This document shows, in pieces, positions 1 to 64,000 of a stretch of DNA of 64,000 nucleotides. Below the pieces are notes generated by a model that had not been told where the DNA came from, searched no databases, and saw only the letters and a list, made by a program, of their open reading frames with translations. Location: positions 2,232,001 through 2,296,000 of the forward strand of contig CAJSYZ010000004.1 in the NCBI GenBank assembly GCA_910574455.1, given 5' to 3'. How positions within the stretch are numbered: position 1 is the first letter of the stretch; the number at the start of each line of letters is the position of its first letter. Position numbers and translations under genes: made by a program. This DNA is from Trichaptum fuscoviolaceum (Eukaryota; Basidiomycota; Agaricomycetes; Hymenochaetales; Trichaptaceae).

Positions 1-1
1 T

Positions 2-250
2 CTCACTCCCCACAAGGAAACGGACGAACATGGACCATCTTACACACGACCGCCACCCGAACTTATCGAAGGAGAAGAAGAATATGAAGTTGAAGCGATA
101 CTCAATCACCGAGGACCTCCGAAGAAGCGTGAATATCTTGTCAAATGGCTAGGATACCCGACATCACAGAACCAATGGATACCCGAACACTCACTGGAGA
201 ATACACAGGAACTTCTGTCCGAATACAAGAAGGCACACAGGATCAAATGA
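2..250 (+). CDS. pol C-terminus with chromodomain (gypsy D), partial
   Basis: C-terminal end of a gypsy integrase. The frame opens before the window and ends at TGA 248-250. The visible part has an acidic linker followed by a chromodomain (about residues 30-80), with the family pattern of a Y-x-V-E start, the strand containing EYLVKWLGY, and a W-x-P-E segment. Chromodomains on integrases of this group direct insertion to modified chromatin. The stop overlaps the start of the next ORF in the arrangement ATGA (247-250), a layout that allows termination-reinitiation. Very similar domains occur in elements A (about 22800-22970) and B (about 36060-36210). Confidence 0.9.
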   Translation, partial: LTPHKETDEHGPSYTRPPPELIEGEEEYEVEAILNHRGPPKKREYLVKWLGYPTSQNQWIPEHSLENTQELLSEYKKAHRIK

Positions 251-699
251 CCGAACTTGCATTTGATTTCATTCCGCATCCGGAACAAACTAAGGACGCC
301 ACTCAAAGAAACCTCCGAATCAGACAACAACCCGTTATTCTTCCGATTCATCAAATTCTCAAGAAGTATATCAGCCTCAACCAGACACCAACGCTTAGCA
401 AGATGATCAAGCCAGCAGACCTCGCTAACTTCTGTGCATACATCCTCTCACTTGATATCCGACCGGAAATCAAGGATCTTGCACAAAAATTACTTTACGA
501 GTCTTTCCGACGCATTGACCAAGGTCTAGGACCCTATCGGACCTTTTCTCAACGATTTGTATTCACCTCATCCAATCGAAGAGACACCCCGGAGATTACA
601 GTCAGATATGGGCCGAACAATCAGTTCATTATCACGTCAACACCGCACTATCAACCGCCGCCGCCCTACTCCGATGCCATCTCCACAACCCCTTCGTGA
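247..699 (+). CDS. accessory ORF a of gypsy D (150 aa, unknown)
   Basis: Open frame starting at ATG 247, which overlaps the pol stop by one base (ATGA). An upstream in-frame ATG at 145 lies inside the chromodomain coding sequence in another frame and is less likely. The product is about 150 residues, with a predicted helical middle rich in Leu, Lys and Ile and a Pro/Tyr-rich tail ending near PPPPYS. I see no membrane segment, signal peptide or known domain. It resembles no envelope protein. Its end overlaps ORF b by 26 bases. Element B has no obvious equivalent of a or b. The function is unknown; the packed start-stop arrangement is the main argument that it is translated. Confidence 0.6.
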   Translation: MTELAFDFIPHPEQTKDATQRNLRIRQQPVILPIHQILKKYISLNQTPTLSKMIKPADLANFCAYILSLDIRPEIKDLAQKLLYESFRRIDQGLGPYRTFSQRFVFTSSNRRDTPEITVRYGPNNQFIITSTPHYQPPPPYSDAISTTPS

Positions 700-1231
700 C
701 GACCCTCCACCCACGGAGATAAGCAAAGAACAAATCCTTAATGACCTTCGCACACTAGCAGCAGAAACTCCGACCAACCGTCAACCCACACTCATTTTCC
801 ACCTATTCAATTTCATCCATCAACAAGAAGAACCCAACACTCCACCGCTCAATCACCTCATCGATTTCATTGATACTCTTCTCACCCATGCGACTCCACT
901 GCACCAGGCACACCTTTCGATAGGACTCTACATACTAATTCAAATGGTCAAGACAAATGACCTTGAAGGATCAGTACAACTTCCGAATGGATTCCGATTC
1001 ATTCACCGGCAACCGGCATCCGTTCAGACCTCCGAAACTTCTACTTCCAGAGATTCCACATCCCCTCCGCCCTTGGAACCTTTCTCTCCCGCATATAGTC
1101 CCACTACCTCCACGGAATCACTCACCAGTCACACTACCGACGACCCGGACTCAGACAAAGAGAACATCCCCACTCGACATGCCATTCAACTTCGACACCC
1201 CTATTCCGACGTTCGAAGCGCCCCCTTTTGA
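674..1231 (+). CDS. accessory ORF b of gypsy D (185 aa, unknown)
   Basis: The first useful start is ATG 674, placed 26 bases before the stop of ORF a; an earlier in-frame start at 557 would lie deep inside ORF a. The product has a Leu/Ile/His-rich helical core (residues about 20-120) and a long Ser/Thr/Pro tail ending in acidic residues. No known domain or transmembrane helix is seen. It overlaps ORF c by 53 bases in a different frame. It may act with a, c and d as a group of small element-specific proteins; this is inference from position only. Confidence 0.55.
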   Translation: MPSPQPLRDDPPPTEISKEQILNDLRTLAAETPTNRQPTLIFHLFNFIHQQEEPNTPPLNHLIDFIDTLLTHATPLHQAHLSIGLYILIQMVKTNDLEGSVQLPNGFRFIHRQPASVQTSETSTSRDSTSPPPLEPFSPAYSPTTSTESLTSHTTDDPDSDKENIPTRHAIQLRHPYSDVRSAPF

Positions 1232-1730
1232 CGCTGAAGAAAACCTCGCAGCCACTGACCCTGGACCTCTACTACCAGCTGAGGATATTGATCCCCTCTG
1301 GGTAACAGGCTGGGGCAATCATGCAAACGATTGGCAAAACGGAGCATGGCACCCGCAACTGACACCCGCACACCCGGAAAACGACTACCCTTCCCCTCCG
1401 CCCTCTCCCACTCTACCCCCTCTCAGTCCCTTCGACCTCGTCCGGCACTATATCTTTGACCCCTCCCACTCCGACTATATCAACATCCGCCGACTCAAGA
1501 CTCTCAATCCCCATCCCCAACTCACCACCCTCGTCCTCCGTCGCACATTCTTCACTCCGGAGTACGCCACCCCGATTCTACAAGCCCTACACATCCTCCT
1601 CGACCTCCCCTACGTCCCCTGGATAGGCCGACGCGTTCGACACGCAGGAACACCGCATCGACACTTCGTAGCTTACGACGAAGACCCCATCTGTGTCTGC
1701 AGTTGTTGCAGGTATTGCCCCGTTCACTAA
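1179..1730 (+). CDS. accessory ORF c of gypsy D, CxCxCC tail (183 aa)
   Basis: Start chosen at ATG 1179, inside the end of ORF b. The N-terminal half is acidic and proline-rich, followed by a helical region, a basic RRVRH stretch and a terminal cysteine cluster DPxCxCSCCxYCP with a final His. The same end occurs in the 162-residue ORF of element B (36223-36711), together with a shared TFF-x-x-(E/D)-YA segment and an RH pair at similar spacing. Two diverged elements thus keep the same residues, which points to a real protein that may bind metal. The family is not recognised. Stop TAA 1728-1730 is followed two bases later by the ATG of ORF d. Confidence 0.75.
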   Translation: MPFNFDTPIPTFEAPPFDAEENLAATDPGPLLPAEDIDPLWVTGWGNHANDWQNGAWHPQLTPAHPENDYPSPPPSPTLPPLSPFDLVRHYIFDPSHSDYINIRRLKTLNPHPQLTTLVLRRTFFTPEYATPILQALHILLDLPYVPWIGRRVRHAGTPHRHFVAYDEDPICVCSCCRYCPVH

Positions 1731-1732
1731 CA

Positions 1733-2641
1733 ATGCCAGCTATCCGCAACACTCGTCAAGGACTTCCGAACCGCGTCTTTCGAACCCCTCATCCTCGAAA
1801 TGTCAAACCAACGCGACAGCGATTCATTGACGGCACCCTTCCTCCTCCCGATCTCGAGCAACTTCTACCCGGCATCACCTTCCAACAGACACTACAGACA
1901 CGACGACAATGTGCAGCTACACTTCTGCATAATGGCAAACTTCGCGACCTCACTCAGAATGTCACTGTCAGCCCCCTTCCCCATATTGTCTACACCACTC
2001 AGCAAATGTATGACATTTTGGAGACGATGCTGGATCTGTTTGAGAGCAGTCGACGATCGCAACAGAAGGTTGACACCTTCGAACATCAGGAACTAGTACG
2101 TCGTTTGAATCAGGTTCTTATTACTCAACTCGAGAACCAGTTCAACGAATTCGAATTTCAATCGCTCCTCTCTTCGGAGATCGTTAACGGAAAGGTCAAC
2201 GTCCCCATCGACCCGGAACCACAACCCATGGCCGATCCCTCCCCTCTCGAGCTCACTCCGCAGGCTGCGCCCGACGCATATCACGAGCAGCTACATGTCC
2301 CGATCTTCGACCTAGATCGACTCCATAACTTCGAAACCGCTCCGCCGCCGCCTAGCCCTCATCAACAGCTCTATCTCCCTACAGAGGAAGAACTTGAGAC
2401 GATCAACCAGGAACTTCAGGACCTCGCCATTCCTGAATTACCCCTCATGGCTCCGCCCGACATAACGATACAGCCGCCTTCGCCGCCATACATTGTCAAC
2501 ACTCCTCGACCGGAAGACTTCACTTCGCCACCATCATACGCCCCCATCGACTGGACCGACCCCTATTTCCTTTTAATGTATCGACTCTTCCTTAATAACT
2601 TTGATTTCTCTCAGACAGTCACCAATGTACCCAGCGCTTGA
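1733..2641 (+). CDS. accessory ORF d of gypsy D (302 aa, proline-rich)
   Basis: ATG 1733 lies two bases after the stop of ORF c (TAACAATG). The product is about 302 residues: a basic N-terminus with several Arg/Pro, a helical block with many Gln, Leu and Glu (residues about 50-160), then a long acidic and proline-rich tail with repeated PPSP and PPPP runs. Element B has an ORF in the same place (36715-37707) with the same overall layout, but the B protein ends in a Cys/His cluster that D lacks. No enzyme motif is seen. Two small hairpins follow the stop (2648-2671 and 2707-2730). Confidence 0.7.
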   Translation: MPAIRNTRQGLPNRVFRTPHPRNVKPTRQRFIDGTLPPPDLEQLLPGITFQQTLQTRRQCAATLLHNGKLRDLTQNVTVSPLPHIVYTTQQMYDILETMLDLFESSRRSQQKVDTFEHQELVRRLNQVLITQLENQFNEFEFQSLLSSEIVNGKVNVPIDPEPQPMADPSPLELTPQAAPDAYHEQLHVPIFDLDRLHNFETAPPPPSPHQQLYLPTEEELETINQELQDLAIPELPLMAPPDITIQPPSPPYIVNTPRPEDFTSPPSYAPIDWTDPYFLLMYRLFLNNFDFSQTVTNVPSA

Positions 2642-2647
2642 ACCCCT

Positions 2648-2730
2648 TATTGGTCTTAACTTGACCCTATAGCGACTGATATTTATCTTTCTCTTACGCT
2701 TTTACTTATTGATCTTAACTTGATCCTATA
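2648..2730 (+). promoter_or_regulatory. pair of conserved small RNA hairpins, gypsy D
   Basis: Two copies of one pattern lie at 2648-2671 and 2707-2730: TATT, a four-base stem, a TTAACTT loop, the stem complement, C, TATA, then GCG. The stem is ggtc/gacc in the first copy and gatc/gatc in the second. Element B carries two more copies (37619-37641 and 37664-37687) with other paired stems. The loop and flanks stay constant while the stem changes in a paired way, which suggests selection on RNA structure. Role unknown; packaging, localisation or 3' processing are possible. Confidence 0.6.
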
Positions 2731-2807
2731 GCGTTGTACCTTTCTTTGAAATTCTCGCATTCGCATTCTTATGCTACTACGGAATTTCAATCTTAGTGAC
2801 AGGGTAT

Positions 2808-3356
2808 TGTTACGCATCAAGCTGCTTACCCTTGTTTACACATTGTTTATATTCCCCCTCATCTTTCTTTCTCACCCTTTCTACCTGCATGTGCGTACAC
2901 ACATTGCATCATTCTTTCATCATTGACTCCACACTCCGATGGCTCCACTCGCTCCACCTTCACTCCGAGAGCCCCAGGACCTTCCACTCCGATAATACAT
3001 CATTCTACTCCACTCTACTCCACCTATGCTCCGATCCGACATCATCCTCCATTAATTAGAGCCACTATGACGGACTCACTCCACTTCTGACCCGCGATGA
3101 TGTAGTTTCATTCCTTGCTCCACTCTATTGTTCTCTGTAGTATATAAGGCCATGTACATAGCGCCCCAGGATGACACTTAAGTCAATCCTCCTATAGTCT
3201 TTTACAATCACGTACCAAAGACTCTGTTCACCCACGACTTCCGGTATAGAGACCCTCACAAAGCGGACCCTCTATACTGTACTTGCTACTTCACCCAACA
3301 ACGCTTTGGTCACTTATCATTTCCGTGATAAGTCCATCGAAGCCGTGAACGTAACA
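2808..3356 (+). repeat. 3' LTR of gypsy D (549 bp)
   Basis: Begins TGTTACG and ends CGTAACA, an imperfect inverted terminal repeat typical of LTRs. It is preceded by a short purine-rich stretch (gtgacagggtat). A TATA-like box (tatataag) sits at about 3139. The termini match those of the LTRs of element B, but the body differs and the length is 549 instead of 467 bp. Confidence 0.85.
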
Positions 3357-5279
3357 GTTGCTGATGCTGTTCAGTATCAGGATATATGCCCGACTGAACA
3401 GGTTGGCTTACCGCTGGAGCAGTGTTCGTTGGAGATGGGATGGTCTGACCATCACTAGATGAAGGAGCGACTTCGTGCTTGTGAGGTGGAAGTGGCACAG
3501 CGTCAAGTCACTCTTCCTTCATTGTGTATGCTGCCAGGTGAGTGAGGAGAAGAGGAGCGAGGGATAGAGAAGAGACGGACGGTGAAGTTGTGTTCAGCTT
3601 AACGTTGATTGTATGCACTTATTTGTGCAATGTTCGAAATTTGGATTAGGGCTGGTCAGTCAAGACTTAGAAGAAATTTGAAGAGCTGAAGAAGACGTAC
3701 AAAACAGGCAGGCATATGTTGTATATGGGCCCATACAACTTCCTGCTGGGCCTAGCTGTGTGCCTTGTAGAATCCAGCTGGAGGTTGCATGGATCTACGT
3801 GGGAGGCCCTCCCGGATGGGAAACAGGTGGCTACACAGCAAGGACAAATGGCAGGTGGAAGGCACCCGGGACACGGTCACTGGCCAGGCCCAGGGAGCCA
3901 GCTGGATTCCAGCCTGGTGATGGCCTCTTCCCAGAACGGGATTCAAATAGGTTCAGGCTCTTTCCAGCTTGGGTCTGGGACCAGCTGGAAGGACCAGCTG
4001 GATTCCGGCTGACAGCTAAATTGTGTAAATACGAATATTTAAATCCCTCAAAAATCAAATATATTTATTCATTTATTGCTGTTTTTTTGGGGCCTGAAGC
4101 TTGTATCGACAATGAATGACATATGATATAGTGAAATGCATTTGATTGCAGCAGGATTCATAGGTAGATACATAAGACTAAAGTATTTAAAATAAAGTTG
4201 AATTTAAGAAAAGAAAAGTACACAAATTCCTTCCGGTATTCATGCCAAATGTCATCATGCACAACTGCTGTTGTTGAAAGCAAACTACTCACCACCAGAT
4301 AACGAAGTTGCAATGGTGCCCATAATCCAGGTGGTATCTGCCGTCTGAGACAATGTACGGTCAGACAAACTACTCATTTGACACTACCAGGACACAAAGA
4401 CTTGCCATATGGGTTCTCTATCCATTCTGCGCCTTCCCCAATCCGCCAAAAAGTCCACTGAACCCACTGCGCGCCGCACTATCCACGACGCTGATGATCC
4501 CATCCACCCATCGAGCCTAGTGAACCCTTTGTTCGGGCTTGGGAGGGATTGCGGAGATGACCAACACGGACGACCCTAGGGAGAGGAGTAGATACGCTCG
4601 AGAGGCAAGTGACTCACTCACAAACAAATGTATCGTGTAGTCAGCCACAAAGGGGTAGGGCGAAGTCGGAGTGCTGTACGCAAAAGGTGACACGAGCGCG
4701 TCAGGGATCGAGCTGGGTCGAGCGCCCGTTCAACCATCAACCCATTGATGTAAACAATGGTGGCGGGTCAGTGGACGTCGGTCTCGGTACGTACAGCAAC
4801 ACCTGACATAAACCATAGCACGACCAATATTCCGTGTGTCCGTGCACAGGCACAAGTGTTACAAAGACACCCTGCGTCGCTGTCCAGCGCGGGGTTTCGA
4901 AGAGTTTCTGCTAAAAGATACAAAAGATCAGACAAAGATGAACTTGTGCATACCTAATTTTGAGTGCAATTGAACGTACCTCTCCACCTTGTCTTTTGCT
5001 GGACTGTCTTGGCCTTTGTCTTGCTAATTTTGGATTTGAACAAATCTGAATGGGCTTGGAGAGGGCGAGGAGGATGACGGCGAGGCTGTGATGATGGAAG
5101 TTGACTGACAACGTGTATAGTTTGCGCGGCAGACGATGGTAGGTGTTGTGGTTCAGGGCAGGCTGAAGGGGACTTAGCATTTTCTCATTTTCTGGAGCTG
5201 AACGCGTCCGAAGGTGTCAGAGAGGTGGCTTAGCCTGGATTTCAGCCTTGCATGGACAAGGAATCCAGCGACTGCACCC
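3357..5279. other. intergenic stretch without a supported gene
   Basis: Only short open frames occur here. 3700-4020 is rich in ccagctgg-type words (for example gccagctggattcc), similar in style to the 72 bp tandem repeat at 5816-6100, and may be an old related array. From 4020 the sequence is AT-rich. 4400-4800 has short open frames with many charged residues but no recognisable domain; it could hold decayed exons. Confidence 0.5.
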
Positions 5280-5288
5280 AGGGTGCGT

Positions 5289-5806
5289 CAGTCTCCTACC
5301 CAAACCCTCCCACGGTTCGGAAGAGGCCGAGGCCTCAGGGTCCAGGTAAAGTTGAGGGGGACCCATTTCCTCCCGTAGGGAGGGTCTGGCTTATAACATT
5401 TTAGCCGAGGCCCGACCATCATCAGGGTCCACCTCCCGCCCATTGTCTTCGTGGGAACATCGGCTTTTGGGAGCTTCGGTATGAACTCAAAGAACTTTGG
5501 TAAATGAGACTCAGTTGAATATTTTCTAGCACTATTTATACAGACTAGAAATGAATATATATATCATGTAACTGCTGCCAAAGTCCGTAAAATTCAACAA
5601 AATGAATATTTTGTCAAAAAGCTGTCCAAGCGCACTGTTCCCACGAAAACAATGGGCGGGAGGTGGACCCTGACGATGGTCGGGCCTCGGCTAAAATGTT
5701 ATAAGCCAGACCCTCCCTACGGGAGGAAATGGGTCCCCCTCAACTTTACCTGGACCCTGAGGCCTCGGCCTCTTCCGAACCGTGGGAGGGTTTGGGTAGG
5801 AGACTG
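5289..5806. mobile_element. 518 bp inverted-repeat MITE, MULE-like
   Basis: The two ends are inverted copies of each other: 5289-5459 and 5637-5806 match over about 170 bases with only two mismatches seen by eye. The ends start with cagtctcc. Both sides carry the same 9 bp, agggtgcgt (5280-5288 and 5807-5815), an excellent target-site duplication. Duplications of 9 bp are typical of Mutator-like elements. The central 175 bp is AT-rich with no coding potential, so this is a non-autonomous element. The near identity of the arms indicates a young insertion. A diverged relic of the same terminal sequence is seen near 63250. Confidence 0.9.
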
Positions 5807-5815
5807 AGGGTGCGT

Positions 5816-6100
5816 ATGCGCTGGGTCATGCCAGGGAACCGGCCGGTTCTCAGTATAGATTCCGGCGAGCAAACCCAGAGTAGAAAGATGCTGGCCCATG
5901 TGCTGGGATCCAGCCGATGATCAATATGGGGTCCGGCACTGGCTCCCCGGGTGTATATATGCTAGACCACAAGCTGGGAGCCAGCCGGACCTCAGGATAG
6001 TTTCCAGCTCTTATACTCCAGTGTGGAAATATGCTGGTTCCGCACTGGGATCCAGCCGAATATCCGTTCTTTTTCTACACCGGACTTGTCCGGCTAGAAG
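5816..6100 (+). repeat. imperfect tandem repeat, about 72 bp unit
   Basis: Units start at 5816, 5888, 5959 and 6031, each beginning atgc and containing a word like gctgggatccagcc. Lengths are 72, 71 and 72 bases, with the fourth decaying. The units are diverged from one another. The MITE at 5289-5806 inserted exactly at the left edge of the first recognised unit; the array seems to continue to its left (ggaatccagc at about 5260). Confidence 0.65.
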
Positions 6101-6609
6101 CTACATTTTTCATGTCTTTGCTGTGTACTGGCCGGTTTCTATAACTGAAGGAGACTTCACATATGGAAACTGGCTTACACACTTATAGATTCCATGTAGA
6201 CGCTGTCCTTGCTGTGTAGACTCAGAACAGAATCTAGCGCGGAGGAATAATTTGATTAGTACATGACTTGATTCGGAATTGGTACAAGCCCGGATTTGTG
6301 CATCTTCTCGTCTGCAATTAAATTCCTTTCAAATAATCACAACGATGGAATAAATTCCTGGATTAAGCGAGTCTGTCTCGTGAAGTTGTTGCTCGCTCAC
6401 AGAGGGGATTGGGATCGAGCCGGATATAAGTAAAGTCCTATGGAAGCTGAGAAGCGAACCGCCGCTGAAGCTATTGCTGGGAGGCGAATGAGCGTCAGAA
6501 GGAAAATGGAGAGAGCGGACATCAATACCGTACATTCATCGTGAAAAAGTTATAAAAACGAAATGAAGTGTGATCAATCAGACCCCCCCTTCCCACTGGG
6601 GAGGAGATT

Positions 6610-7743
6610 TCATCCGCTAACGATGTGAGATGCGATAGCGCTCGCAACATCCTGAACAAACGCAGTCCAGAACGAGGGGAACGAGTCGTATGGATCATCG
6701 TCGCCCGTGGCGAATGTATCGTCCGTAACATACAAGAACGCAATGGACGGCGAACCCACGCCCATTAATGAGTTCACCAGGCTTGTAGGAGAGCTTGGCG
6801 GACTATCGTGGAGGAGAACTGCCTGCTGCTGGGCTGGGGACGTGTCCGAGTTGATTTGCAGCTGAGAAGGGCTGATGGGGAATTAGCTAAAGCATTGTTA
6901 ATGTTGAATCAGAAGAAACAAACCTAAAATCTGAGAAGAATGTCTCTGCAGTGACTATTATATCTGCAACTGTGAAGTAATCCGTATCCGGTGGAGTACC
7001 GGGGTTTAAAGCAATCTTACAGAAAAGAGATCAATTCTAATACACCACGAGGAAAATGCCAATTAAAAAAAATTACCGTTCCGTTTCCGCCATTAAAAGA
7101 GAAGGATTGCCTGGCAAGGGTCATATAGTCGGAGTACTTTTGCAAATCCGCAGCGGTTCCCGACACTTGGTCGAAGAAAATACCCTCTGGTTTGAAGTCA
7201 TTTGCCCAGCCCTCATACATGTCGATGTCTGCCTCCACATCCGCTTCGTCCCTCGCTCCGTTTACGCCGTTGGCTCCGGTCGGCACATACCCCAGTATTA
7301 GGCTATTGTCCCTCCGAAGAAGCGGGATGCAACTTTGATAGGACGGACTGGGCTGGCTGCCTTGTGCACCAGGGCCGCTCGCGGGGTTGACAACAATGGC
7401 GAACAGCATCTCTGGGAACGACGACATGCTGATAGATAGAAAAAACAAATCAGTATGGATCTAAAGCGATGAGCTTGACTGACGCACGCTGTGAAGAGAG
7501 GATCCCAAGCGGAACAAGACGATGGATCGCCGGGGAAGATGTAGAGCGGGATGAGGATCCCAGCCCCTCCCACAAATGTCCGAGCTGCGTCAGATACTAG
7601 CATGTAGAGGTTCGGAATCCGGATAGCTGTAAATATGGCTGGTCGCTGCCCGTTCTCTGTGATAGATCTTGAAATTCCTTTGCCTTTATACCGCAGAGAG
7701 CCATCACAACGATGAATAGCAACGGCATTCTGGACGATGACAT
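6610..7743 (-). CDS. spherulin-4-like secreted protein
   Basis: Five exons on the minus strand: start to 7692, 7626-7488, 7428-7077, 7015-6924 and 6871-6610, with introns of 65, 59, 61 and 52 bp, all GT-AG and in phase. The frame gives about 293-298 residues depending on ATG 7728 or 7743. The N-terminus has a hydrophobic signal peptide (MPLLFIVVMALC). Family marks follow: GILIPLYIFPGDPSSC, then FAIVVNPASGPG, LGYVPTGANG, the DIDMYEGW segment, GIFFDQV and later ALNPGTPPD. Spherulin-4 proteins were named for their induction during slime-mould encystment; in fungi they are probably secreted wall-associated or glycoside-hydrolase-like proteins. No break is seen, so this looks like an intact host gene. 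Confidence 0.88.
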
Positions 7744-8519
7744 CCTTTCTATGACGACACATCTAAGAGAATCGTGGGTAGCGTACATGAGACCTCGCGT
7801 CCGTATTCATGAATCTGATCAAGTCCAAATATAACTTGAATGTAGCTCATTGAGAATCGGCGAGTGACCTCTTGTTCAATCACTATGTACGGCTATAGCT
7901 TTTTGTTCCAATATCGTCGATGTATGCCGAAGAGAAACAAAGAGTGATGATGAGAAAATTCGTCCCCCGAGAAGCAATATTGACTTGCAAACCGAAAATA
8001 GCCGGCAAGTGATTCCTCGTTTGAAATTGAAAAGTCGTAGAAGCGGAAGTAGAGGGGTAAATGTGATCCCAGAGTGTTAGACACTGTCGACTACTTGGTG
8101 TGCCTGAAGCTGAAGTGCGTCTTCAACCAGAGTAAGGAGGATACGTCACGGTGAGGCATTTCGCATATTTTCCACTTCACTATGCGAGCAATAGACACCT
8201 ATCTGTGGCACCTGTAAGTCAGTCTATTCCATGTCAAGAGCTGAGTACTGGCTCACCCAAACTATACGCACGAATCGAAGCAACGCTCGTCATAGCCAGG
8301 AACAGATAAATAATAGAGGAAGCATGGCCACGAGGACGCCCTAAAGGACGTTATATGGTGTGATTAATGAAGAACACCCGACAGTCCGTTCACTATTAGA
8401 TCTGACATCAATCAAATGGGGCTGAGTTCAGCATGGTTGTTGTATTGGAGATAGGTACATACAGCACTGCTTAATGTCTTCCAGTGCTGCTGTGGATATA
8501 ATTGCGAGAGCTCTTTGGA
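7744..8519. other. intergenic, no gene seen
   Basis: Upstream region of the spherulin-4 gene. Only short unrelated open frames are present. No promoter element can be named with confidence. Confidence 0.5.
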
Positions 8520-8525
8520 TATAGA

Positions 8526-8612
8526 TCATTCGGCCTGACGAAAAGGCCGCCTACAAGTGCCGCCGCTGCCGCATGCAGCCGCCTACAAGTATCGCCGCTG
8601 CCGCATGCAAGA
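8526..8612 (+). repeat. transposon end with GCCGC-rich subterminal repeats
   Basis: The stretch tgacgaaaaggccgcctac followed by two copies of an acaagt(g/a)(c/t)cgccgctgccgcatgca unit closely matches the reverse complement of 57020-57085. The two sites are thus opposite ends of related elements. The rest of the left element (8620-9130) has short direct words such as gacgcgtcctg but no open frame, and its other end was not found. A hAT-type terminus is possible (ending cggctgtacgaaaagg in the other copy), but this is uncertain. Confidence 0.55.
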
Positions 8613-9275
8613 CTGCAGACACGGAACCAATGCATCAGGGAAACTTCCTTTTGCTTACGGCGACTGACGCGTCCTGACGCGTCCTGATTTGGCTGGCACC
8701 TGTCTGAAGGGTCACTACTTCGTCTGAAAATACACTGATTGCCTTATCTCACTAAAATAAGGAGTGTTTCAGGATGCAAGCCGTCTCTCAGTGCATCAGA
8801 ATGCAAGTCAGGATTTCAGTGCTCAAGTGTAATACATCAGAGATTGCTAACGGCGGCTGGCGCGTCCTGGAGCTTCCTTTAAATGGGTTGAAGCGTTGTC
8901 ATGCCTGCCTGAAGTGTTGCCTGGCTGCCTGATGGCCTTAAAACGGCGTTTCAGGACAAAATCAGTGCGTAAGGAGGGAAGCTGTACATCAGGTGGCAAG
9001 TCAGACTCAAGTGAGATTTACTACTACTACCACTACTGTACTCAAGTGAACTTGAACCTCTGTTTTGAGATTTCAAGCTACCTTCATCTTCATGACATCT
9101 TGAAAGCGACAGCAAACACCATTGACAACCTCAGTCTACAATGATCATTCAACGAGAAGCAATTCAATAATAGATACAATCACAATGCTCCTGGCAACTT
9201 TTGAAGACAAGAGCATGCACTCAACAATTTACTCAACAAGATAACACCGTTAGCACTATTCAAACGGGCCTCAGC

Positions 9276-10322
9276 CTACTCAATATCGAGCATTGGGAAG
9301 TGATGGATTTCTGCATCCGGTAAGGCCAAGGCATCTTGATTCAAGACGGAAGCAACAGCAAACGTGCTGTGCGCGTCGATTGCCGCATCTAATAGAGCAG
9401 ATGCAAGTGAGAAGATGATCAGCCTGAGTGACAACTTGAAAAGGATAACTTACAATGGACTTGAGCAGCCGACAGCTTCAACTTCGGCCCAATTGCTCCT
9501 CGTGACCGTGGCATCCTTCTCAATGTTTGCCTGCAGGAGTCTGCCTGCCATCTCCTCCAGCTTTATAAACGGTTGCGGAAACTTGAACCAGAGACGGGGG
9601 TTCAGAAGCAGCTGGAGCCAAGTTAGCGTTCTTGGCCAGAAATCGGGGTAAACGAAGCGCGCCCAATCTGTCAAATCGACACAGGAGGTTACGGGAACGC
9701 CAAATTTATTCCTGATGCGAGTTGCATCACCTGCCAATTAGTTCAGTTATGCCGAATAATGAGAGAAGAAATGGGACTCTCATACCAGCGATTCCTGCTG
9801 ACACTTTCCATACAGCTTCATCACCTAATAATTGTGTCAATCTCGCGGGAAGTTCATTAAGTAGATGAGTCCGGAGGAGGAACACATGTTGCTGAACCGC
9901 GAGTTGGATGAGGTCCACGCGATATAGCTCTGGTGAGTTACTCGCCCATTCAATGTCGAGGGCAACGAAGCGTCGTTCCGGGGCATCCGGCAAGGAAGCA
10001 TAGATGACGTCTACGGCATTCTCCATTGTCGCGGTGGTCAGACATACTTCAGGAACAAGAGGTCCGAGTGTATAACTGCGAAGTTGAAGAAGAGGCGTTG
10101 GCGGAACCCCCAGGTAGTCGAGGAGATGTTGCATCTGTTTGTGAAGCTGGCAAAAAGTCAGTGCAGTGATTTTGAGAGGAAATAGAAAGTAAGCACGAAT
10201 TTTTGCATCCTAGATATCCTCCTTTGTGTCCAAGGAAGTCTTCGCGCGATGCGTACTCGAAGCGCAGCATGGTCAATCAATAGGAGCATGTGTAGCCCCA
10301 ACAGAATGTGATAAAAGTTCAT
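9276..10322 (-). pseudogene. DEDD 3'-5' exonuclease gene with a one-base frameshift
   Basis: Four exons on the minus strand: 10322-10197, 10146-9786, 9730-9454 and 9388-9276, with GT-AG introns of 50, 55 and 65 bp. The product would be a WRN/RNase D-type 3'-5' exonuclease of about 291 residues. Exo I is FVALDIEWA (Asp and Glu ligands), Exo II lies around GDATRIRNKFGV, and Exo III is YAAIDAHST (Tyr and Asp). The summed exon length is 877, one more than a multiple of three. The frame changes between NWAEV and the following LSAAQVH near 9476. Either the gene carries a recent frameshift or the base is an assembly error. Everything else, including splice sites and all catalytic residues, looks intact. 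The start is the first ATG in frame (10322). Confidence 0.8.
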
Positions 10323-11000
10323 GGCGAAGGGTTGAGTGGGTGGGTGGGTGGCGGGGAGGGGCGACACCCACTCCAAGTTCACATTTATACAAAGCTCTTG
10401 CACGCATTTTTCTGATGCCTTATTCTTCTGGGAAAAGAAGAGAGGAATCTATCAGTGCATTGTACTATGGCTCGGATAAACCTCAAGCTGAACTGACAGG
10501 AGATAAGAAGGATTTCTTCTAGATGACTCGATTATGAGGCTTCTTTTCATTTTATGCACAAACAAACAAGAAAGTGAGTCAGGTTAACTCCGAAGAAGTC
10601 AGGAAGACATAGCCCACTGCACAAGAAGCTGTTCCATCAGCTCTAGAAGGCAAAGCCACGAGTAAGCCGTCATACAATCAGTCATCCCTGGACACAACTC
10701 GAAACCGGAACCATGCCGATATGGGAAATGGGATCAATGCACCCCAATCCGCTTTGAAAGAAGTAGATTGAATGAAGGCACGTTTCTTGACCTTAGAGCT
10801 GGGGGGATTGCGCTGTCGGCCGATAATCGACTTATTCTGCATATTGAAACCGAGCGATCTCCGTTTCGGCGGCAATGGTGGTGGCACAGAGGTGTTTGTC
10901 GTGGAATAGGACATGACTACTTGAACGATATCTAAGATGAAGTAATACTTTTTCCCGTTTGATGCATTCGCAATTTGCGTCGTGAGCTGCTTTGCCAACG

Positions 11001-12100
11001 TCAGGTAGACTGTTTGACGCACCTCTCATCAATGAGCTCGAGCTCAAGGTTGCGGTACTCGAGGCATCGGACGCAAATACCGACACCGGAATTTCCGAAA
11101 TCGATCCAGAGGATGGGGTGTGGTGGGGAGGCTGATCCCATCGAGCTCGCCTTCGCGTTTGGTGATCTCGGGCTTCTTGACGTCCGCGTACAGGAAGAAG
11201 TTGCAGAAGAGCGCTTGAGCCTGCCTAGGGCTTGCGCTTTTGAACTCGATCCAAACATCCATGCCACCGGGGCGCGAGAGCGCGGGGTCGAAACGCTCAA
11301 GATGGTTCGTCGCTGCGACGAGAAGAGGAAGCGGCCAACAGCAGCGGCGACACCATCAAGTGCATTAAGAAGGCCAGAAAGAGAGAGCGTGTTCACGTCG
11401 GATAGAGTGTCATATTTCTTGCTTTTCTTCTTCTTGCCAATTTCTTCATTGTCGTCATCATCGTCATCTTATCCTTGTTGTCGGACAACAAAGAGCTCTT
11501 CTTCTTACCACCAGGAACACAGGTTGAGGACCCGTCGCGCGAAGTTGAGCGAGTGAATGCAGCATCAAGGTCCTCGAGAAGGACAATACACGGGGCAGGC
11601 ACACGGCCCATAAGCGACGACAACGCCACATCGTTCATCCAAAAGGCGGAACGTGAGATGGCGAGAATGTCGAGCATGAGCGCGCCAGCAAGGGCATGGA
11701 TCAACGATGATCTGCCCAAGCCAGGGACACGATAGAGGAAATTGTCGCGACGAGAGCGGTTACCACGGTCAGCGCACCACTGATTCAGAAAGAGAGGTTA
11801 AACTTTCAGTCGATGTGTGGCACTTTATGTACATACCTTCTCTGATTGCAAGAAGTCCCTTGTGTCGGCAAGGAGCATCTCTTAAATCCCCGCCATGAGC
11901 CATGGAATCAGCGAAATAGATATGAATTTGATGGTCGTCTGGTGAGGCAAACTGGAAGCCTTTGAGCTCCTCATCTCCGAATGACTTGTCTCTGAAAGAA
12001 GACTTGCCCGGCAAGATGGTGCGCGCTGTCGTCTCGAACTTGTAAGCGTGCTGGCATTCTAAGCGCTTCAACAACCATAGCATCAGCCAGTCATGTAGTT
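11001..12100 (-). pseudogene. BCS1-like AAA ATPase relic
   Basis: Minus-strand homology to the basidiomycete BCS1 family (mitochondrial AAA chaperones and their many paralogues). The BCS1 N-domain end is visible around 12083-11900 (DWLMLWLLKRLE, then FETTARTI). The AAA core follows: Walker A as PGLGRSSLIHALAG with the usual Lys replaced by Arg, Walker B as CIVLLEDLDAAFTRS, and the block LSLSGLLNALDGVAAA. A frameshift near 11325 separates this from the sensor region VAATNHLERFDPALSRPGG and MDVWIEF, which lies in another frame. The C-terminal helical part (10680-11000) is not convincingly readable. The altered Walker A and the frameshift argue for a pseudogene. Confidence 0.78.
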
Positions 12101-12395
12101 GTGTTCATCGGGTCATGAGCTATTGTTGCAATAGCGGATAACTACTAGGGCTACTTACCAGTCCCCACAACAATGAAAGTGTCTCCGGAAGTCTCTAGTT
12201 TCCAACCTGACCATGGCTGTCAGTGGTGGTAGCGGACGACGGAGGGCCTGTGATGCCAGTGTCAGACCCCACGTGGGAAGTCATCATGTCGATGCTGGGT
12301 ACTACTAGTAGCAGGAGTGCGATGGCAATGGTGGTGGTGCTGTCTGGCGGTGTTCCAGAATTGCACCATCTTGCGTGCGCTGTAAACGGTGTGAG

Positions 12396-12944
12396 CTAGG
12401 ATTCTGTATCAAATGGTATGTAAATAACGTGAAGTAAAAGGATTGAGAAGGAGAATAAACTCACCAGCCTTGAACTCCTGTGCCATGCTCGTGCAGACCT
12501 CTGTCTCCCATTCCGCCCAGATCTGTTACGACATAATTTAGTACAAAGTGCAGGAGAGCAGCGCATGGAAGATGTCATATGTGAAGGAGACAGCGCCAAG
12601 GTTGAAGAAAATGACAAGCCTCAAGGTAGTGCAAGAGGATGAGATGAGAGAGTTTGTGCGCATGGTGGGGGAGTTGAGGAAGGGGCTCAGTCTGGGAAAA
12701 GGCGAGCGGCGATGTCCACGTCGGGCTCTTGCTGACTCGGAGTCGGGAACTTGAAAACAATACTACCAAGTTGCGTGTCTGTCTTTGAATCAAGGTTGGT
12801 CGCAAAGCCCATTTGATCCAGCTCCTCCGTCGTCTGCCAGAAGGCAATAGCATAAGTCAAGCCGTCCAGTTCCCTCTGACCTAGAACGTCCCGAGAATAA
12901 CAACCGGTCATTCCATTAAAATTATTATACCTAATAGTTGTCAA
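12396..12944 (-). pseudogene. unrecognised gene fragment, possibly related to the 38529 protease end
   Basis: An 85-residue open frame (12944-12687) contains DGLTYAIAFWQTTEELDQMGF. This is similar in spacing to DGFTYGVPIWQQLSEMRTSGF at the C-terminal end of the protease ORF at 38529-39503. A short in-phase exon-like stretch (about 12540-12470) follows downstream. No catalytic motif is present in the fragment and no start region is visible, so it is read as a decayed piece. The similarity is short and could be fortuitous. Confidence 0.35.
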
Positions 12945-12949
12945 GCAGA

Positions 12950-13319
12950 GCAGTTGTAGTAGTAGCCGGACCGACCTTCGCCCCTCAGGCTTAGTTTACT
13001 AGTACTAGTAGTTTCCGACTTCAAGCTGACCTCCGAGTCGGAAGAACTTCCGAGTCAGAGCCTGAGACCGAGTCCGAGTCGTGGGACTTCAAGTTCAGCT
13101 CAAAAGTTCAAGTTGCCGAACAATGACCCGTAACGATGTTCGGTCTTCAGGTTGGTAGACCCGGATTCGAGCCAGTCGTGAATTTATCGGGCAGTAATTA
13201 GAGCATCACTGGTGCCAGTGAGTCCAAGTCCGACTCGGAATAGTTAGTAAACAATTCATATCGTTTTTTATTTACATACAGAATACAACAACTTGAATAC
13301 CGATGCACAGAAAACACAA
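12950..13319. other. motif-rich non-coding stretch left of gypsy A
   Basis: Contains repeated short words: tactagtactagta, gagtcgga and ccgagtc, cttcaagtt and caagttc, and tcactggtgccagtga. The same set of words fills the intergenic parts at about 39900-40640, 46990-47160, 48370-48470 and 59060-59240. CACTA-like elements usually carry clustered subterminal words of this kind, so this could be part of a large element end. No gene is seen. Confidence 0.45.
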
Positions 13320-13324
13320 GTATA

Positions 13325-14142
13325 TGTCGAGATCCCGGGCTCCTTTTCTCATTTCCCGCACTTTCCCGCCAAGGATCCCGACATGAGCAGACAAACCCGC
13401 GGGGAGAATCCCGCCATTGGATTCCCCGCGCGAAACCTCATTCCCGAATCGCACGATCCCATGCTCACGTGACTTATCCCGCACCACCGTCCCGGCAACC
13501 ATGCACGCATACACACATTCATTTACGACAACCCGCCACGGCACACGTACATTCACTTATCAACATACGCTCATTAATCCGTTAGTACCTCAAGGTGACG
13601 ACCTGCAACAGTCTGGCATACCTAGTCTGGCTAGTCGCGGCCCCGGACCGGACGCTGACGTCCACGGACAGGCCGTAGCCATCTGGAGAGACGGGATAGA
13701 CATGCCTAGCAGTGCGGTCGTAGCATGTATCGTTTGTAGTAGATAGGTGCGCATTGCGCAAGGACACTTAGCGTAGATTAACTATACAGTCTTTACGAAG
13801 TAGATAAATAGCTGTAGGCATCGTAAGGAGCACCTCACTTTTGACCTCTTGTGGAGTGCTTCCTTAGGTGCAATCTCTCTCTTTTCTCCTGTGTAGTTAG
13901 TTGCGCAATACTTACTTGTGGAGTGCTTCCTTAGGGATCCGCTTACTCGACATTCAAAGCAGTGAAGAGTCCTAGCTGGCCTTGAGAATCCCGCGACGCG
14001 CCTGGATAGAATCCCGCGCGTTTCCCGCCTGAATTCCCACGCTCGTTCCCAGTCGCGAATCCAGATTCCCGAACGCGGGTCCTTGTTGCGAATTCCAGTT
14101 TCCCGAAACTGTTTCCCGCTACAATTCCCGACGGTCGTAACA
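13325..14142 (+). repeat. 5' LTR of gypsy A (818 bp)
   Basis: Starts TGTCGAG and ends CGTAACA. A TATA-like ataaata at about 13804-13811 lies some 30 bases before an 11-base stretch, acttttgacct (13837-13847), that is exactly complementary to aggtcaaaagt at 14145-14155 just after the LTR. This is the layout of Tf1-type self-priming, where the RNA 5' end folds back as primer. Confidence 0.92.
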
Positions 14143-14144
14143 TT

Positions 14145-14155
14145 AGGTCAAAAGT
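14145..14155 (+). other. self-primer binding site of gypsy A
   Basis: aggtcaaaagt, two bases after the LTR end, is the exact complement of 13837-13847 in the presumed 5' end of the transcript. No tRNA-type TGG start is present at the LTR boundary. This fits the Tf1/sushi lineage, which primes reverse transcription from its own RNA. Confidence 0.7.
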
Positions 14156-14231
14156 CCTGGCTCACCGCCGCTCGGACTCGACACCCTCACGCTCTTTACT
14201 TCTACCCCCGCACCCGTACCGCCGACCCGCG

Positions 14232-15441
14232 ATGTCGTCCCACCAGGAATGGGGAGGACTCGCAGACACCTTTGCTTTCCCGTCCCCTAGCTCCTCGATG
14301 GAGGAAGACAAACTCCAGCCCATCCTTGATCGCCTCGACACCCTCGAAAAGCGCTACTCCAAGCTAGTCAACGAACACAATCAGGTCCAGAACACAGTCG
14401 CCCAGCTCAAGCACGCCAACCGGGCGTTAGAAGCCCAAATCGCGAGTCAGCCTGCCTCCCCGTCTGGGGGCGGAGCCGGGCTCAAGATGAAGCTTCCCGA
14501 CACCTTCGAAGGCGAACGAGCCAAGCTGGAGAACTGGATTCACCAGATTAAGCTCTACCTGTTCGGACAACATCCGGGACTAGATGAAACCCGCAAGGTC
14601 GCATTTGCTCTGATGCTACTGCGGGGGCCGGCGCAAGACTGGGCACGACCCATTCTAGATCGACTCCAGGACATCCCGACACCGCCAGAAGCCGCCAGCC
14701 TGGAGGCCCTGTTCGCCGCCCTTCGCGCCTCTTACGGGGAAATCGATGCAGACAAAAGCCGCAGCCGACAAGCTGATGCGCCTACGCCAGACAGGAACGG
14801 TCGCCGAGTTTGCGTCGCAATTCCGTGCCCTCCAAGCCCTCACCGGGTGGCCCAAGGACGCAACGACGGATGTCATCTACCTCGACATGTTCCGGAAGGG
14901 ACTCAAAGACCAGGTTCGCCAGCACATCGCCAGCACAGAGGCGAAGGATATGAAATTCGATGCCTACGTCAACTGGGTTTCCGAGACGGACGAGAAGCTA
15001 AGGCTCGCACACGCCTATGGACCAGTATCAAAGCCAGCGGCTACGCCCCGAAGCAATCCCGGCACCACTAGTTCAGCTCCGCGTACGATCCCGACTGCGG
15101 GCGCAAGCTCGACGAAGGATCCCAACGCAATGGAGATTGACAGGGTGCGCCGGGAGCGCAGGAGTAAGGGACTATGCTACTACTGCGGAGAGAAAGACCA
15201 TTTGGTGAGCGATTGCCCAACGCGACCGCCATCCCGAAACCTAAAGGCGACGAAATCCACGTCCCCGTCGAGCCCATCGCCCCCCGCGCTCCAGTCGTTC
15301 GAAGAAACGCTCAAACGTATGGCGGAACAGTACGTCCAGAATGTGCAGCAGTCCGTGCTACAGAACGCATTCGCCGCCATGACGCCCGCCGCCAAGAACG
15401 TTCACAATCCCGAAGCCCCGCCCCCAGCGGATTTTCAGTAG
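14232..15441 (+). pseudogene. gag of gypsy A, one frameshift
   Basis: Starts at ATG 14232 after an 89-base leader without ATG. The first part has a coiled coil (about residues 25-75), then the capsid-type region (FEGERAKLENWIHQIKLYL, then a block ending QDWARPIL). The frame breaks near 14752 at a run of four A; removing one A restores DADKAAADKLM and the retrotransposon-gag homology (TVAEFASQFRALQ). The second frame runs to TAG 15439-15441 and contains a CCHC zinc knuckle, CYYCGEKDHLVSDC. The product would be the structural protein of virus-like particles. Confidence 0.88.
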
Positions 15442-18400
15442 GGTCGTATTGCTCAGTCGCGCCCTATACGACCCAACCGCCCTTGTGGCCGAAGAACTCT
15501 CTTAATAATGGTCCCTTGTATTTAACCATCTCTACAATAGACCGTCGTCTTCGACGACATTTGAAGTTCCCGGTACAGGTTAGCGACGGAAAGACGGATG
15601 CCTTAGCCACAGTAATGTTAGACAGCGGTGCGTCAGGAACTTTCATAAATTCCCGCTACGTTTCGCGACACGGACTCCAGACCCGGGACTTGGTAATCCC
15701 GATACTTTTGCGAAACGCAGACAATTCCCCGAACGCGATTGGACGCATCACCAAGGAAGTAGTCCTCAACGTCGAGATGAAGGGACACTTAGAACAGTTG
15801 ACCATGGCCGTCGCGGATATTGGCGACGACGATATTATCATGGGGATCGACTGGTTGCGGCACCATAACCCAACCATTGACTGGACCAACGATGTGGTCG
15901 ATCTCAACCGCTGCCCGCCCCAGTGTGACAACCAGCAACGCCTGGTCCCGCTTCCCCGCCTCGCCATAGCAGAAGAAGTCGAGACCCCCTGGGGGCCCGA
16001 CAGGACCCAGGCCGAATGGGAAGCTATCCCACCGGGATTTCGGTACTCAGAAAAATATTGGGACCAGTACCACGACGCCGAATCCTACTTCGTCACGACG
16101 GACGACCATTTCGCGTACAAAATTGCCGCCTCGTACACCCACTCCCAGGCCATTGCTGAGAAGTCTGCGGTGAAGGAAGGCGAGAAAACCTTCGAAGAAC
16201 TAGTTCCCCCCGAATTCCGTGAGTTTGCCGACGTTTTCTCGAAAGTTGAATCCGAAAGGCTTCCACTGCGCAAGCCGTATGACCACGCCATAGATTTAGA
16301 ACCCGGGAAGGTTCCCCCGTACAGCAAAATCTATCCCTTGGCCCCAGCCGAACGCGATGCCCTTCGCGAATTCGTTGACGAAAACCTGCGCAAGGGGTAC
16401 ATACGACCTTCGAAATCCCCTGCAGCGGCTCCCGTCTTCTTTATCAAGAAAAAGGATGGAACCTTGCGCATGGTAGTCGATTACCGACGACTGAACGACA
16501 TCACGGTCAAGAATCGATACCCGCTTCCCCTCACGATGGAACTCGTAGACGCGCTGCAAAAGGCGAAGGTTTTCACGACTCTAGATTTACGATGGGGCTA
16601 CCACAATGTGCGACTGAAGCAAGGCGACGAGTGGAAGGCTGCTTCGGACTCAGGCAGGACATTTCGAACCAACGGTGATGACATTCGGGCTCACGAATGC
16701 CCCAGCGACCTTCCAGCACATGATGAACGATATCTTCAAAGACCTCATTGGAGTATACGTGATCATCTATCTTGACGACTTGCTAATCTTTTCTGAAGAT
16801 GAATCGCAGCACGATGAACACGTACGGGAAGTCCTTAAACGGCTACGCGAAAACGACTTGTTCTGCAAACCCGAAAAGTGCAAATTCAAACAGACTTCCG
16901 TCGAGTATCTCGGGATGATTATTTCGCAGGGAAAGGTGGCGATGGATCCCGCCAAGGTACAGGCGGTCCTCGACTGGCCGACCCCGAAAAAGGTGAAAGA
17001 CATTCAAGCCTTCCTCGGGTTCGCGAATTTCTATCGACGCTTCATTCGGGATTTCTCGCACATCGTCAAACCGCTCACGACGCTGCTGAAGAAGGACGTT
17101 CGCTGGGCCTGGACAGAAAACCAGCAGTTCGCTTTCGACTATCTCAAGCGCATGTTCACGACCGCCCCCGTCCTGATGATGCCAGACATGTCGCGACAAT
17201 TCATCGTGGAATGCGACGCCTCTGATTTCGCAACCGGCGCGGTCTTGTCCCAGGAAGGCGACGACGGGCTGATACATCCGGTCGCCTTTTTCTCGAAATC
17301 CCTCAACGATGCGGAACGCAACTACGAGATTTATGACAAGGAGCTACTCGCGATTATTAGAGCTCTTGACGAGTGGCGACATTATCTCGAAGGTGCGAGT
17401 CATAAACTCGATATCGTGTCTGACCACAAGAATCTGCTATATTTCTCTGAATCCCGAACGCTGACGCGACGCCAAGCCCGGTGGAGTCTGTTCCTCACTC
17501 GCTTCGACTTTACGATTCGCCATCGCCCAGGGCGACTCGGGGGCAAACCCGACGCCATGTCACGACGCGTCGATCTTCAACCCGAAGGCGAAGACAACAC
17601 GGGACGGACCCTCTTGACCCCCGAAATGTTTCGACTAAAAGCAATTCGTCGGGGAATGACACAGGTACACGGGGATCAGGCCCTCCTACGACGCATTCGT
17701 AAGTCAGATCAGTATGAAGACGAATTGGTGGACGCAATCGAGTTGGTCAAGTCCAAGGCGCCTCGAGTCCTGACCAAGGAACTTGAGGACTGGAGCACCG
17801 AGGAAGGCCTCATCCTGTATCAGGGTAAGGTTTACGTCCCGAAAGACGAGACCATTCGCCGGGATGTGGTGAAGACTTACCACGACAGAGCCGTACCAAC
17901 TAATAATCTAATAGATTTGCGGTAATTATCGCAAACCGATTGTATAGTTATCGCGATAACGGGACCATAGCTTTTTTGTGCTTCGCGGCGGCTTAATGCC
18001 GGGGTGCCGCCTCACGGCACCTCGCGGCATGCGTCCGGCGTCAGGGACCAGGCTGAATTTGGTAATACAGCCTGGTTTCAATACCTGGCGCGTTTGCAAC
18101 GTGATAATTCCGGTACCGGGGCCTAGCCCCTCGTAATTTGATATAAAATAGCTTCTAGCTAGTACTATAGGTAAATCTTTTTTATTTGCAATATGACGCA
18201 CCCGTTAATTTACAATTAATATTGCGACACTGCGCGAAGGTAAGCGCCGGCGCTTAACTACGGTGTTGTGTGCGCGCGTCCGTGCTTGTCCTTTTCTCCC
18301 ACTTTCACGACCACTGCGTCGTCTCTCTCTCTCTCCCTCGCTTGTCTCGGTTTTCTTCTCTTTTACTCTACGCTAGAAGGATATCAACGCAATGTAACTT

Positions 18401-18556
18401 GCGTGGAAGGAGCAGGAAGGCCGTAAATGCGGCAGGTGTGTAACTCTTAATTTTGCATTTAGATGGAGCTAACCTTTTGCTTGACTCATAGTTGCACCGT
18501 GAACCTCACCCTCATCTTCATTGCAAGAACGTCAACGATACCACAGGACGCTATTC

Positions 18557-19200
18557 ATGGCTATCTTTCCTCCGCTTTCCCAAATCCAAGCACAGCAGCA
18601 GCAGCAAATCCAAGCAAGCTCAACTTCCTCGTGGCTGACGCCGCTGCAAACACAACAATCGCAACAATCGCTGCGTCGGCAGCGACAATCGCCTTCGTCT
18701 CCAGAATTCTCATTCCAAAAACCTGGTCAACAGTCGTACCAGGGCGCTCGCGATCACGAGCAAGAGTTGAACGGCTCGGATTCTGAACAGGAAGCTCCCC
18801 GGCCTAATCCCCATCCACAGCTTGTACATTCTCACAGCTGCTGCTCGGCATCTGCTCTTCAGCAACGGCAACAGCATGCGCAAGCACTCAGCTTTGTGCG
18901 TCCGATACCGGATGCCGTCTGAGTTCCTGGTTCGAACTACTGTCTTCGTGACAGTGAGCGCTGGACGATGACGACGATCTGGCTGCCGATATTGAGTGGG
19001 TGCTGATAGGTTACAATGAGCTTTGAGGGGCTCGCTGATGCGGGAGCGCCGTTTCTTTTGAACGGCGCAAGCGCAGACAGAAGGTATGCTCTTTCCTTCG
19101 AATCCATTCTACCAAATGCGCCCCAACTCAGGGGAATAACCTTCGCAACTGCGCGCGATCTTTGTGATCAGTGCTTTGCGAAGGTTAATCTTGCTATGTT
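18557..19200 (+). pseudogene. Gln-rich gene remnant inside hAT-like copy 1
   Basis: From ATG 18557 a frame encodes a Gln/Ser-rich protein (runs of QQQQ, then QTQQSQQSLRRQRQS) followed by an acidic DSEQE part. Further on, an acidic DDDDLAADIE-type segment (about 18965-18995), a splice donor after 19083, and a terminal block reading LPNAPQLRGITFATARDL are found. All three parts recur in copy 2 in the same order (51926-52640), so one split gene was carried by the ancestor. No known domain is recognised; a regulatory-type protein is possible. Frames are broken in both copies. Confidence 0.5.
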
Positions 19201-20529
19201 TGTCTTCTCTTTTGTTGTTTTTTAATTATGTATATTACTACTCTAATACAATTACAAGTATATAAACATTTGAAATACGCAAAAAATGTGTGCAAGGAGT
19301 GAATCAAATAATCTTTAGACGATGTCGAAGATGCCCTTCGACACATCTGTGCCCTCAAAAGTGTGTCCGGCGATTCCCGGACCATTTGTCCGAGGCATCG
19401 CCGGACATACTCTTTGCTTTGTTTTAATTTAACAAAAGTAAAGAACATCAGGCACATATGCTATAGTGTATGGAGCACCTCCATAGGTAATTATCATATT
19501 TATTTTAATAGCATTCATGCGCTCTGTTGTTGAGAGAGTAGCATAACAATGCTAAAAGGTGCTGTTCAAACAGTATTTATTCATTTCTACTTTTTTGAGT
19601 GGCTCTGAGACTTTCAATTTCTGTCAAATAGTAGTCCTAAGCAATTGAAAGAAGTTTAAAAAAGAATTTCGGTGATAGGTGTAGTGGAAGTGGTTGAACT
19701 CGAAAGTGGTGCTTTGAATGCATCACTTCGAGTGAAACTTGTACACATGTGTTCGACTTTCGGATACATTCATGCACTTTCCAAGTGTTTTTCTTATAAC
19801 TTTCAATCTAATGCCTGATTATTCTTCATTACTATGTCTATAACAGCTATGTAGAATACATGTAATTTTTAATCATCGTTAATACAGTGTAAATAGCTTC
19901 GAATGTTGAATTTTGAGCCAAAAGTGCACAAAATGGTCATTTTTAGGGATTGTTTGATTTCTATAGCTTCTTACGAGGCTCTGTTAACTCTACCAATTTT
20001 TTAACAGCTTACGTATAGTGCATATAGCACGACTGTAATTTACTAAAGCTATACAAGCAATGTAAGGTATAATAGAAATCAACAAATTGGAGCATATATG
20101 CATGAATCATGCATTTCTATTGCAGTCTTTAATTTTCACCCTTTGTAATTCACTCTTAAACCTCTGTTTTTTTTGTATATATACATTAGCACCGATTACA
20201 CCCATCACGACAGTGTGCCTAAAGCTATTCTTTCTACATAAAATTCAATGTGTATGTTATTGGTATGTTTGAAGGAGAAAAAAAGTTTGAGAGATACCAT
20301 ATATGGTGATTTCACGCGATTTTCAGGGTCGTGGCGCAATCTGCACGCACGACCGTCGTCGTCGTCGTCGTCGTCGTCGTCTTTCTTTCTTTCTGCTCTG
20401 TTCTTCATGCGCAGTCTTTGGACGACGGGCAAGAAGGCGTTTGCTTCGCGCAAATGCCGTCTTGCTTCTGCTTCCGCAGCCTCTCGCCTCTCGGGCGCGA
20501 GCTGTCAGTTGCGCTCGCAAGCGCAGCTT

Positions 20530-20680
20530 TAAAGACTTCGAATCTTACTCCTACGACCTCTGCAACTCCTTGAACGACGAGAAGCTACTCTTTCAAGCCC
20601 GATGACAAGGCCAAGCTAGAGCCTTTCGCTCGCAAGACCATTCCATGGCTTGATGCCTCGCAGGAAGCATAGAAGATAGG
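20530..20680 (+). pseudogene. captured Hsp70 C-terminal fragment, copy 1
   Basis: The frame reads FESYSYDLCNSLNDEKL and, after a shift, KPDDKAKLEPFARKTIPWLDASQEA before a stop. This matches the lid region of cytosolic Hsp70 (family pattern LESYAYNLRNSL ... [10 protein letters not shown]). A conserved intron-like stretch follows (donor gtacgtc near 20964, acceptor tttgcag near 21034), shared with copy 2, so the capture was from genomic DNA. A (cgt)n run at about 20353-20380 lies upstream. Confidence 0.75.
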
Positions 20681-23057
20681 AAGAAGCAGCCGGAGCTCGA
20701 GAGCGACGCGAGCCCCATCAGTCGTCTGCTTCATCGACGCTATGATCGCGCGCAGTTAAGTGCGGGGTGTTTAAGAGGAGAAGGTGCTCGAGAGCGTCGC
20801 GAACCCATGGTCTACTTCGGTGCACTTTGGCAGTACTCGCGACATCCGCTTCAGGGCATACAGTTGGTGGAGGAATGTTGTTTAGAGGGTGTGGTGAAAT
20901 GATTGAGGTGCATTCGAGTGAACCAGGAGCGGCGCTGGTGTGCTCGCTGGGTGCAGCAAACCAAGTACGTCTTCATGTTTTACTCTGTACGATTTTACAA
21001 AAATCTTGACTGACAGTGGCTTGCTTTCTTTGCAGCTGCACCATTGAGCCATGCGTGATAAACGCTTGCGAGCTCTCACCTCCCTTTCCGTGCTCACTCA
21101 CACCGCATCGTCTGTTCTCACCTTTATTGCTGCACGCGAACGATTCGACCTGCCGACCGCCGCCCACATCTTGAGCTTTGCTCATCTCCTCGAGCCCGTA
21201 GCCGCACCCACGCGATGATAAGGTGCGTTTTTCCCGCCGTGCGTGCGCGAAAGGCTTTTTTTAAATAAAATTATGCCTGCAACGAGTCGAGGCGACGCGC
21301 CACTCACGGCCTGCCGACTGCCGCCCACACCTGCTGCTCAGCTTATCTCCTTCCCAAGGCCGTGGTCGCACCCGCGCGACGGCGGGGTGTGCTTTTCCTG
21401 CCGCGCGCGCGCAACCCGTAGCGCGCGGTCGATTTTTTAGCTATTTTAATAATGATGTCATTATTGTAATTAATTTTAGTGATCAAAAGCTTGGCCTGGA
21501 CCATGTTCCAGGCTTTGCAATATGAATTTATTTTATTTTCAAATGAATTGAAGGTCCTGCCGTGTTGCCGGGCAAGGCCCTGACAAGGCTGCATCGGCAT
21601 GCATGGGTAGGGCAGAGCTGAAAGGGAGAGCGAGCTGCCGAAAGCCTGCCGAAGTTACCGCGATAACTATACAATCGGGTTGCGATAATTACCGCGATTC
21701 TATAAGATTATTAGCTGGTACTGGTGCACGACAGTCTCCCTGCCGGACATCCTGGACGTTGGAAAACGTTTGAGATGGTAAGCCGCAACTACTGGTGGCC
21801 CGGGATGTCTAACTTCGTAGAACGATACGTTTCGGGATGCGATACCTGCGCACGCACGAAGAACCGATCCCAACGCCCGGTAGGACTCCTGCAACCGAAC
21901 GAAATCCCGCAGGGCCCCTGGCAGGCGATTTCGTGCGATTTCATCACCCAGCTCCCCCGATCTGAGGATTACGACGCAATTTTCGTGGTGGTCGACCGTC
22001 TCACCAAGCAAGCGCATTTTATCCCGACCACGTCTGACATTGATGCACCGGAAACTGCGGAACTATTCCTGCAGCACGTCTGGAAGCTGCACGGAACCCC
22101 CCGCCAGATCATATCCGACCGAGGACCACAGTTTGTCGCGCAGTTCATGAAAGCCCTTTTTTCCCGACTCGGTATCAAGGGTACCACGTCGACTGCGTAT
22201 CACCCGCAGACGGATGGGCAAACCGAAAGGGTAAACCAAGAGCTGGAACAATATTTACGGGCTTTCATAGATACACGACAAGAAAACTGGGCCGGATTAC
22301 TCCCAATGGCAGAATTCGCGCACAACACGAAAGCGCACGCGGCAACACGACAATCCCCGTTCGCGCTTGTCTACGGCTACAATCCCGAATTCACGATTGC
22401 CCCGAGCGACGGCCTGTCCACGGTCCCCGCCGCGGACGCACGACTACAGGAGCTTCAGCAGGCACAGGAAGAGGCAAGAGCGGCTTTGGAGGTTGCGGCA
22501 GAGCGCATGAAGCAGCACTACGATCAGGCCAGGAACGAGGCCCCGCAGTACGCAGTCGGGGATAAAGTATGGCTTGAGGCGACGAACGTTCGGCGACCAG
22601 GAGCGCGCAAATTATTACCGAAACGACTAGGGCCGTATAAAGTGAAGGCAAAGCTAAGTGACCTCACCTACGAACTCGAACTCCCCGCGTCGCTGAAGAT
22701 TCATCCCGTATTTCACGTATCACTGCTCTCGCCATACCACGAAGACGACATTCCCGGTCGAACGCAACCCCCGCCGCCCCCAGTCGAAGTAGAAGGAGAT
22801 CTGGAGTACGAGGTGGAAGAGGTTCTGGATGCTAGACGGTTTAGACGGAGATTTGAATATTTGGTACGATGGAAGGGATATTCGAGCGCGGAAGATACAT
22901 GGATTCCCGCAAAGGATATGGGTAATGCAAAGGCTAAAATTCGCAGTTTCTATCGAAAACACCCGGACGCCCCTCGAGAAGTCAACGCTATCGAGCTCTG
23001 TGACCTGAGCAAGATTCAAGCTTGGCGCCCCGGAGTTGCGCCTTTGGAGGGGGGTAA

Positions 23058-23698
23058 TGTCGAGATCCCGGGCTCCTTTTCTCATTTCCCGCACTTTCCC
23101 GCCAAGGATCCCGACATGAGCAGACAAACCCGCGGGGAGAATCCCGCCATTGGATTCCCCGCGCGAAACCTCATTCCCGAATCGCACGATCCCATGCTCA
23201 CGTGACTTATCCCGCACCACCGTCCCGGCAACCATGCACGCATACACACATTCATTTACGACGACCCGCCACGGCACACGTACATTCACTTATCAACATA
23301 CGCTCATTAATCCGTTAGTACCTCAAGGTGACGACCTGCAACAGTCTGGCATACCTAGTCTGGCTAGTCGCGGCCCCGGACCGGACGCTGACGTCCACGG
23401 ACAGGCCGTAGCCATCTGGAGAGACGGGATAGACATGCCTAGCAGTGCGGTCGTAGCATGTATCGTTTGTAGTAGATAGGTGCGCATTGCGCAAGGACAC
23501 TTAGCGTAGATTAACTATACAGTCTTTACGAAGTAGATAAATAGCTGTAGGCATCGTAAGGAGCACCTCACTTTTGACCTCTTGTGGAGTGCTTCCTTAG
23601 GTGCGATCTCTCTCTTTTCTCCTGTGTAGTTAGTTGCGCAATACTTACTTGTGGAGTGCTTCCTTAGGGATCCGCTTACTCGACGTTCAAAGCAGTGA
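23058..23698 (+). repeat. 3' LTR of gypsy A, first part (interrupted)
   Basis: Same sequence as 13325-13978 apart from a few substitutions. Broken after agtga (23694-23698) by gypsy B; the last 177 bp are at 38213-38389. Preceded by the polypurine tract ggaggggggtaa. Confidence 0.93.
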
Positions 23699-24165
23699 TG
23701 TTACGTTTTCTTACTATGTCAGCGGTCCCCATTACTCCGAACCCTTCGCCCTATTTGTTTCTATTCTTGTTCTGCTCAGTCATCCTCCGATGTAACCCTC
23801 AACCCTCAGCCAATCCCGATGTTACACATGTACCCTTTGCCCTAACCCTTTGCCCATCGCTCTCACACTATTATTAGTAGCCTATCGTCTACTCTCTTAT
23901 TGTTCTCTTCTTACTCATCTTCCGATGTACCCTTGCTCCGCAGCTACAGTATATAAACCCCTGTACTTAGCATGATCGAACTCTAAGTTCGATCTCCTTT
24001 GTCAAACCCCCCGTCTCTAGTCTCTGCTATACATCTGTTTCTCTCTACTCTACATCATAGGCCTTTGTCCATACAACACTTAGTGTCGAGCCCTAGCTCC
24101 GCTATCACTGAGCAACTTAACGTTGCGTTCCCCAACTATACGAGACCGTAAGTTGAGACGTAACA
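23699..24165 (+). repeat. 5' LTR of gypsy B (467 bp)
   Basis: Starts TGTTACG and ends CGTAACA. A TATA box (tatataaa) lies at about 23950. Some 25-30 bases later is a perfect hairpin, gatcgaact-cta-agttcgatc (23974-23994). Its right arm with neighbours (aagttcgatct, 23985-23995) is complementary to agatcgaactt (24169-24179) just after the LTR, which is the self-priming layout. Confidence 0.93.
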
Positions 24166-24168
24166 ATT

Positions 24169-24179
24169 AGATCGAACTT
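24169..24179 (+). other. self-primer binding site of gypsy B
   Basis: agatcgaactt, three bases after the LTR end, is complementary over 11 bases to 23985-23995 close behind the TATA box. No TGG-type tRNA primer site is present at the LTR edge. Confidence 0.65.
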
Positions 24180-24761
24180 CTCTACCGTCGAAGACATCCG
24201 TCTTTACGACTAAGGTGTTGAGCCATAGCTCCACTTACTACTAACCAGTTGTAAACCCATCTAGTCCAGAAGAACATCCGCTCGAGGTAATCCCTTCAGT
24301 GTAGCAAGGTGCTCATCGATTGCAAGAGGGAGGCCAAGGAAAACTTCGAGAGTCGCGATCCGAAGATTAAGAAAACCGCTCCAGCTCATTGGTTGATTAA
24401 ACCCCGGACAGTAGCGTTACAAAGGAACCAACTTCTGTCATACCAAACGGGACCGTAGCTGTGCACACAGGAAGAGGACTCAGTACCTGCAAAGAAGGCA
24501 TAAAGCTGCTAGCCTAGTCTTTGGGACGCCTATTGGACAACGAGCATAACTCGCAGACGTGCCGCTTGGTAATAGCGAAGGGAGACCGATCCAGAAATCG
24601 AAGGGAGACCGATCCAGAAATCGAAGAACAGTTCATCTGTTAACATTGAACAAAGCATCACAAACACTGACCCACCGTCGATCATCTCATAACGTTATCA
24701 CTTGACGACCCTCAAGACTAAACAAAGGTCAAACAGAAAACCACTTCACTTTACGTCATAA

Positions 24762-25220
24762 CATCTATCCATCACGGCACCCTCTATCCCACAAAACGCT
24801 TTGCTCCTTACCCACACCGACACCAACCACCTCGACAACGCAGGAAGACACATATACCAAGTCCAATACTCTGTAGCCAACTGTTATCAATTCGACACAT
24901 ACAGTTTCACCAAGTACTGTGACGATACAGTTTGGTCCATCACAAAAACTGCTAGTCTAATTGTCCAACCCGACTCTATCTTCTTCATCTACCACACCAA
25001 CCCCAACGCATTCTTCTATCTAGAAAAGTTTCTTCCCGATCGAATCCGACTAGTCCATATCTGTGGAGACGATTGTCGACTTTTACGCATACACTACACA
25101 CTACCACAATCGTGGCGGACACCCTATCACTTCCAGCCCTTGACGATCCCATCTACTCAACCAGAGACCTCATCCGAAACCGATTCCTCGCCTTTGCCGA
25201 AGAGTTCGACGACATCCTAA
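24762..25220 (+). other. ATG-free open frame 1 in the gypsy B leader (152 codons)
   Basis: Open between stops at 24759-24761 and 25218-25220. The translation is protein-like, with many Tyr, His, Asp and Cys (for example FFYLEKFLPDRIRLVHICGDDC). No ATG and no known domain. It overlaps the next open frame by about 265 bases in another frame. Whether it is translated is unknown. Confidence 0.35.
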
Positions 25221-25249
25221 ACCAAATCAGAACTATACTCGACGACCGG

Positions 25250-26160
25250 TGTAACACCTGGACTGCGTCCAGTGTTCGTACGACGCCCGCCGGACACAGC
25301 AGAGGCATCCGGACGGAATCTGGGTGCATACACTGGACACCGGACAAGCAGAAACACTCGAAGCCAAATAGCGAAGGGAAAACTGTACCTGAGCACAAGC
25401 AATAGAGAATACAAGGCACAGAGCTCACCGGCGATCACACAACGGACAATGCGATGAGTGGACGAGCAAACGAGCTTGCGGGATATGCGTCCGGCCGGAC
25501 ACTTAGAGTGTGGCGACGTGCGCGAGTGGCGTGGGAAACGGGTTGCCAATTGAGGGACGGGAACAAAGACAACGGTTCCGGGGTAGTTTGCGTGACCGGA
25601 GTAGCCGGTTCACACGCGGTATTCACTTGTGTTAGTCGCGTCATGTAGACCGTGTGAAAATTAACCTACCTTTCCCCAACCACCACCTGCGAGAGCGAGA
25701 GCGAGGACGAGTCTGAAGTCTGCGCTGTTGCGCGTTCTGTAGGACTTGTTTCTTCTGGTTTCTAGTCTGTTTCTTGTCCTCGGGCTTCGACTACGGCGGC
25801 GCGCAAGACTTTTACGGACGTGCAAGAGTCCTTTTTGTTTCTTGTCTTCGGACTTCTCGCGAGCGACGATTGCGGGCGCACGCAGAAGACATACTTACGG
25901 ACGGTTGACTGGAGTCCGTGCATAGGCGCGTGCTACTGGTCAGCTTAGTTCTTTCGACGGAACGACGAGTACGGGCCTCGACGGCCATCGATTCTCTCGA
26001 GCGACGCGCGCGAAGACTCTGTCTTACGGACGGTTGGGCCGTTGGTGGATTTCATTAGTTTTCCTTCGTTGTTTCTCCTCTTCTTTCTGTCCCTCTTTTA
26101 TCATTCTTTTATTGGGTCATTTAGCTACACTCCACCCCCTGAGTACCTACCTAGTTTACA
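25250..26160 (+). repeat. 5' LTR of element C (911 bp)
   Basis: TG...CA ends, matched almost base for base by 29143-30052; one extra g near 25690 accounts for the length difference. Confidence 0.92.
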
Positions 26161-26357
26161 TCTGGTGACCACCGCAGGGCAGGGAAAGTTTGTGTAGCCC
26201 CCAAAAATATTTTATTTGTCGCCCTTTTTTTTGGGGCCTAGTAGTACAAATTTTAGTTATAAAGAAAGATAATTAGTAGCATTTTTGGCCAGCCAAAGAA
26301 CGGCAGAAAGAGGTTCGAATTTTTGTCTGAAGGACTGAAAAAGAGAGAAAAAAAAAA

Positions 26358-28379
26358 ATGGATTGGATGAATGCAGGACAACTTCGAGACTATTTTGTCA
26401 AGAAGTCTGTGGAGGAGTTGCGAGAGGAAGCAATGAGCACAAGGAATGATGTTGATGGGTTTGTGTTCGAGTTTGGGATGGATGCCCCTATGGTCTTGGA
26501 TTTAGGGGGGAATAGGGGACGGAAAAGGATCGAGGAAATGGGGAAGGAAGAGCTGGTGTACGAAGTGGTTGTTTCTTTGATGCGCATACGGGTGTGCTCA
26601 AAGAAGATACGAGAGGGGGATCCAGAATATCTGGCGTGGGCTCAGTATAAGCGGAAGGAAGTCCGGAATCCGAGTGTCTCTCCTCAAGAAGCGCAAGTAC
26701 CGGAGACGGCGCAGGCGGTCGTACGGGAGACGACTGCGAAGAAACCGGCAGACTCTCCTCAAGAAGCGCATGCACCGGTGATGTCGCAGCTGGTACGGGA
26801 GACACCTGCGAAACCAGTAGTCTCTCCTCAAGAAGCGCAAGTACCGGAGACGGCGCAGGCGGTCGTACGGGAAGCGACTGCAAAGAGACCGGCGGACTCT
26901 CTTCAAGAAGCGCAAGCACTGGTGATGGCGCTGCTGGTCGTACGGGAGATGACTGCGCGGAAACTGGCAGACTCTCTTCAAGAAGCGCAGGCACCGGTGA
27001 TGGCGCAGTTGGCCGTACGGGAGACGTCTGCAAAGAGACAGGTAGACCCTCCTCAAGAAGCGCAAGCACCAATGACGGCGCAGCCAATTGTACGGGAGAT
27101 ACCTGCGCGGAAACTGGGAGACTCTCCTCGAGAAGCGCAAGCACCCGTAACGGCGCTGCCAATCGTACGGGGGACATCTGCGAAGAGACCGGTAGACGCT
27201 CCTCAAGAAGCGCAAGTACCGGGGATGGCGCAGCCAGTCATACCACCTGCCAAGAAAACGGCAGACTCTCCTCGAGAAGCGCAAGCACCAGTGACGGCGC
27301 AGCCAAGCATGCGGGGGACATCTGCGAGGCATCCGGTAGACCCTCCTCAAGAAGCGCAAGGACTGAGGACGGCAGCGGCGCATAGAGCAGGCACGAGTCG
27401 CGTTGGACTCGGGTGCTTCTACTGCTGGCGGCAGGGCCACCGGAAGCAGGACTGCTGGGAGCTGCGCGCGGACATCGAGCGCGGGTTGTGCAAGCTGGGT
27501 GCGGGGTACCGGGTGGTCCGGCTGGACGGTTCGGAACTACCATACATGTGGGGCAAGAGTCTGTGCGAGCGCGCGAGATCGCGAGGCAGACGCTTTGCGC
27601 ATGGTGAACATCATCGAGCTGAACAGTTGCATGGGGCTGAGATAGTGTCCGTGTGGACTACTGTAGGCCGACAGAGCGCACCAGAAGCAAAGTCGAGCAG
27701 AGCACCGGTTCAGAGCAATACGGACAGGCTAGCAGCGAAAGGGGCCAAGGCATGCGAGAAGGAAATCGGTGTTCGAGTTCGCGCACCCGTCTTGACGGCC
27801 AAAGGACATGTGGACGAAGCAGAGACACGTTCGACAGGCGCGCCGGCCAATGTCCAGAGCATTACGGGCGAGAAAGAGGAAGAGAAAGGAGATTCCGAGC
27901 TGCAAGCGCTGCGCCTTCGCGTACGGACGCTGGAAGAGACCGTCGACCAGCTGCGAAGAGAGCTAGCAGAGCAGAATCGACGAGGAGCCGGAGTGGTCAG
28001 TGTACCCAAGCAGGAAGAGGACAATGAAGAGTCTGGGTCTGTTACGGCGACCGTAACCTCGAGCAGCGAGGGTAAGGCGCGCATTGGTACGGAGGTTGAA
28101 CGAGAAGCTGAGAAGAGAAGGCGATCGACGACCAATGTCAACCGAACCAAGAGCGCACAAGCATACGGGCGAACAGTTTCAGCAGCAGCAACAGTCCTGG
28201 CAGTCGTGCAAGAAGCTGAGAAGAGAAGGCAGCCGGATACAAAGAGTGTGCGAGACGCGAGCGCACAAGCATACGGACGACCAGACTCAGCAACAGCAAC
28301 AGACAAGGGTCTCGGGGAACAGAAGCACGGCTGGCGACCATCGTTTTTCTTTGAGAACAAGGGCACGGCGGCGTCTTAA
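26358..28379 (+). CDS. gag-like protein of element C (673 aa)
   Basis: ATG 26358 follows an A-rich run; the frame is open to TAA 28377-28379. Residues 1-100 form a charged helical N-domain. Residues about 105-345 are ten or so imperfect tandem repeats of roughly 25 residues with the core SPQEAQ-x-P ... VRET-x-AK-x-x-x-D. Then comes one CCHC zinc knuckle (CFYCWRQGHRKQDC), as in retroviral nucleocapsid. The last third has a leucine-zipper-like coiled coil (ALRLRVRTLEETVDQLRREL) and two copies of an EAEKRR ... SAQAYGR block. It is probably the particle-forming protein of a non-autonomous element. The open frame in a non-autonomous copy suggests the protein is still needed. Confidence 0.8.
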   Translation: MDWMNAGQLRDYFVKKSVEELREEAMSTRNDVDGFVFEFGMDAPMVLDLGGNRGRKRIEEMGKEELVYEVVVSLMRIRVCSKKIREGDPEYLAWAQYKRKEVRNPSVSPQEAQVPETAQAVVRETTAKKPADSPQEAHAPVMSQLVRETPAKPVVSPQEAQVPETAQAVVREATAKRPADSLQEAQALVMALLVVREMTARKLADSLQEAQAPVMAQLAVRETSAKRQVDPPQEAQAPMTAQPIVREIPARKLGDSPREAQAPVTALPIVRGTSAKRPVDAPQEAQVPGMAQPVIPPAKKTADSPREAQAPVTAQPSMRGTSARHPVDPPQEAQGLRTAAAHRAGTSRVGLGCFYCWRQGHRKQDCWELRADIERGLCKLGAGYRVVRLDGSELPYMWGKSLCERARSRGRRFAHGEHHRAEQLHGAEIVSVWTTVGRQSAPEAKSSRAPVQSNTDRLAAKGAKACEKEIGVRVRAPVLTAKGHVDEAETRSTGAPANVQSITGEKEEEKGDSELQALRLRVRTLEETVDQLRRELAEQNRRGAGVVSVPKQEEDNEESGSVTATVTSSSEGKARIGTEVEREAEKRRRSTTNVNRTKSAQAYGRTVSAAATVLAVVQEAEKRRQPDTKSVRDASAQAYGRPDSATATDKGLGEQKHGWRPSFFFENKGTAAS

Positions 28380-28572
28380 GGGGGCGGAAATTTTTATCTT
28401 TATTTCTATAATTTTAATTTCAATCTTCAACTTTCACGGCGTCTCAAGCTAGTACACGCGTTTCACTGGAATTACGGATGGAAGCAATTAATTTCTCTCT
28501 TTTTTTTACTCCTTCTACCTGCATATTATTATTAGTATCATATTCACATTCATTGACAAGTTTCAAGTTTCT

Positions 28573-28573
<1 letters not shown>

Positions 28574-28607
<34 letters not shown>

Positions 28608-28640
28608 ATTAGGATAACAGACAGACAGACAGACAGACAG
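28574..28640 (+). repeat. poly-A run and (caga)n microsatellite
   Basis: About 30 A in a row from 28576, followed shortly by a (caga)n run near 28620 and (ggaaga)-type repeats at 28681-28703. They lie in the 3' non-coding part of element C. Confidence 0.85.
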
Positions 28641-29142
28641 AGACGAGTACAGTAGACAGTAGATAGTAGCATGTAATACGGAGAGGAAGAGGAAGAGGAA
28701 GACATAGGGAGATCAGCGAGGGCGAGACAACGGGCAAGCGATGGCACGGACGAGCGGCAACTACGGCGGCAACTGCGCAGGCACGAGACCAAATACGGCG
28801 CGCGATCGAAGATGGCACGAAGAAAGGAGGAGGGACACGGGGCTAGAGGGAATGGAAGAGGAGCTAGGAGACAGAGACGGAAGGGGGAGACTCACGGACG
28901 ACCATCGAAAAGACCGAAGTCCGGCCCAAAATTTTCGCGATTTTCAATCACAAGCAAACACCCACAAGACCCAGTCAAGGACCTCCACTACGCATAGCAT
29001 GCACGACGGGCAGCTAGTCAGATCAAGTACGCGCTCGAGAACCAAGTGAAACAGAGCATCTACCCCACGAAACCACTTCGAAAGCAAGCCAGACAGGCGA
29101 GGCAGAGTGACCGGGAGGTCACTATTCAAAGTGGGGAGGAGG

Positions 29143-30052
29143 TGTAACACCTGGACTGCGTCCAGTGTTCGTACGACGCCCGCCGGACACAGCAGAGGCA
29201 TCCGGACGGAATCTGGGTGCATACACTGGACACCGGACAAGCAGAAACACTCGAAGCCAAATAGCGAAGGGAAAACTGTACCTGAGCACAAGCAATAGAG
29301 AATACAAGGCACAGAGCTCACCGGCGATCACACAACGGACAATGCGATGAGTGGACGAGCAAACGAGCTTGCGGGATATGCGTCCGGCCGGACACTTAGA
29401 GTGTGGCGACGTGCGCGAGTGGCGTGGGAAACGGGTTGCCAATTGAGGGACGGGAACAAAGACAACGGTTCCGGGGTAGTTTGCGTGACCGGAGTAGCCG
29501 GTTCACACGCGGTATTCACTTGTGTTAGTCGCGTCATGTAGACCGTGTGAAAATTAACCTACCTTTCCCCAACCACCACCTCGAGAGCGAGAGCGAGGAC
29601 GAGTCTGAAGTCTGCGCTGTTGCGCGTTCTGTAGGACTTGTTTCTTCTGGTTTCTAGTCTGTTTCTTGTCCTCGGGCTTCGACTACGGCGGCGCGCAAGA
29701 CTTTTACGGACGTGCAAGAGTCCTTTTTGTTTCTTGTCTTCGGACTTCTCGCGAGCGACGATTGCGGGCGCACGCAGAAGACATACTTACGGACGGTTGA
29801 CTGGAGTCCGTGCATAGGCGCGTGCTACTGGTCAGCTTAGTTCTTTCGACGGAACGACGAGTACGGGCCTCGACGGCCATCGATTCTCTCGAGCGACGCG
29901 CGCGAAGACTCTGTCTTACGGACGGTTGGGCCGTTGGTGGATTTCATTAGTTTTCCTTCGTTGTTTCTCCTCTTCTTTCTGTCCCTCTTTTATCATTCTT
30001 TTATTGGGTCATTTAGCTACACTCCACCCCCTGAGTACCTACCTAGTTTACA
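29143..30052 (+). repeat. 3' LTR of element C (910 bp)
   Basis: Direct copy of 25250-26160. Preceded by the polypurine tract agtggggaggagg and followed by the target copy ccgg. Confidence 0.92.
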
Positions 30053-30421
30053 CCGGTATTACAATTACACCCAAACAGTTGGATACCTGCAGTACTCACG
30101 CGACAACCACCAACCTTGGATCTTCAAATACGGACTCCTCTGGAACCATACCCGATTATTCATCCCTCGAGAAACTCACCTACGCCGATTCTTTATAAAC
30201 TACGTCCACTTTGACAACCACGGAGAACAACTTCATCGCACTGAAGCTGAAACTGCTCGCTTTGTAAACCGACACTTCTGTTGGAATAGTATCAGCGAAG
30301 ACGTCAACCACTACATCTATCAGTGTAGTTGTCAACACCACCAACCCACTCCGCAAAACATAGTTCATAACTATCTTGCACCACCGATTGACCCCCCGGA
30401 AGATTCACCCCACATTGCTAG

Positions 30422-31057
30422 TGTTACGGACTACACCCTTACAAACTACGATTCAGACAGTTACGGATATCAATCCGGAACCGATTAATCACCACGGCGA
30501 ACAAAGGCAAACAGACGGCTCGAAACACAGCCTCATCTACTACAACAGGCAAAACTAACAAAGAAACCACTTCGAAAACCACTGAAGAACCAATACCTAC
30601 ACAGACTACTGTTCCTCAGTATCCAGACGCTCCACCACCACACAATCGACTCTTCTTTGACACCGAAAAGAACTTCTTCTACTATAGAATTGGTAACAAA
30701 ACTTATCGATCGTGGTCATACAATCAACTACTACAACGGTGGACCCCAATCGAAGCCAACTCTGCTGAAGAAGCTCGACAAAACTTCATCACTCATACCC
30801 CCAACTGGGAAGACCTTGCTCGTCGAAGTCTAGCAGGAGAGTTCAAACACATTCAACCCCCACTACCACCGTTCCCAACCACTCTTATCTTCAACGAAGA
30901 AACACAATACTTCCATCTTCCCGACGCCAACGGAGAACCTACCGAAACCCCTTGGATCTACAACCCAACTGCTGATTCTTGGGTAGTAGCTCATACACTC
31001 GGCCCAGAACTACGAGAAATATACGAAGGTCACACTCCAAATTGGAAAGAGGCTTAG
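30422..31057 (+). other. ATG-free open frame 3 in the gypsy B leader (211 codons)
   Basis: Open between TAG 30419-30421 and TAG 31055-31057. Contains a protein-like stretch with many aromatic residues (FFDTEKNFFYYRIGNKTYRSW) and two NW-containing repeats (HTPNWEDL and HTPNWKEA). No Met codon. It overlaps the end of frame 2 by 67 bases and the open part of the gag frame by 68 bases. Function unknown. Confidence 0.4.
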
Positions 31058-31358
31058 AGAAGAATACTACCGCCGACACCCCGACCTACTACCACAACCA
31101 CCACAAGAACCCCAACCAACTTCCACTTCCGACCCTCAACCCAGCAACTCCCATCGATCTCGTTCAAACTCACCCACTCACGGATCTCTTGATCAAACCC
31201 TCTTCAGACGATCCTCCAGACGATCCTCTCAATCAGGCAGCTCCATTGCTCCAGAAACTCCTACTCCCTCACGTCAAGCATCCATACTTCCACCTATCCC
31301 ACCGAAACCATATCTCTCTTACATCCGCCCTCACATCGAACCTCTATCTATTAGTACT

Positions 31359-32740
31359 ATGGCTACCCAAACTGTCACGGAAAATACCCGCTCAATGTTC
31401 CGACCCCCACTTGGAGAAGAAAGTATCAGTACCTTTTTCCACTTAAGACATCTCCAAGGTCGAGGCAGAGGAGGTAGAGGAGGCAGAGGAGGCCGACAAA
31501 ATCCTGCATGGAGAGGATGGGGATTTGGTGAACCACCCGCAGGAGATGAAGGAGGAGGAGGAGGAGAAGGACCACCCGGAGGAAACAACAACGGAGGAGG
31601 AGGAGACGATGAAGGAGGAGGAGGAGGAGGGCGGAGGAGCTGGAGGTGGAGGAGCAGCAGACAATAACAATCAAGGAGATGGACCCGCACACGATCGGCC
31701 CATAACCATGGCTAAAATCCAACCTTTCGACGGAACCCAAGAAGATGCTGATCGCTTTTTACTCCAAGTCCAAATCCATCTACGAGCCAACCGACACATC
31801 TATGACACAGATGAGCTATGCATCGAATTTGTGCTTGCCCATTGCAGCCTTCGCGGATCCCGACCCTTCGCAATGCAATATATGGCCAGCGGACGTTTTG
31901 AAACCGACACATTTGAAGAATTCCTTGCAGAATTCCATCGCACTTTCATCACATCCGAACTCACAATCAAGGCTACCATGGAACTCGCCAAGCTCAAACA
32001 GCGAGGATCTATTGAAGACTACATTCTCAAATTCAAAACACTCATCATGCAGGCTCGTATCACAGAATACCTCTCCCAACGCAATGCATTCTGGATGGGA
32101 CTCAATGACAACCTTCGAATGAAACTACTTGCATGTAGTCCACAACCTACCAACATGGAAGATTGGTTTTCGCTTGCCACTCGACTGGACACCAATTACA
32201 AGATAGCTCGTTCAATGGAATCCCAACCCCACCAATCCTATTCCGGAGAAAACCGCTTCAAACGACGACCTATGCGACAATACAATCGTCAGATTCGAGC
32301 CATCTCAAACGACGCAAATGACACAAATGAAACATTGCCTTCCAATGACAACGATGATATAGAAGAATTGGTCGACCTAGCCATCTACAGCTTCTTTATA
32401 TCACGACTTTCGACTGAAGAATTCCAACGTCATATGAAGGAAAACCTTTGCTTCAATTGTTCATCAACCCGGACATCGCACTGCCAAGTGTCCCAAACCT
32501 CATCCCAAACGTACCTCAAAGACTCGATGGCCCAACTCACGAACACCAAGGTCCAAAAATATGCGCCAATTGACTTCAGCTGATGATCAAAATGAATACT
32601 CGGAACCCGAGAACGAAGACCAAGATCAAGGCGAACTCTCAGCCGAAGATCGCGCCGCACAGATTCAACAACTCCTTATTGGCCTTGATGATGACGCAGT
32701 CAACCAGGTCTTCGATCGAGTTGAAGAAGGAAATTTTTGA
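31359..32740 (+). pseudogene. gag of gypsy B, two frame changes
   Basis: ATG 31359 is the first ATG of the transcript. The N-terminal part is Gly/Arg-rich (GRGRGGRGGRGG) with a Gly-Asp-Glu run encoded by a gga microsatellite. Within that run (31550-31645) the frame shifts, and the capsid region follows in the next frame (IQPFDGTQEDADRFLLQVQ, FLAEFHRTFI). A second shift cuts the zinc knuckle near 32460: CFNC is in one frame and HQPGHRTAKC in another. The last frame ends at TGA 32738-32740, overlapping the pol frame by a few bases in the -1 register usual for gypsy elements. A nucleocapsid/capsid precursor, probably not functional in this copy. Confidence 0.82.
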
Positions 32741-35700
32741 ACAACGAAGAGCTCCCGCAGCCCTCTCTCTCGTTGAACATCAGGCTGCTCATCAATTCAA
32801 TTAACGACAATCATGCCTTACGAATCCCAATCACGTTCCTATATAACCAGAAAACCCACAAAGCCACCGCCTTACTCGACACCGGAGCAGAAGGTCTATT
32901 CATTGACAAAACACTTGTAGAAAATCTCCAGATCAAAACTATCAAGCTGCGACAATCACTTCGACCACGCAATGTTGACGGAACATTCAACAATGCCGGA
33001 CACATCACATCTTATGCTCCCCTTCGTGTCAAACTCGGAAATGCCCACTATGCTATGCGATTCTATGTTACCACCCTTGGAAAAGAGAACTTCATTTTCG
33101 GACTACCATGGTTCAAGAAATACCAACCCAAAATCGACTGGGAAACTGGATCAATACAGCTCAATCGCGTTAATATCTCAACACAACTTGCGCAACAAGC
33201 TCGAAAAGGACTCCAACCCGCTAAACCACTTACTGCCTTGGTACCCCATCAATACCACCAATTCCTATCCCTTTTTGACGAAGAAAAAGCACATCGCTTT
33301 CCTCCAAGTCGCCCATATGACCATGCAATTGATCTCAAACCCGACTTCATTCCTAAACGACATTCACCTTATCCACTCTCACTTCCGCAACAAGCTGCTC
33401 TCGATGCCTTCATCGATGAGAACCTCAAGAATGGATATATCAGACCTTCGAAGTCACCTATGGCATCCCCTCTCTTTTTCGTTGACAAGAAAGACGGTAC
33501 CTTACGACCCGTTCAAGATTACCGTTACCTCAACAATGGAACCATCAAGAATGCGTACCCATTACCACTTGTCCAGGATCTATTAGACAAGTTACATGGA
33601 TCTCACTACTTCATCGCCCTAGACATCCGATGGGGATACAACAACATCCGCATCAAGGATGGAGATCAATGGAAAGCCGCATTTACCACTCAACGAGGAC
33701 TTTTCGAACCAACAGTTATGTTTTTCGGCCTATGCAACTCACCTGCTACCTTTCAACACTTTATGAATGATATTCTTGGCGAAGAAATCCTTCTAAACCA
33801 TCTCTTGGTTTACATGGACGACATCCTCATACATGCCCCAACCTTACCGGAACTCATATCTTGAGCACGACGTGCCTTCACTATCCTTGAAAAGAACGAC
33901 CTCTACTTCAAGCCCACCAAATGCTTCTTTCATACGCAGAAACTACCCTATCTTGGACTCATTATTACACCTAATCACATCCAAACCGACCCAACAAAAA
34001 TCGAAGGAATCACTAAATGGCCCACTCCGACTAACGTCAAAGATATCCGTTCATTCACTGGATTCACCAACTTCTACCGCCGTTTTATTCCACACTACGC
34101 CGAAATCACCAAACCCTTGGACAACCTAAAACGCAAAGATCAACCTTTCAAATGGACTGAAGTAGAACAAAAATCATTCGATGATCTCAAGGCCGCGTTC
34201 ACTCAACATCCGTTACTTCTCATGCCCAACCCGCACAATCCCTTCTTCCTTGAAACTGATGCTTCCAAAGTTGCAACCGGAGCAGTCCTTCGTCAACATG
34301 ATGACAACGGTGTTCTCAAGCCAATCGGTTATATTTCGCAATCACTAAACTCTGCTGAACGGAACTACGAGATCTATGATCGCGAACTATTGGCAATTAT
34401 CCGTGCCCTCATCACTTGGAAACACTATCTCCTTGGATCCCCACACCCTGTCACACTTTGGTGTGATCATCGCAACCTTACCTACTGGCGAGAGGCCCGA
34501 CGACTCTCACCCCGTCAAGCACGATGGCATCTGTTGCTATCACAATTCGACCTTCATATCACACATGTCCCCGGCAAACAAATGATTCAATCCGATCTTC
34601 TATCCCGCCGGGCGGACCATGTTAAACAGGGGGAGAATCTCAACGAATCATCGATTATGCTTCCGAAGGACCTATTCATTTCCACTCTTCAGGAACAGAA
34701 GGATCAAGAAAATTCTGAAGACGAAGAAGAAGAAGACTACGAATCCGATGACGACCTCCCAGACACAGATAGCCTCACAAAATCCATCAAAGAATCGATG
34801 AAGAAAGATGAATTCCTCACAAACACCATTGCCCAGCTAAAGAAGAAACTACCACCTGCCCGAACCGCCCTCAAAGACTGGTTTTTCGATGATGACGGCA
34901 TCCTTTACTTCAAAAATCGCATCTATATCCCGGACAACCTCGAATTAAAGCGCACTATTCTCCGACTTCACCATGATATACCAGTTCGAGCGCACCCTGG
35001 CATATTCAACACCCTGGAACAGGTCCGAAGGACGTATTACTGGCCCAGGATGCAGAAGTTTGTGTCCGATTATGTCCATGGATGCGCACTATGTCAACAA
35101 ATGAAAGTCAATCACCATCCAACCGCTCCACCACTAATGCCTATCGCCGCCGACAAACACTCGTTTCCATTCTCCCACGTCAATATGGACTTCATCACCG
35201 ACTTACCAATGTCACATGGCTATGACACACTTCTATTAGTCATTGATCACGATTGCTCCAAGGCCATTGTCCTCATTCCATGCGAAAAGACAGTAGACGC
35301 AATCGAAACGGCACAACTATACTTCGACAATGTATATCGACGATTTGGACTTCCGATACGCATTATATCCGACAGAGGACCCCAATTTGCTTCTAAAGCA
35401 TTCCAAGAACTCTGCAAGATCATAGGAATCAAGTCATCGATGTCCACCGCTTACCACCCTCAAACCGATGGACAAGCCGAACGGACCAATCAAGAGATTG
35501 AAGTATATCTCCGGATCTATTGTACTGCGGAACCTGAGAACTGGTCTAGACACATTCCCAACATTGAATTCGCCCATAACAACCGTGCCCACGCTGTCAC
35601 CAAGAGAACCCCTTTCTCGCTTCTCATGGGATACGACCCCATTCCACTACCCCTGAAATATCCGAAATCAAATGTCCCATCCGTATCACAACGACTTGCC

Positions 35701-36222
35701 AACCTCACAGTACATCGATCAGAAGCCTTAGCAGCTCATTCAGTTGCTGCTATGGTAATGAAAGAACGCACCTTCCGAAACTTCAAACCATTCAACAAAG
35801 GAGACAAAGTTTGGCTAGACTCAAAGAACCTTCGAATTCCCGGTCTATCGCAAAAATTCAAGGAAAAACGCGATGGTCCCTTCAAGATCAAGAAAGTCTT
35901 ATCTCCACTCGTCTATGAATTGGATCTCTCACGGACTAAATGGAAGATACACCCAGTATTCCACGCCGCGCTTCTCGTGAGATACACTGAGACGGAAGCA
36001 TATGGACCACCCCACAGTAACCCCCCACCTGATCTAATCGAAGGACAAGAACAATTCGAAGTAGAAGCCATCCGAGCCCACCATGGGAATGGCACCAGGC
36101 GACAATATCTTATAAAATGGAAAGGTTACCCCACTTCTGGAAACTCATGGGAACCCGAGTCACATCTTCGGAACGCACAGACCATCCTCAAAGCCTATAA
36201 AAGACTCCATCATCTCACTTGA
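32737..36222 (+). pseudogene. pol of gypsy B, one in-frame TGA
   Basis: A single frame from about 32740 to TGA 36220-36222, interrupted only by TGA 33862-33864. Order: protease (LLDTGAEGLFI), RT (YIRPSKSPMASPLFFVDKKDG, FFGLCNSPATFQHFMNDI, LVYMDDILIH), RNase H (LETDASKVATGAVL, YEIYDRELLAII), the HHCC zinc region (CALCQQMK), integrase core (MDFITDLP, ISDRGPQFAS, STAYHPQTDGQAERTNQ), GPF module, and chromodomain (EVEAIRAHH ... YLIKWKGY). The stop sits where an Arg codon is expected (tcttgagca), consistent with a CGA to TGA change. The pol stop touches the next start (TGAATG). Otherwise the polyprotein is complete. Confidence 0.92.
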
Positions 36223-36711
36223 ATGTCCCCATCCAAAAAACTCGTTCACTTCTCATATCCCCACTCATCTAACATCATAAACGACTATACGCTCTCCCCA
36301 TCGAACAAACAGCCACCAACACCTGAACCCCATACTGTCGCATTACCGACTACCTCGATTCCAACTCGCCCCCATTACCTGGACGCTGTCCGACCTGTAT
36401 ACTCCGGAGCTTGGTCCAAAGACCACTACGACCCAGACTGGGAGTACAAGTACTTCAAACCCCCCACCGGACTTGGACTCCACATCCCAACAATCTCGGT
36501 ATTTCTCATCCACACCTTCTTTAACAACCCTGATTACGCCCACCGACTCATTGACTATTTCAACAAATCTGCTCGTGTTCAACCCCCACTCACAATCACT
36601 CGACCCATTGTCCGACATCGTCATCACTTCAGCCACTTTGAACCTCGCCGCTCTGACCCCTATTGCACCTGCAGTTGTTGTCACTACGACTGTCCGACTC
36701 ATTCCCTCTAA
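36223..36711 (+). CDS. accessory ORF c of gypsy B, CxCxCC tail (162 aa)
   Basis: The ATG directly follows the pol stop (TGAATG), in the same frame. The product is about 162 residues, with an aromatic-rich middle (GAWSKDHYDPDWEYKYF), a TFFNNPDYA segment, an RHRHHF stretch and the end DPYCTCSCCHYDCPTH. The last two match ORF c of element D (1179-1730). The terminal cysteine-histidine group looks like a small metal-binding tail. No known family. The frame then stops at TAA 36709-36711 and the next ORF starts after three more bases, again in the same frame. Confidence 0.78.
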   Translation: MSPSKKLVHFSYPHSSNIINDYTLSPSNKQPPTPEPHTVALPTTSIPTRPHYLDAVRPVYSGAWSKDHYDPDWEYKYFKPPTGLGLHIPTISVFLIHTFFNNPDYAHRLIDYFNKSARVQPPLTITRPIVRHRHHFSHFEPRRSDPYCTCSCCHYDCPTHSL

Positions 36712-36714
36712 GTC

Positions 36715-37707
36715 ATGCCACCTGCCCGTTCCCAACGCAACCCATCCCGTCACACCCCCTTATTTCGTTCATACACATCATCTCTCCAACCACCAGCCTT
36801 ACGCCTCGACACCCACAACCCCTTGCAATCTCGCCAGATCCTTGAATTATTCTCAACTCGCACCTTCCACCAACGCCTAAGTCAATCAACATATGATAAC
36901 ACTCCTCTTCTTGCCAACTGGACCCAATGTTATGATATTGTTACCCGAAACCAGGAGATTCTCGACCCTACCATTGCCATCATCGAAGGATCTCTCCATC
37001 TCTTGCGACGGGCTCAAGAGTCATTCCAAGACATGCGACGATTTGCCCTTACGGAACTCCTTGAAACAGCGCCTCAAGAGTTATTTGCCCCATTGGTCAT
37101 TGACCTCACCACGGAGGATGACATCATCGACCTCACTAAAGACCTTGCTGACCAAGTACCTCGCCCACCCCTTCACTCCGTCGGCATTCAAGTCCCAGAA
37201 CGCAAAGAACTCATCAATCGCCTGTCCGAACCCATTCGTCTACAATCGCCAATACAGTTACAAGAAGACCAAGAGTATCGTGTCAACACAGCCCCACCCT
37301 CACCCACATACAGCCCGAAAGTTGACAACAATCCTTTTACGTCTATGTCCTTGGACCCCAAGGAATGCACACAACACTCCGCTGTCGACCACCACTACAA
37401 CCTGGCCGCGTCCACCTGCGAATTCTATACATGTTCATACTGCAACATACGTGCACCTGGACACACCATCATTGGATGCCCCAAGTATACATGCCCCTCA
37501 TGTGGACAACACGATGGTCATGACGATGAATGCGCATCTAACCGAATTGCTCAACAACGCGACGAAGAGAAAACCCACCTGCAAACAACTAAAGCACCTG
37601 TTGCTAACCTGGATACCCTATTGGCGTTAACTTCGCTTATATGGCATGTTTTTCCTTATTGTCTATTGGACTTAATTTGTCCCTATAACGGCCATTTTCT
37701 TTACTGA
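36715..37707 (+). CDS. accessory ORF d of gypsy B (330 aa, zinc cluster, SIM-like motif)
   Basis: ATG 36715 comes three bases after the stop of ORF c, in the same frame. The N-terminus is basic and Pro/Ser-rich, followed by a helical block, then VIDLTTEDDIIDLTKD (about residues 128-143). That is two hydrophobic-Asp-Leu cores in acidic context, very like tandem SUMO-interacting motifs. A PPSPTYSP linker leads to a Cys/His cluster (CSYCNIRAPGHTIIGCPKYTCPSCGQHDGHDDEC) that could bind two metals. The tail is hydrophobic. It corresponds in position and N-terminal layout to ORF d of element D, which lacks the zinc part. The two hairpins of this element lie in its last codons. Confidence 0.72.
   Translation: MPPARSQRNPSRHTPLFRSYTSSLQPPALRLDTHNPLQSRQILELFSTRTFHQRLSQSTYDNTPLLANWTQCYDIVTRNQEILDPTIAIIEGSLHLLRRAQESFQDMRRFALTELLETAPQELFAPLVIDLTTEDDIIDLTKDLADQVPRPPLHSVGIQVPERKELINRLSEPIRLQSPIQLQEDQEYRVNTAPPSPTYSPKVDNNPFTSMSLDPKECTQHSAVDHHYNLAASTCEFYTCSYCNIRAPGHTIIGCPKYTCPSCGQHDGHDDECASNRIAQQRDEEKTHLQTTKAPVANLDTLLALTSLIWHVFPYCLLDLICPYNGHFLY
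37619..37687 (+). promoter_or_regulatory. pair of conserved small RNA hairpins, gypsy B
   Basis: 37619-37641 (stem ggcg/cgct, one G-U pair) and 37664-37687 (stem ggac/gtcc, loop ttaattt) follow the same TATT-stem-loop-stem-TATA plan as the pair in element D at 2648-2730. The stems differ between copies but stay paired. They overlap the end of ORF d. Confidence 0.6.
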
Positions 37708-37740
37708 TTTCCACTGCGTTTCAATTTAAGAACGGGGTAA

Positions 37741-38207
37741 TGTTACGTTTTCTTACTATGTCAGCGGTCCCCATTACTCCGAACCCTTCGCCCTATTTGT
37801 TTCTATTCTTGTTCTGCTCAGTCATCCTCCGATGTAACCCTCAACCCTCAGCCAATCCCGATGTTACACATGTACCCTTTGCCCTAACCCTTTGCCCATC
37901 GCTCTCACACTATTATTAGTAGCCTATCGTCTACTCTCTTATTGTTCTCTTCTTACTCATCTTCCGATGTACCCTTGCTCCGCAGCTACAGTATATAAAC
38001 CCCTGTACTTAGCATGATCGAACTCTAAGTTCGATCTCCTTTGTCAAACCCCCCGTCTCTAGTCTCTGCTATACATCTGTTTCTCTCTACTCTACATCAT
38101 AGGCCTTTGTCCATACAACACTTAGTGTCGAGCCCTAGCTCCGCTATCACTGAGCAACTTAACGTTGCGTTCCCCAACTATACGAGACCGTAAGTTGAGA
38201 CGTAACA
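37741..38207 (+). repeat. 3' LTR of gypsy B (467 bp)
   Basis: Reads the same as 23699-24165 throughout. Followed by the target copy agtga and then the last 177 bp of the gypsy A LTR. Confidence 0.94.
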
Positions 38208-38212
38208 AGTGA

Positions 38213-38389
38213 AGAGTCCTAGCTGGCCTTGAGAATCCCGCGACGCGCCTGGATAGAATCCCGCGCGTTTCCCGCCTGAATTCCCACGCTCGTTCCCAGT
38301 CGCGAATCCAGATTCCCGAACGCGGGTCCTTGTCGCGAATTCCAGTTTCCCGAAACTGTTTCCCGCTACAATTCCCGACGGTCGTAACA
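38213..38389 (+). repeat. 3' LTR of gypsy A, last part
   Basis: Continues the LTR broken at 23698; matches 13966-14142 with one visible change. Ends CGTAACA and is followed by the target copy gtata. Confidence 0.93.
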
Positions 38390-38528
38390 GTATAAGGTCG
38401 ACGAACACAGAACAGGAGACAAACATACAAAGACACAACTTGAATACTAGTGGTATGCACTGGTATGAGGTAATGCTACGAAAAGAAAACAGTTAGAAAT
38501 AGTTTGAGTACAAGCCTGAGTCCTCAGG

Positions 38529-39503
38529 CTACTTCGTCTGACTCCGAGTCTGCGGTCTAAGTGAATTAAAAGGTCCCAATGCTGCTCGTTCCCGCTCAAC
38601 CTTGTGGTGCTCCTCATTAAACCACGCTTTCCATGTACTCGAGCCCTTGTTAGCCCTAGTTACCTTAATCTGTGGATGATATTCCGCAAGTTCCGACATC
38701 ACTGCATCATCCTCTTGTGATTCGAATCCGAAATGAATATCACCGTAACCGAAGCCTGAGGTGCGCATCTCCGACAATTGTTGCCAAATAGGGACTCCGT
38801 AAGTGAACCCATCGTGTTGCCATTCGGTCGAAGTCGTAACAAAGGTGATTGTACCAAGTGCGTTGGCATCCTGGTCGATGACCAAGCTTCCGGAATCACC
38901 TTGGTCTCCAAATATACGGCTAGGACCACCGAAGTGCTTGCCGGGTGGAAATTGCAGGACCGCCTGCCAGCAACTCTCGACGCCCTTTACACCTTCTTTG
39001 ATTCCACAGGTTTTGCGACGTTTGCCTTCACCGGAGACTGTGACATCATATTCTAGTGTAAGATCGACCCAGTAGGAAGTGAGATTGTTATAAACGCCCA
39101 CTGTGTGGCCAGTTGTCCAACCAAACTTATATACCCGTCTTGTTTCAAGCTTCGAGGATACGACCTTTGTGCCATCATTCGCTAGTGCTCTATGGAGCTG
39201 CTTATCTGTAATCGCTTGTTTGTCCGTTTCTTCTTGATAAAGACGGCTGTAGATGTCGCGCGGTTTCGTGAAATCTTTGATATGCACCAGACCATCATGT
39301 ACTTGAGTGCCTTCCTTCCATCCCATGAACTCCAGAATGTCGTCGAAAGCAGCTGAACCACACATGCTCTTTGGTTCATACCTTCTCAAGTCTGCATAAT
39401 TCCAAAATTGCCCCTTCCCATGCTGCTTGCAGAGAGTAGTCATGTCAGATGGGAGACGGTCGTCACAAATCCTGATCAACGCCCAGTCCGATGCATAGGG
39501 GTG
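38529..39503 (-). CDS. trypsin-like (PA clan) protease, 5' exon not defined
   Basis: An open minus-strand frame of at least 320 codons ending at TAG 38529-38531. The visible 5' limit is a likely splice acceptor at 39503/39504. Protease marks: SDWALIRI near the start fits the catalytic Asp strand; VYKFGWTTGHTVGV resembles the KxGxTTGxTxG strand of Nal1/Ssy5-like trypsin folds; FGDQGDSGSLV carries the active-site Ser; DGFTYGVPIW is a late core strand. The catalytic His should lie in an upstream exon I could not place. No signal peptide is seen. It lies close to gypsy A and may be a cargo gene of the Plavaka-type region to its right. A fragment at 12687-12944 may be a relative. Confidence 0.65.
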   Translation of the reverse strand, partial: HPYASDWALIRICDDRLPSDMTTLCKQHGKGQFWNYADLRRYEPKSMCGSAAFDDILEFMGWKEGTQVHDGLVHIKDFTKPRDIYSRLYQEETDKQAITDKQLHRALANDGTKVVSSKLETRRVYKFGWTTGHTVGVYNNLTSYWVDLTLEYDVTVSGEGKRRKTCGIKEGVKGVESCWQAVLQFPPGKHFGGPSRIFGDQGDSGSLVIDQDANALGTITFVTTSTEWQHDGFTYGVPIWQQLSEMRTSGFGYGDIHFGFESQEDDAVMSELAEYHPQIKVTRANKGSSTWKAWFNEEHHKVERERAALGPFNSLRPQTRSQTK

Positions 39504-39899
39504 CTTGTTAGTCCGTGTGAGTGTTTGTTGGCATCCGAGGGGTTCTACGAGGCACTATTGATCCGCTCAGACTCTGATTCTCTGCCACGAGTAGAAGTAG
39601 TCAACAAAGCAGGACTACCGGCGAAGGAGAAAGTAGGACTCACCTGGCCATATGCCATCGATGACACCTTCTAGTCTCTGCCTTGCAGATCGAATACTAT
39701 TTTCCTCGTTGGATGGGCGAAAGCCCGTGATCTGCCGAGACAATTCTATCAAATCAAAGCCTTCCCTTGGCGAAGCTGGATATCACCTCATTAATCATTG
39801 CTGCCGGTATAGGAGAACGTAGTAGAAAGCTGTAGGACTCACGCGGAATCGGATTTCTACGTGATGGTTTGGATGATGCCAGCATGATGCTGATTCAAG

Positions 39900-40640
39900 T
39901 TGAAGTCGTTGCTGTTGTGCTTTCGAGTTCAAGATGAATAGGTAGTACTATTGGGACGAAATGGGAAAGAATGCAGTGGGAAAGACGTCACTGGCACGGT
40001 TCTGGCTGCCACTGGCACTGGCAGTGAGTGGCGTGAGCCTGAGAAGTCTGGCTTCAAGTTCAGATTCAAGTTCCGCATTTAGTAGCCTGACTACCCCATG
40101 CCCACTGCCAGTGGCATTGACATATCGTGTCTTTGTCTACTATACTCTGTAGTACTGTACTCTAGTAGTACTCAAGGTTGTTCTTTTCAACAGCTTGAAG
40201 CCCTCTCACCTTAAAGTCGAAGTCCCTGCCACCTAAATTTTAGTTCAGAGGCTGCCACTGGCGGTACTCAGGCTGGCGGTGAGTCAACCAGTCTCCTAGT
40301 TTAACTTCATCCGCTGACTGAGATCTTCAAACTTCAAGTTGTAGCCTGAGTAGTACTATCTACTACTACTAGTATATTGGCAACTTGATCTCTAAATTTG
40401 AACCGAAGTTCAAGATACTACTATTCGGTTCCGACGACTCGGAGTCGGACTCGGAGTTGGTAGGCTCACAGCTACTATACTATTGCACCAGTTTTAACTC
40501 CATTTTGAAGCTGTTGGAGAAAGTGAAACAACCTCCTATCAGGCTTCAAGTCACAGTTTTGTTCAAAATATCCAAAATGTCCAGTGAGCCTGAGTATGAG
40601 TCGAACGCCCTTGTTGGTTCTGACAATAACTAAATTGTAG
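39900..40640. other. motif-rich non-coding stretch
   Basis: Dense in short repeated words: gccactggcactggcagtg, tactactagta and agtagtac, gactcggagtcgg, ttcaagttcaag, cctgag. No gene. The same words occur at 12950-13319, 46990-47160, 48370-48470 and 59060-59240. Confidence 0.5.
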
Positions 40641-40711
40641 ATTGTAAAAGGAGTCGGAATGATGAATATTATCCCACCACGCCAGTGACGCTTGGGTCTC
40701 ACACAATTAAC

Positions 40712-42771
40712 ATGTCGGGATCAAATTCTAGAGGTGGTAGCGGCAGCTCACGCAGGGAGCCCAGGGGCGGCAGCTCACACAGGCAGATCAGCAACTCACC
40801 CGCTGGTGGCGGCAGCTCACACTACCCAAACTGGATTGCTGCGTACACGCAGATAGTAGGCGCAAGTCAATCTCCGAGTCCTAGTGAGCCCAATCAGAAA
40901 AGGCCCAAACTTGAACTTGAAGGGGGGGAATCATTCCCGACATCCGTTCCACCACCATCAAGGTCACCATCACTGGCCGATTATCGCGTCCCGGGACCTG
41001 GCGGTGTTCTCGAACCACCTAATAAATCTCCCGGACGTACTATGGGTAAAACTGCTTGACGCTGTGGCACAAAATGCACAGTCCACTGGCATAGAAGGCA
41101 ACGAGTCGGTTCACTCGACTTCAGGCCATCCAGGTGCCATGTCGCACACTGGCATAGAAGGCAGCGCGTCGGTTCGCTCGACTTCAGGCCATCCAGGCCT
41201 TTCATCAGATGATAGGATTGCGAGTTTGGAGGGTCAGGTTGCTACGTTGAACGATACTCTTTGCAAGATATATTCTGATGTCGCTCTCTTGACTGATAAT
41301 ATTGCTGGGGTAAGTATTATGATCATGTTTCGAAAAAGAACGTCTAATAACCTACGCTTGTTAGTCACGGGCAGCAGGCGACGCTGTTAGAGTAAGGAAG
41401 ACCTTGGATAGTCTAAGGTTCTTCTTCATGGAATCCTCCGCAATTGTCCTTGGGTTCTCAAGAGAGGAGATACGGACTTGCCTTGACAGTCGAGGCACTG
41501 ATGATCCCTTCGGTTCCCTCTACTTCGAGTTGAACAAGTTCAAGTTTCAGAAAATCATGAATGAATACTACCAACTTCATTCTCGCGACGGCTCGGAAGG
41601 TCTTAGACAACTGTTATCTGAATATGGACTTTATAGAGAAGAGAAGGCAGAAGAGTTTATGGCAGTATTGAACTCATACGATATGGATGCCAAAGATCTT
41701 AAGGCTTTCCAATTCTTCATACCGTTCTTCCAGGCCTACTATGACGTAACTTACAAACTCATCGCAATCATCGATGCCGGTCTCCAAAGCATGTCAGTTA
41801 CGGTCTCTAGACTTTTCCAGGCTCATTCTCAGGCTTCCAGTCATCTTTCCGGTATTCGGCCCCCCCCACTGAAAGTGCATCTACCCTATCATCCGATATC
41901 GGAACCAGGGAGTTTGCAATCGAAATACATGACGCCTGCGGTTGAACGGCTTCATTTTCAGCCCCAGAAAGAGGAGGTCAACGAAATGCTACTGCAGTTT
42001 GACACGGAGCAGAAATCTTGGGAAATGGCGATTAAGCTGTGCAATATTCACGATGCATTCTTCCATCGGACGAAGGTGTTAGAGGTCACCTCCAATGACT
42101 ATGCGATTATCTCAACGGCAGAATCTATTCAGGCGCGTTTGCATGACATCATAGGAAGGTTTACCAGGGAAGCAAAGTCGAAGCAGGGGCCTGTCGGACC
42201 ACCGGCAGATATTCCTTCTGTTGAGATTAATAATTACTTCCGCGAATTGGGTCATCTTCAGAGGAGATTGATAAGCGCGCTTAGGATTGTCAAGAGATGG
42301 TTGCAAATTGCCTCCACAAAGGGTCTTTTCGATGTCGTCATGCGGAAGGGGAAAGGCGATGTCGTATCAGAGCTCTTAAACAAGATAGTACATCGAAGGC
42401 AGGAGTCGACTGATGATGTCCTTGATTCTATTGATATGTTAGCAGCCTATAACAAGGACGAAATGGAGGCCTATCATACGAACTTGAAGGGCAAGGGGAA
42501 GGAAAGACAGGACACGGCAGCATCGACGTCAGCAGCGTCCTTGACTACCCAGACAACTGGAAAATCTTTCTTGGAGCATGCGGACATGCAGAGATACCAA
42601 ACGTATCTGACGGAGGCGGTGTGCGCGTCATTCGACAGACAACCCCCGAAAGGCATCGCGGTGAATATTGATATTAAACAAATTCTAGGGTATCGCAATT
42701 ATTTAGAATTGGCGATAGAGTCAAAGGATGACTCCAAGCCTTCAAGTCCTCGAGGTCGCCTCAACTACTAG
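40712..42771 (+). CDS. unrecognised gene next to the Plavaka transposase
   Basis: ATG 40712 starts a Gly/Ser/Arg-rich N-terminus. The frame changes before 41060 by an undefined intron or a shift. The next part contains two copies of a (S/H)TGIEG-x-x-SVxSTSGHPG block, a heptad-like stretch (IASLEGQVATLNDTLCKIYSDVALL), then an intron at 41310-41364 (GTAAGT...TTAG, in phase). The last exon codes for about 465 residues, mostly helical, ending at TAG 42769-42771. No enzyme motif is seen. It is convergent with the Plavaka gene, only 227 bases from its stop. It could be a cargo protein of the same element, but the family is unknown to me. Confidence 0.6.
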
Positions 42772-42998
42772 CCGAATTAGCCCTCTCGTAGGTGGTGGGT
42801 TGACAATGGACACAGTATGCTTGCATCTCCAGTTTCTCCTTTTGTTGCTTTGAGATTTGTTGATAATTATATTACCTCGAACAATGAATACCATGATGTC
42901 GTCGCCGCTGGCTCTGGCAATGTAAACTGTACAACAAGTCTCAATACACTTTGTAGTACTATGTGGCAATGTGCTAACGGAAGAGTTTAACTTAGTAA

Positions 42999-45900
42999 TT
43001 ATTGTCTAGCTTCGTACAGTGTTTGGTGCATGTGCATGTCAGCAAATCGGTTAACATAGAATCTATCATAAAAATCCAGGGTCTCCTCAGGTGTCAATGA
43101 CTTTGGAGGACATTCATCACCCTTCGGAACCCCCAGGAGGTGGGCTAAACGGAGGATGTCCCCTACATCTATCACAGATAGCTTCGGAGCCTTGCAGTTG
43201 CGCTGATAGTGACATCTGCCACTGGCATTCACTCCAGTACAGCATCCGACACAGGTGGTAGAGCTCTCTAACTCATACTCCGGTTCGACTATCCACATTC
43301 TTGTTTTCAGGTCGGGTGAATCTCCAACACGCTTGAAAATTTGGACGAGAGCGCAGTCCTGACGTTCCCCTTTAGCGGTGAAGGAAAAAAGAAGCATAAC
43401 TCGGGCAACTCTCATTCCCGCAAACCCCTTTGTGCAGGAGCTAACTCGAACAAGGACTGCATCACGTCTTGCTTTTCCGCGCCAAGAGGGATTGGACCTG
43501 ATCACCTCCCTCATTGCTTGTTCTATAGGGATCGATTCGCCATGGTAGGCAAAGAAAGCGGTGGCTGAATGGAATATTGAAAAGTCATTGCTCGTGTCCA
43601 ATTCAACTGCTGGTTGGGCTCTACCAGAGGAGCCCCTTGAGTTGGAGGTGTGATTCTCGTACTTGTTGAATAAGTATTCTTTAATGAGCTGTCGGAGCTG
43701 TCGGAGCTCTGGATGACCTTTTATCGCCGCAAGCGTGTTGAGCTGTTTAGGATACACCTTACTGGACTCTGCAAGGATGACAACAAAGAAGTCAGATGTG
43801 TAACACCAAAAGCATGGGTTACCAAGTAATACCCACGTTGCTTCAAAGCCATTAACATCAAGCTCAAAGGGTCATTTCTGCCACCCAAGCGGATCTGGCG
43901 TTCAGCATGTTGTATGTCTTGAACCGCAAGATGCTGTGGCCCATGCACTACTAGTAAGCTTTCAAGTTCGGGATCTTCCAGGTCTGCAATTTCGTTGAGT
44001 TCATTATTGCCCACAATGTCATCGAAGAAGTCCTCTGTATCATCAGCTGCACCAGCTTCGGGTGTATCTTGATGCTGCATCTGCTCCTTCCGAATTTGGG
44101 TCCTCTCAGCGTCATCTGACTCTGACTCTGACATATTCCTGCGCAGAACATCTAGCAAAGCTCTCCATGAAGCCTCAGCCAGAGGACTTTCCAGCATTCC
44201 ACGCCTCTTGAAGTCTGCCCTCGATGCAATAAGTTTACTGAGACGTTGGTTTGCTGTGATCATCTGACCTAAAGGATCATTTCTGTTTGAGCGTCGCCAC
44301 GTTTCCTTGACCGCGTAAATGTGTTTATTCTCTGTGATTGATGAGCACAGCCCGCTTGGTGCAGCAAAGAGAGGGATCATTGTAGGATAGTGAATCATGG
44401 CATGCTGTCGTGGAAGTGAGAAGTTATCCCGGATGCCCTTAGCTATGAATATTTTGCGATATTGATGATAGTGATCCAGGGAGGCTTTAACCTGATCAAG
44501 AGTTGAGGCTGTAATCGTGTACCGACGCACAAGGTAACAGAAGTCCAGAAATGCACTCAATGCGTGAACTATATCATCATGTACAATGCCCACAATAGCC
44601 GGAAGATACACCTAGTAAGCGGATTGCATCAGATATCAGCAAACCACCACCTCAAACAAGATCATGATGAAAATACCACATACTTTCATAAGTGCCTTTG
44701 AATCATTACCTGTCCATTGCTTGAAGCCTCGACCTTCGGGAAATCTGCGAAGTCCAGGAAAAGGAGCAGCAACTCTGATTCTACGTGAAAGTTAGCAGTG
44801 GTATTCACACGACTTGTAAGGGAATAGTACCTTTTATCCACAATATCCAGCTCTGTCGTGGTCATGCTCTGGCAAATCCACTCGACAAGATGATCCTTGA
44901 ACACGCCTTTGATGATTTGGTGCAGTAAGTCTGGAGAAATGAGATTGCATATATCTGCACGCGGAAAATCATTGGTGAAGGGCTACGGGACATAGTTCAA
45001 GTTGCGGTAAGTGCATCTAATGGACAACTTGAAGTTGGAACACATACGACGATATCTTGGTGGAACCCATACTCCTTACGAATTGTGGCTCTACTTATGC
45101 TATTGTCATCCACCTGTTCTATCAATCGTTCGTGCAGCTCTTTTGTTCGAGGATTTGTAACAAATTCCGGATTATCTAGGTTCTTGTGAGGTGCTGTACA
45201 TCTATATAGTAGCCGCATTAAGCCATTTCCTCGAACTCAAGTCGGATGTGATTTGTGGAAAGGACAATACTTACTTGCAGCACCATCCAGTGCATATTGC
45301 GCATAGACTCACCTGTTCCGGATAATCGGCTATATACAAGCCGAGTCCGAGAATCGACCTACGCAAGTGACCATCAGGGCACCGGAAAATGGTTTGTTCG
45401 TTGTTTATGGACATTGCGCTCTTCAGTGGTCTCAAGATTCTCGATATAGATGAATGAAAGACTTGATGTCGAAAGCGGCGGAATTCATCCGACTTTTCGT
45501 ACTGCCGTTCAGCTGCAAAGCATCAGAACACAAATGGATAGCTCAGTTTTTGACACACACTCTTTGGTATTGCTAGAAATGCTACGAGCTGGACTGTATT
45601 CAACTTTTGGGACCGCCGGGCCTTGTTAGATACATTTCCTATTGAGAGATATAACGGATAATATTCGTTGTTGCCAGTTCCAACGGAAACTGTTGTCTTG
45701 TCACTCCCTAAAATTACCGGAACGAACATGGACCCATGAACTGCTTTATCTTCGGCGTAGATTTTGTTCTAAGTCAAGGATAATCAGTACACTTCCTCCA
45801 ACTTCGAATGCTGCATGATTCATGACTTACAGCCTGTTCCCAAGCAAAATTTCCGGACATGTAGTTTCTGAAGACTCGTTCTTTGTTGTCATCAGAGTCC

Positions 45901-46998
45901 TCTTTCGGCTGATACTCACGAAACGGGACATAGTCGAATTCGCCTTCCAACGCCGGATTGTCCACCAAATTCCGGATCACTTCCAAAGGATCCCGATACC
46001 ATACATCATATTCTTTCCTCTTCCATGACTCGGTGTTCTCGTTTGTTGCCTTTTGGCTATGATCGTCCATGTAGAAGTTACTAAAGGATTTCCAAGACAC
46101 ATCACCGACTTTCGTAGCATCAATGGCGTTATACATTTTTTGCGCATCTCCATCGAGTAGCGTACTAGTTGAACCCAGATCCAAGTCATCGTCAGGCAAT
46201 GTCGCATCCAATTCGGAACATCCGCAAGATTTTACATTCTCCGCCTCCTGAATCAGCTGATAAGCCTTCATGATTCCCAGAAGCTTTGTTATGTTCCCAG
46301 CAGACATTTGCTCTTCCCGATAGAGAAAATCTGCGAGCTCAAAATCTGCTCGGCACGAATATGGAAACCAGTCATTTGACGCAGATTCGTTTCGCGGAGC
46401 GGGTGAGTCTTCGTATTCTAAGAAGTTCCCTTCTGCATCGCATGGAGTGGCTGCACAATGTTTGGTGTCAAAATGCTACAGTAAACCGGGAACAATTGAT
46501 TTGGCGCGCACCATTCAAGTATCTGTGATACACCTTCAAGTTATCCTCGCTCTCCTCATAATCTCCAATGTCGGAATCCAAGTCTTCAGAACGGCCACTG
46601 TCACTTCCGGTGACAGAATGGGACAGAGAATCAGGTCTGTCCAAATCTTGAAGCAGCTCGTCTCGGCCTATACTGAGCATCGAGATATCCTGTGTAAGCA
46701 TGGAAATATCGTAATCGTAGGAGTCAGAGCCGCTCTCAAGATGACCCTCTGATGGAAGTTCGGACGACCTCAGGAGAGCTTCAAGTTGAGGACTTGGAGC
46801 TCGTATGGGTCGAATAGGTGATGATTCATATTCATGACCACAAGCAGAAGAACTTGCCAAGAATGACGTCGGATGAGCTGAATATTCATGTCTTGCTCTT
46901 CCAGATTGACTCTTGAACGTCCTACTACAGCCAGGCAAGGTGCATCGAATAGTTGGTGGAAAATGAAAGGGATCGTGCTTTTTCCGTGTCGCTGGCAT
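42999..46998 (-). CDS. Plavaka-type (CACTA-like) transposase, apparently intact
   Basis: Nine exons: 46998-46512, 46450-45831, 45768-45561, 45512-45275, 45201-45048, 44982-44831, 44774-44684, 44611-43837 and 43768-42999. All introns are GT-AG (48-73 bp). The spliced length is 3495, giving 1164 residues with no stop. Family marks: an N-terminal C2H2 finger (CTLPGCSRTFKSQSGRARHEYSAH), CDAEGNFL, FELADFLYR, PVILGSDKTTVSVGTG, FRCPDGHLRRSILGLGLYIADYPEQ, KCTAPHKN, FPRADICNLISPDLLHQIIKG, FPGLRRFPEGRGFKQWTG, SLPRQHAMIHY, SSITENKHIYAVKETWRRS and a C-terminal FYVNRFADMH. These are features of Plavaka transposases of Agaricomycetes, distant relatives of EnSpm/CACTA. Full length and full coding capacity suggest a potentially active element. 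Its terminal repeats were not located. Confidence 0.9.
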
Positions 46999-47269
46999 CA
47001 ACTTGAATGTAACCTCAGTAGTAGTACACGTCGACAATTGGGACTCACAGCTGAGCCTCACTGGCACTGGCAGGCTGCTAGCACTGGCAGTGACTCGGAC
47101 TCGGAGTGCCAGTGAACTTGAACCTGAGTTAAAATTAGTCATAGAGTAGTCACGGTAGTAGTGGGCGTAAATTTTCAACTTGTCTAAGATAGACGCCCCC
47201 GCCTCCCTGATCTTGAACTTGCACCTTCGACACATCTTATCATCTACAAGTCTCAAAACACTGCACAAA
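46999..47269. promoter_or_regulatory. divergent intergenic region between transposase and 47270 gene
   Basis: 271 bases between the ATG of the Plavaka gene (46998, minus) and the ATG at 47270 (plus). It holds cactggcactggcagg, agcactggcagtg, gactcggactcggagtgccagtg and gtagtagtac words. These are like those in the other motif-rich stretches and may be transposase binding sites that also affect both genes. Confidence 0.5.
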
Positions 47270-48369
47270 ATGTCAACTCAAAGACAGACAAGGGCTAAGA
47301 ACAAGGAAAAGCACCCCGGAGCAGTCGTTGACCAACTCAGAACAAGACGAACACAGGAGGAGATATTGCGGGAGAAGGAAGAAAAAGAGAAAAGGAAAGT
47401 ACGGCAGGCAGAAAGGCGGGATGAGGCATTGAAGGAGAAGGAAGAGAAGGAAAAGCAGAAGGAAGAGCGGGCAGCTTTCCGCAGAGCTGCGGCCCAGCAA
47501 GTCGCGGTTGCGAAAGAGAGGAGAAAACACGCTGCGGAGCAAAAACGGGCAGCAAAAGAACAAGAGGCAGCTGACAAGGTTCGCAAGAAGGTGACTGCAG
47601 CAGAGAACCAAGAAGCAGCGATGCTAGAGACCGTAGAGCTTGAAAACAACTTGTCGAAGGCTCTTGAGACACGCACCCAGATGGGCTCAACAGTGCCCAA
47701 ACTCACTGGCAAACGTGGACGTAGAAAGCCAAAAGGCGAAGCTAGTTGTAAGTCTTCAACTTTAGATCAGTGATGACACAGATTTGAACTGGCATAAACA
47801 GACTCGAAGAACGATGTTAAAGACATATCGGATTGTGAAGATGGACACAACGAAGACTTGGATATTCGTGAGTAACATTGCCTATACATTTTCAGACGAT
47901 CTCAAAGCTTGGAGGTTGAACCCTGTGACTCACGTTAATGCGAAGCAGCGAGTATGGATGAGCCAAACAGGAAGCCTGCAAAAAAAGCTAGGAAAGAAGA
48001 TTCCAAAGGTGAACTTCCATTTCGCACACGTGTGCAGACCGCAAAGATGTCCAGGTCTGCCGCCACTCCCAGCGACGCATTCTTTCACACTCCTGCAGGA
48101 CCGAACGAGAGTCTTTCTGGTGAAGAAACGGACATAATAGACTCGCCCGCTACGTCAAGGCGGAACGACAAGACAAAACGCCCTGTCAGGGCACTTCGCA
48201 ACACAGATGATTCCACTTTCATCGGTGAAGAGGGTGGAGGTCTTGAGGTGCCAGTGGCAGGGATAGACTCAGAAAGGATCAATTTGTGAGTTTGAAGTTT
48301 GAATCTTGCATTGCGTCTGAATCAGTATCTTGTACTGTCAAGTCAATGTAATGGTGAGTGCGATTAAAC

Positions 48370-48470
48370 ATCATCCCGACTACTACTAGTAGTAGTACTA
48401 GATTACTAATGAGCCTGCCACTCAGGCTGCCAGTGTCACTGCGGTCATGGTGCCAGCGGTTCAAGTTGAC
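48370..48470. other. motif cluster within an intron or gap of the 47270 gene
   Basis: Contains tactactagtagtagtac, ctgccactcaggctgccagtg, and ttcaagttgaccg, the same words as in the flanking motif-rich stretches. Confidence 0.4.
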
Positions 48471-51400
48471 CGTGACGCTCCCGGGCCAAGACCCGACTTG
48501 GAAGTCCTTCACCTGCAATATTGACGCTCTTGTCCTTGTTACCACTGTATTATGAGCCTTGCTGACGCAAAGCTACACCAGACACACCATCTCATTGCCA
48601 GATGATGAAAACTTAAGTCCCTGGGAGGATGAAGGAGAAACAATCACCCTTACAAGCTATCATGGTGTAAAAAATAGCACAATCAGTGTGCAACAGAAGG
48701 CACATCTTGTCGATTCGGAATCAAATGTTGTGAGTTGACGGAGAATTAGAATGGCAAATGCAGTCTGAATAACTTGTTTATAGGGCGGAAGCAATCCGAA
48801 GAGGCTAACAAGGCCGGCTCAAGCTTGTGTGAGTACGACTTATTTCTGTTCGATTCACGTCAGTTACTCCATGACCGTTTGTTCATATCCCTTCGTTATT
48901 ATTTATCTGCCAACTGCCGTGTCATGAACAGGATGGAGGTAGCAGCAACCTCAACTCGAAGAAAAGGAAGTTATTGCATGACACTCTTTCCGGGTCGCAG
49001 GTTTCAACGGTAAGCGATGTCATATCATTTTTCATTTTTCATTCTACTAAGCAATCCCTTCCCGTACTCGAGGAAAGAACAACGAGATAAAACCAGGTGG
49101 ACAGGTGAGTGCCAGACAGCGAAGCACAGTGATCTTCATTCTATATCCTTCATTGCTGAATTGGTATTTGCATAGGATGCAAACAAGAGGACTGCTAACT
49201 CGCAGCTTAGCGCACCGGTAAGTCTATCTTATTTCAACTTCTCTCGTTCCCCCCCTTATTTATGGTTGTAAGGTGCGATCACTAGCTTTGGAACCCCGTG
49301 TACAGGTATGTGTGAGCGTCGATGCACCGTAGGCTCACTTCCGGTGCTCTCCTGTAGCAACTATTCGTTTCCTTCTTCACTTCGAGTCGATCGCTAATGT
49401 GTGCATATGAATAGGACATCACAGTCACAAAGAACGGAAAGAGGAAGTCGCCACCAGACACCGACTCTCAGGTTAATGTGGTAATTCTTCTACCTTCACG
49501 TGCAATGAATTCCTTCATTTCATGTTTACTTAATTTAAACCATCTCAATAGGCTAATAAGACTGTCAAGATCAATAAGTCATTGTTGATTGACATGGACA
49601 CACAGGCCGGTGCCACAGTAAGTGTCAATTCTATGGTAATTGGCATTCAAGTTCGTATCTGATCAGGCGGAAAGGACTTGAGTAAGAAGAGGAACCCCTC
49701 TGATATTCCTTATCGGCCTGAGGCCGACACGACGGTAAGTGCTTCTTTTCGATCTGCTCACTTGCCATGGATAACAGCTTTCTGACGTGTTGCAGCCGGA
49801 GATTGGATCCGCTACCTTTAATCGCAAGAGGCAGTTGCTGGTGGCTGATAATGAAGTAAGTGAGAGTCGATTGATACACTCTAAACGTGAGCATTCACCT
49901 TCTTTTCTTAATAGTCTGGTGGTCGAAAGATGTCGTTAGCACCTCGAGCACCGTCGCTTGCAATGACGAGAGCGTCCCGCACCCCCGGACCCGAAGTGAT
50001 AGTGACTGGGGCTTATCAAGGTCATCGCAAAGTCTCTCGGACTACTAGCTCAGTTTGTCGAATCAAATTCATTTCTATGACATATTTTGCTGATGTACGT
50101 ATATGCAGACATCAGTGGGACTTGAGGACAAGGATCGAAATGAAGGAAGGGAAGGATCTCGCGTGCCAGGCAGGAAAAGGGCGACGAACCAGTGTCTCCC
50201 TCCCGGTACTCAGGCAGGATGGACTCATATTCTATTACCTTCACTATTTCGCACAGTTGGAAAGTCCGTCACACCATGGCAAACCCCGGACAATAAGCTC
50301 ATCAGCTCATTGTGGGGGAAAGTGTTTGATTCTGTGGAACTCATTTACGAAACTCAGTTCGCCGATATCTGTTCTCTAGTTGAGTCATTTTTACTTATTC
50401 TCAAATCACCTTTACCAAATTGAGATGCAATCCTCGTATTTCAGGCGGCCCAGAGATGCTCTGATAGCTGGCGCAAGAAGCTGTTTGAGAAAGCTGAGCA
50501 ATCAGTTGCTAGTTTTATCAGCGGCGAACAATCAAAGTCAATGCAAAACGAAGCAATTGTGAAGATGTTGCAGACGCTAGTTGACAAGAAGAAAGCCGAA
50601 CCGTTTCTATGGGAAAGCTGGTATAGTATGGAGAGGGTAAGTAAAAGAGTATTTATTGTCACATTTTGTGTCCATGCATTGACCCTAAATGTACAGAAGC
50701 AAGGACTGTTCTGCTCTGACCTTGTGGTCTCAGTGTTGTCCGTACACATTGTCTTGGCCATGGGTCGGCATAAAATACTGGACAGAAACACCATAGGAAA
50801 GCCTATCGGTGCCCTCGCCCTTGCGGCAACAGCGGTATCTATTTTTTTCAGTACTTATATTGTCCTTATTCGCTGATCTTCTCATGGATAGGTCAAGGTT
50901 GCCATTGATAAACAGGTGGCTCGGTTGCAAAATATCAAAGAAGAACTTGGCGGCGCTGAGTGGTATTTCACTAGCGCTCTGTGGCAGCCTCATACGGACG
51001 ACTATGTTAACTTGTTGTCGAATCCCTCTTTCTTCACTGAATCAAACTGGGAAAAGGTTCGATCCCGCCTCCTAGCTTACGATGCCAGTACAGATATCGA
51101 TACGAGAAAGAACACCGAACTTGTTGGATCGGGTATCACTGGCAGGGACTTTTCCTTGTATTTTGACGTTGTAGATGCAGATTCGACCTGCGAGAAAGCG
51201 TATGACGAAGGCGCTGATAATTGGGAAGACGGAACCGACGGAACCGACGATAAGGGCGAAGAGCGTGAGGGGGCTGAGTATAGAGGCGAGGTGGAAGGTG
51301 ATGCAGGAGCCGTACCAACTAATAATCTTATAGATCCGCGATAATTATCGCAACCGGTTTCTAAAGTTATCGCGATAACGGAACCATAGCTTTTTTGGCC

Positions 51401-51925
51401 TGTGCGGCAGCTTAATGCCGGGGTGCCGCCTCACGGCACCTCACGGCATGCACCCCGCGTCAGGGACAAGGCTGAATTCGGTAATACAGCCCGGTTTGTA
51501 TGATATTGTATCCCTGGCGCGTTTGCGTTGCGATAATTTCGCTACCGGGGCCTAGCCCCTCGTAATTTGAAATAAAATAGCTTATATCTAGTACTATAGG
51601 CTAATCTTTTTTATTTGCAATATGACGTCGCCGTTAATTTACAATTAATGTTGCGACACTGCGCGAAGGTAAGCGCCGGCGCTTACTTCGGTGTCGTGCG
51701 CGCGTGTCGTCTGCCCTTGTCCTTTTCTCCCACTTTCACGACGACTACGTCGGTTACTTCTTCTCACTTTGCTCTTTTCGTCCTCTGTCGTTCTACAACT
51801 TGCTTTGGAAGGTTCTCGACGCAGGATTTAGTGGCCGCCGAGGAGTAGGAAGGCCGTAAATGGGGCAGGTGCGTCAGACCGAAACCTGCACTTTTCGCCG
51901 TTAAAGACTGACAATTATACTACAG

Positions 51926-52640
51926 GTGCAGTGCAGACGAGCGTGCCACGCGAACCTTCACCCTCAAAGAGTGTACACGATACCACAGGACGCAGTCCAC
52001 GCCCGTGGTTCCTCCGCTGTCCCAGAACTGAGGACAGCAATATCACAGGACGCAGTCCATGCCCATCGTTCCACGGCCCTCCCAACAACAGCAGCAAGTC
52101 CAAGCAAGTCCATGGTGTTGCTGCAAATCCAACAATCGCAACAATCGCAGCGCCGGCAGCAACAATCGCCTCCGTCTCCAGAATCTTCATTCAACAAGCC
52201 TGGTTAACAGCTGTACCGGGACGATTGCCATCGCGCGCAACAGCTGAATGGCTCTGATTCCGAACAGCAAGCTCCCCGGCCTAATCCCCATCCCCACTTT
52301 GCTTTCTCAAAGCTTCTCCTCGGTATCTGCTCTTCAGCGACAGTAACAACACGCGCAAGCACTCGGCTCTGTGCGTCCGATACCGGTTGCCGTATGAGTT
52401 GCTGGTTTGAGCTAGTTTCTTCGTGGCAGTGGGTGCTGAACGATGACGACGATCTGGCTGCCGATATTGAGCTTGCTGATTTGCGTGCGCCGTTTCCTTT
52501 GAACGACGCAAGTGCCGCAAAGGGAACAGAAGGTATGTGAATTCCCTCGAATCCGCTCTACCAAATGCACCCCAACTCTGGGGAATAGCCTTTGCGACTG
52601 CGCGTGATCTTCGTGATCAGCGGCTTCGCGAAGGTTAATC
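51926..52640 (+). pseudogene. Gln-rich gene remnant inside hAT-like copy 2
   Basis: Equivalent of 18557-19200. The DDDDLAADIELADL segment (about 52442-52475), the splice donor after 52532 and the final LPNAPQLWGIAFATARDL block with a stop are clearer here than in copy 1. The N-terminal Gln-rich part is frame-broken. No known domain. Confidence 0.5.
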
Positions 52641-53965
52641 TTAGTATGTTTGTTCTCTTTTTCTTTGTATTTAAATCATGTATAATATAACTTAAATTTG
52701 ATCTATAATATACATACATTTGAACAACAAAAAAACTACGTGCAAGGAGTAAATGATGTGATTTTCAGACGTTGTCGAAGGTGTCCTTCGACACGTCTTC
52801 GTCGTCGAAGTTGTGTCCGGCGATTCCCGGAGCATTCATCCGAGGCATCGCCGGACACACTTTTCTCTCAAAATTAAAACAATCTCTCAAGTAAAATTCA
52901 GGCACAATATGTTAGACAAATAACATAATTTGAAAGTAAATTCTCATATTTTTAATAGTAGCAGTCATGTACTTTGATGTTGTGTAATAAGTAGAACAGT
53001 GGTAAAAAGTGCTATTCTTGCAGTATTTATTCATTTGTATATTTTTGAGTGAATCTGAGACTTCCATATTTTGTATAATAGATCTAGTCTACATTATATA
53101 GAAGTCTAAAAAAGAATTGCGTCTGTAGATACTGTGGAAGTGGGTGAACTCGAAAGTGGTGCTCCGAATGCATCACTTGGAGTGAAACTTGTACACATGT
53201 CTTCGACTCTCGGACTGATTTGTGTACTTCACAACTGTTTTATAACTGACTTCCAATCTAACTCCTGAATTTGTTTAGTTAGATACTCTAGTACTGCTAT
53301 GTAACATATCTGTAATTTTTAATCGTCATTAATATAGTGAAACCAGCTGCAAATGTTGAGAATTGACCCAAAAGTGCACAAAATGGCCACTTTGTGGGAT
53401 TGTTCTATTTATTTAGCATGGTATAATGATGGATACGTGTCCATAATTTTATGAGAGCTTTCTTCATGTAGATAAATAAGGACAGGAATTTACTGAAGTG
53501 ATATGAGCGATGTAAAGTACAAGAGAAATCTAACATTATGAGCATATATGCATGGATCATGCATTTCTGTTGTAGTTCCTAATGTGCACGCTTACCTGCC
53601 CATCTTTTGACCTCCACCTTTTTTCAGTACCTACATCACAGTATATATTCTTTAATAGAGCACTGTGCCTGAGCTCAGTTTGCCTACAGAAAATTCAAAG
53701 TGTATGTTATTGATATGTTTGAAGCAAAATAAAATTCAGAGACATACCATATATAGTAAATTCACGCGATTCTCAGGGTCGTGGCGCGCTATCTGCACGC
53801 ATCGCGAACGTCGTCTTTCTCCCTTCCTTCTCTCTTCTTCAAGCTCTTAGAGCTATGGACGACGGGCAAGAAGGCATTTGCTGCGCGCAAATGCCGTCTT
53901 GCTTCTGCTTCCGCAGCCTCTCGCCTCTCGGACGCGAGCTGTATGCTTGCAAGCGCAGCTTTCAA

Positions 53966-54192
53966 GGTCTCGAATCCTACAACCTCCGCAACTCTTTGGA
54001 CGACGAGAAGCTCAAGGACAAGTTCAATGCCGAGGACGAGGTCACCAGAGACGTCGAGGCCGCCAGAGACCTCCGTCAGCGAGACGATCTCATGGCTTGA
54101 CGCCTCGCAGGAGACATCGAAGCAGAAGTATGAGGAAAAGCAGAAGGAGCTCGAGAGAGTCGCGAACCCCATCATGCAGAAGCTCTACTCGC
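53966..54192 (+). pseudogene. captured Hsp70 C-terminal fragment, copy 2
   Basis: One frame reads [20 protein letters not shown]. After a shift of frame the next reads [20 protein letters not shown], then [15 protein letters not shown]. These are the well-conserved blocks of the Hsp70 lid near the C-terminus. The glycine-rich EEVD tail of cytosolic Hsp70 is not present. Followed by an intron (donor near 54228, acceptor tttgcag 54299) shared with copy 1. Confidence 0.82.
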
Positions 54193-55179
54193 GGGCGGTG
54201 ATGCTTGCTGATAGCAGCAACCAAAGTACGTCTTCACTTCTTTTGGTCTGTTTTTGTTTTCAGAGATCTGACCAACAGTGGCACGCTTTTCTTTGCAGGT
54301 GCACCATGATCGATTGAGCTGTGCGTGATAAACGCTTGCGAGCTCTCACACTATCCCCTTTTCAAGAAACCCTACCTATCCTCAAGCAGATCCTCCGCAA
54401 GCAGCCCACCTTCCTCAACCTCACCGCTTCAAAATCGAGCTAAGCATCCTTTCCGAGGACGAGGAGGTCGGATGGGTAGAGAAACCCACCCGGAACTGTC
54501 TTGTGTGCCTGTGTGATCTGAGAGCAACCGAAAGTCAATACCCTGACTTAGTCCTTCTGAGGACTTCGCTCCGGCCGCCCGCAGAGACAAACAGCCGCAG
54601 CGCGTCCCGGAGCGAGAAGCAAGGGCCCGCGCGCCGCGCTTCTCCTCACCTGCGGTGCGCTCGTATGCCTCTAGTTTTTTGCATCAGGGACTTGATCTGA
54701 GGGCAGAGGGCCCGACGCGCCGAGCACGGGCTGCGCACCACCCCACCGGGGGTGGCGGGAATGGCGCGCTATTCCCCGCCGCGTGCGCGCGCGCGCGCAA
54801 GGCCGCCACGCGCACCGCCTAGCGCATGCTATTTTGAATTTAAAGTATTTGTTTGTAATTATAGATAGGCCTGGACCGTAGTCCAGGCACTGTAATTTAA
54901 TATAATATTTATTTCAAATGAGTACGGAGCCCTGCTGTGCTGCCGGGCGAAGCCCTGACAAGGCTGCGTCGGCACGGGCGGCCCAGGCAGAGCTGAAAAG
55001 TAGAACGAGCTGCCGAAGGCCTGCCGAAGTTATCGCGATAACTTTAGAAATGGGTTGCGATAATTATCGCATATCCATAAGATTATTAGTTGGTACTGGT
55101 GGATGCAGAGGACGAGCATGCTAATGCTGAGGGTGACGACAACCTGAGCGAGAGCGGGGACGAGGGTGTTGACAAGATT

Positions 55180-55220
55180 GAGGGCGAGGGCGAGGGCGAG
55201 GGCGAGGGCGAGGGCGAGGG

Positions 55221-55255
<35 letters not shown>

Positions 55256-55260
55256 ACGAG
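55180..55260 (+). repeat. hexamer microsatellite (gagggc)n then (gaggac)n
   Basis: About ten gagggc units followed by several gaggac units, encoding an (EG)n and (ED)n acidic tail at the end of the 47270 gene. It is likely length-variable by slippage without breaking the frame. Confidence 0.85.
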
Positions 55261-55969
55261 GATTTAGGTGGAGATGGTGATCATGAGGAGGACGACGCTT
55301 CAAAATGGGATTCGGCTACGGACTGCGTAGACTTCTAAGGGCAAATCGATCACTGGTGAGCCTCTTCTTTTCGTTTCTGTCCGTGCGCTCAATATTATAT
55401 TAGCATCGACTTGCAGAGCAGCCTTCGTTTCTACTGGTACGCCAAAGAACATGCAGAATTGAAGGCACGGCAGCGAAATGTGGCCTGCCACTGCCCGTCA
55501 CGGCAGAGGTTCGGGATAATGTCGTGGCGGATCCCATGATTGCGACTGCTATGCTTAGTCTTGCGTAAATGACTGATGTACTTGAACGCTGAGGCACTGA
55601 TAGCTACATAATGTTGTCTTATATATTTCTGATGCAATGAAATACTTGGATCGTTCTTATGCACTTAGACTCTTGAGCACTGCAATTCGTCTTACAACAC
55701 TTATGTACTGCTGTAATTAAAGGATGATACACTGGAGCACTGGGGTGCTGAATGCCTGAAACACTTAGAGCACTGATTCAGCCATCTTTCCTTATTTAAG
55801 CCAGCCCGCACTTATTTCAGCCAACTTGTCCTGAATAATGGGAGGACATGCATGAATAAGTGAAGCTTGCCTTATTTAAGACTTCAGTCTCTCAGGACGT
55901 TTAAGTAACACTTAAGTCACTTTCAGCAGAAAGTAGTTTCCCTGATGTGATAAATAAGATAAAATACTG

Positions 55970-57090
55970 TAGAAATTAATGAAGTCATTGCATGTGCCAC
56001 AGCTGTCAAAACTGCCGCATGCAGTGCCGCCTACCTGTCAAAACTACCGCATGCAGTGCCGCCTACCTGTCAAACTACCGCATGCAGTGCCGCCTACCTG
56101 TCAAAACTACCGCATGCAGTCACAGCAAACATCGGAGGCTGTCTCAAAGTGTGACAGGGTCTATGAAGCGGTGTCCCTTCTTTCAAGGGCTGTCGATTGT
56201 TGAGACAAAAGACAGCCTTCCTCAGCCAATCACCGACCAGAAACGTAAGAATTGTCTGAAAGAAAGACAGACCTTTGAAGAAGTGACAATACTTTACGAC
56301 CCCTGTCTTGATTTCAGACAGCCTCTTGTGTTTCCCGTGAGTGCCGCCTACCTGTCAAAACTGCCGCATACACTACCGCATACAGGCTTGAAGACTGCAG
56401 TCAAGCCGCATGCAGAGTTGCAACGGGGTCCCGAACCTTCCCAAAGCGTACTAGACTCAGGTACAAACACAGCCATGCATTCAGTTTCCCACAGCCACTC
56501 ATCAAATTGTAGATCTTGCATACGACAATATGATTACTTGCATACTAGCAGAAGTGGTTTAGATATAAAACAATCACAGTACTGTCTATTGTAATGTACT
56601 AATAAGATATAAAATAAATGATAATTAACTACGAGAAATAGAGACCAAAATGGCACATGTCTTCGTAAAACTTGTCAATGCCCGTTACCCGGTTTTCGGT
56701 AATCCTTCAAGTTGTCCGCTTGTCCCCTCAGGCTGTTCTCGGACACCAAGTCACACAGTATATTTGTCCTGATTTTAACTTAACAACACTTAATATCATA
56801 CTTTCAACTAACTTAATACACCCAATATTGACTTAAGCAAATTGTATGAGAATATATTTACTAAAGAGTGACCCTGACCATAATCTCGTGACATTTATTT
56901 GGTCTTCGATAGATCTGAGATATTATCGGGGCTCTTGCCCCCGGTCACTTACGAGACCGTAGGCGGCACTTTGTACAATGACCGCCTACGCCTACTAGTA
57001 CTGCATGCGGTCCTGTATAGAAAGTGCCGCCTACTGCATGCGGCAGCGGCGGCACTTGTAGGCGGCCTTTTCGTACAGCCGTAGATCATT
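55970..57090. mobile_element. transposon remnant with GCCGCCTAC subterminal repeats
   Basis: Left part: direct repeats of about 32 bases (aaaact(g/a)ccgcatgcagtgccgcctacctgtc) at 56009-56125, with further copies at 56340-56390. Right part (56955-57080): the same words inverted (gtaggcggcact, gcatgcgg), ending near cttttcgtacagccgtag. The right end matches 8515-8612 in reverse complement. The inner part has no long frame and is AT-rich. The left limit is not defined. Possibly hAT-type; not established. Confidence 0.6.
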
Positions 57091-57535
57091 GAAGTGACAG
57101 CTGTATAAAAAAAGAGCGAGTTGACTTACCATTCCACGGGGTACGCGTTCGAACTGCCGCCAAAAGTATTATCTTTATGAAATATGCCGCGACGACTTGA
57201 AGTAGGGGCATTGCAGATCGTGCATAATGACCACTGGTCGAGTGAGAGTCAGACTCTCCGCGTCACTCACTGGCACACTGGCCCCAACTGCCACAACTTG
57301 AACCGCACCTCCGAGTGTCCGATTCCCACGCTCCTCTCAGTATGTGCTTGCCAGAGCAGAGCGAGCACAACCGTCTCCCTCATCATTTAGCTTAGCCCTT
57401 TTGCACCGTGCGCGGATTAAGTTGATAGTAAACTTAAACAATGTTTTTCCATGCATTTTGGAAAATAAGCATTCATATTGATGTACACTGGAATCACCAG
57501 AGTATGTAGAGCACAATTCCAGTAGATGCCTCTGC

Positions 57536-58471
57536 CTATGCAGCAGATGTCTCTTTATCCAAGCACTGCTCCGATGCAGTTGTAGAGGGCTCGTCATTAT
57601 TGATGTTGCTGTGTACTTCCTCGTCCGATAACCTAACACGTTTCTTCGGCTTCTTCGTCTGCTCCTGGTTGCCTTGTTTTGCCTTCCAAGCATCGATTCG
57701 AGATTTCAGTTCCTTGTCGGAGAGCCTTGTCCACTTTATCGTGCCTCTAAGCAAACCATCCACAACTTCTTGCAGGGGCTCACGGCCAAGGCGATCAAGC
57801 ACAAAGGTGTTGTGCGGCCATCCAGCAAGTTCTACGCCATATTTGTGAACGATGTCTGTCTCATAATTTGCGTATTGCAATTGACTGGGAGGCCTCATCG
57901 GGCCAGTGATTTCACCTGTACAAGTTTCAGCATAATGAGCATGGGGATCGGCAGAGAGATAACTTACGCAGTTTTCGGTACAACATCTGGCGCACAGCCT
58001 TCTTCAGTATAGTTCGTTTCTCATTGTCAGTTTGGCCGAAGCCCTGAAGGCCTTTACGTGCGAAGATGTCAAATTTCGTGCAAAGCTCCTGAACGGTCAT
58101 TCCTAAGAATTCTTCGATGTATTTTCGAGACTTCTCATCGACAAAACAATAGGGTTCGATGTCATGCGATGCACCAGTGCCCGCGACGAGCATAAACGAG
58201 GCGGTTTGACGGCGGTCCGTCAATTCCTTCAGCTTTCATTCCCTTCAGTATGGGGCTCTACAAAAGCATCGGGAATACTCACTTCATTTTCCACTTTTTT
58301 GCATGTCGATGTGATGTCTTGGGCACACAAATTATCGTCAACGTGGGAGGACGTTGCCTGCTCACGCTGAAGCTTTTTTAACGCCTCCACCAATTCATCC
58401 AACCGGTCCGGATTGCGCAGAAGCAGTTCTTCATATGTTGGAAATAAGCTAGCTTGCTGAGGCACGTCCAT
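57536..58471 (-). CDS. hypothetical protein, 275 aa, three exons
   Basis: Exons 58471-58283, 58226-57968 and 57915-57536; introns 56 and 52 bp, GT-AG, in phase; total 828 bases. ATG 58471. The N-terminal 60 residues are helical with leucine heptads (LVEALKKLQREQ). The middle contains SRKYIEEFLGMTVQEL and a KRTILKKAVRQMLYRKLR basic stretch. The last exon starts with a YANYETDIVHKYGVELAGWP segment, a pattern seen in uncharacterised, often repeated basidiomycete proteins. The end has a basic KKPKKRVRLS patch and an acidic Ser/Thr tail. No enzyme motif. Possibly a chromatin or transposon-linked protein; function unknown. Confidence 0.7.
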
Positions 58472-59059
58472 GAGCTTTTCTCTGTCTCCAATAAGCGTGC
58501 CACGGTGCGAAAGATAAGAAGCATTGAACTACAGATGCAGACGGGACACTCACTGTAACGTTAAGAGGCTTTGCACGTCAGTAAGCGTTGTACTGTAGTT
58601 GTTCGTGCGGTGAGGCTGAAGTCGCTTTGAGATGTACTTGACTTGTAGAGAGAGAGAATCAGAGATGGTTCTTCGAGCCTGTGAACATCACTCTCGGCAG
58701 CGGAAACTCAGACCACCACAGTATCAACGATATTTACTTATTTTTAGGAAACTTCCCTTTACCGTTGAGCCTTGGGTGACTGAATGAGGCGACATTGGTT
58801 TTTAGTCAATCTTGAATCCCCGAGCAGACGTAGCTTGTCCAGATCATAATATTAACGCAAACCCAGAGGGTATAAAGGAGTGGCATGCTCGTCGTCGAAG
58901 CCCCACATCCTCTTGACCTCCTACATCCACAAGAGCCAACTCTGAGCCGAAAATGCTAGGTCAGCAGCAGCCGATCTGTCAGTGACCTTTCGACCAAGCG
59001 CCCCCTCGGGTGGACATCCAGCGAGACCATCGGTGTGTTCGTACTTCGAGTTTCCCGGT

Positions 59060-59240
59060 CATCACTGGCATTAATTAACTTCAAGTTGAATAAGGAGCTT
59101 GAAATTTAAGAGGGCTGTGTACCACTGCCACTGCCAGTACTCCGTCGTATTATTTCTCCCTGAACGTTCTCACGCTCATAGTACTCCCGTGCAAGGGAAT
59201 GTTCGGAGACTCGGAGTCTCTCTGACCACATACCTCAACC
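59060..59240. other. motif-rich stretch upstream of the SGF73 gene
   Basis: tcactggcatt, ccactgccactgccagt, cttcaagttgaa and gactcggagtc occur together here, as in the stretches at 12950-13319 and 39900-40640. Confidence 0.4.
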
Positions 59241-59312
59241 ACGCAATTGCGGCCGACATTATCTCCTCTAGCATTCTGTAAAGATTGCTTGAGGGACTCT
59301 TAAACGAACTAG

Positions 59313-60428
59313 ATGGCTCTCAAGCTTAAGCCAGTATATGCTTCCTCCCCTCGCGCACCATTTTCTTGGGATAACCTGCCTACATCGCCATCTGCAAGTT
59401 CTATATCTGACCCTGGCTCTCCTCCAACACAATGGCTTGATGCGAGGAACATGAAAGTCTTCGGAGCTGAACCTTTAAGGTCAGAGTTCGGTATCGTCAA
59501 GTGTAAGGATTGCGACAAACCGGTCCTTCGGAGTGCAATCGCGGAACATGCTGGTACATCGTTTTAGATTACTAGTGATTCGCTCTAACTTGTTTACAGA
59601 AAAATGCCGTGTGATAAGAAATGGAGGGAAGAAGGGTGCAAAGTCAGATGGTCCGTATTCCTTGCATGCTCATGTTATAGCTTCACTAATTCTGTAGATA
59701 AGAAAGGAAAGAAACGTAAAGCGGATGAGGATGACGGCGGTGAGGATGAGACGGGAAAGAAGAAGAACAAGCCGGCCACAAAGATCACGAAGGGGAGGCT
59801 GAAGGGACCGATCGACCTCGACCGGCAATGTGGTGTTATCAACGACAAGGGGCTGCCATGCTCACGCGCTCTGACCTGCAAATCGCATGCCATGGGCGCA
59901 AAGCGCGCAGTGCTGGGACGTTCGAAGGATTACGACATCTTGTTGAACGAGTTCAACAAGGAGCGAAACCCGAACTACGTTGAGCCAGTGAAGCGACAAA
60001 GCAAGGCGGAGCGCAAGGAGAAGGAGAAGGAGAAGAAGGCGGAGAAGAAACGCCAGGCAGGTGAAGCTGCAGCTGCAGCTGCCGCTTTGAAGTCTACTAC
60101 GGGTGGTGCGCAGAAGAAGGGCAAGAAGGCTTCCGGCGCGACATCGGGTCAGGGTGCGGCCACAGTTGCACCCCACGTAGATGAGTCAGAGGACGAAAAC
60201 CTAGACGATGTCGACTCGGAAGCGGAGTTGGAGTCGATGGTAAAGGCCGTGCGTAACGCACAGGCCATCGGTCTCGTGGCTGTTCCTTTGGCTGTTCCTT
60301 ACGACGCTGGAACATGGTTCGTCGCGCGTAGAGAGCGATTGCGGAACTGCAGAGACCAGCTTGCGAGCGCCTTTACCCCGAGAACTAATCCTATGGCTCA
60401 ATCCATTCCTACGCGAATGCCTGCTTAA
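59313..60428 (+). CDS. SAGA complex subunit SGF73/ataxin-7 homologue (SCA7 domain)
   Basis: Exons 59313-59553, 59600-59650 and 59698-60428; introns of 46 and 47 bp, GT-AG, in phase; 340 residues. An N-terminal zinc finger spans the first intron (CKDCDKPVLRSAIAEHA then EKC). A basic KKGKKRK patch and acidic stretch lead to the SCA7 domain (about residues 125-180): RQCGVINDKGLPCSRALTCKSH, followed by KRAVLGRSKDYDILLNEF. This is the hallmark of Sgf73/ATXN7, which anchors the deubiquitinase module to SAGA and contacts nucleosomes. A Lys/Glu/Ala-rich coil and a C-terminal helix (ELESMVKAVRNAQAIGL) follow. No defect is seen; a true host gene that helps orient the locus. Confidence 0.92.
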
Positions 60429-61474
60429 TTCCCGTCTTCATTTAAATTACTTTTGTATCAACAGATTAAGGTGAGCCTTTTGTTCGTACTTCTGCTTCCT
60501 CGCTTAACTTTCTTGTGTTAGTGTACTATCGTTGGATACCTGTATAATATGTCCCGCAACCAGTGATTGCCACAGATGTTTTCTCATGCGACAATAAGAA
60601 GCCGAGCTGTACCATTCGACGCTCCTACGGCACTGCAGCCACGGATACAAGCCTGAACACTCTAAAATCTTAAGGTGCGTCAAAAGGGTGCTCTGCCAGT
60701 AATGGAAGTCAATATTTTACCTCCGTGTCACATTTGATCTTTTATGGTCCGTGAAAACACAATAGGACAGCATAGTGTCGGAGCGCGATGTTTCACCTAT
60801 CTCTGCTCTGTGATGAGCTGCTACCGCTCTTCGGTGCATGAGCTGTCTCTTGTGGAGCCTTCGCTTCGTACTGTGGGGATCATCTTAACAAATTTCCTCG
60901 GACCTGTTTATTAGGTGTGGGCGAGATCTGCGCATATCTCAAGGTATGGCATTGGAAGATCATTACATTTCCCTATTTCTCTATCGTGCGGCTTATCGAT
61001 TCATCAGATTCGCCATCCATCAATGATCTTTCCCTTCACTTTGCATCTTGAATTATCAACAAACCCGCCTTTCCGTTATCGATGTAAAGGCGGCCATGAA
61101 TTCCGGCGAAGATCTTTTCCTACCAGTGGCTTCGAACTGCTTACGGCTGTTTCATGAAAGGATTTGCTGCCCCATCAAACTTTGAAACTTCCTTCAAGTG
61201 TCTACCGAAAGTTGTGGAATTGGTGCGCGGACATCCTAGGTATCGTTGACTGCTTCCTTTCTTCGCGTTCTTCCATCTAAGTAGCCCTATTCTATCAAAT
61301 GGAATCCTTCTCGGCTAATTTCCCTCTTCATTCGACGGTGATGCAGTTAAGTTGGCTAACGTATTATATCGTGTAATCCGCTGATTGGAAGTGCTTAATT
61401 ACTCTTTCTCCATTGAGAAAATCCCACGTTTTTCTACTCATTGTCCACATCCTGCTCAACATCAATCCAATATC
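60429..61474. other. intergenic stretch with a decayed coding relic
   Basis: Around 60830-61160 broken frames read ELSLVEPSLRTVGIILTNF and HYISLFLYRAAYRFIRFAIH before a stop. The second resembles a piece at 63680-63760. Read as a duplicated, decayed gene fragment. The rest has no recognisable feature. Confidence 0.4.
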
Positions 61475-63035
61475 ATGAGCGACACTACGGTGACTCAGAA
61501 CACATCAATGTCTGAGGCGCACTCAGGCAATGAGGACCTGTTGACCTTGTCTCTGCACAATCAGAAGGTATTGGCAGGACGACTTAGGATTAGCGGCACC
61601 TTCACGACACTGTAAGCATTCTCTTTTCGTTCACTCGCTGCGAATATTGACACGTACTCTCCGTACATTTTTCAAGTCATTTCATACTCATACAAGTGCC
61701 AGGATTGCCTAGGGGCTCGAATTCTGTTCTTATCAACCGCGGCGGCGTACTCATCGCACCTTCCACATTGTTCGGCACTGACCTTAGCAGTGCGGATGCA
61801 AACAAGTTGCTGAGGGAAGACGTGGACAGCTTCGAATTGCCGGATGGCAAGAAGTCGTGCAAGGCATGCAGGAAGACGCACGACTCTAACATGAGTTCGA
61901 TCAATGCACTCACCAAGCGCATTTCCCATAACCTGTTGTGTAAACAGTTGCAGTACGTCGATTTGTCTAATGTCATCTATACCAGCGATTTCTTAATCCA
62001 GTTTACCAAAGGCGACTGTACGAGATCGAGGAGATCTCTGAGAAAACTTGCGATAAGCCAACGAGTAGTGATGGACTATATTCCCTTGCTCAGCGGAAGG
62101 CATTCCTTGAGGGGGATGAGATGAGCGGGACTGTCGAGCCAGACCGAGTATGGTGCAAACGCTGTGAGAAGTGGATTGCCTTGCATGGTGACAAATATTT
62201 TATTCGCCATTGGGTAAACCACTGCGCACGTAGCATTCATTTAGACGCCGCCCTGAATCAAACCATCGAGTACGTTCAGACGGTCATAACAGCATTATTA
62301 TGACTGATTTAATAACTTTTCATATAAGCAAATCCGAAGGAAAGAAGCCGCAGCGTCGCGGGAGCTCACAAAATATTTGGGACCGGAAGCGCGCTCTGAA
62401 TGCACATCCGCTCAGCAGCAAAGTTAAGCCTGATCAAGTTCTATGCAAGCCGTGTCAAAAATGGATAAAGCTTTCCGGTGTTACATACATTATGCAAAAC
62501 TGGATGCAGCACTGCGAGAATGTGCACTCGCACTCCGAAAAAAAAGCAGAAACGGTGTACATTTCCAGTGACGAGGAGGATGGGTCTGGTGACTACTCTT
62601 CGGAATTAAGTGAATGCACTGAATCTTCCACTTCTACGAGAGGTTCGCCGATAGCCGTAACAAAAGTGGAGAGTGGCATGGAGAACGGTATGTCACTAAA
62701 ATGTTCATATTTCTACTTACTGATATACATAACGCCTTGTCGAAGAGTTGACCAAATCCTTTCCAAGTGGAAGCGTCCCAGTGAACTCGAAAAGTAGCAC
62801 TAAGGCGAAGGTTCCTTCCCTGACTCAGAAGGACAGTCTGTCTCCCGATCATGGAGGATCTAAGCTCATAGTAACGAGGCAGAAACGATTGTCTCGACAC
62901 GACAGCGACGACTCTGAAGGTCAAGACGGTCCAAAATTCAGAAAACTGTTGCATGGCTTCGACATTCCGCCAAATGGGATAATAGAGAGCGTTGTTATGC
63001 GCATTACCCGTCGAGACCTCGAGGAATCGACATAG
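61475..63035 (+). CDS. five-exon gene with two CxxCxKWI zinc-like motifs (439 aa)
   Basis: Exons 61475-61611, 61677-61952, 62012-62269, 62329-62687 and 62746-63035; introns 65, 59, 59 and 58 bp, all GT-AG and in phase; total 1320 bases. The first exon is Ser/Thr-rich; the second has SCKACRKTHDSNMSSI. Exons 3 and 4 carry two related motifs: WCKRCEKWIALHGDKYFIRHWVNHC and LCKPCQKWIKLSGVTYIMQNWMQHC, that is C-x2-C-x-KWI-x-L, a Tyr, a Trp and a final His-Cys. Spacing suggests a metal site of the C2HC kind, common in uncharacterised basidiomycete proteins. The fourth exon ends in acidic serine clusters (SSDEEDGSGDYSSELSE). Possibly nuclear; function unknown. Confidence 0.72.
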
Positions 63036-63234
63036 GCATACGCAACTGTCGGAGAATGTTGGAGAGGGGATTCACCGGCTGGTGCGACTGCATAGTGTTA
63101 CGTTCAACTCAGCCGGGATGTAAGGCCTGCAAATCCTATTATAAAACATCGTGCTTGTTGTTGTTTCAGACTCTGATTATACCTAGGAGAAAGACATAGG
63201 AAATTCCAGAAAGACTTTAAAGAAACAATGGAAA

Positions 63235-63310
63235 TTTGGCCTGTGCCTTGGTCGCCGTGGTCAACTTTGCAAGGACCCCGAGGCCTCGACGTCTTTCGAA
63301 GTGGCAACGT
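63235..63310 (+). repeat. relic of a MITE terminal repeat
   Basis: caactttgcaaggacc, ccgaggcctcgacgtctttcga and tatgggtaggag occur in the same order and spacing as in the right arm of the MITE at 5740-5806, with about a quarter of the bases changed. Probably an old copy of the same or a sister family. Confidence 0.5.
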
Positions 63311-63549
63311 ATGGGTAGGAGCTTGCTTGACCTATCATCACCTCATGACTCCGAGTCTTGACCTTTCCGTGACTTCTGCTTGGCCTAGCCTCGCAAAACA
63401 AGTCGGTGGTCCAGCCGAGCACGATCAGAATATGTCTCTGCAGGGCTACCGTTGATACAGCCGCCGATCGCAAGCCACTCCATGTCGAATTCGACCGAAT
63501 GAACGAACAGCAATACATTCTAACGTCTTCGCGGATCACATTTTCTCAG

Positions 63550-63960
63550 AGAAAATCTACCTAGAACTTCTCGTCTATTGGGTTTTCTGTCATAAGAACT
63601 CCTTTCGTAGTGTCAGGGACATATTACAACAATTTCCGCGGATCTCTGTCTTCTTTGCGATCTGTCAGTGGGCGAACCGCAAGGTAAGGAAGATCATATC
63701 ATTGCCTTCTTCCTCTATCGTATCGCTTATCACTTTATCAGCTTCGCCAATCGTCCATGGTTTCTTCCTTAGCATTGCATCTCGGATTAACTAAAATCCA
63801 CCACCGGCATCGACTTCATAGAACGCATGAACTTCATCAAAGATCCTTCTCTCATGCTGTTTCACAAAGTGATACATCCCCTATCGAATCCATCGTTCAA
63901 CTGTTAACAGCAGTAAAAGTCATTTGGGTTTACAAGACTGGTATGTGAATGAAACGTAGT
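63550..63960 (+). pseudogene. decayed fragment related to 60830-61160
   Basis: Frames read LELLVYWVFCHKNSFRSV, RDILQQFPRISVFFAICQWA, then DHIIAFFLYRIAYHFISFANRPW. The last part parallels DHYISLFLYRAAYRFIRFAIH near 60960-61020, including the run of bases ttcctctatcgt and gcttatc. No family recognised. The window ends soon after. Confidence 0.4.
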
Positions 63961-64000
63961 TGTAGAGGTATCTCAAATGTCTTATCTTTTAGGCCATCGT

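Follow-up and report, generated by a model that had tools for sequence, protein, structure and literature searches.

An AUG-free leader with Met-free reading frames precedes gag in Ty3/gypsy chromoviruses of Trichaptum fuscoviolaceum

A long retrotransposon leader in which no ATG occurs ahead of gag raises two questions: whether its Met-free open frames encode proteins, and how ribosomes would reach gag through it. Such a leader is found in a window of 64,000 nt from Trichaptum fuscoviolaceum (GCA_910574455.1, contig CAJSYZ010000004.1, 2,232,001 to 2,296,000), to which all coordinates refer; the features described are on the + strand. Element B features a 5' LTR of 467 bp (23699..24165, TGTTAC...GTAACA), an identical 3' LTR (37741-38207), and the target duplication AGTGA. 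The gag-pol region (31359..37707) encodes Retrotrans_gag, protease, RT, RNase H, integrase H2C2, rve, SH3_Tf2-1, and a chromodomain; the pol domains RVT_1, RT_RNaseH, Integrase_H2C2, rve, SH3_Tf2-1, and Chromo score above the curated Pfam cut-offs. Element B is a Ty3/gypsy chromovirus with RT, RNase H, integrase, and a C-terminal chromodomain in Ty3 order. A search of 20000-40000 of the window against Rfam gave no match at the gathering score, and a plasmid collection searched with a piece of pol gave none.

The transcript is predicted to start at 23985..23995 with the 11-mer AAGTTCGATCT, a candidate self-primer that is complementary to the putative self-priming primer-binding site (PBS) AGATCGAACTT at 24169..24179. 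The leader is divided in the window copy by insertion C (25250..30052), a nested LTR element that is flanked by the 4-bp repeat CCGG (25246-25249 and 30053-30056) and lies outside the mechanism proposed here. Insertion C is private to the window copy: in 38 of 39 other fetched copies the sequence is continuous across the site, a few bp overlapping, and the 39th, L044, is without the upstream part. Insertion C aside, the first ATG past the predicted transcript start is that of gag (31359..31361, context agtactATGgct). Part 1 of the leader (24166..25249) contains 0 ATG where 9.1 are expected, and part 2 (30053..31358) contains 0 where 8.6 are expected. The sequence-only reading had claimed that no ATG precedes gag, which held more strongly than first stated; its chance expectation of 28-37 ATG was too high, the dinucleotide-corrected value being 17.7 for both parts. 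Zero was never reached in 1,000 shuffles of each part (minimum 2 in part 1 and 1 in part 2). CAT, the antisense equivalent of ATG, is at a normal level (27 in part 1, 21 in part 2), and the gag and pol of the element contain 25 and 19 ATG per kb. The LTR portion of the transcript, also claimed to be ATG-free, is so, since the last ATG of the LTR is at 23972, 13 nt ahead of the predicted start at 23985.

The absence extends to other copies and to related families. The B family comprises 53 loci, of which 41 complete leaders were counted, the window copy not among them. The other 12 (L012, L040, L044, L049, L050, L051, L055, L057-L061) were left out because the fetched stretch held only part of the leader or the leader was broken; a first copy count took 36 of 39 copies. 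The transcript-start 11-mer is exact in 39 of the 41 leaders, in each of which the last ATG lies 13 nt before it, and the PBS is exact in 36. The gag ATG was kept in 36/36 copies in the first count and, by exact flank, in 40/41. No ATG is present in 30 of the 41 leaders, and 17 ATGs are found over all 41, so the count across copies did not refute the absence. Families F2, F3, F4, and F5 are represented by 4, 1, 4, and 1 copies, and pairwise comparison of B and F2-F5 gave RT piece identities to B of 63% for F2 and 60% for F4. The F2 leader (L062) has 0 ATG in 2,768 nt with 22.2 expected, and the F4 leader (L064) has 0 in 2,885 nt with 20.2 expected; the minimum in 500 shuffles was 10 and 12, respectively, and CAT occurs 48 and 46 times. 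B, F2, and F4 all have the 11-nt complement between LTR and PBS. The predicted transcript start of F2 and F4 lies 9 nt past the last LTR ATG, at a distance to gag of 2,760 nt (F2) and 2,877 nt (F4). The AUG-free leader spans 2.5-2.9 kb across B, F2, and F4. The single F3 leader and the single F5 leader that were examined are not AUG-free.

The B copies were also compared for alleles that create an ATG. Such alleles make up 0 of 133 variants present in at least 3 copies (4.3 expected), 4 of 47 in 2 copies (1.8 expected), and 8 of 188 in 1 copy (7.4 expected). ATGs thus arise singly, with no spread seen. The lack of depletion among alleles in 1 or 2 copies counts against the mechanism proposed below. 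Totals of CTG, GTG, and ACG, taken from one leader per family (B, F2, F4), are near expectation, so a general depletion of near-cognate codons is not claimed, and 0 of the 24 CTG codons in the window leader are in strong context.

The leader holds three Met-free frames, and the stop-bounded lengths of 152 and 211 codons given for two of them in the sequence-only reading are exact. ORF a (24774..25220) has 148 codons, no Met, and a proposed ACG start in tccatcACGgca; among the 41 B copies the start codon is ACG in 40 and ATG in 1. ORF b has a proposed GTG start in acaatcGTGgcg, is split by insertion C (first part 25112..25249), and resumes at 30057 (second part 30057..30488) to end at the TAA of 30486-30488. 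The GTG is kept in 38/41 B copies by exact flank, and the frame, given as 241 codons in the sequence-only reading, has 213-252 codons in 31/36 other copies. ORF c (30494..31057) has a proposed ACG start in atcaccACGgcg, 5 nt past the ORF b stop, that is kept in 39/41 copies by the same measure. The change of frame between c and gag that had been placed near 31040 is a defect of the window copy, in which ORF c is broken. In intact copies ORF c is in the same frame as gag, with 288 codons up to the gag ATG, and it reads uninterrupted and in frame into that ATG in 26/41 other copies and not in the remaining 15. All three ORFs are intact together in only 18/41 copies, which is counted against the mechanism.

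The proposed starts are also conserved in the related families: by exact flank, 4, 3, and 4 of the 4 F2 copies retain those of a, b, and c, respectively, and all 4 F4 copies retain each of the three. In B, F2, and F4 alike, the b and c starts share the context A-N-N-(ACG/GUG/CUG)-GC. One leader per family was scanned for the pattern A..(CTG|GTG|ACG)GC, which occurs 3 times in B, 2 in F2, and 2 in F4, and 7/7 occurrences are ORF starts, against a baseline of ~12% of leader positions with at least 140 open codons ahead; the motif was defined after the B starts were seen, so the independent cases are only the 4 in F2 and F4. The proposed CUG of ORF a in F2 and F4 has A at -3 and no G at +4, and the evidence for this start is weaker as a result. 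Two further observations count against the mechanism: a single CTG in strong context, 26 nt from the beginning of the F2 leader, is followed by 9 open codons, and past the b start B has further ACG and GTG codons in strong context.

Selection on the frames was examined in B with alleles present in 2-38 of the other 40 copies, alleles in 39 or 40 of them (private to the reference copy) being excluded. In the a-only region 21 of 24 alleles are synonymous in frame a (9.4 expected) and 2 of 24 in frame b, while in the b-only region 21 of 28 are synonymous in frame b (9.8 expected) and 5 of 28 in frame a. The c region has 42 of 81 synonymous in frame c (24.3 expected) and no excess in the other two frames. 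The short a/b overlap holds only 5 shared alleles, of which 1 is synonymous in a and 3 in b, and for frame a, alleles found in a single copy are not enriched for synonymous changes (8/23, 6.5 expected). In F2 and F4 (4 copies each) every ORF has a synonymous excess in its own frame and none in shifted frames. The synonymous excess is thus confined to each frame's own register. This pattern argues that the AUG-free leader is coding, with the Met-free frames a, b, and c under frame-specific purifying selection in B, F2, and F4.

ORF b holds an integrase H2C2-like domain in its second part. Judged by its sequence, it probably represents a free-standing protein related to the integrase N-terminal (H2C2) zinc domain; the curated Pfam score of Integrase_H2C2, 25.5, was used as the yardstick. 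The zinc site of integrase carries a C-x2-C pair, in place of which all 4 aligned sequences have C-x-C, and zinc binding is at most putative. In a nine-protein comparison, each pair among the ORF b proteins of B, F2, and F4 gives a match (blastp E 1.6e-8, 1.4e-7, and 8e-12). B ORFs a and c had no significant match there to their F2 or F4 counterparts, so that between B and F2/F4 ORF b alone is recognisably the same protein. A predicted protein from a public set, P0006, is 72% identical to ORF b and features the same start codon, the same stop, and no internal Met. P0006 had no match among the viral contigs searched, and its one weak PDB sequence match (E 0.84) was regarded as chance. For ORF a, none of the 6 candidates from a protein search outside the T. 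fuscoviolaceum genome reached E 0.01, and no Pfam family fitted convincingly.

The leader of B, F2, and F4 is very probably a tricistronic coding region decoded by leaky scanning. Ribosomes would load at the cap and scan the leader, and a minority would initiate at ORF a, at ACG in B and probably at CUG in F2 and F4. A further minority would initiate at ORF b and another at ORF c, on GUG and ACG, respectively, in B and on CUG for both in F2 and F4; initiation at c would yield an N-terminally extended Gag. The remaining ribosomes, the majority, would arrive at the gag AUG, the first in the transcript. Most would pass the near-cognate codons because such codons are weak, and an intervening AUG would capture scanning ribosomes, which would explain its purging from all three frames. 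Two proposals of the sequence-only reading meet in this mechanism: selection for uninterrupted scanning is compatible with near-cognate starts, and the production of proteins from such starts is suggested by the conserved codons and the frame selection. That a lack of structure might help scanning was also considered; this idea was dropped because the leader RNA folds no more weakly than its shuffles, its mean folding energy being near theirs and that of gag-pol.

Other explanations can be set against leaky scanning. Termination-reinitiation, in which some ribosomes restart at c after ORF b in addition to leaky scanning, would suit the short distance from the b stop to the c start, which is 5 nt in both B and F2 and 24 nt in F4. 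It leaves the a and b starts and the upstream AUG-free stretch unexplained, and reinitiation is described as usually absent after long ORFs (PMC5902531); this addition is unlikely. It is improbable that the gag mRNA loses the leader by splicing, or that an internal promoter or internal ribosome entry skips it, with a-c made from other RNAs. The hexamer GTAAGT at 24148-24153 in B resembles a 5' splice site, but the nearest equivalent in F2 and F4 reads GTGAAC, and a skipped leader would need no purge of ATG in three frames across the whole predicted transcript.

Relay frameshifting, an earlier proposal in which a single start in ORF a would be followed by shifts into b, c, and gag to give one long polyprotein, fits open frames that overlap or abut serially, and both steps in B could be -1. 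The a-to-b step is 2 mod 3 in B and 1 in F2 and F4; the b-to-c step is 2 in B and F2 and 0 in F4, where b and c are one frame split by an intervening stop. The proposal is rejected because these relations vary between families; it would also work without the removal of AUG and without a start context at either b or c, and is very improbable. Hardly credible is a mutational or compositional accident in a non-functional leader: G-poor sequence does lower the ATG expectation and the copies within one family are closely related, but dinucleotide shuffles never give zero in B, F2, or F4, CAT is undepleted, gag and pol contain ATG at the densities given above, and the frames are under selection.

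The nearest known arrangement to the proposed leaky scanning is that of rice tungro bacilliform virus (RTBV) and the badnaviruses (Caulimoviridae), in which leaky scanning passes ORFs I and II, internal AUGs are absent, and the main polyprotein is last; in RTBV scanning covers ~895-900 nt, the first ORF starts at AUU and is entered by shunting, and ORF II has an AUG start (PMC5902531, PMC3542737). As in the described parts of that system, the upstream ORFs of B, F2, and F4 are without internal AUG and have conserved non-AUG codons at their proposed starts (with A at -3 only for ORF a of F2 and F4). Unlike RTBV, the leader is 2.5-2.9 kb, ~3x longer, all three proposed upstream starts are non-AUG, and the ORFs precede the gag of an LTR retrotransposon. 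To our knowledge Caulimoviridae have no LTR and no integrase, whereas element B has both. Murine leukaemia virus glyco-Gag is a CUG-started N-terminal extension of Gag, to which ORF c, as an in-frame extension with a proposed near-cognate start, is likened by arrangement; unlike glyco-Gag, it follows two more independent ORFs. Unlike B, F2, and F4, the examined F3 and F5 leaders are without an AUG-free multi-ORF leader, and we know of none in Tf1. Plant Ogre elements carry an ORF1 upstream of gag.

Element B otherwise resembles the self-primed chromoviruses of the Tf1/Tf2/Tj1 type (Tf1/sushi group) in its Ty3 pol with chromodomain, Tf2-1-like SH3, and 11-nt LTR-PBS complement, an arrangement described for Tj1 and Tf1 (PMC4600332), self-priming being putative in B. 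Bdelloid rotifer LTR retrotransposons are described with a captured extra ORF3 (PMC5408684). Like these and the Ogre elements, B, F2, and F4 would have accessory genes beyond gag-pol; unlike them, the extras lie in the leader, have no AUG starts, and include one that is integrase N-terminal-like. A 2010 survey of fungal chromoviruses reported more than 150 fungal Gypsy families, most with one or two ORFs, and the legend of its Figure 3 notes, for some elements, an extra ORF whose function is unknown as well as dUTPase domains; its section 5 mentions neither AUG-free leaders nor non-AUG starts (PMC2864245). Aimed searches of an open-access PMC library, judged by titles and abstract starts, listed no paper describing such an element.

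ORF b may be made at a low dose and serve integrase as a partner or a regulator. At somewhat less than an even chance, a single RNA would yield at least 4 primary translation products by way of three near-cognate starts in a cascade spanning 2.5-2.9 kb, with start strength setting the doses, an accessory proteome hidden from ATG-based annotation, and a free integrase N-terminal domain that tunes or targets integration by acting on the intasome in trans. Were the codons in use, the leaky-scanning path would be far longer than the RTBV example, with every upstream gene non-AUG, and annotation that requires an ATG could miss accessory genes of LTR retrotransposons. The leader would then be a natural test of ribosome scanning distance and of the ordering of weak starts for protein ratios, and with ORF b a free integrase-domain protein is named whose possible role in integration can be tested.

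Element B is a Ty3/gypsy chromovirus located at 23699-38207 (+) that features a leader lacking ATG in every frame, as the sequence-only reading had claimed. The two parts of the leader, 24166-25249 and 30053-31358, contain 0 and 0 ATG up to the gag ATG at 31359, where dinucleotide shuffling (1,000 shuffles of each part) predicts 9.1 and 8.6, and the corresponding CAT counts are 27 and 21. When the trinucleotides of the leader are ranked by deviation score, ATG shows the strongest depletion (0 vs. 17.9 expected) and TTG the strongest enrichment (33 vs. 15.6 expected). The same element carries 25 ATG per kb in gag and 19 in pol. Normal ATG numbers in other copies would have spoken against this property, and the leader is ATG-free in 26 of the 36 complete B leaders fetched first and in 30 of 41 copies after the sample was enlarged, with 17 ATGs altogether.

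The genome containing the window comprises 59 Mb in 12 contigs. The LTRs of element B, 23699-24165 and 37741-38207, are 467 bp each and identical to each other, thus B is a young insertion; it is flanked by the target duplication AGTGA. Past the chromodomain end B features a stop-free frame of 331 codons (36712-37707) that overlaps other open frames and has no Pfam match. The leader is split at a CCGG site by insertion C (25250-30052), a nested LTR element whose terminal repeats (~0.9 kb) are nearly identical, and this site is read through in 38 of the 39 other fetched B copies. The long frame of insertion C (26331-28379, 682 codons) contains seven repeats with a spacing of mostly 75 nt; Pfam gave no match for it and no RT was seen in it, so insertion C may be non-autonomous. 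Element A (13324-23694 and 38208-38392) is a second chromodomain Ty3 element, and its 3' LTR was apparently interrupted when B inserted. The first ATG of element A lies within about 90 nt after the LTR, which means that a long AUG-free leader is absent from A. Additionally, the window features an inverted repeat at 5288-5807, with arms of 189 nt that are 95% complementary and separated by 142 nt.

A search with the RT revealed the related families F2 (63% identical), F3 (64%), F4 (60%), and F5 (56%) among the 150 of 576 candidates that were scored, so more families may exist. Based on one fetched leader per family for F2-F5, the ATG-free run directly before gag is 2,769 nt in F2 and 2,886 nt in F4, where 22.2 and 20.2 ATGs are expected. 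Three additional copies of each family are ATG-free in 2/3 and 2/3 cases, with one ATG in L067 and two in L069; the additional F2 stretches begin 52-66 nt before the leader and their counts omit the LTR part.

The LTR of B features an 11-mer at 23985 that is complementary to 24169-24179, just inside the leader, and the same complementarity is found in F2 (1082 and 1266 of L062) and F4 (966 and 1146 of L064). This corresponds to the self-priming arrangement described for Tf1 and Tj1, where the PBS and the mRNA 5' end are complementary (PMC4600332). By this analogy, the RNA 5' end of B would lie at the 11-mer. In the 39 of 41 B copies with the exact 11-mer, the last ATG is located 13 nt upstream of it in 39/39, no AUG occurs from the 11-mer to gag in 28/39, and the leader RNA would measure 2,534-2,569 nt. 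The AUG-free stretch thus starts at the inferred transcript start.

The leader holds three Met-free frames, which in B copy L043 occupy leader positions 608-1051 (a), 946-1512 (b), and 1521 onwards (c). In B they begin at the strong-context near-cognates tccatcACGgca, acaatcGTGgcg, and atcaccACGgcg, and gag starts at agtactATGgct. The F2 starts are ggcaacCTGgca for ORF b and gacactCTGgca for ORF c, and the F4 starts are atcaatCTGgcg and gttaaaCTGgcg, respectively. Across the leaders of B, F2, and F4, with one copy examined for each, the motif A..(CTG/GTG/ACG)GC occurs only at these seven near-cognate starts. About 12% of leader positions precede 140 or more open codons, so the chance that 4/4 motif sites of F2 and F4, the independent cases, fall at ORF starts is about 2 in 10,000. 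ORF a of F2 and F4 probably starts at a conserved cccaacCTGa, which lacks G at +4 and from which the two proteins align. The start codons of a, b, and c are kept with exact flanks in 40, 38, and 39 of 41 B copies; the exceptions are ATG at a (1 copy), ACA at c (1), and unmatched flanks at b (3) and c (1). The predicted public protein P0006 (186 aa, 72% identical) begins at the ORF b start, ends at the ORF b stop, and has no internal Met; its first codon may be ATG or GTG. A further relative, P0007, is shorter and partly frame-shifted, and P0005 represents the c-to-gag frame in a relative with 50% identity over 46% of the query. The integrase-like zinc domain of ORF b (30057-30488 in B, with homologues in L062 and L064) shows C-x-C, not C-x2-C, in all 4 aligned sequences (B, P0006, F2, and F4).

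Full-length ORF a is found in 35/41 and ORF b in 34/41 B copies, frame c stays open and in frame across the gag ATG in 26/41, and all three are intact in 18/41. Selection was assessed against L043 with alleles shared by 2-38 of the other 40 copies and 3,000 permutations. Synonymous changes number 21/24 in frame a of the a-only region (9.4 expected), 21/28 in frame b of the b-only region (9.8 expected), and 42/81 in frame c of the c region (24.3 expected), values reached by 0/3,000 permutations in each case. The same sites read in non-proposed frames show no synonymous excess, nor do shared alleles in the first 600 nt of the leader (11/36 vs. 11.3 expected). Of the 5 shared alleles in the short a/b overlap, 1 is synonymous in frame a and 3 are synonymous in frame b, against 2.4 and 1.2 expected. 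Single-copy alleles show an excess in b (14/20 vs. 6.4 expected) and c (45/89 vs. 24.7 expected) and none in a (8/23 vs. 6.5 expected). Across four copies each, synonymous counts for a, b, and c are 17/37, 12/16, and 17/24 in F2 and 17/26, 12/17, and 33/59 in F4, all above expectation (P from 0.024 to below 1 in 1,500), with no excess in shifted frames. This substitution pattern indicates that the leader of B, F2, and F4 is coding.

These features are best explained by leaky scanning, in which ribosomes would pass the near-cognate starts of an AUG-free leader and continue to the gag AUG. Leaky scanning accounts for the absence of AUG in all frames and for the extent of the AUG-free stretch, which reaches from the inferred transcript start up to the AUG of gag. 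It also accounts for the context of the starts, for their short spacings, and for selection acting in a frame-specific way. Relay frameshifting between the frames, which had been proposed from the sequence, is rejected because the frame relations differ from family to family. Splicing or internal entry may bypass the leader; however, neither would require the removal of AUGs. ATG-creating alleles are carried by one copy in 8 cases (7.4 expected), by two copies in 4 (1.8 expected), and by three or more in 0 (4.3 expected), the pattern predicted if copies that gain an AUG no longer multiply.

Rice tungro bacilliform virus offers the known parallel: it uses an AUU start, its ORFs I and II are free of AUG, and scanning covers about 895-900 nt (PMC5902531, PMC3542737). 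Compared to this virus, the scanning path of the B group would be about three times longer and all three upstream starts are non-AUG; additionally, the B group are LTR retrotransposons. Among the more than 150 fungal Gypsy families of a published survey, most have one or two ORFs, and a figure legend names an additional ORF of unknown function (PMC2864245). Targeted searches of an open-access library, assessed by titles and abstract beginnings, found no such element described.

F2 and F4 share 80% identity across a stretch of about 400 residues covering RT and RNase H. In the first half of this region identity to B is no lower for F3 (64%) than for F2 (63%), and in the second half B is 64-65% identical to F2 and F4, 50% to F5, and 41% to F3. 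Judging from these pairwise identities, the AUG-free leader seems to follow the group of B, F2, and F4. The ATG-free run before gag is 507 nt in F5 (3.6 ATGs expected) and 847-848 nt in F3 (L063, 2317-3163). Since 10.0 ATGs are expected in the F3 run, F3 likewise avoids ATG over a shorter stretch, and no long frames are found in that run. The avoidance of AUG upstream of gag may predate the accessory ORFs.
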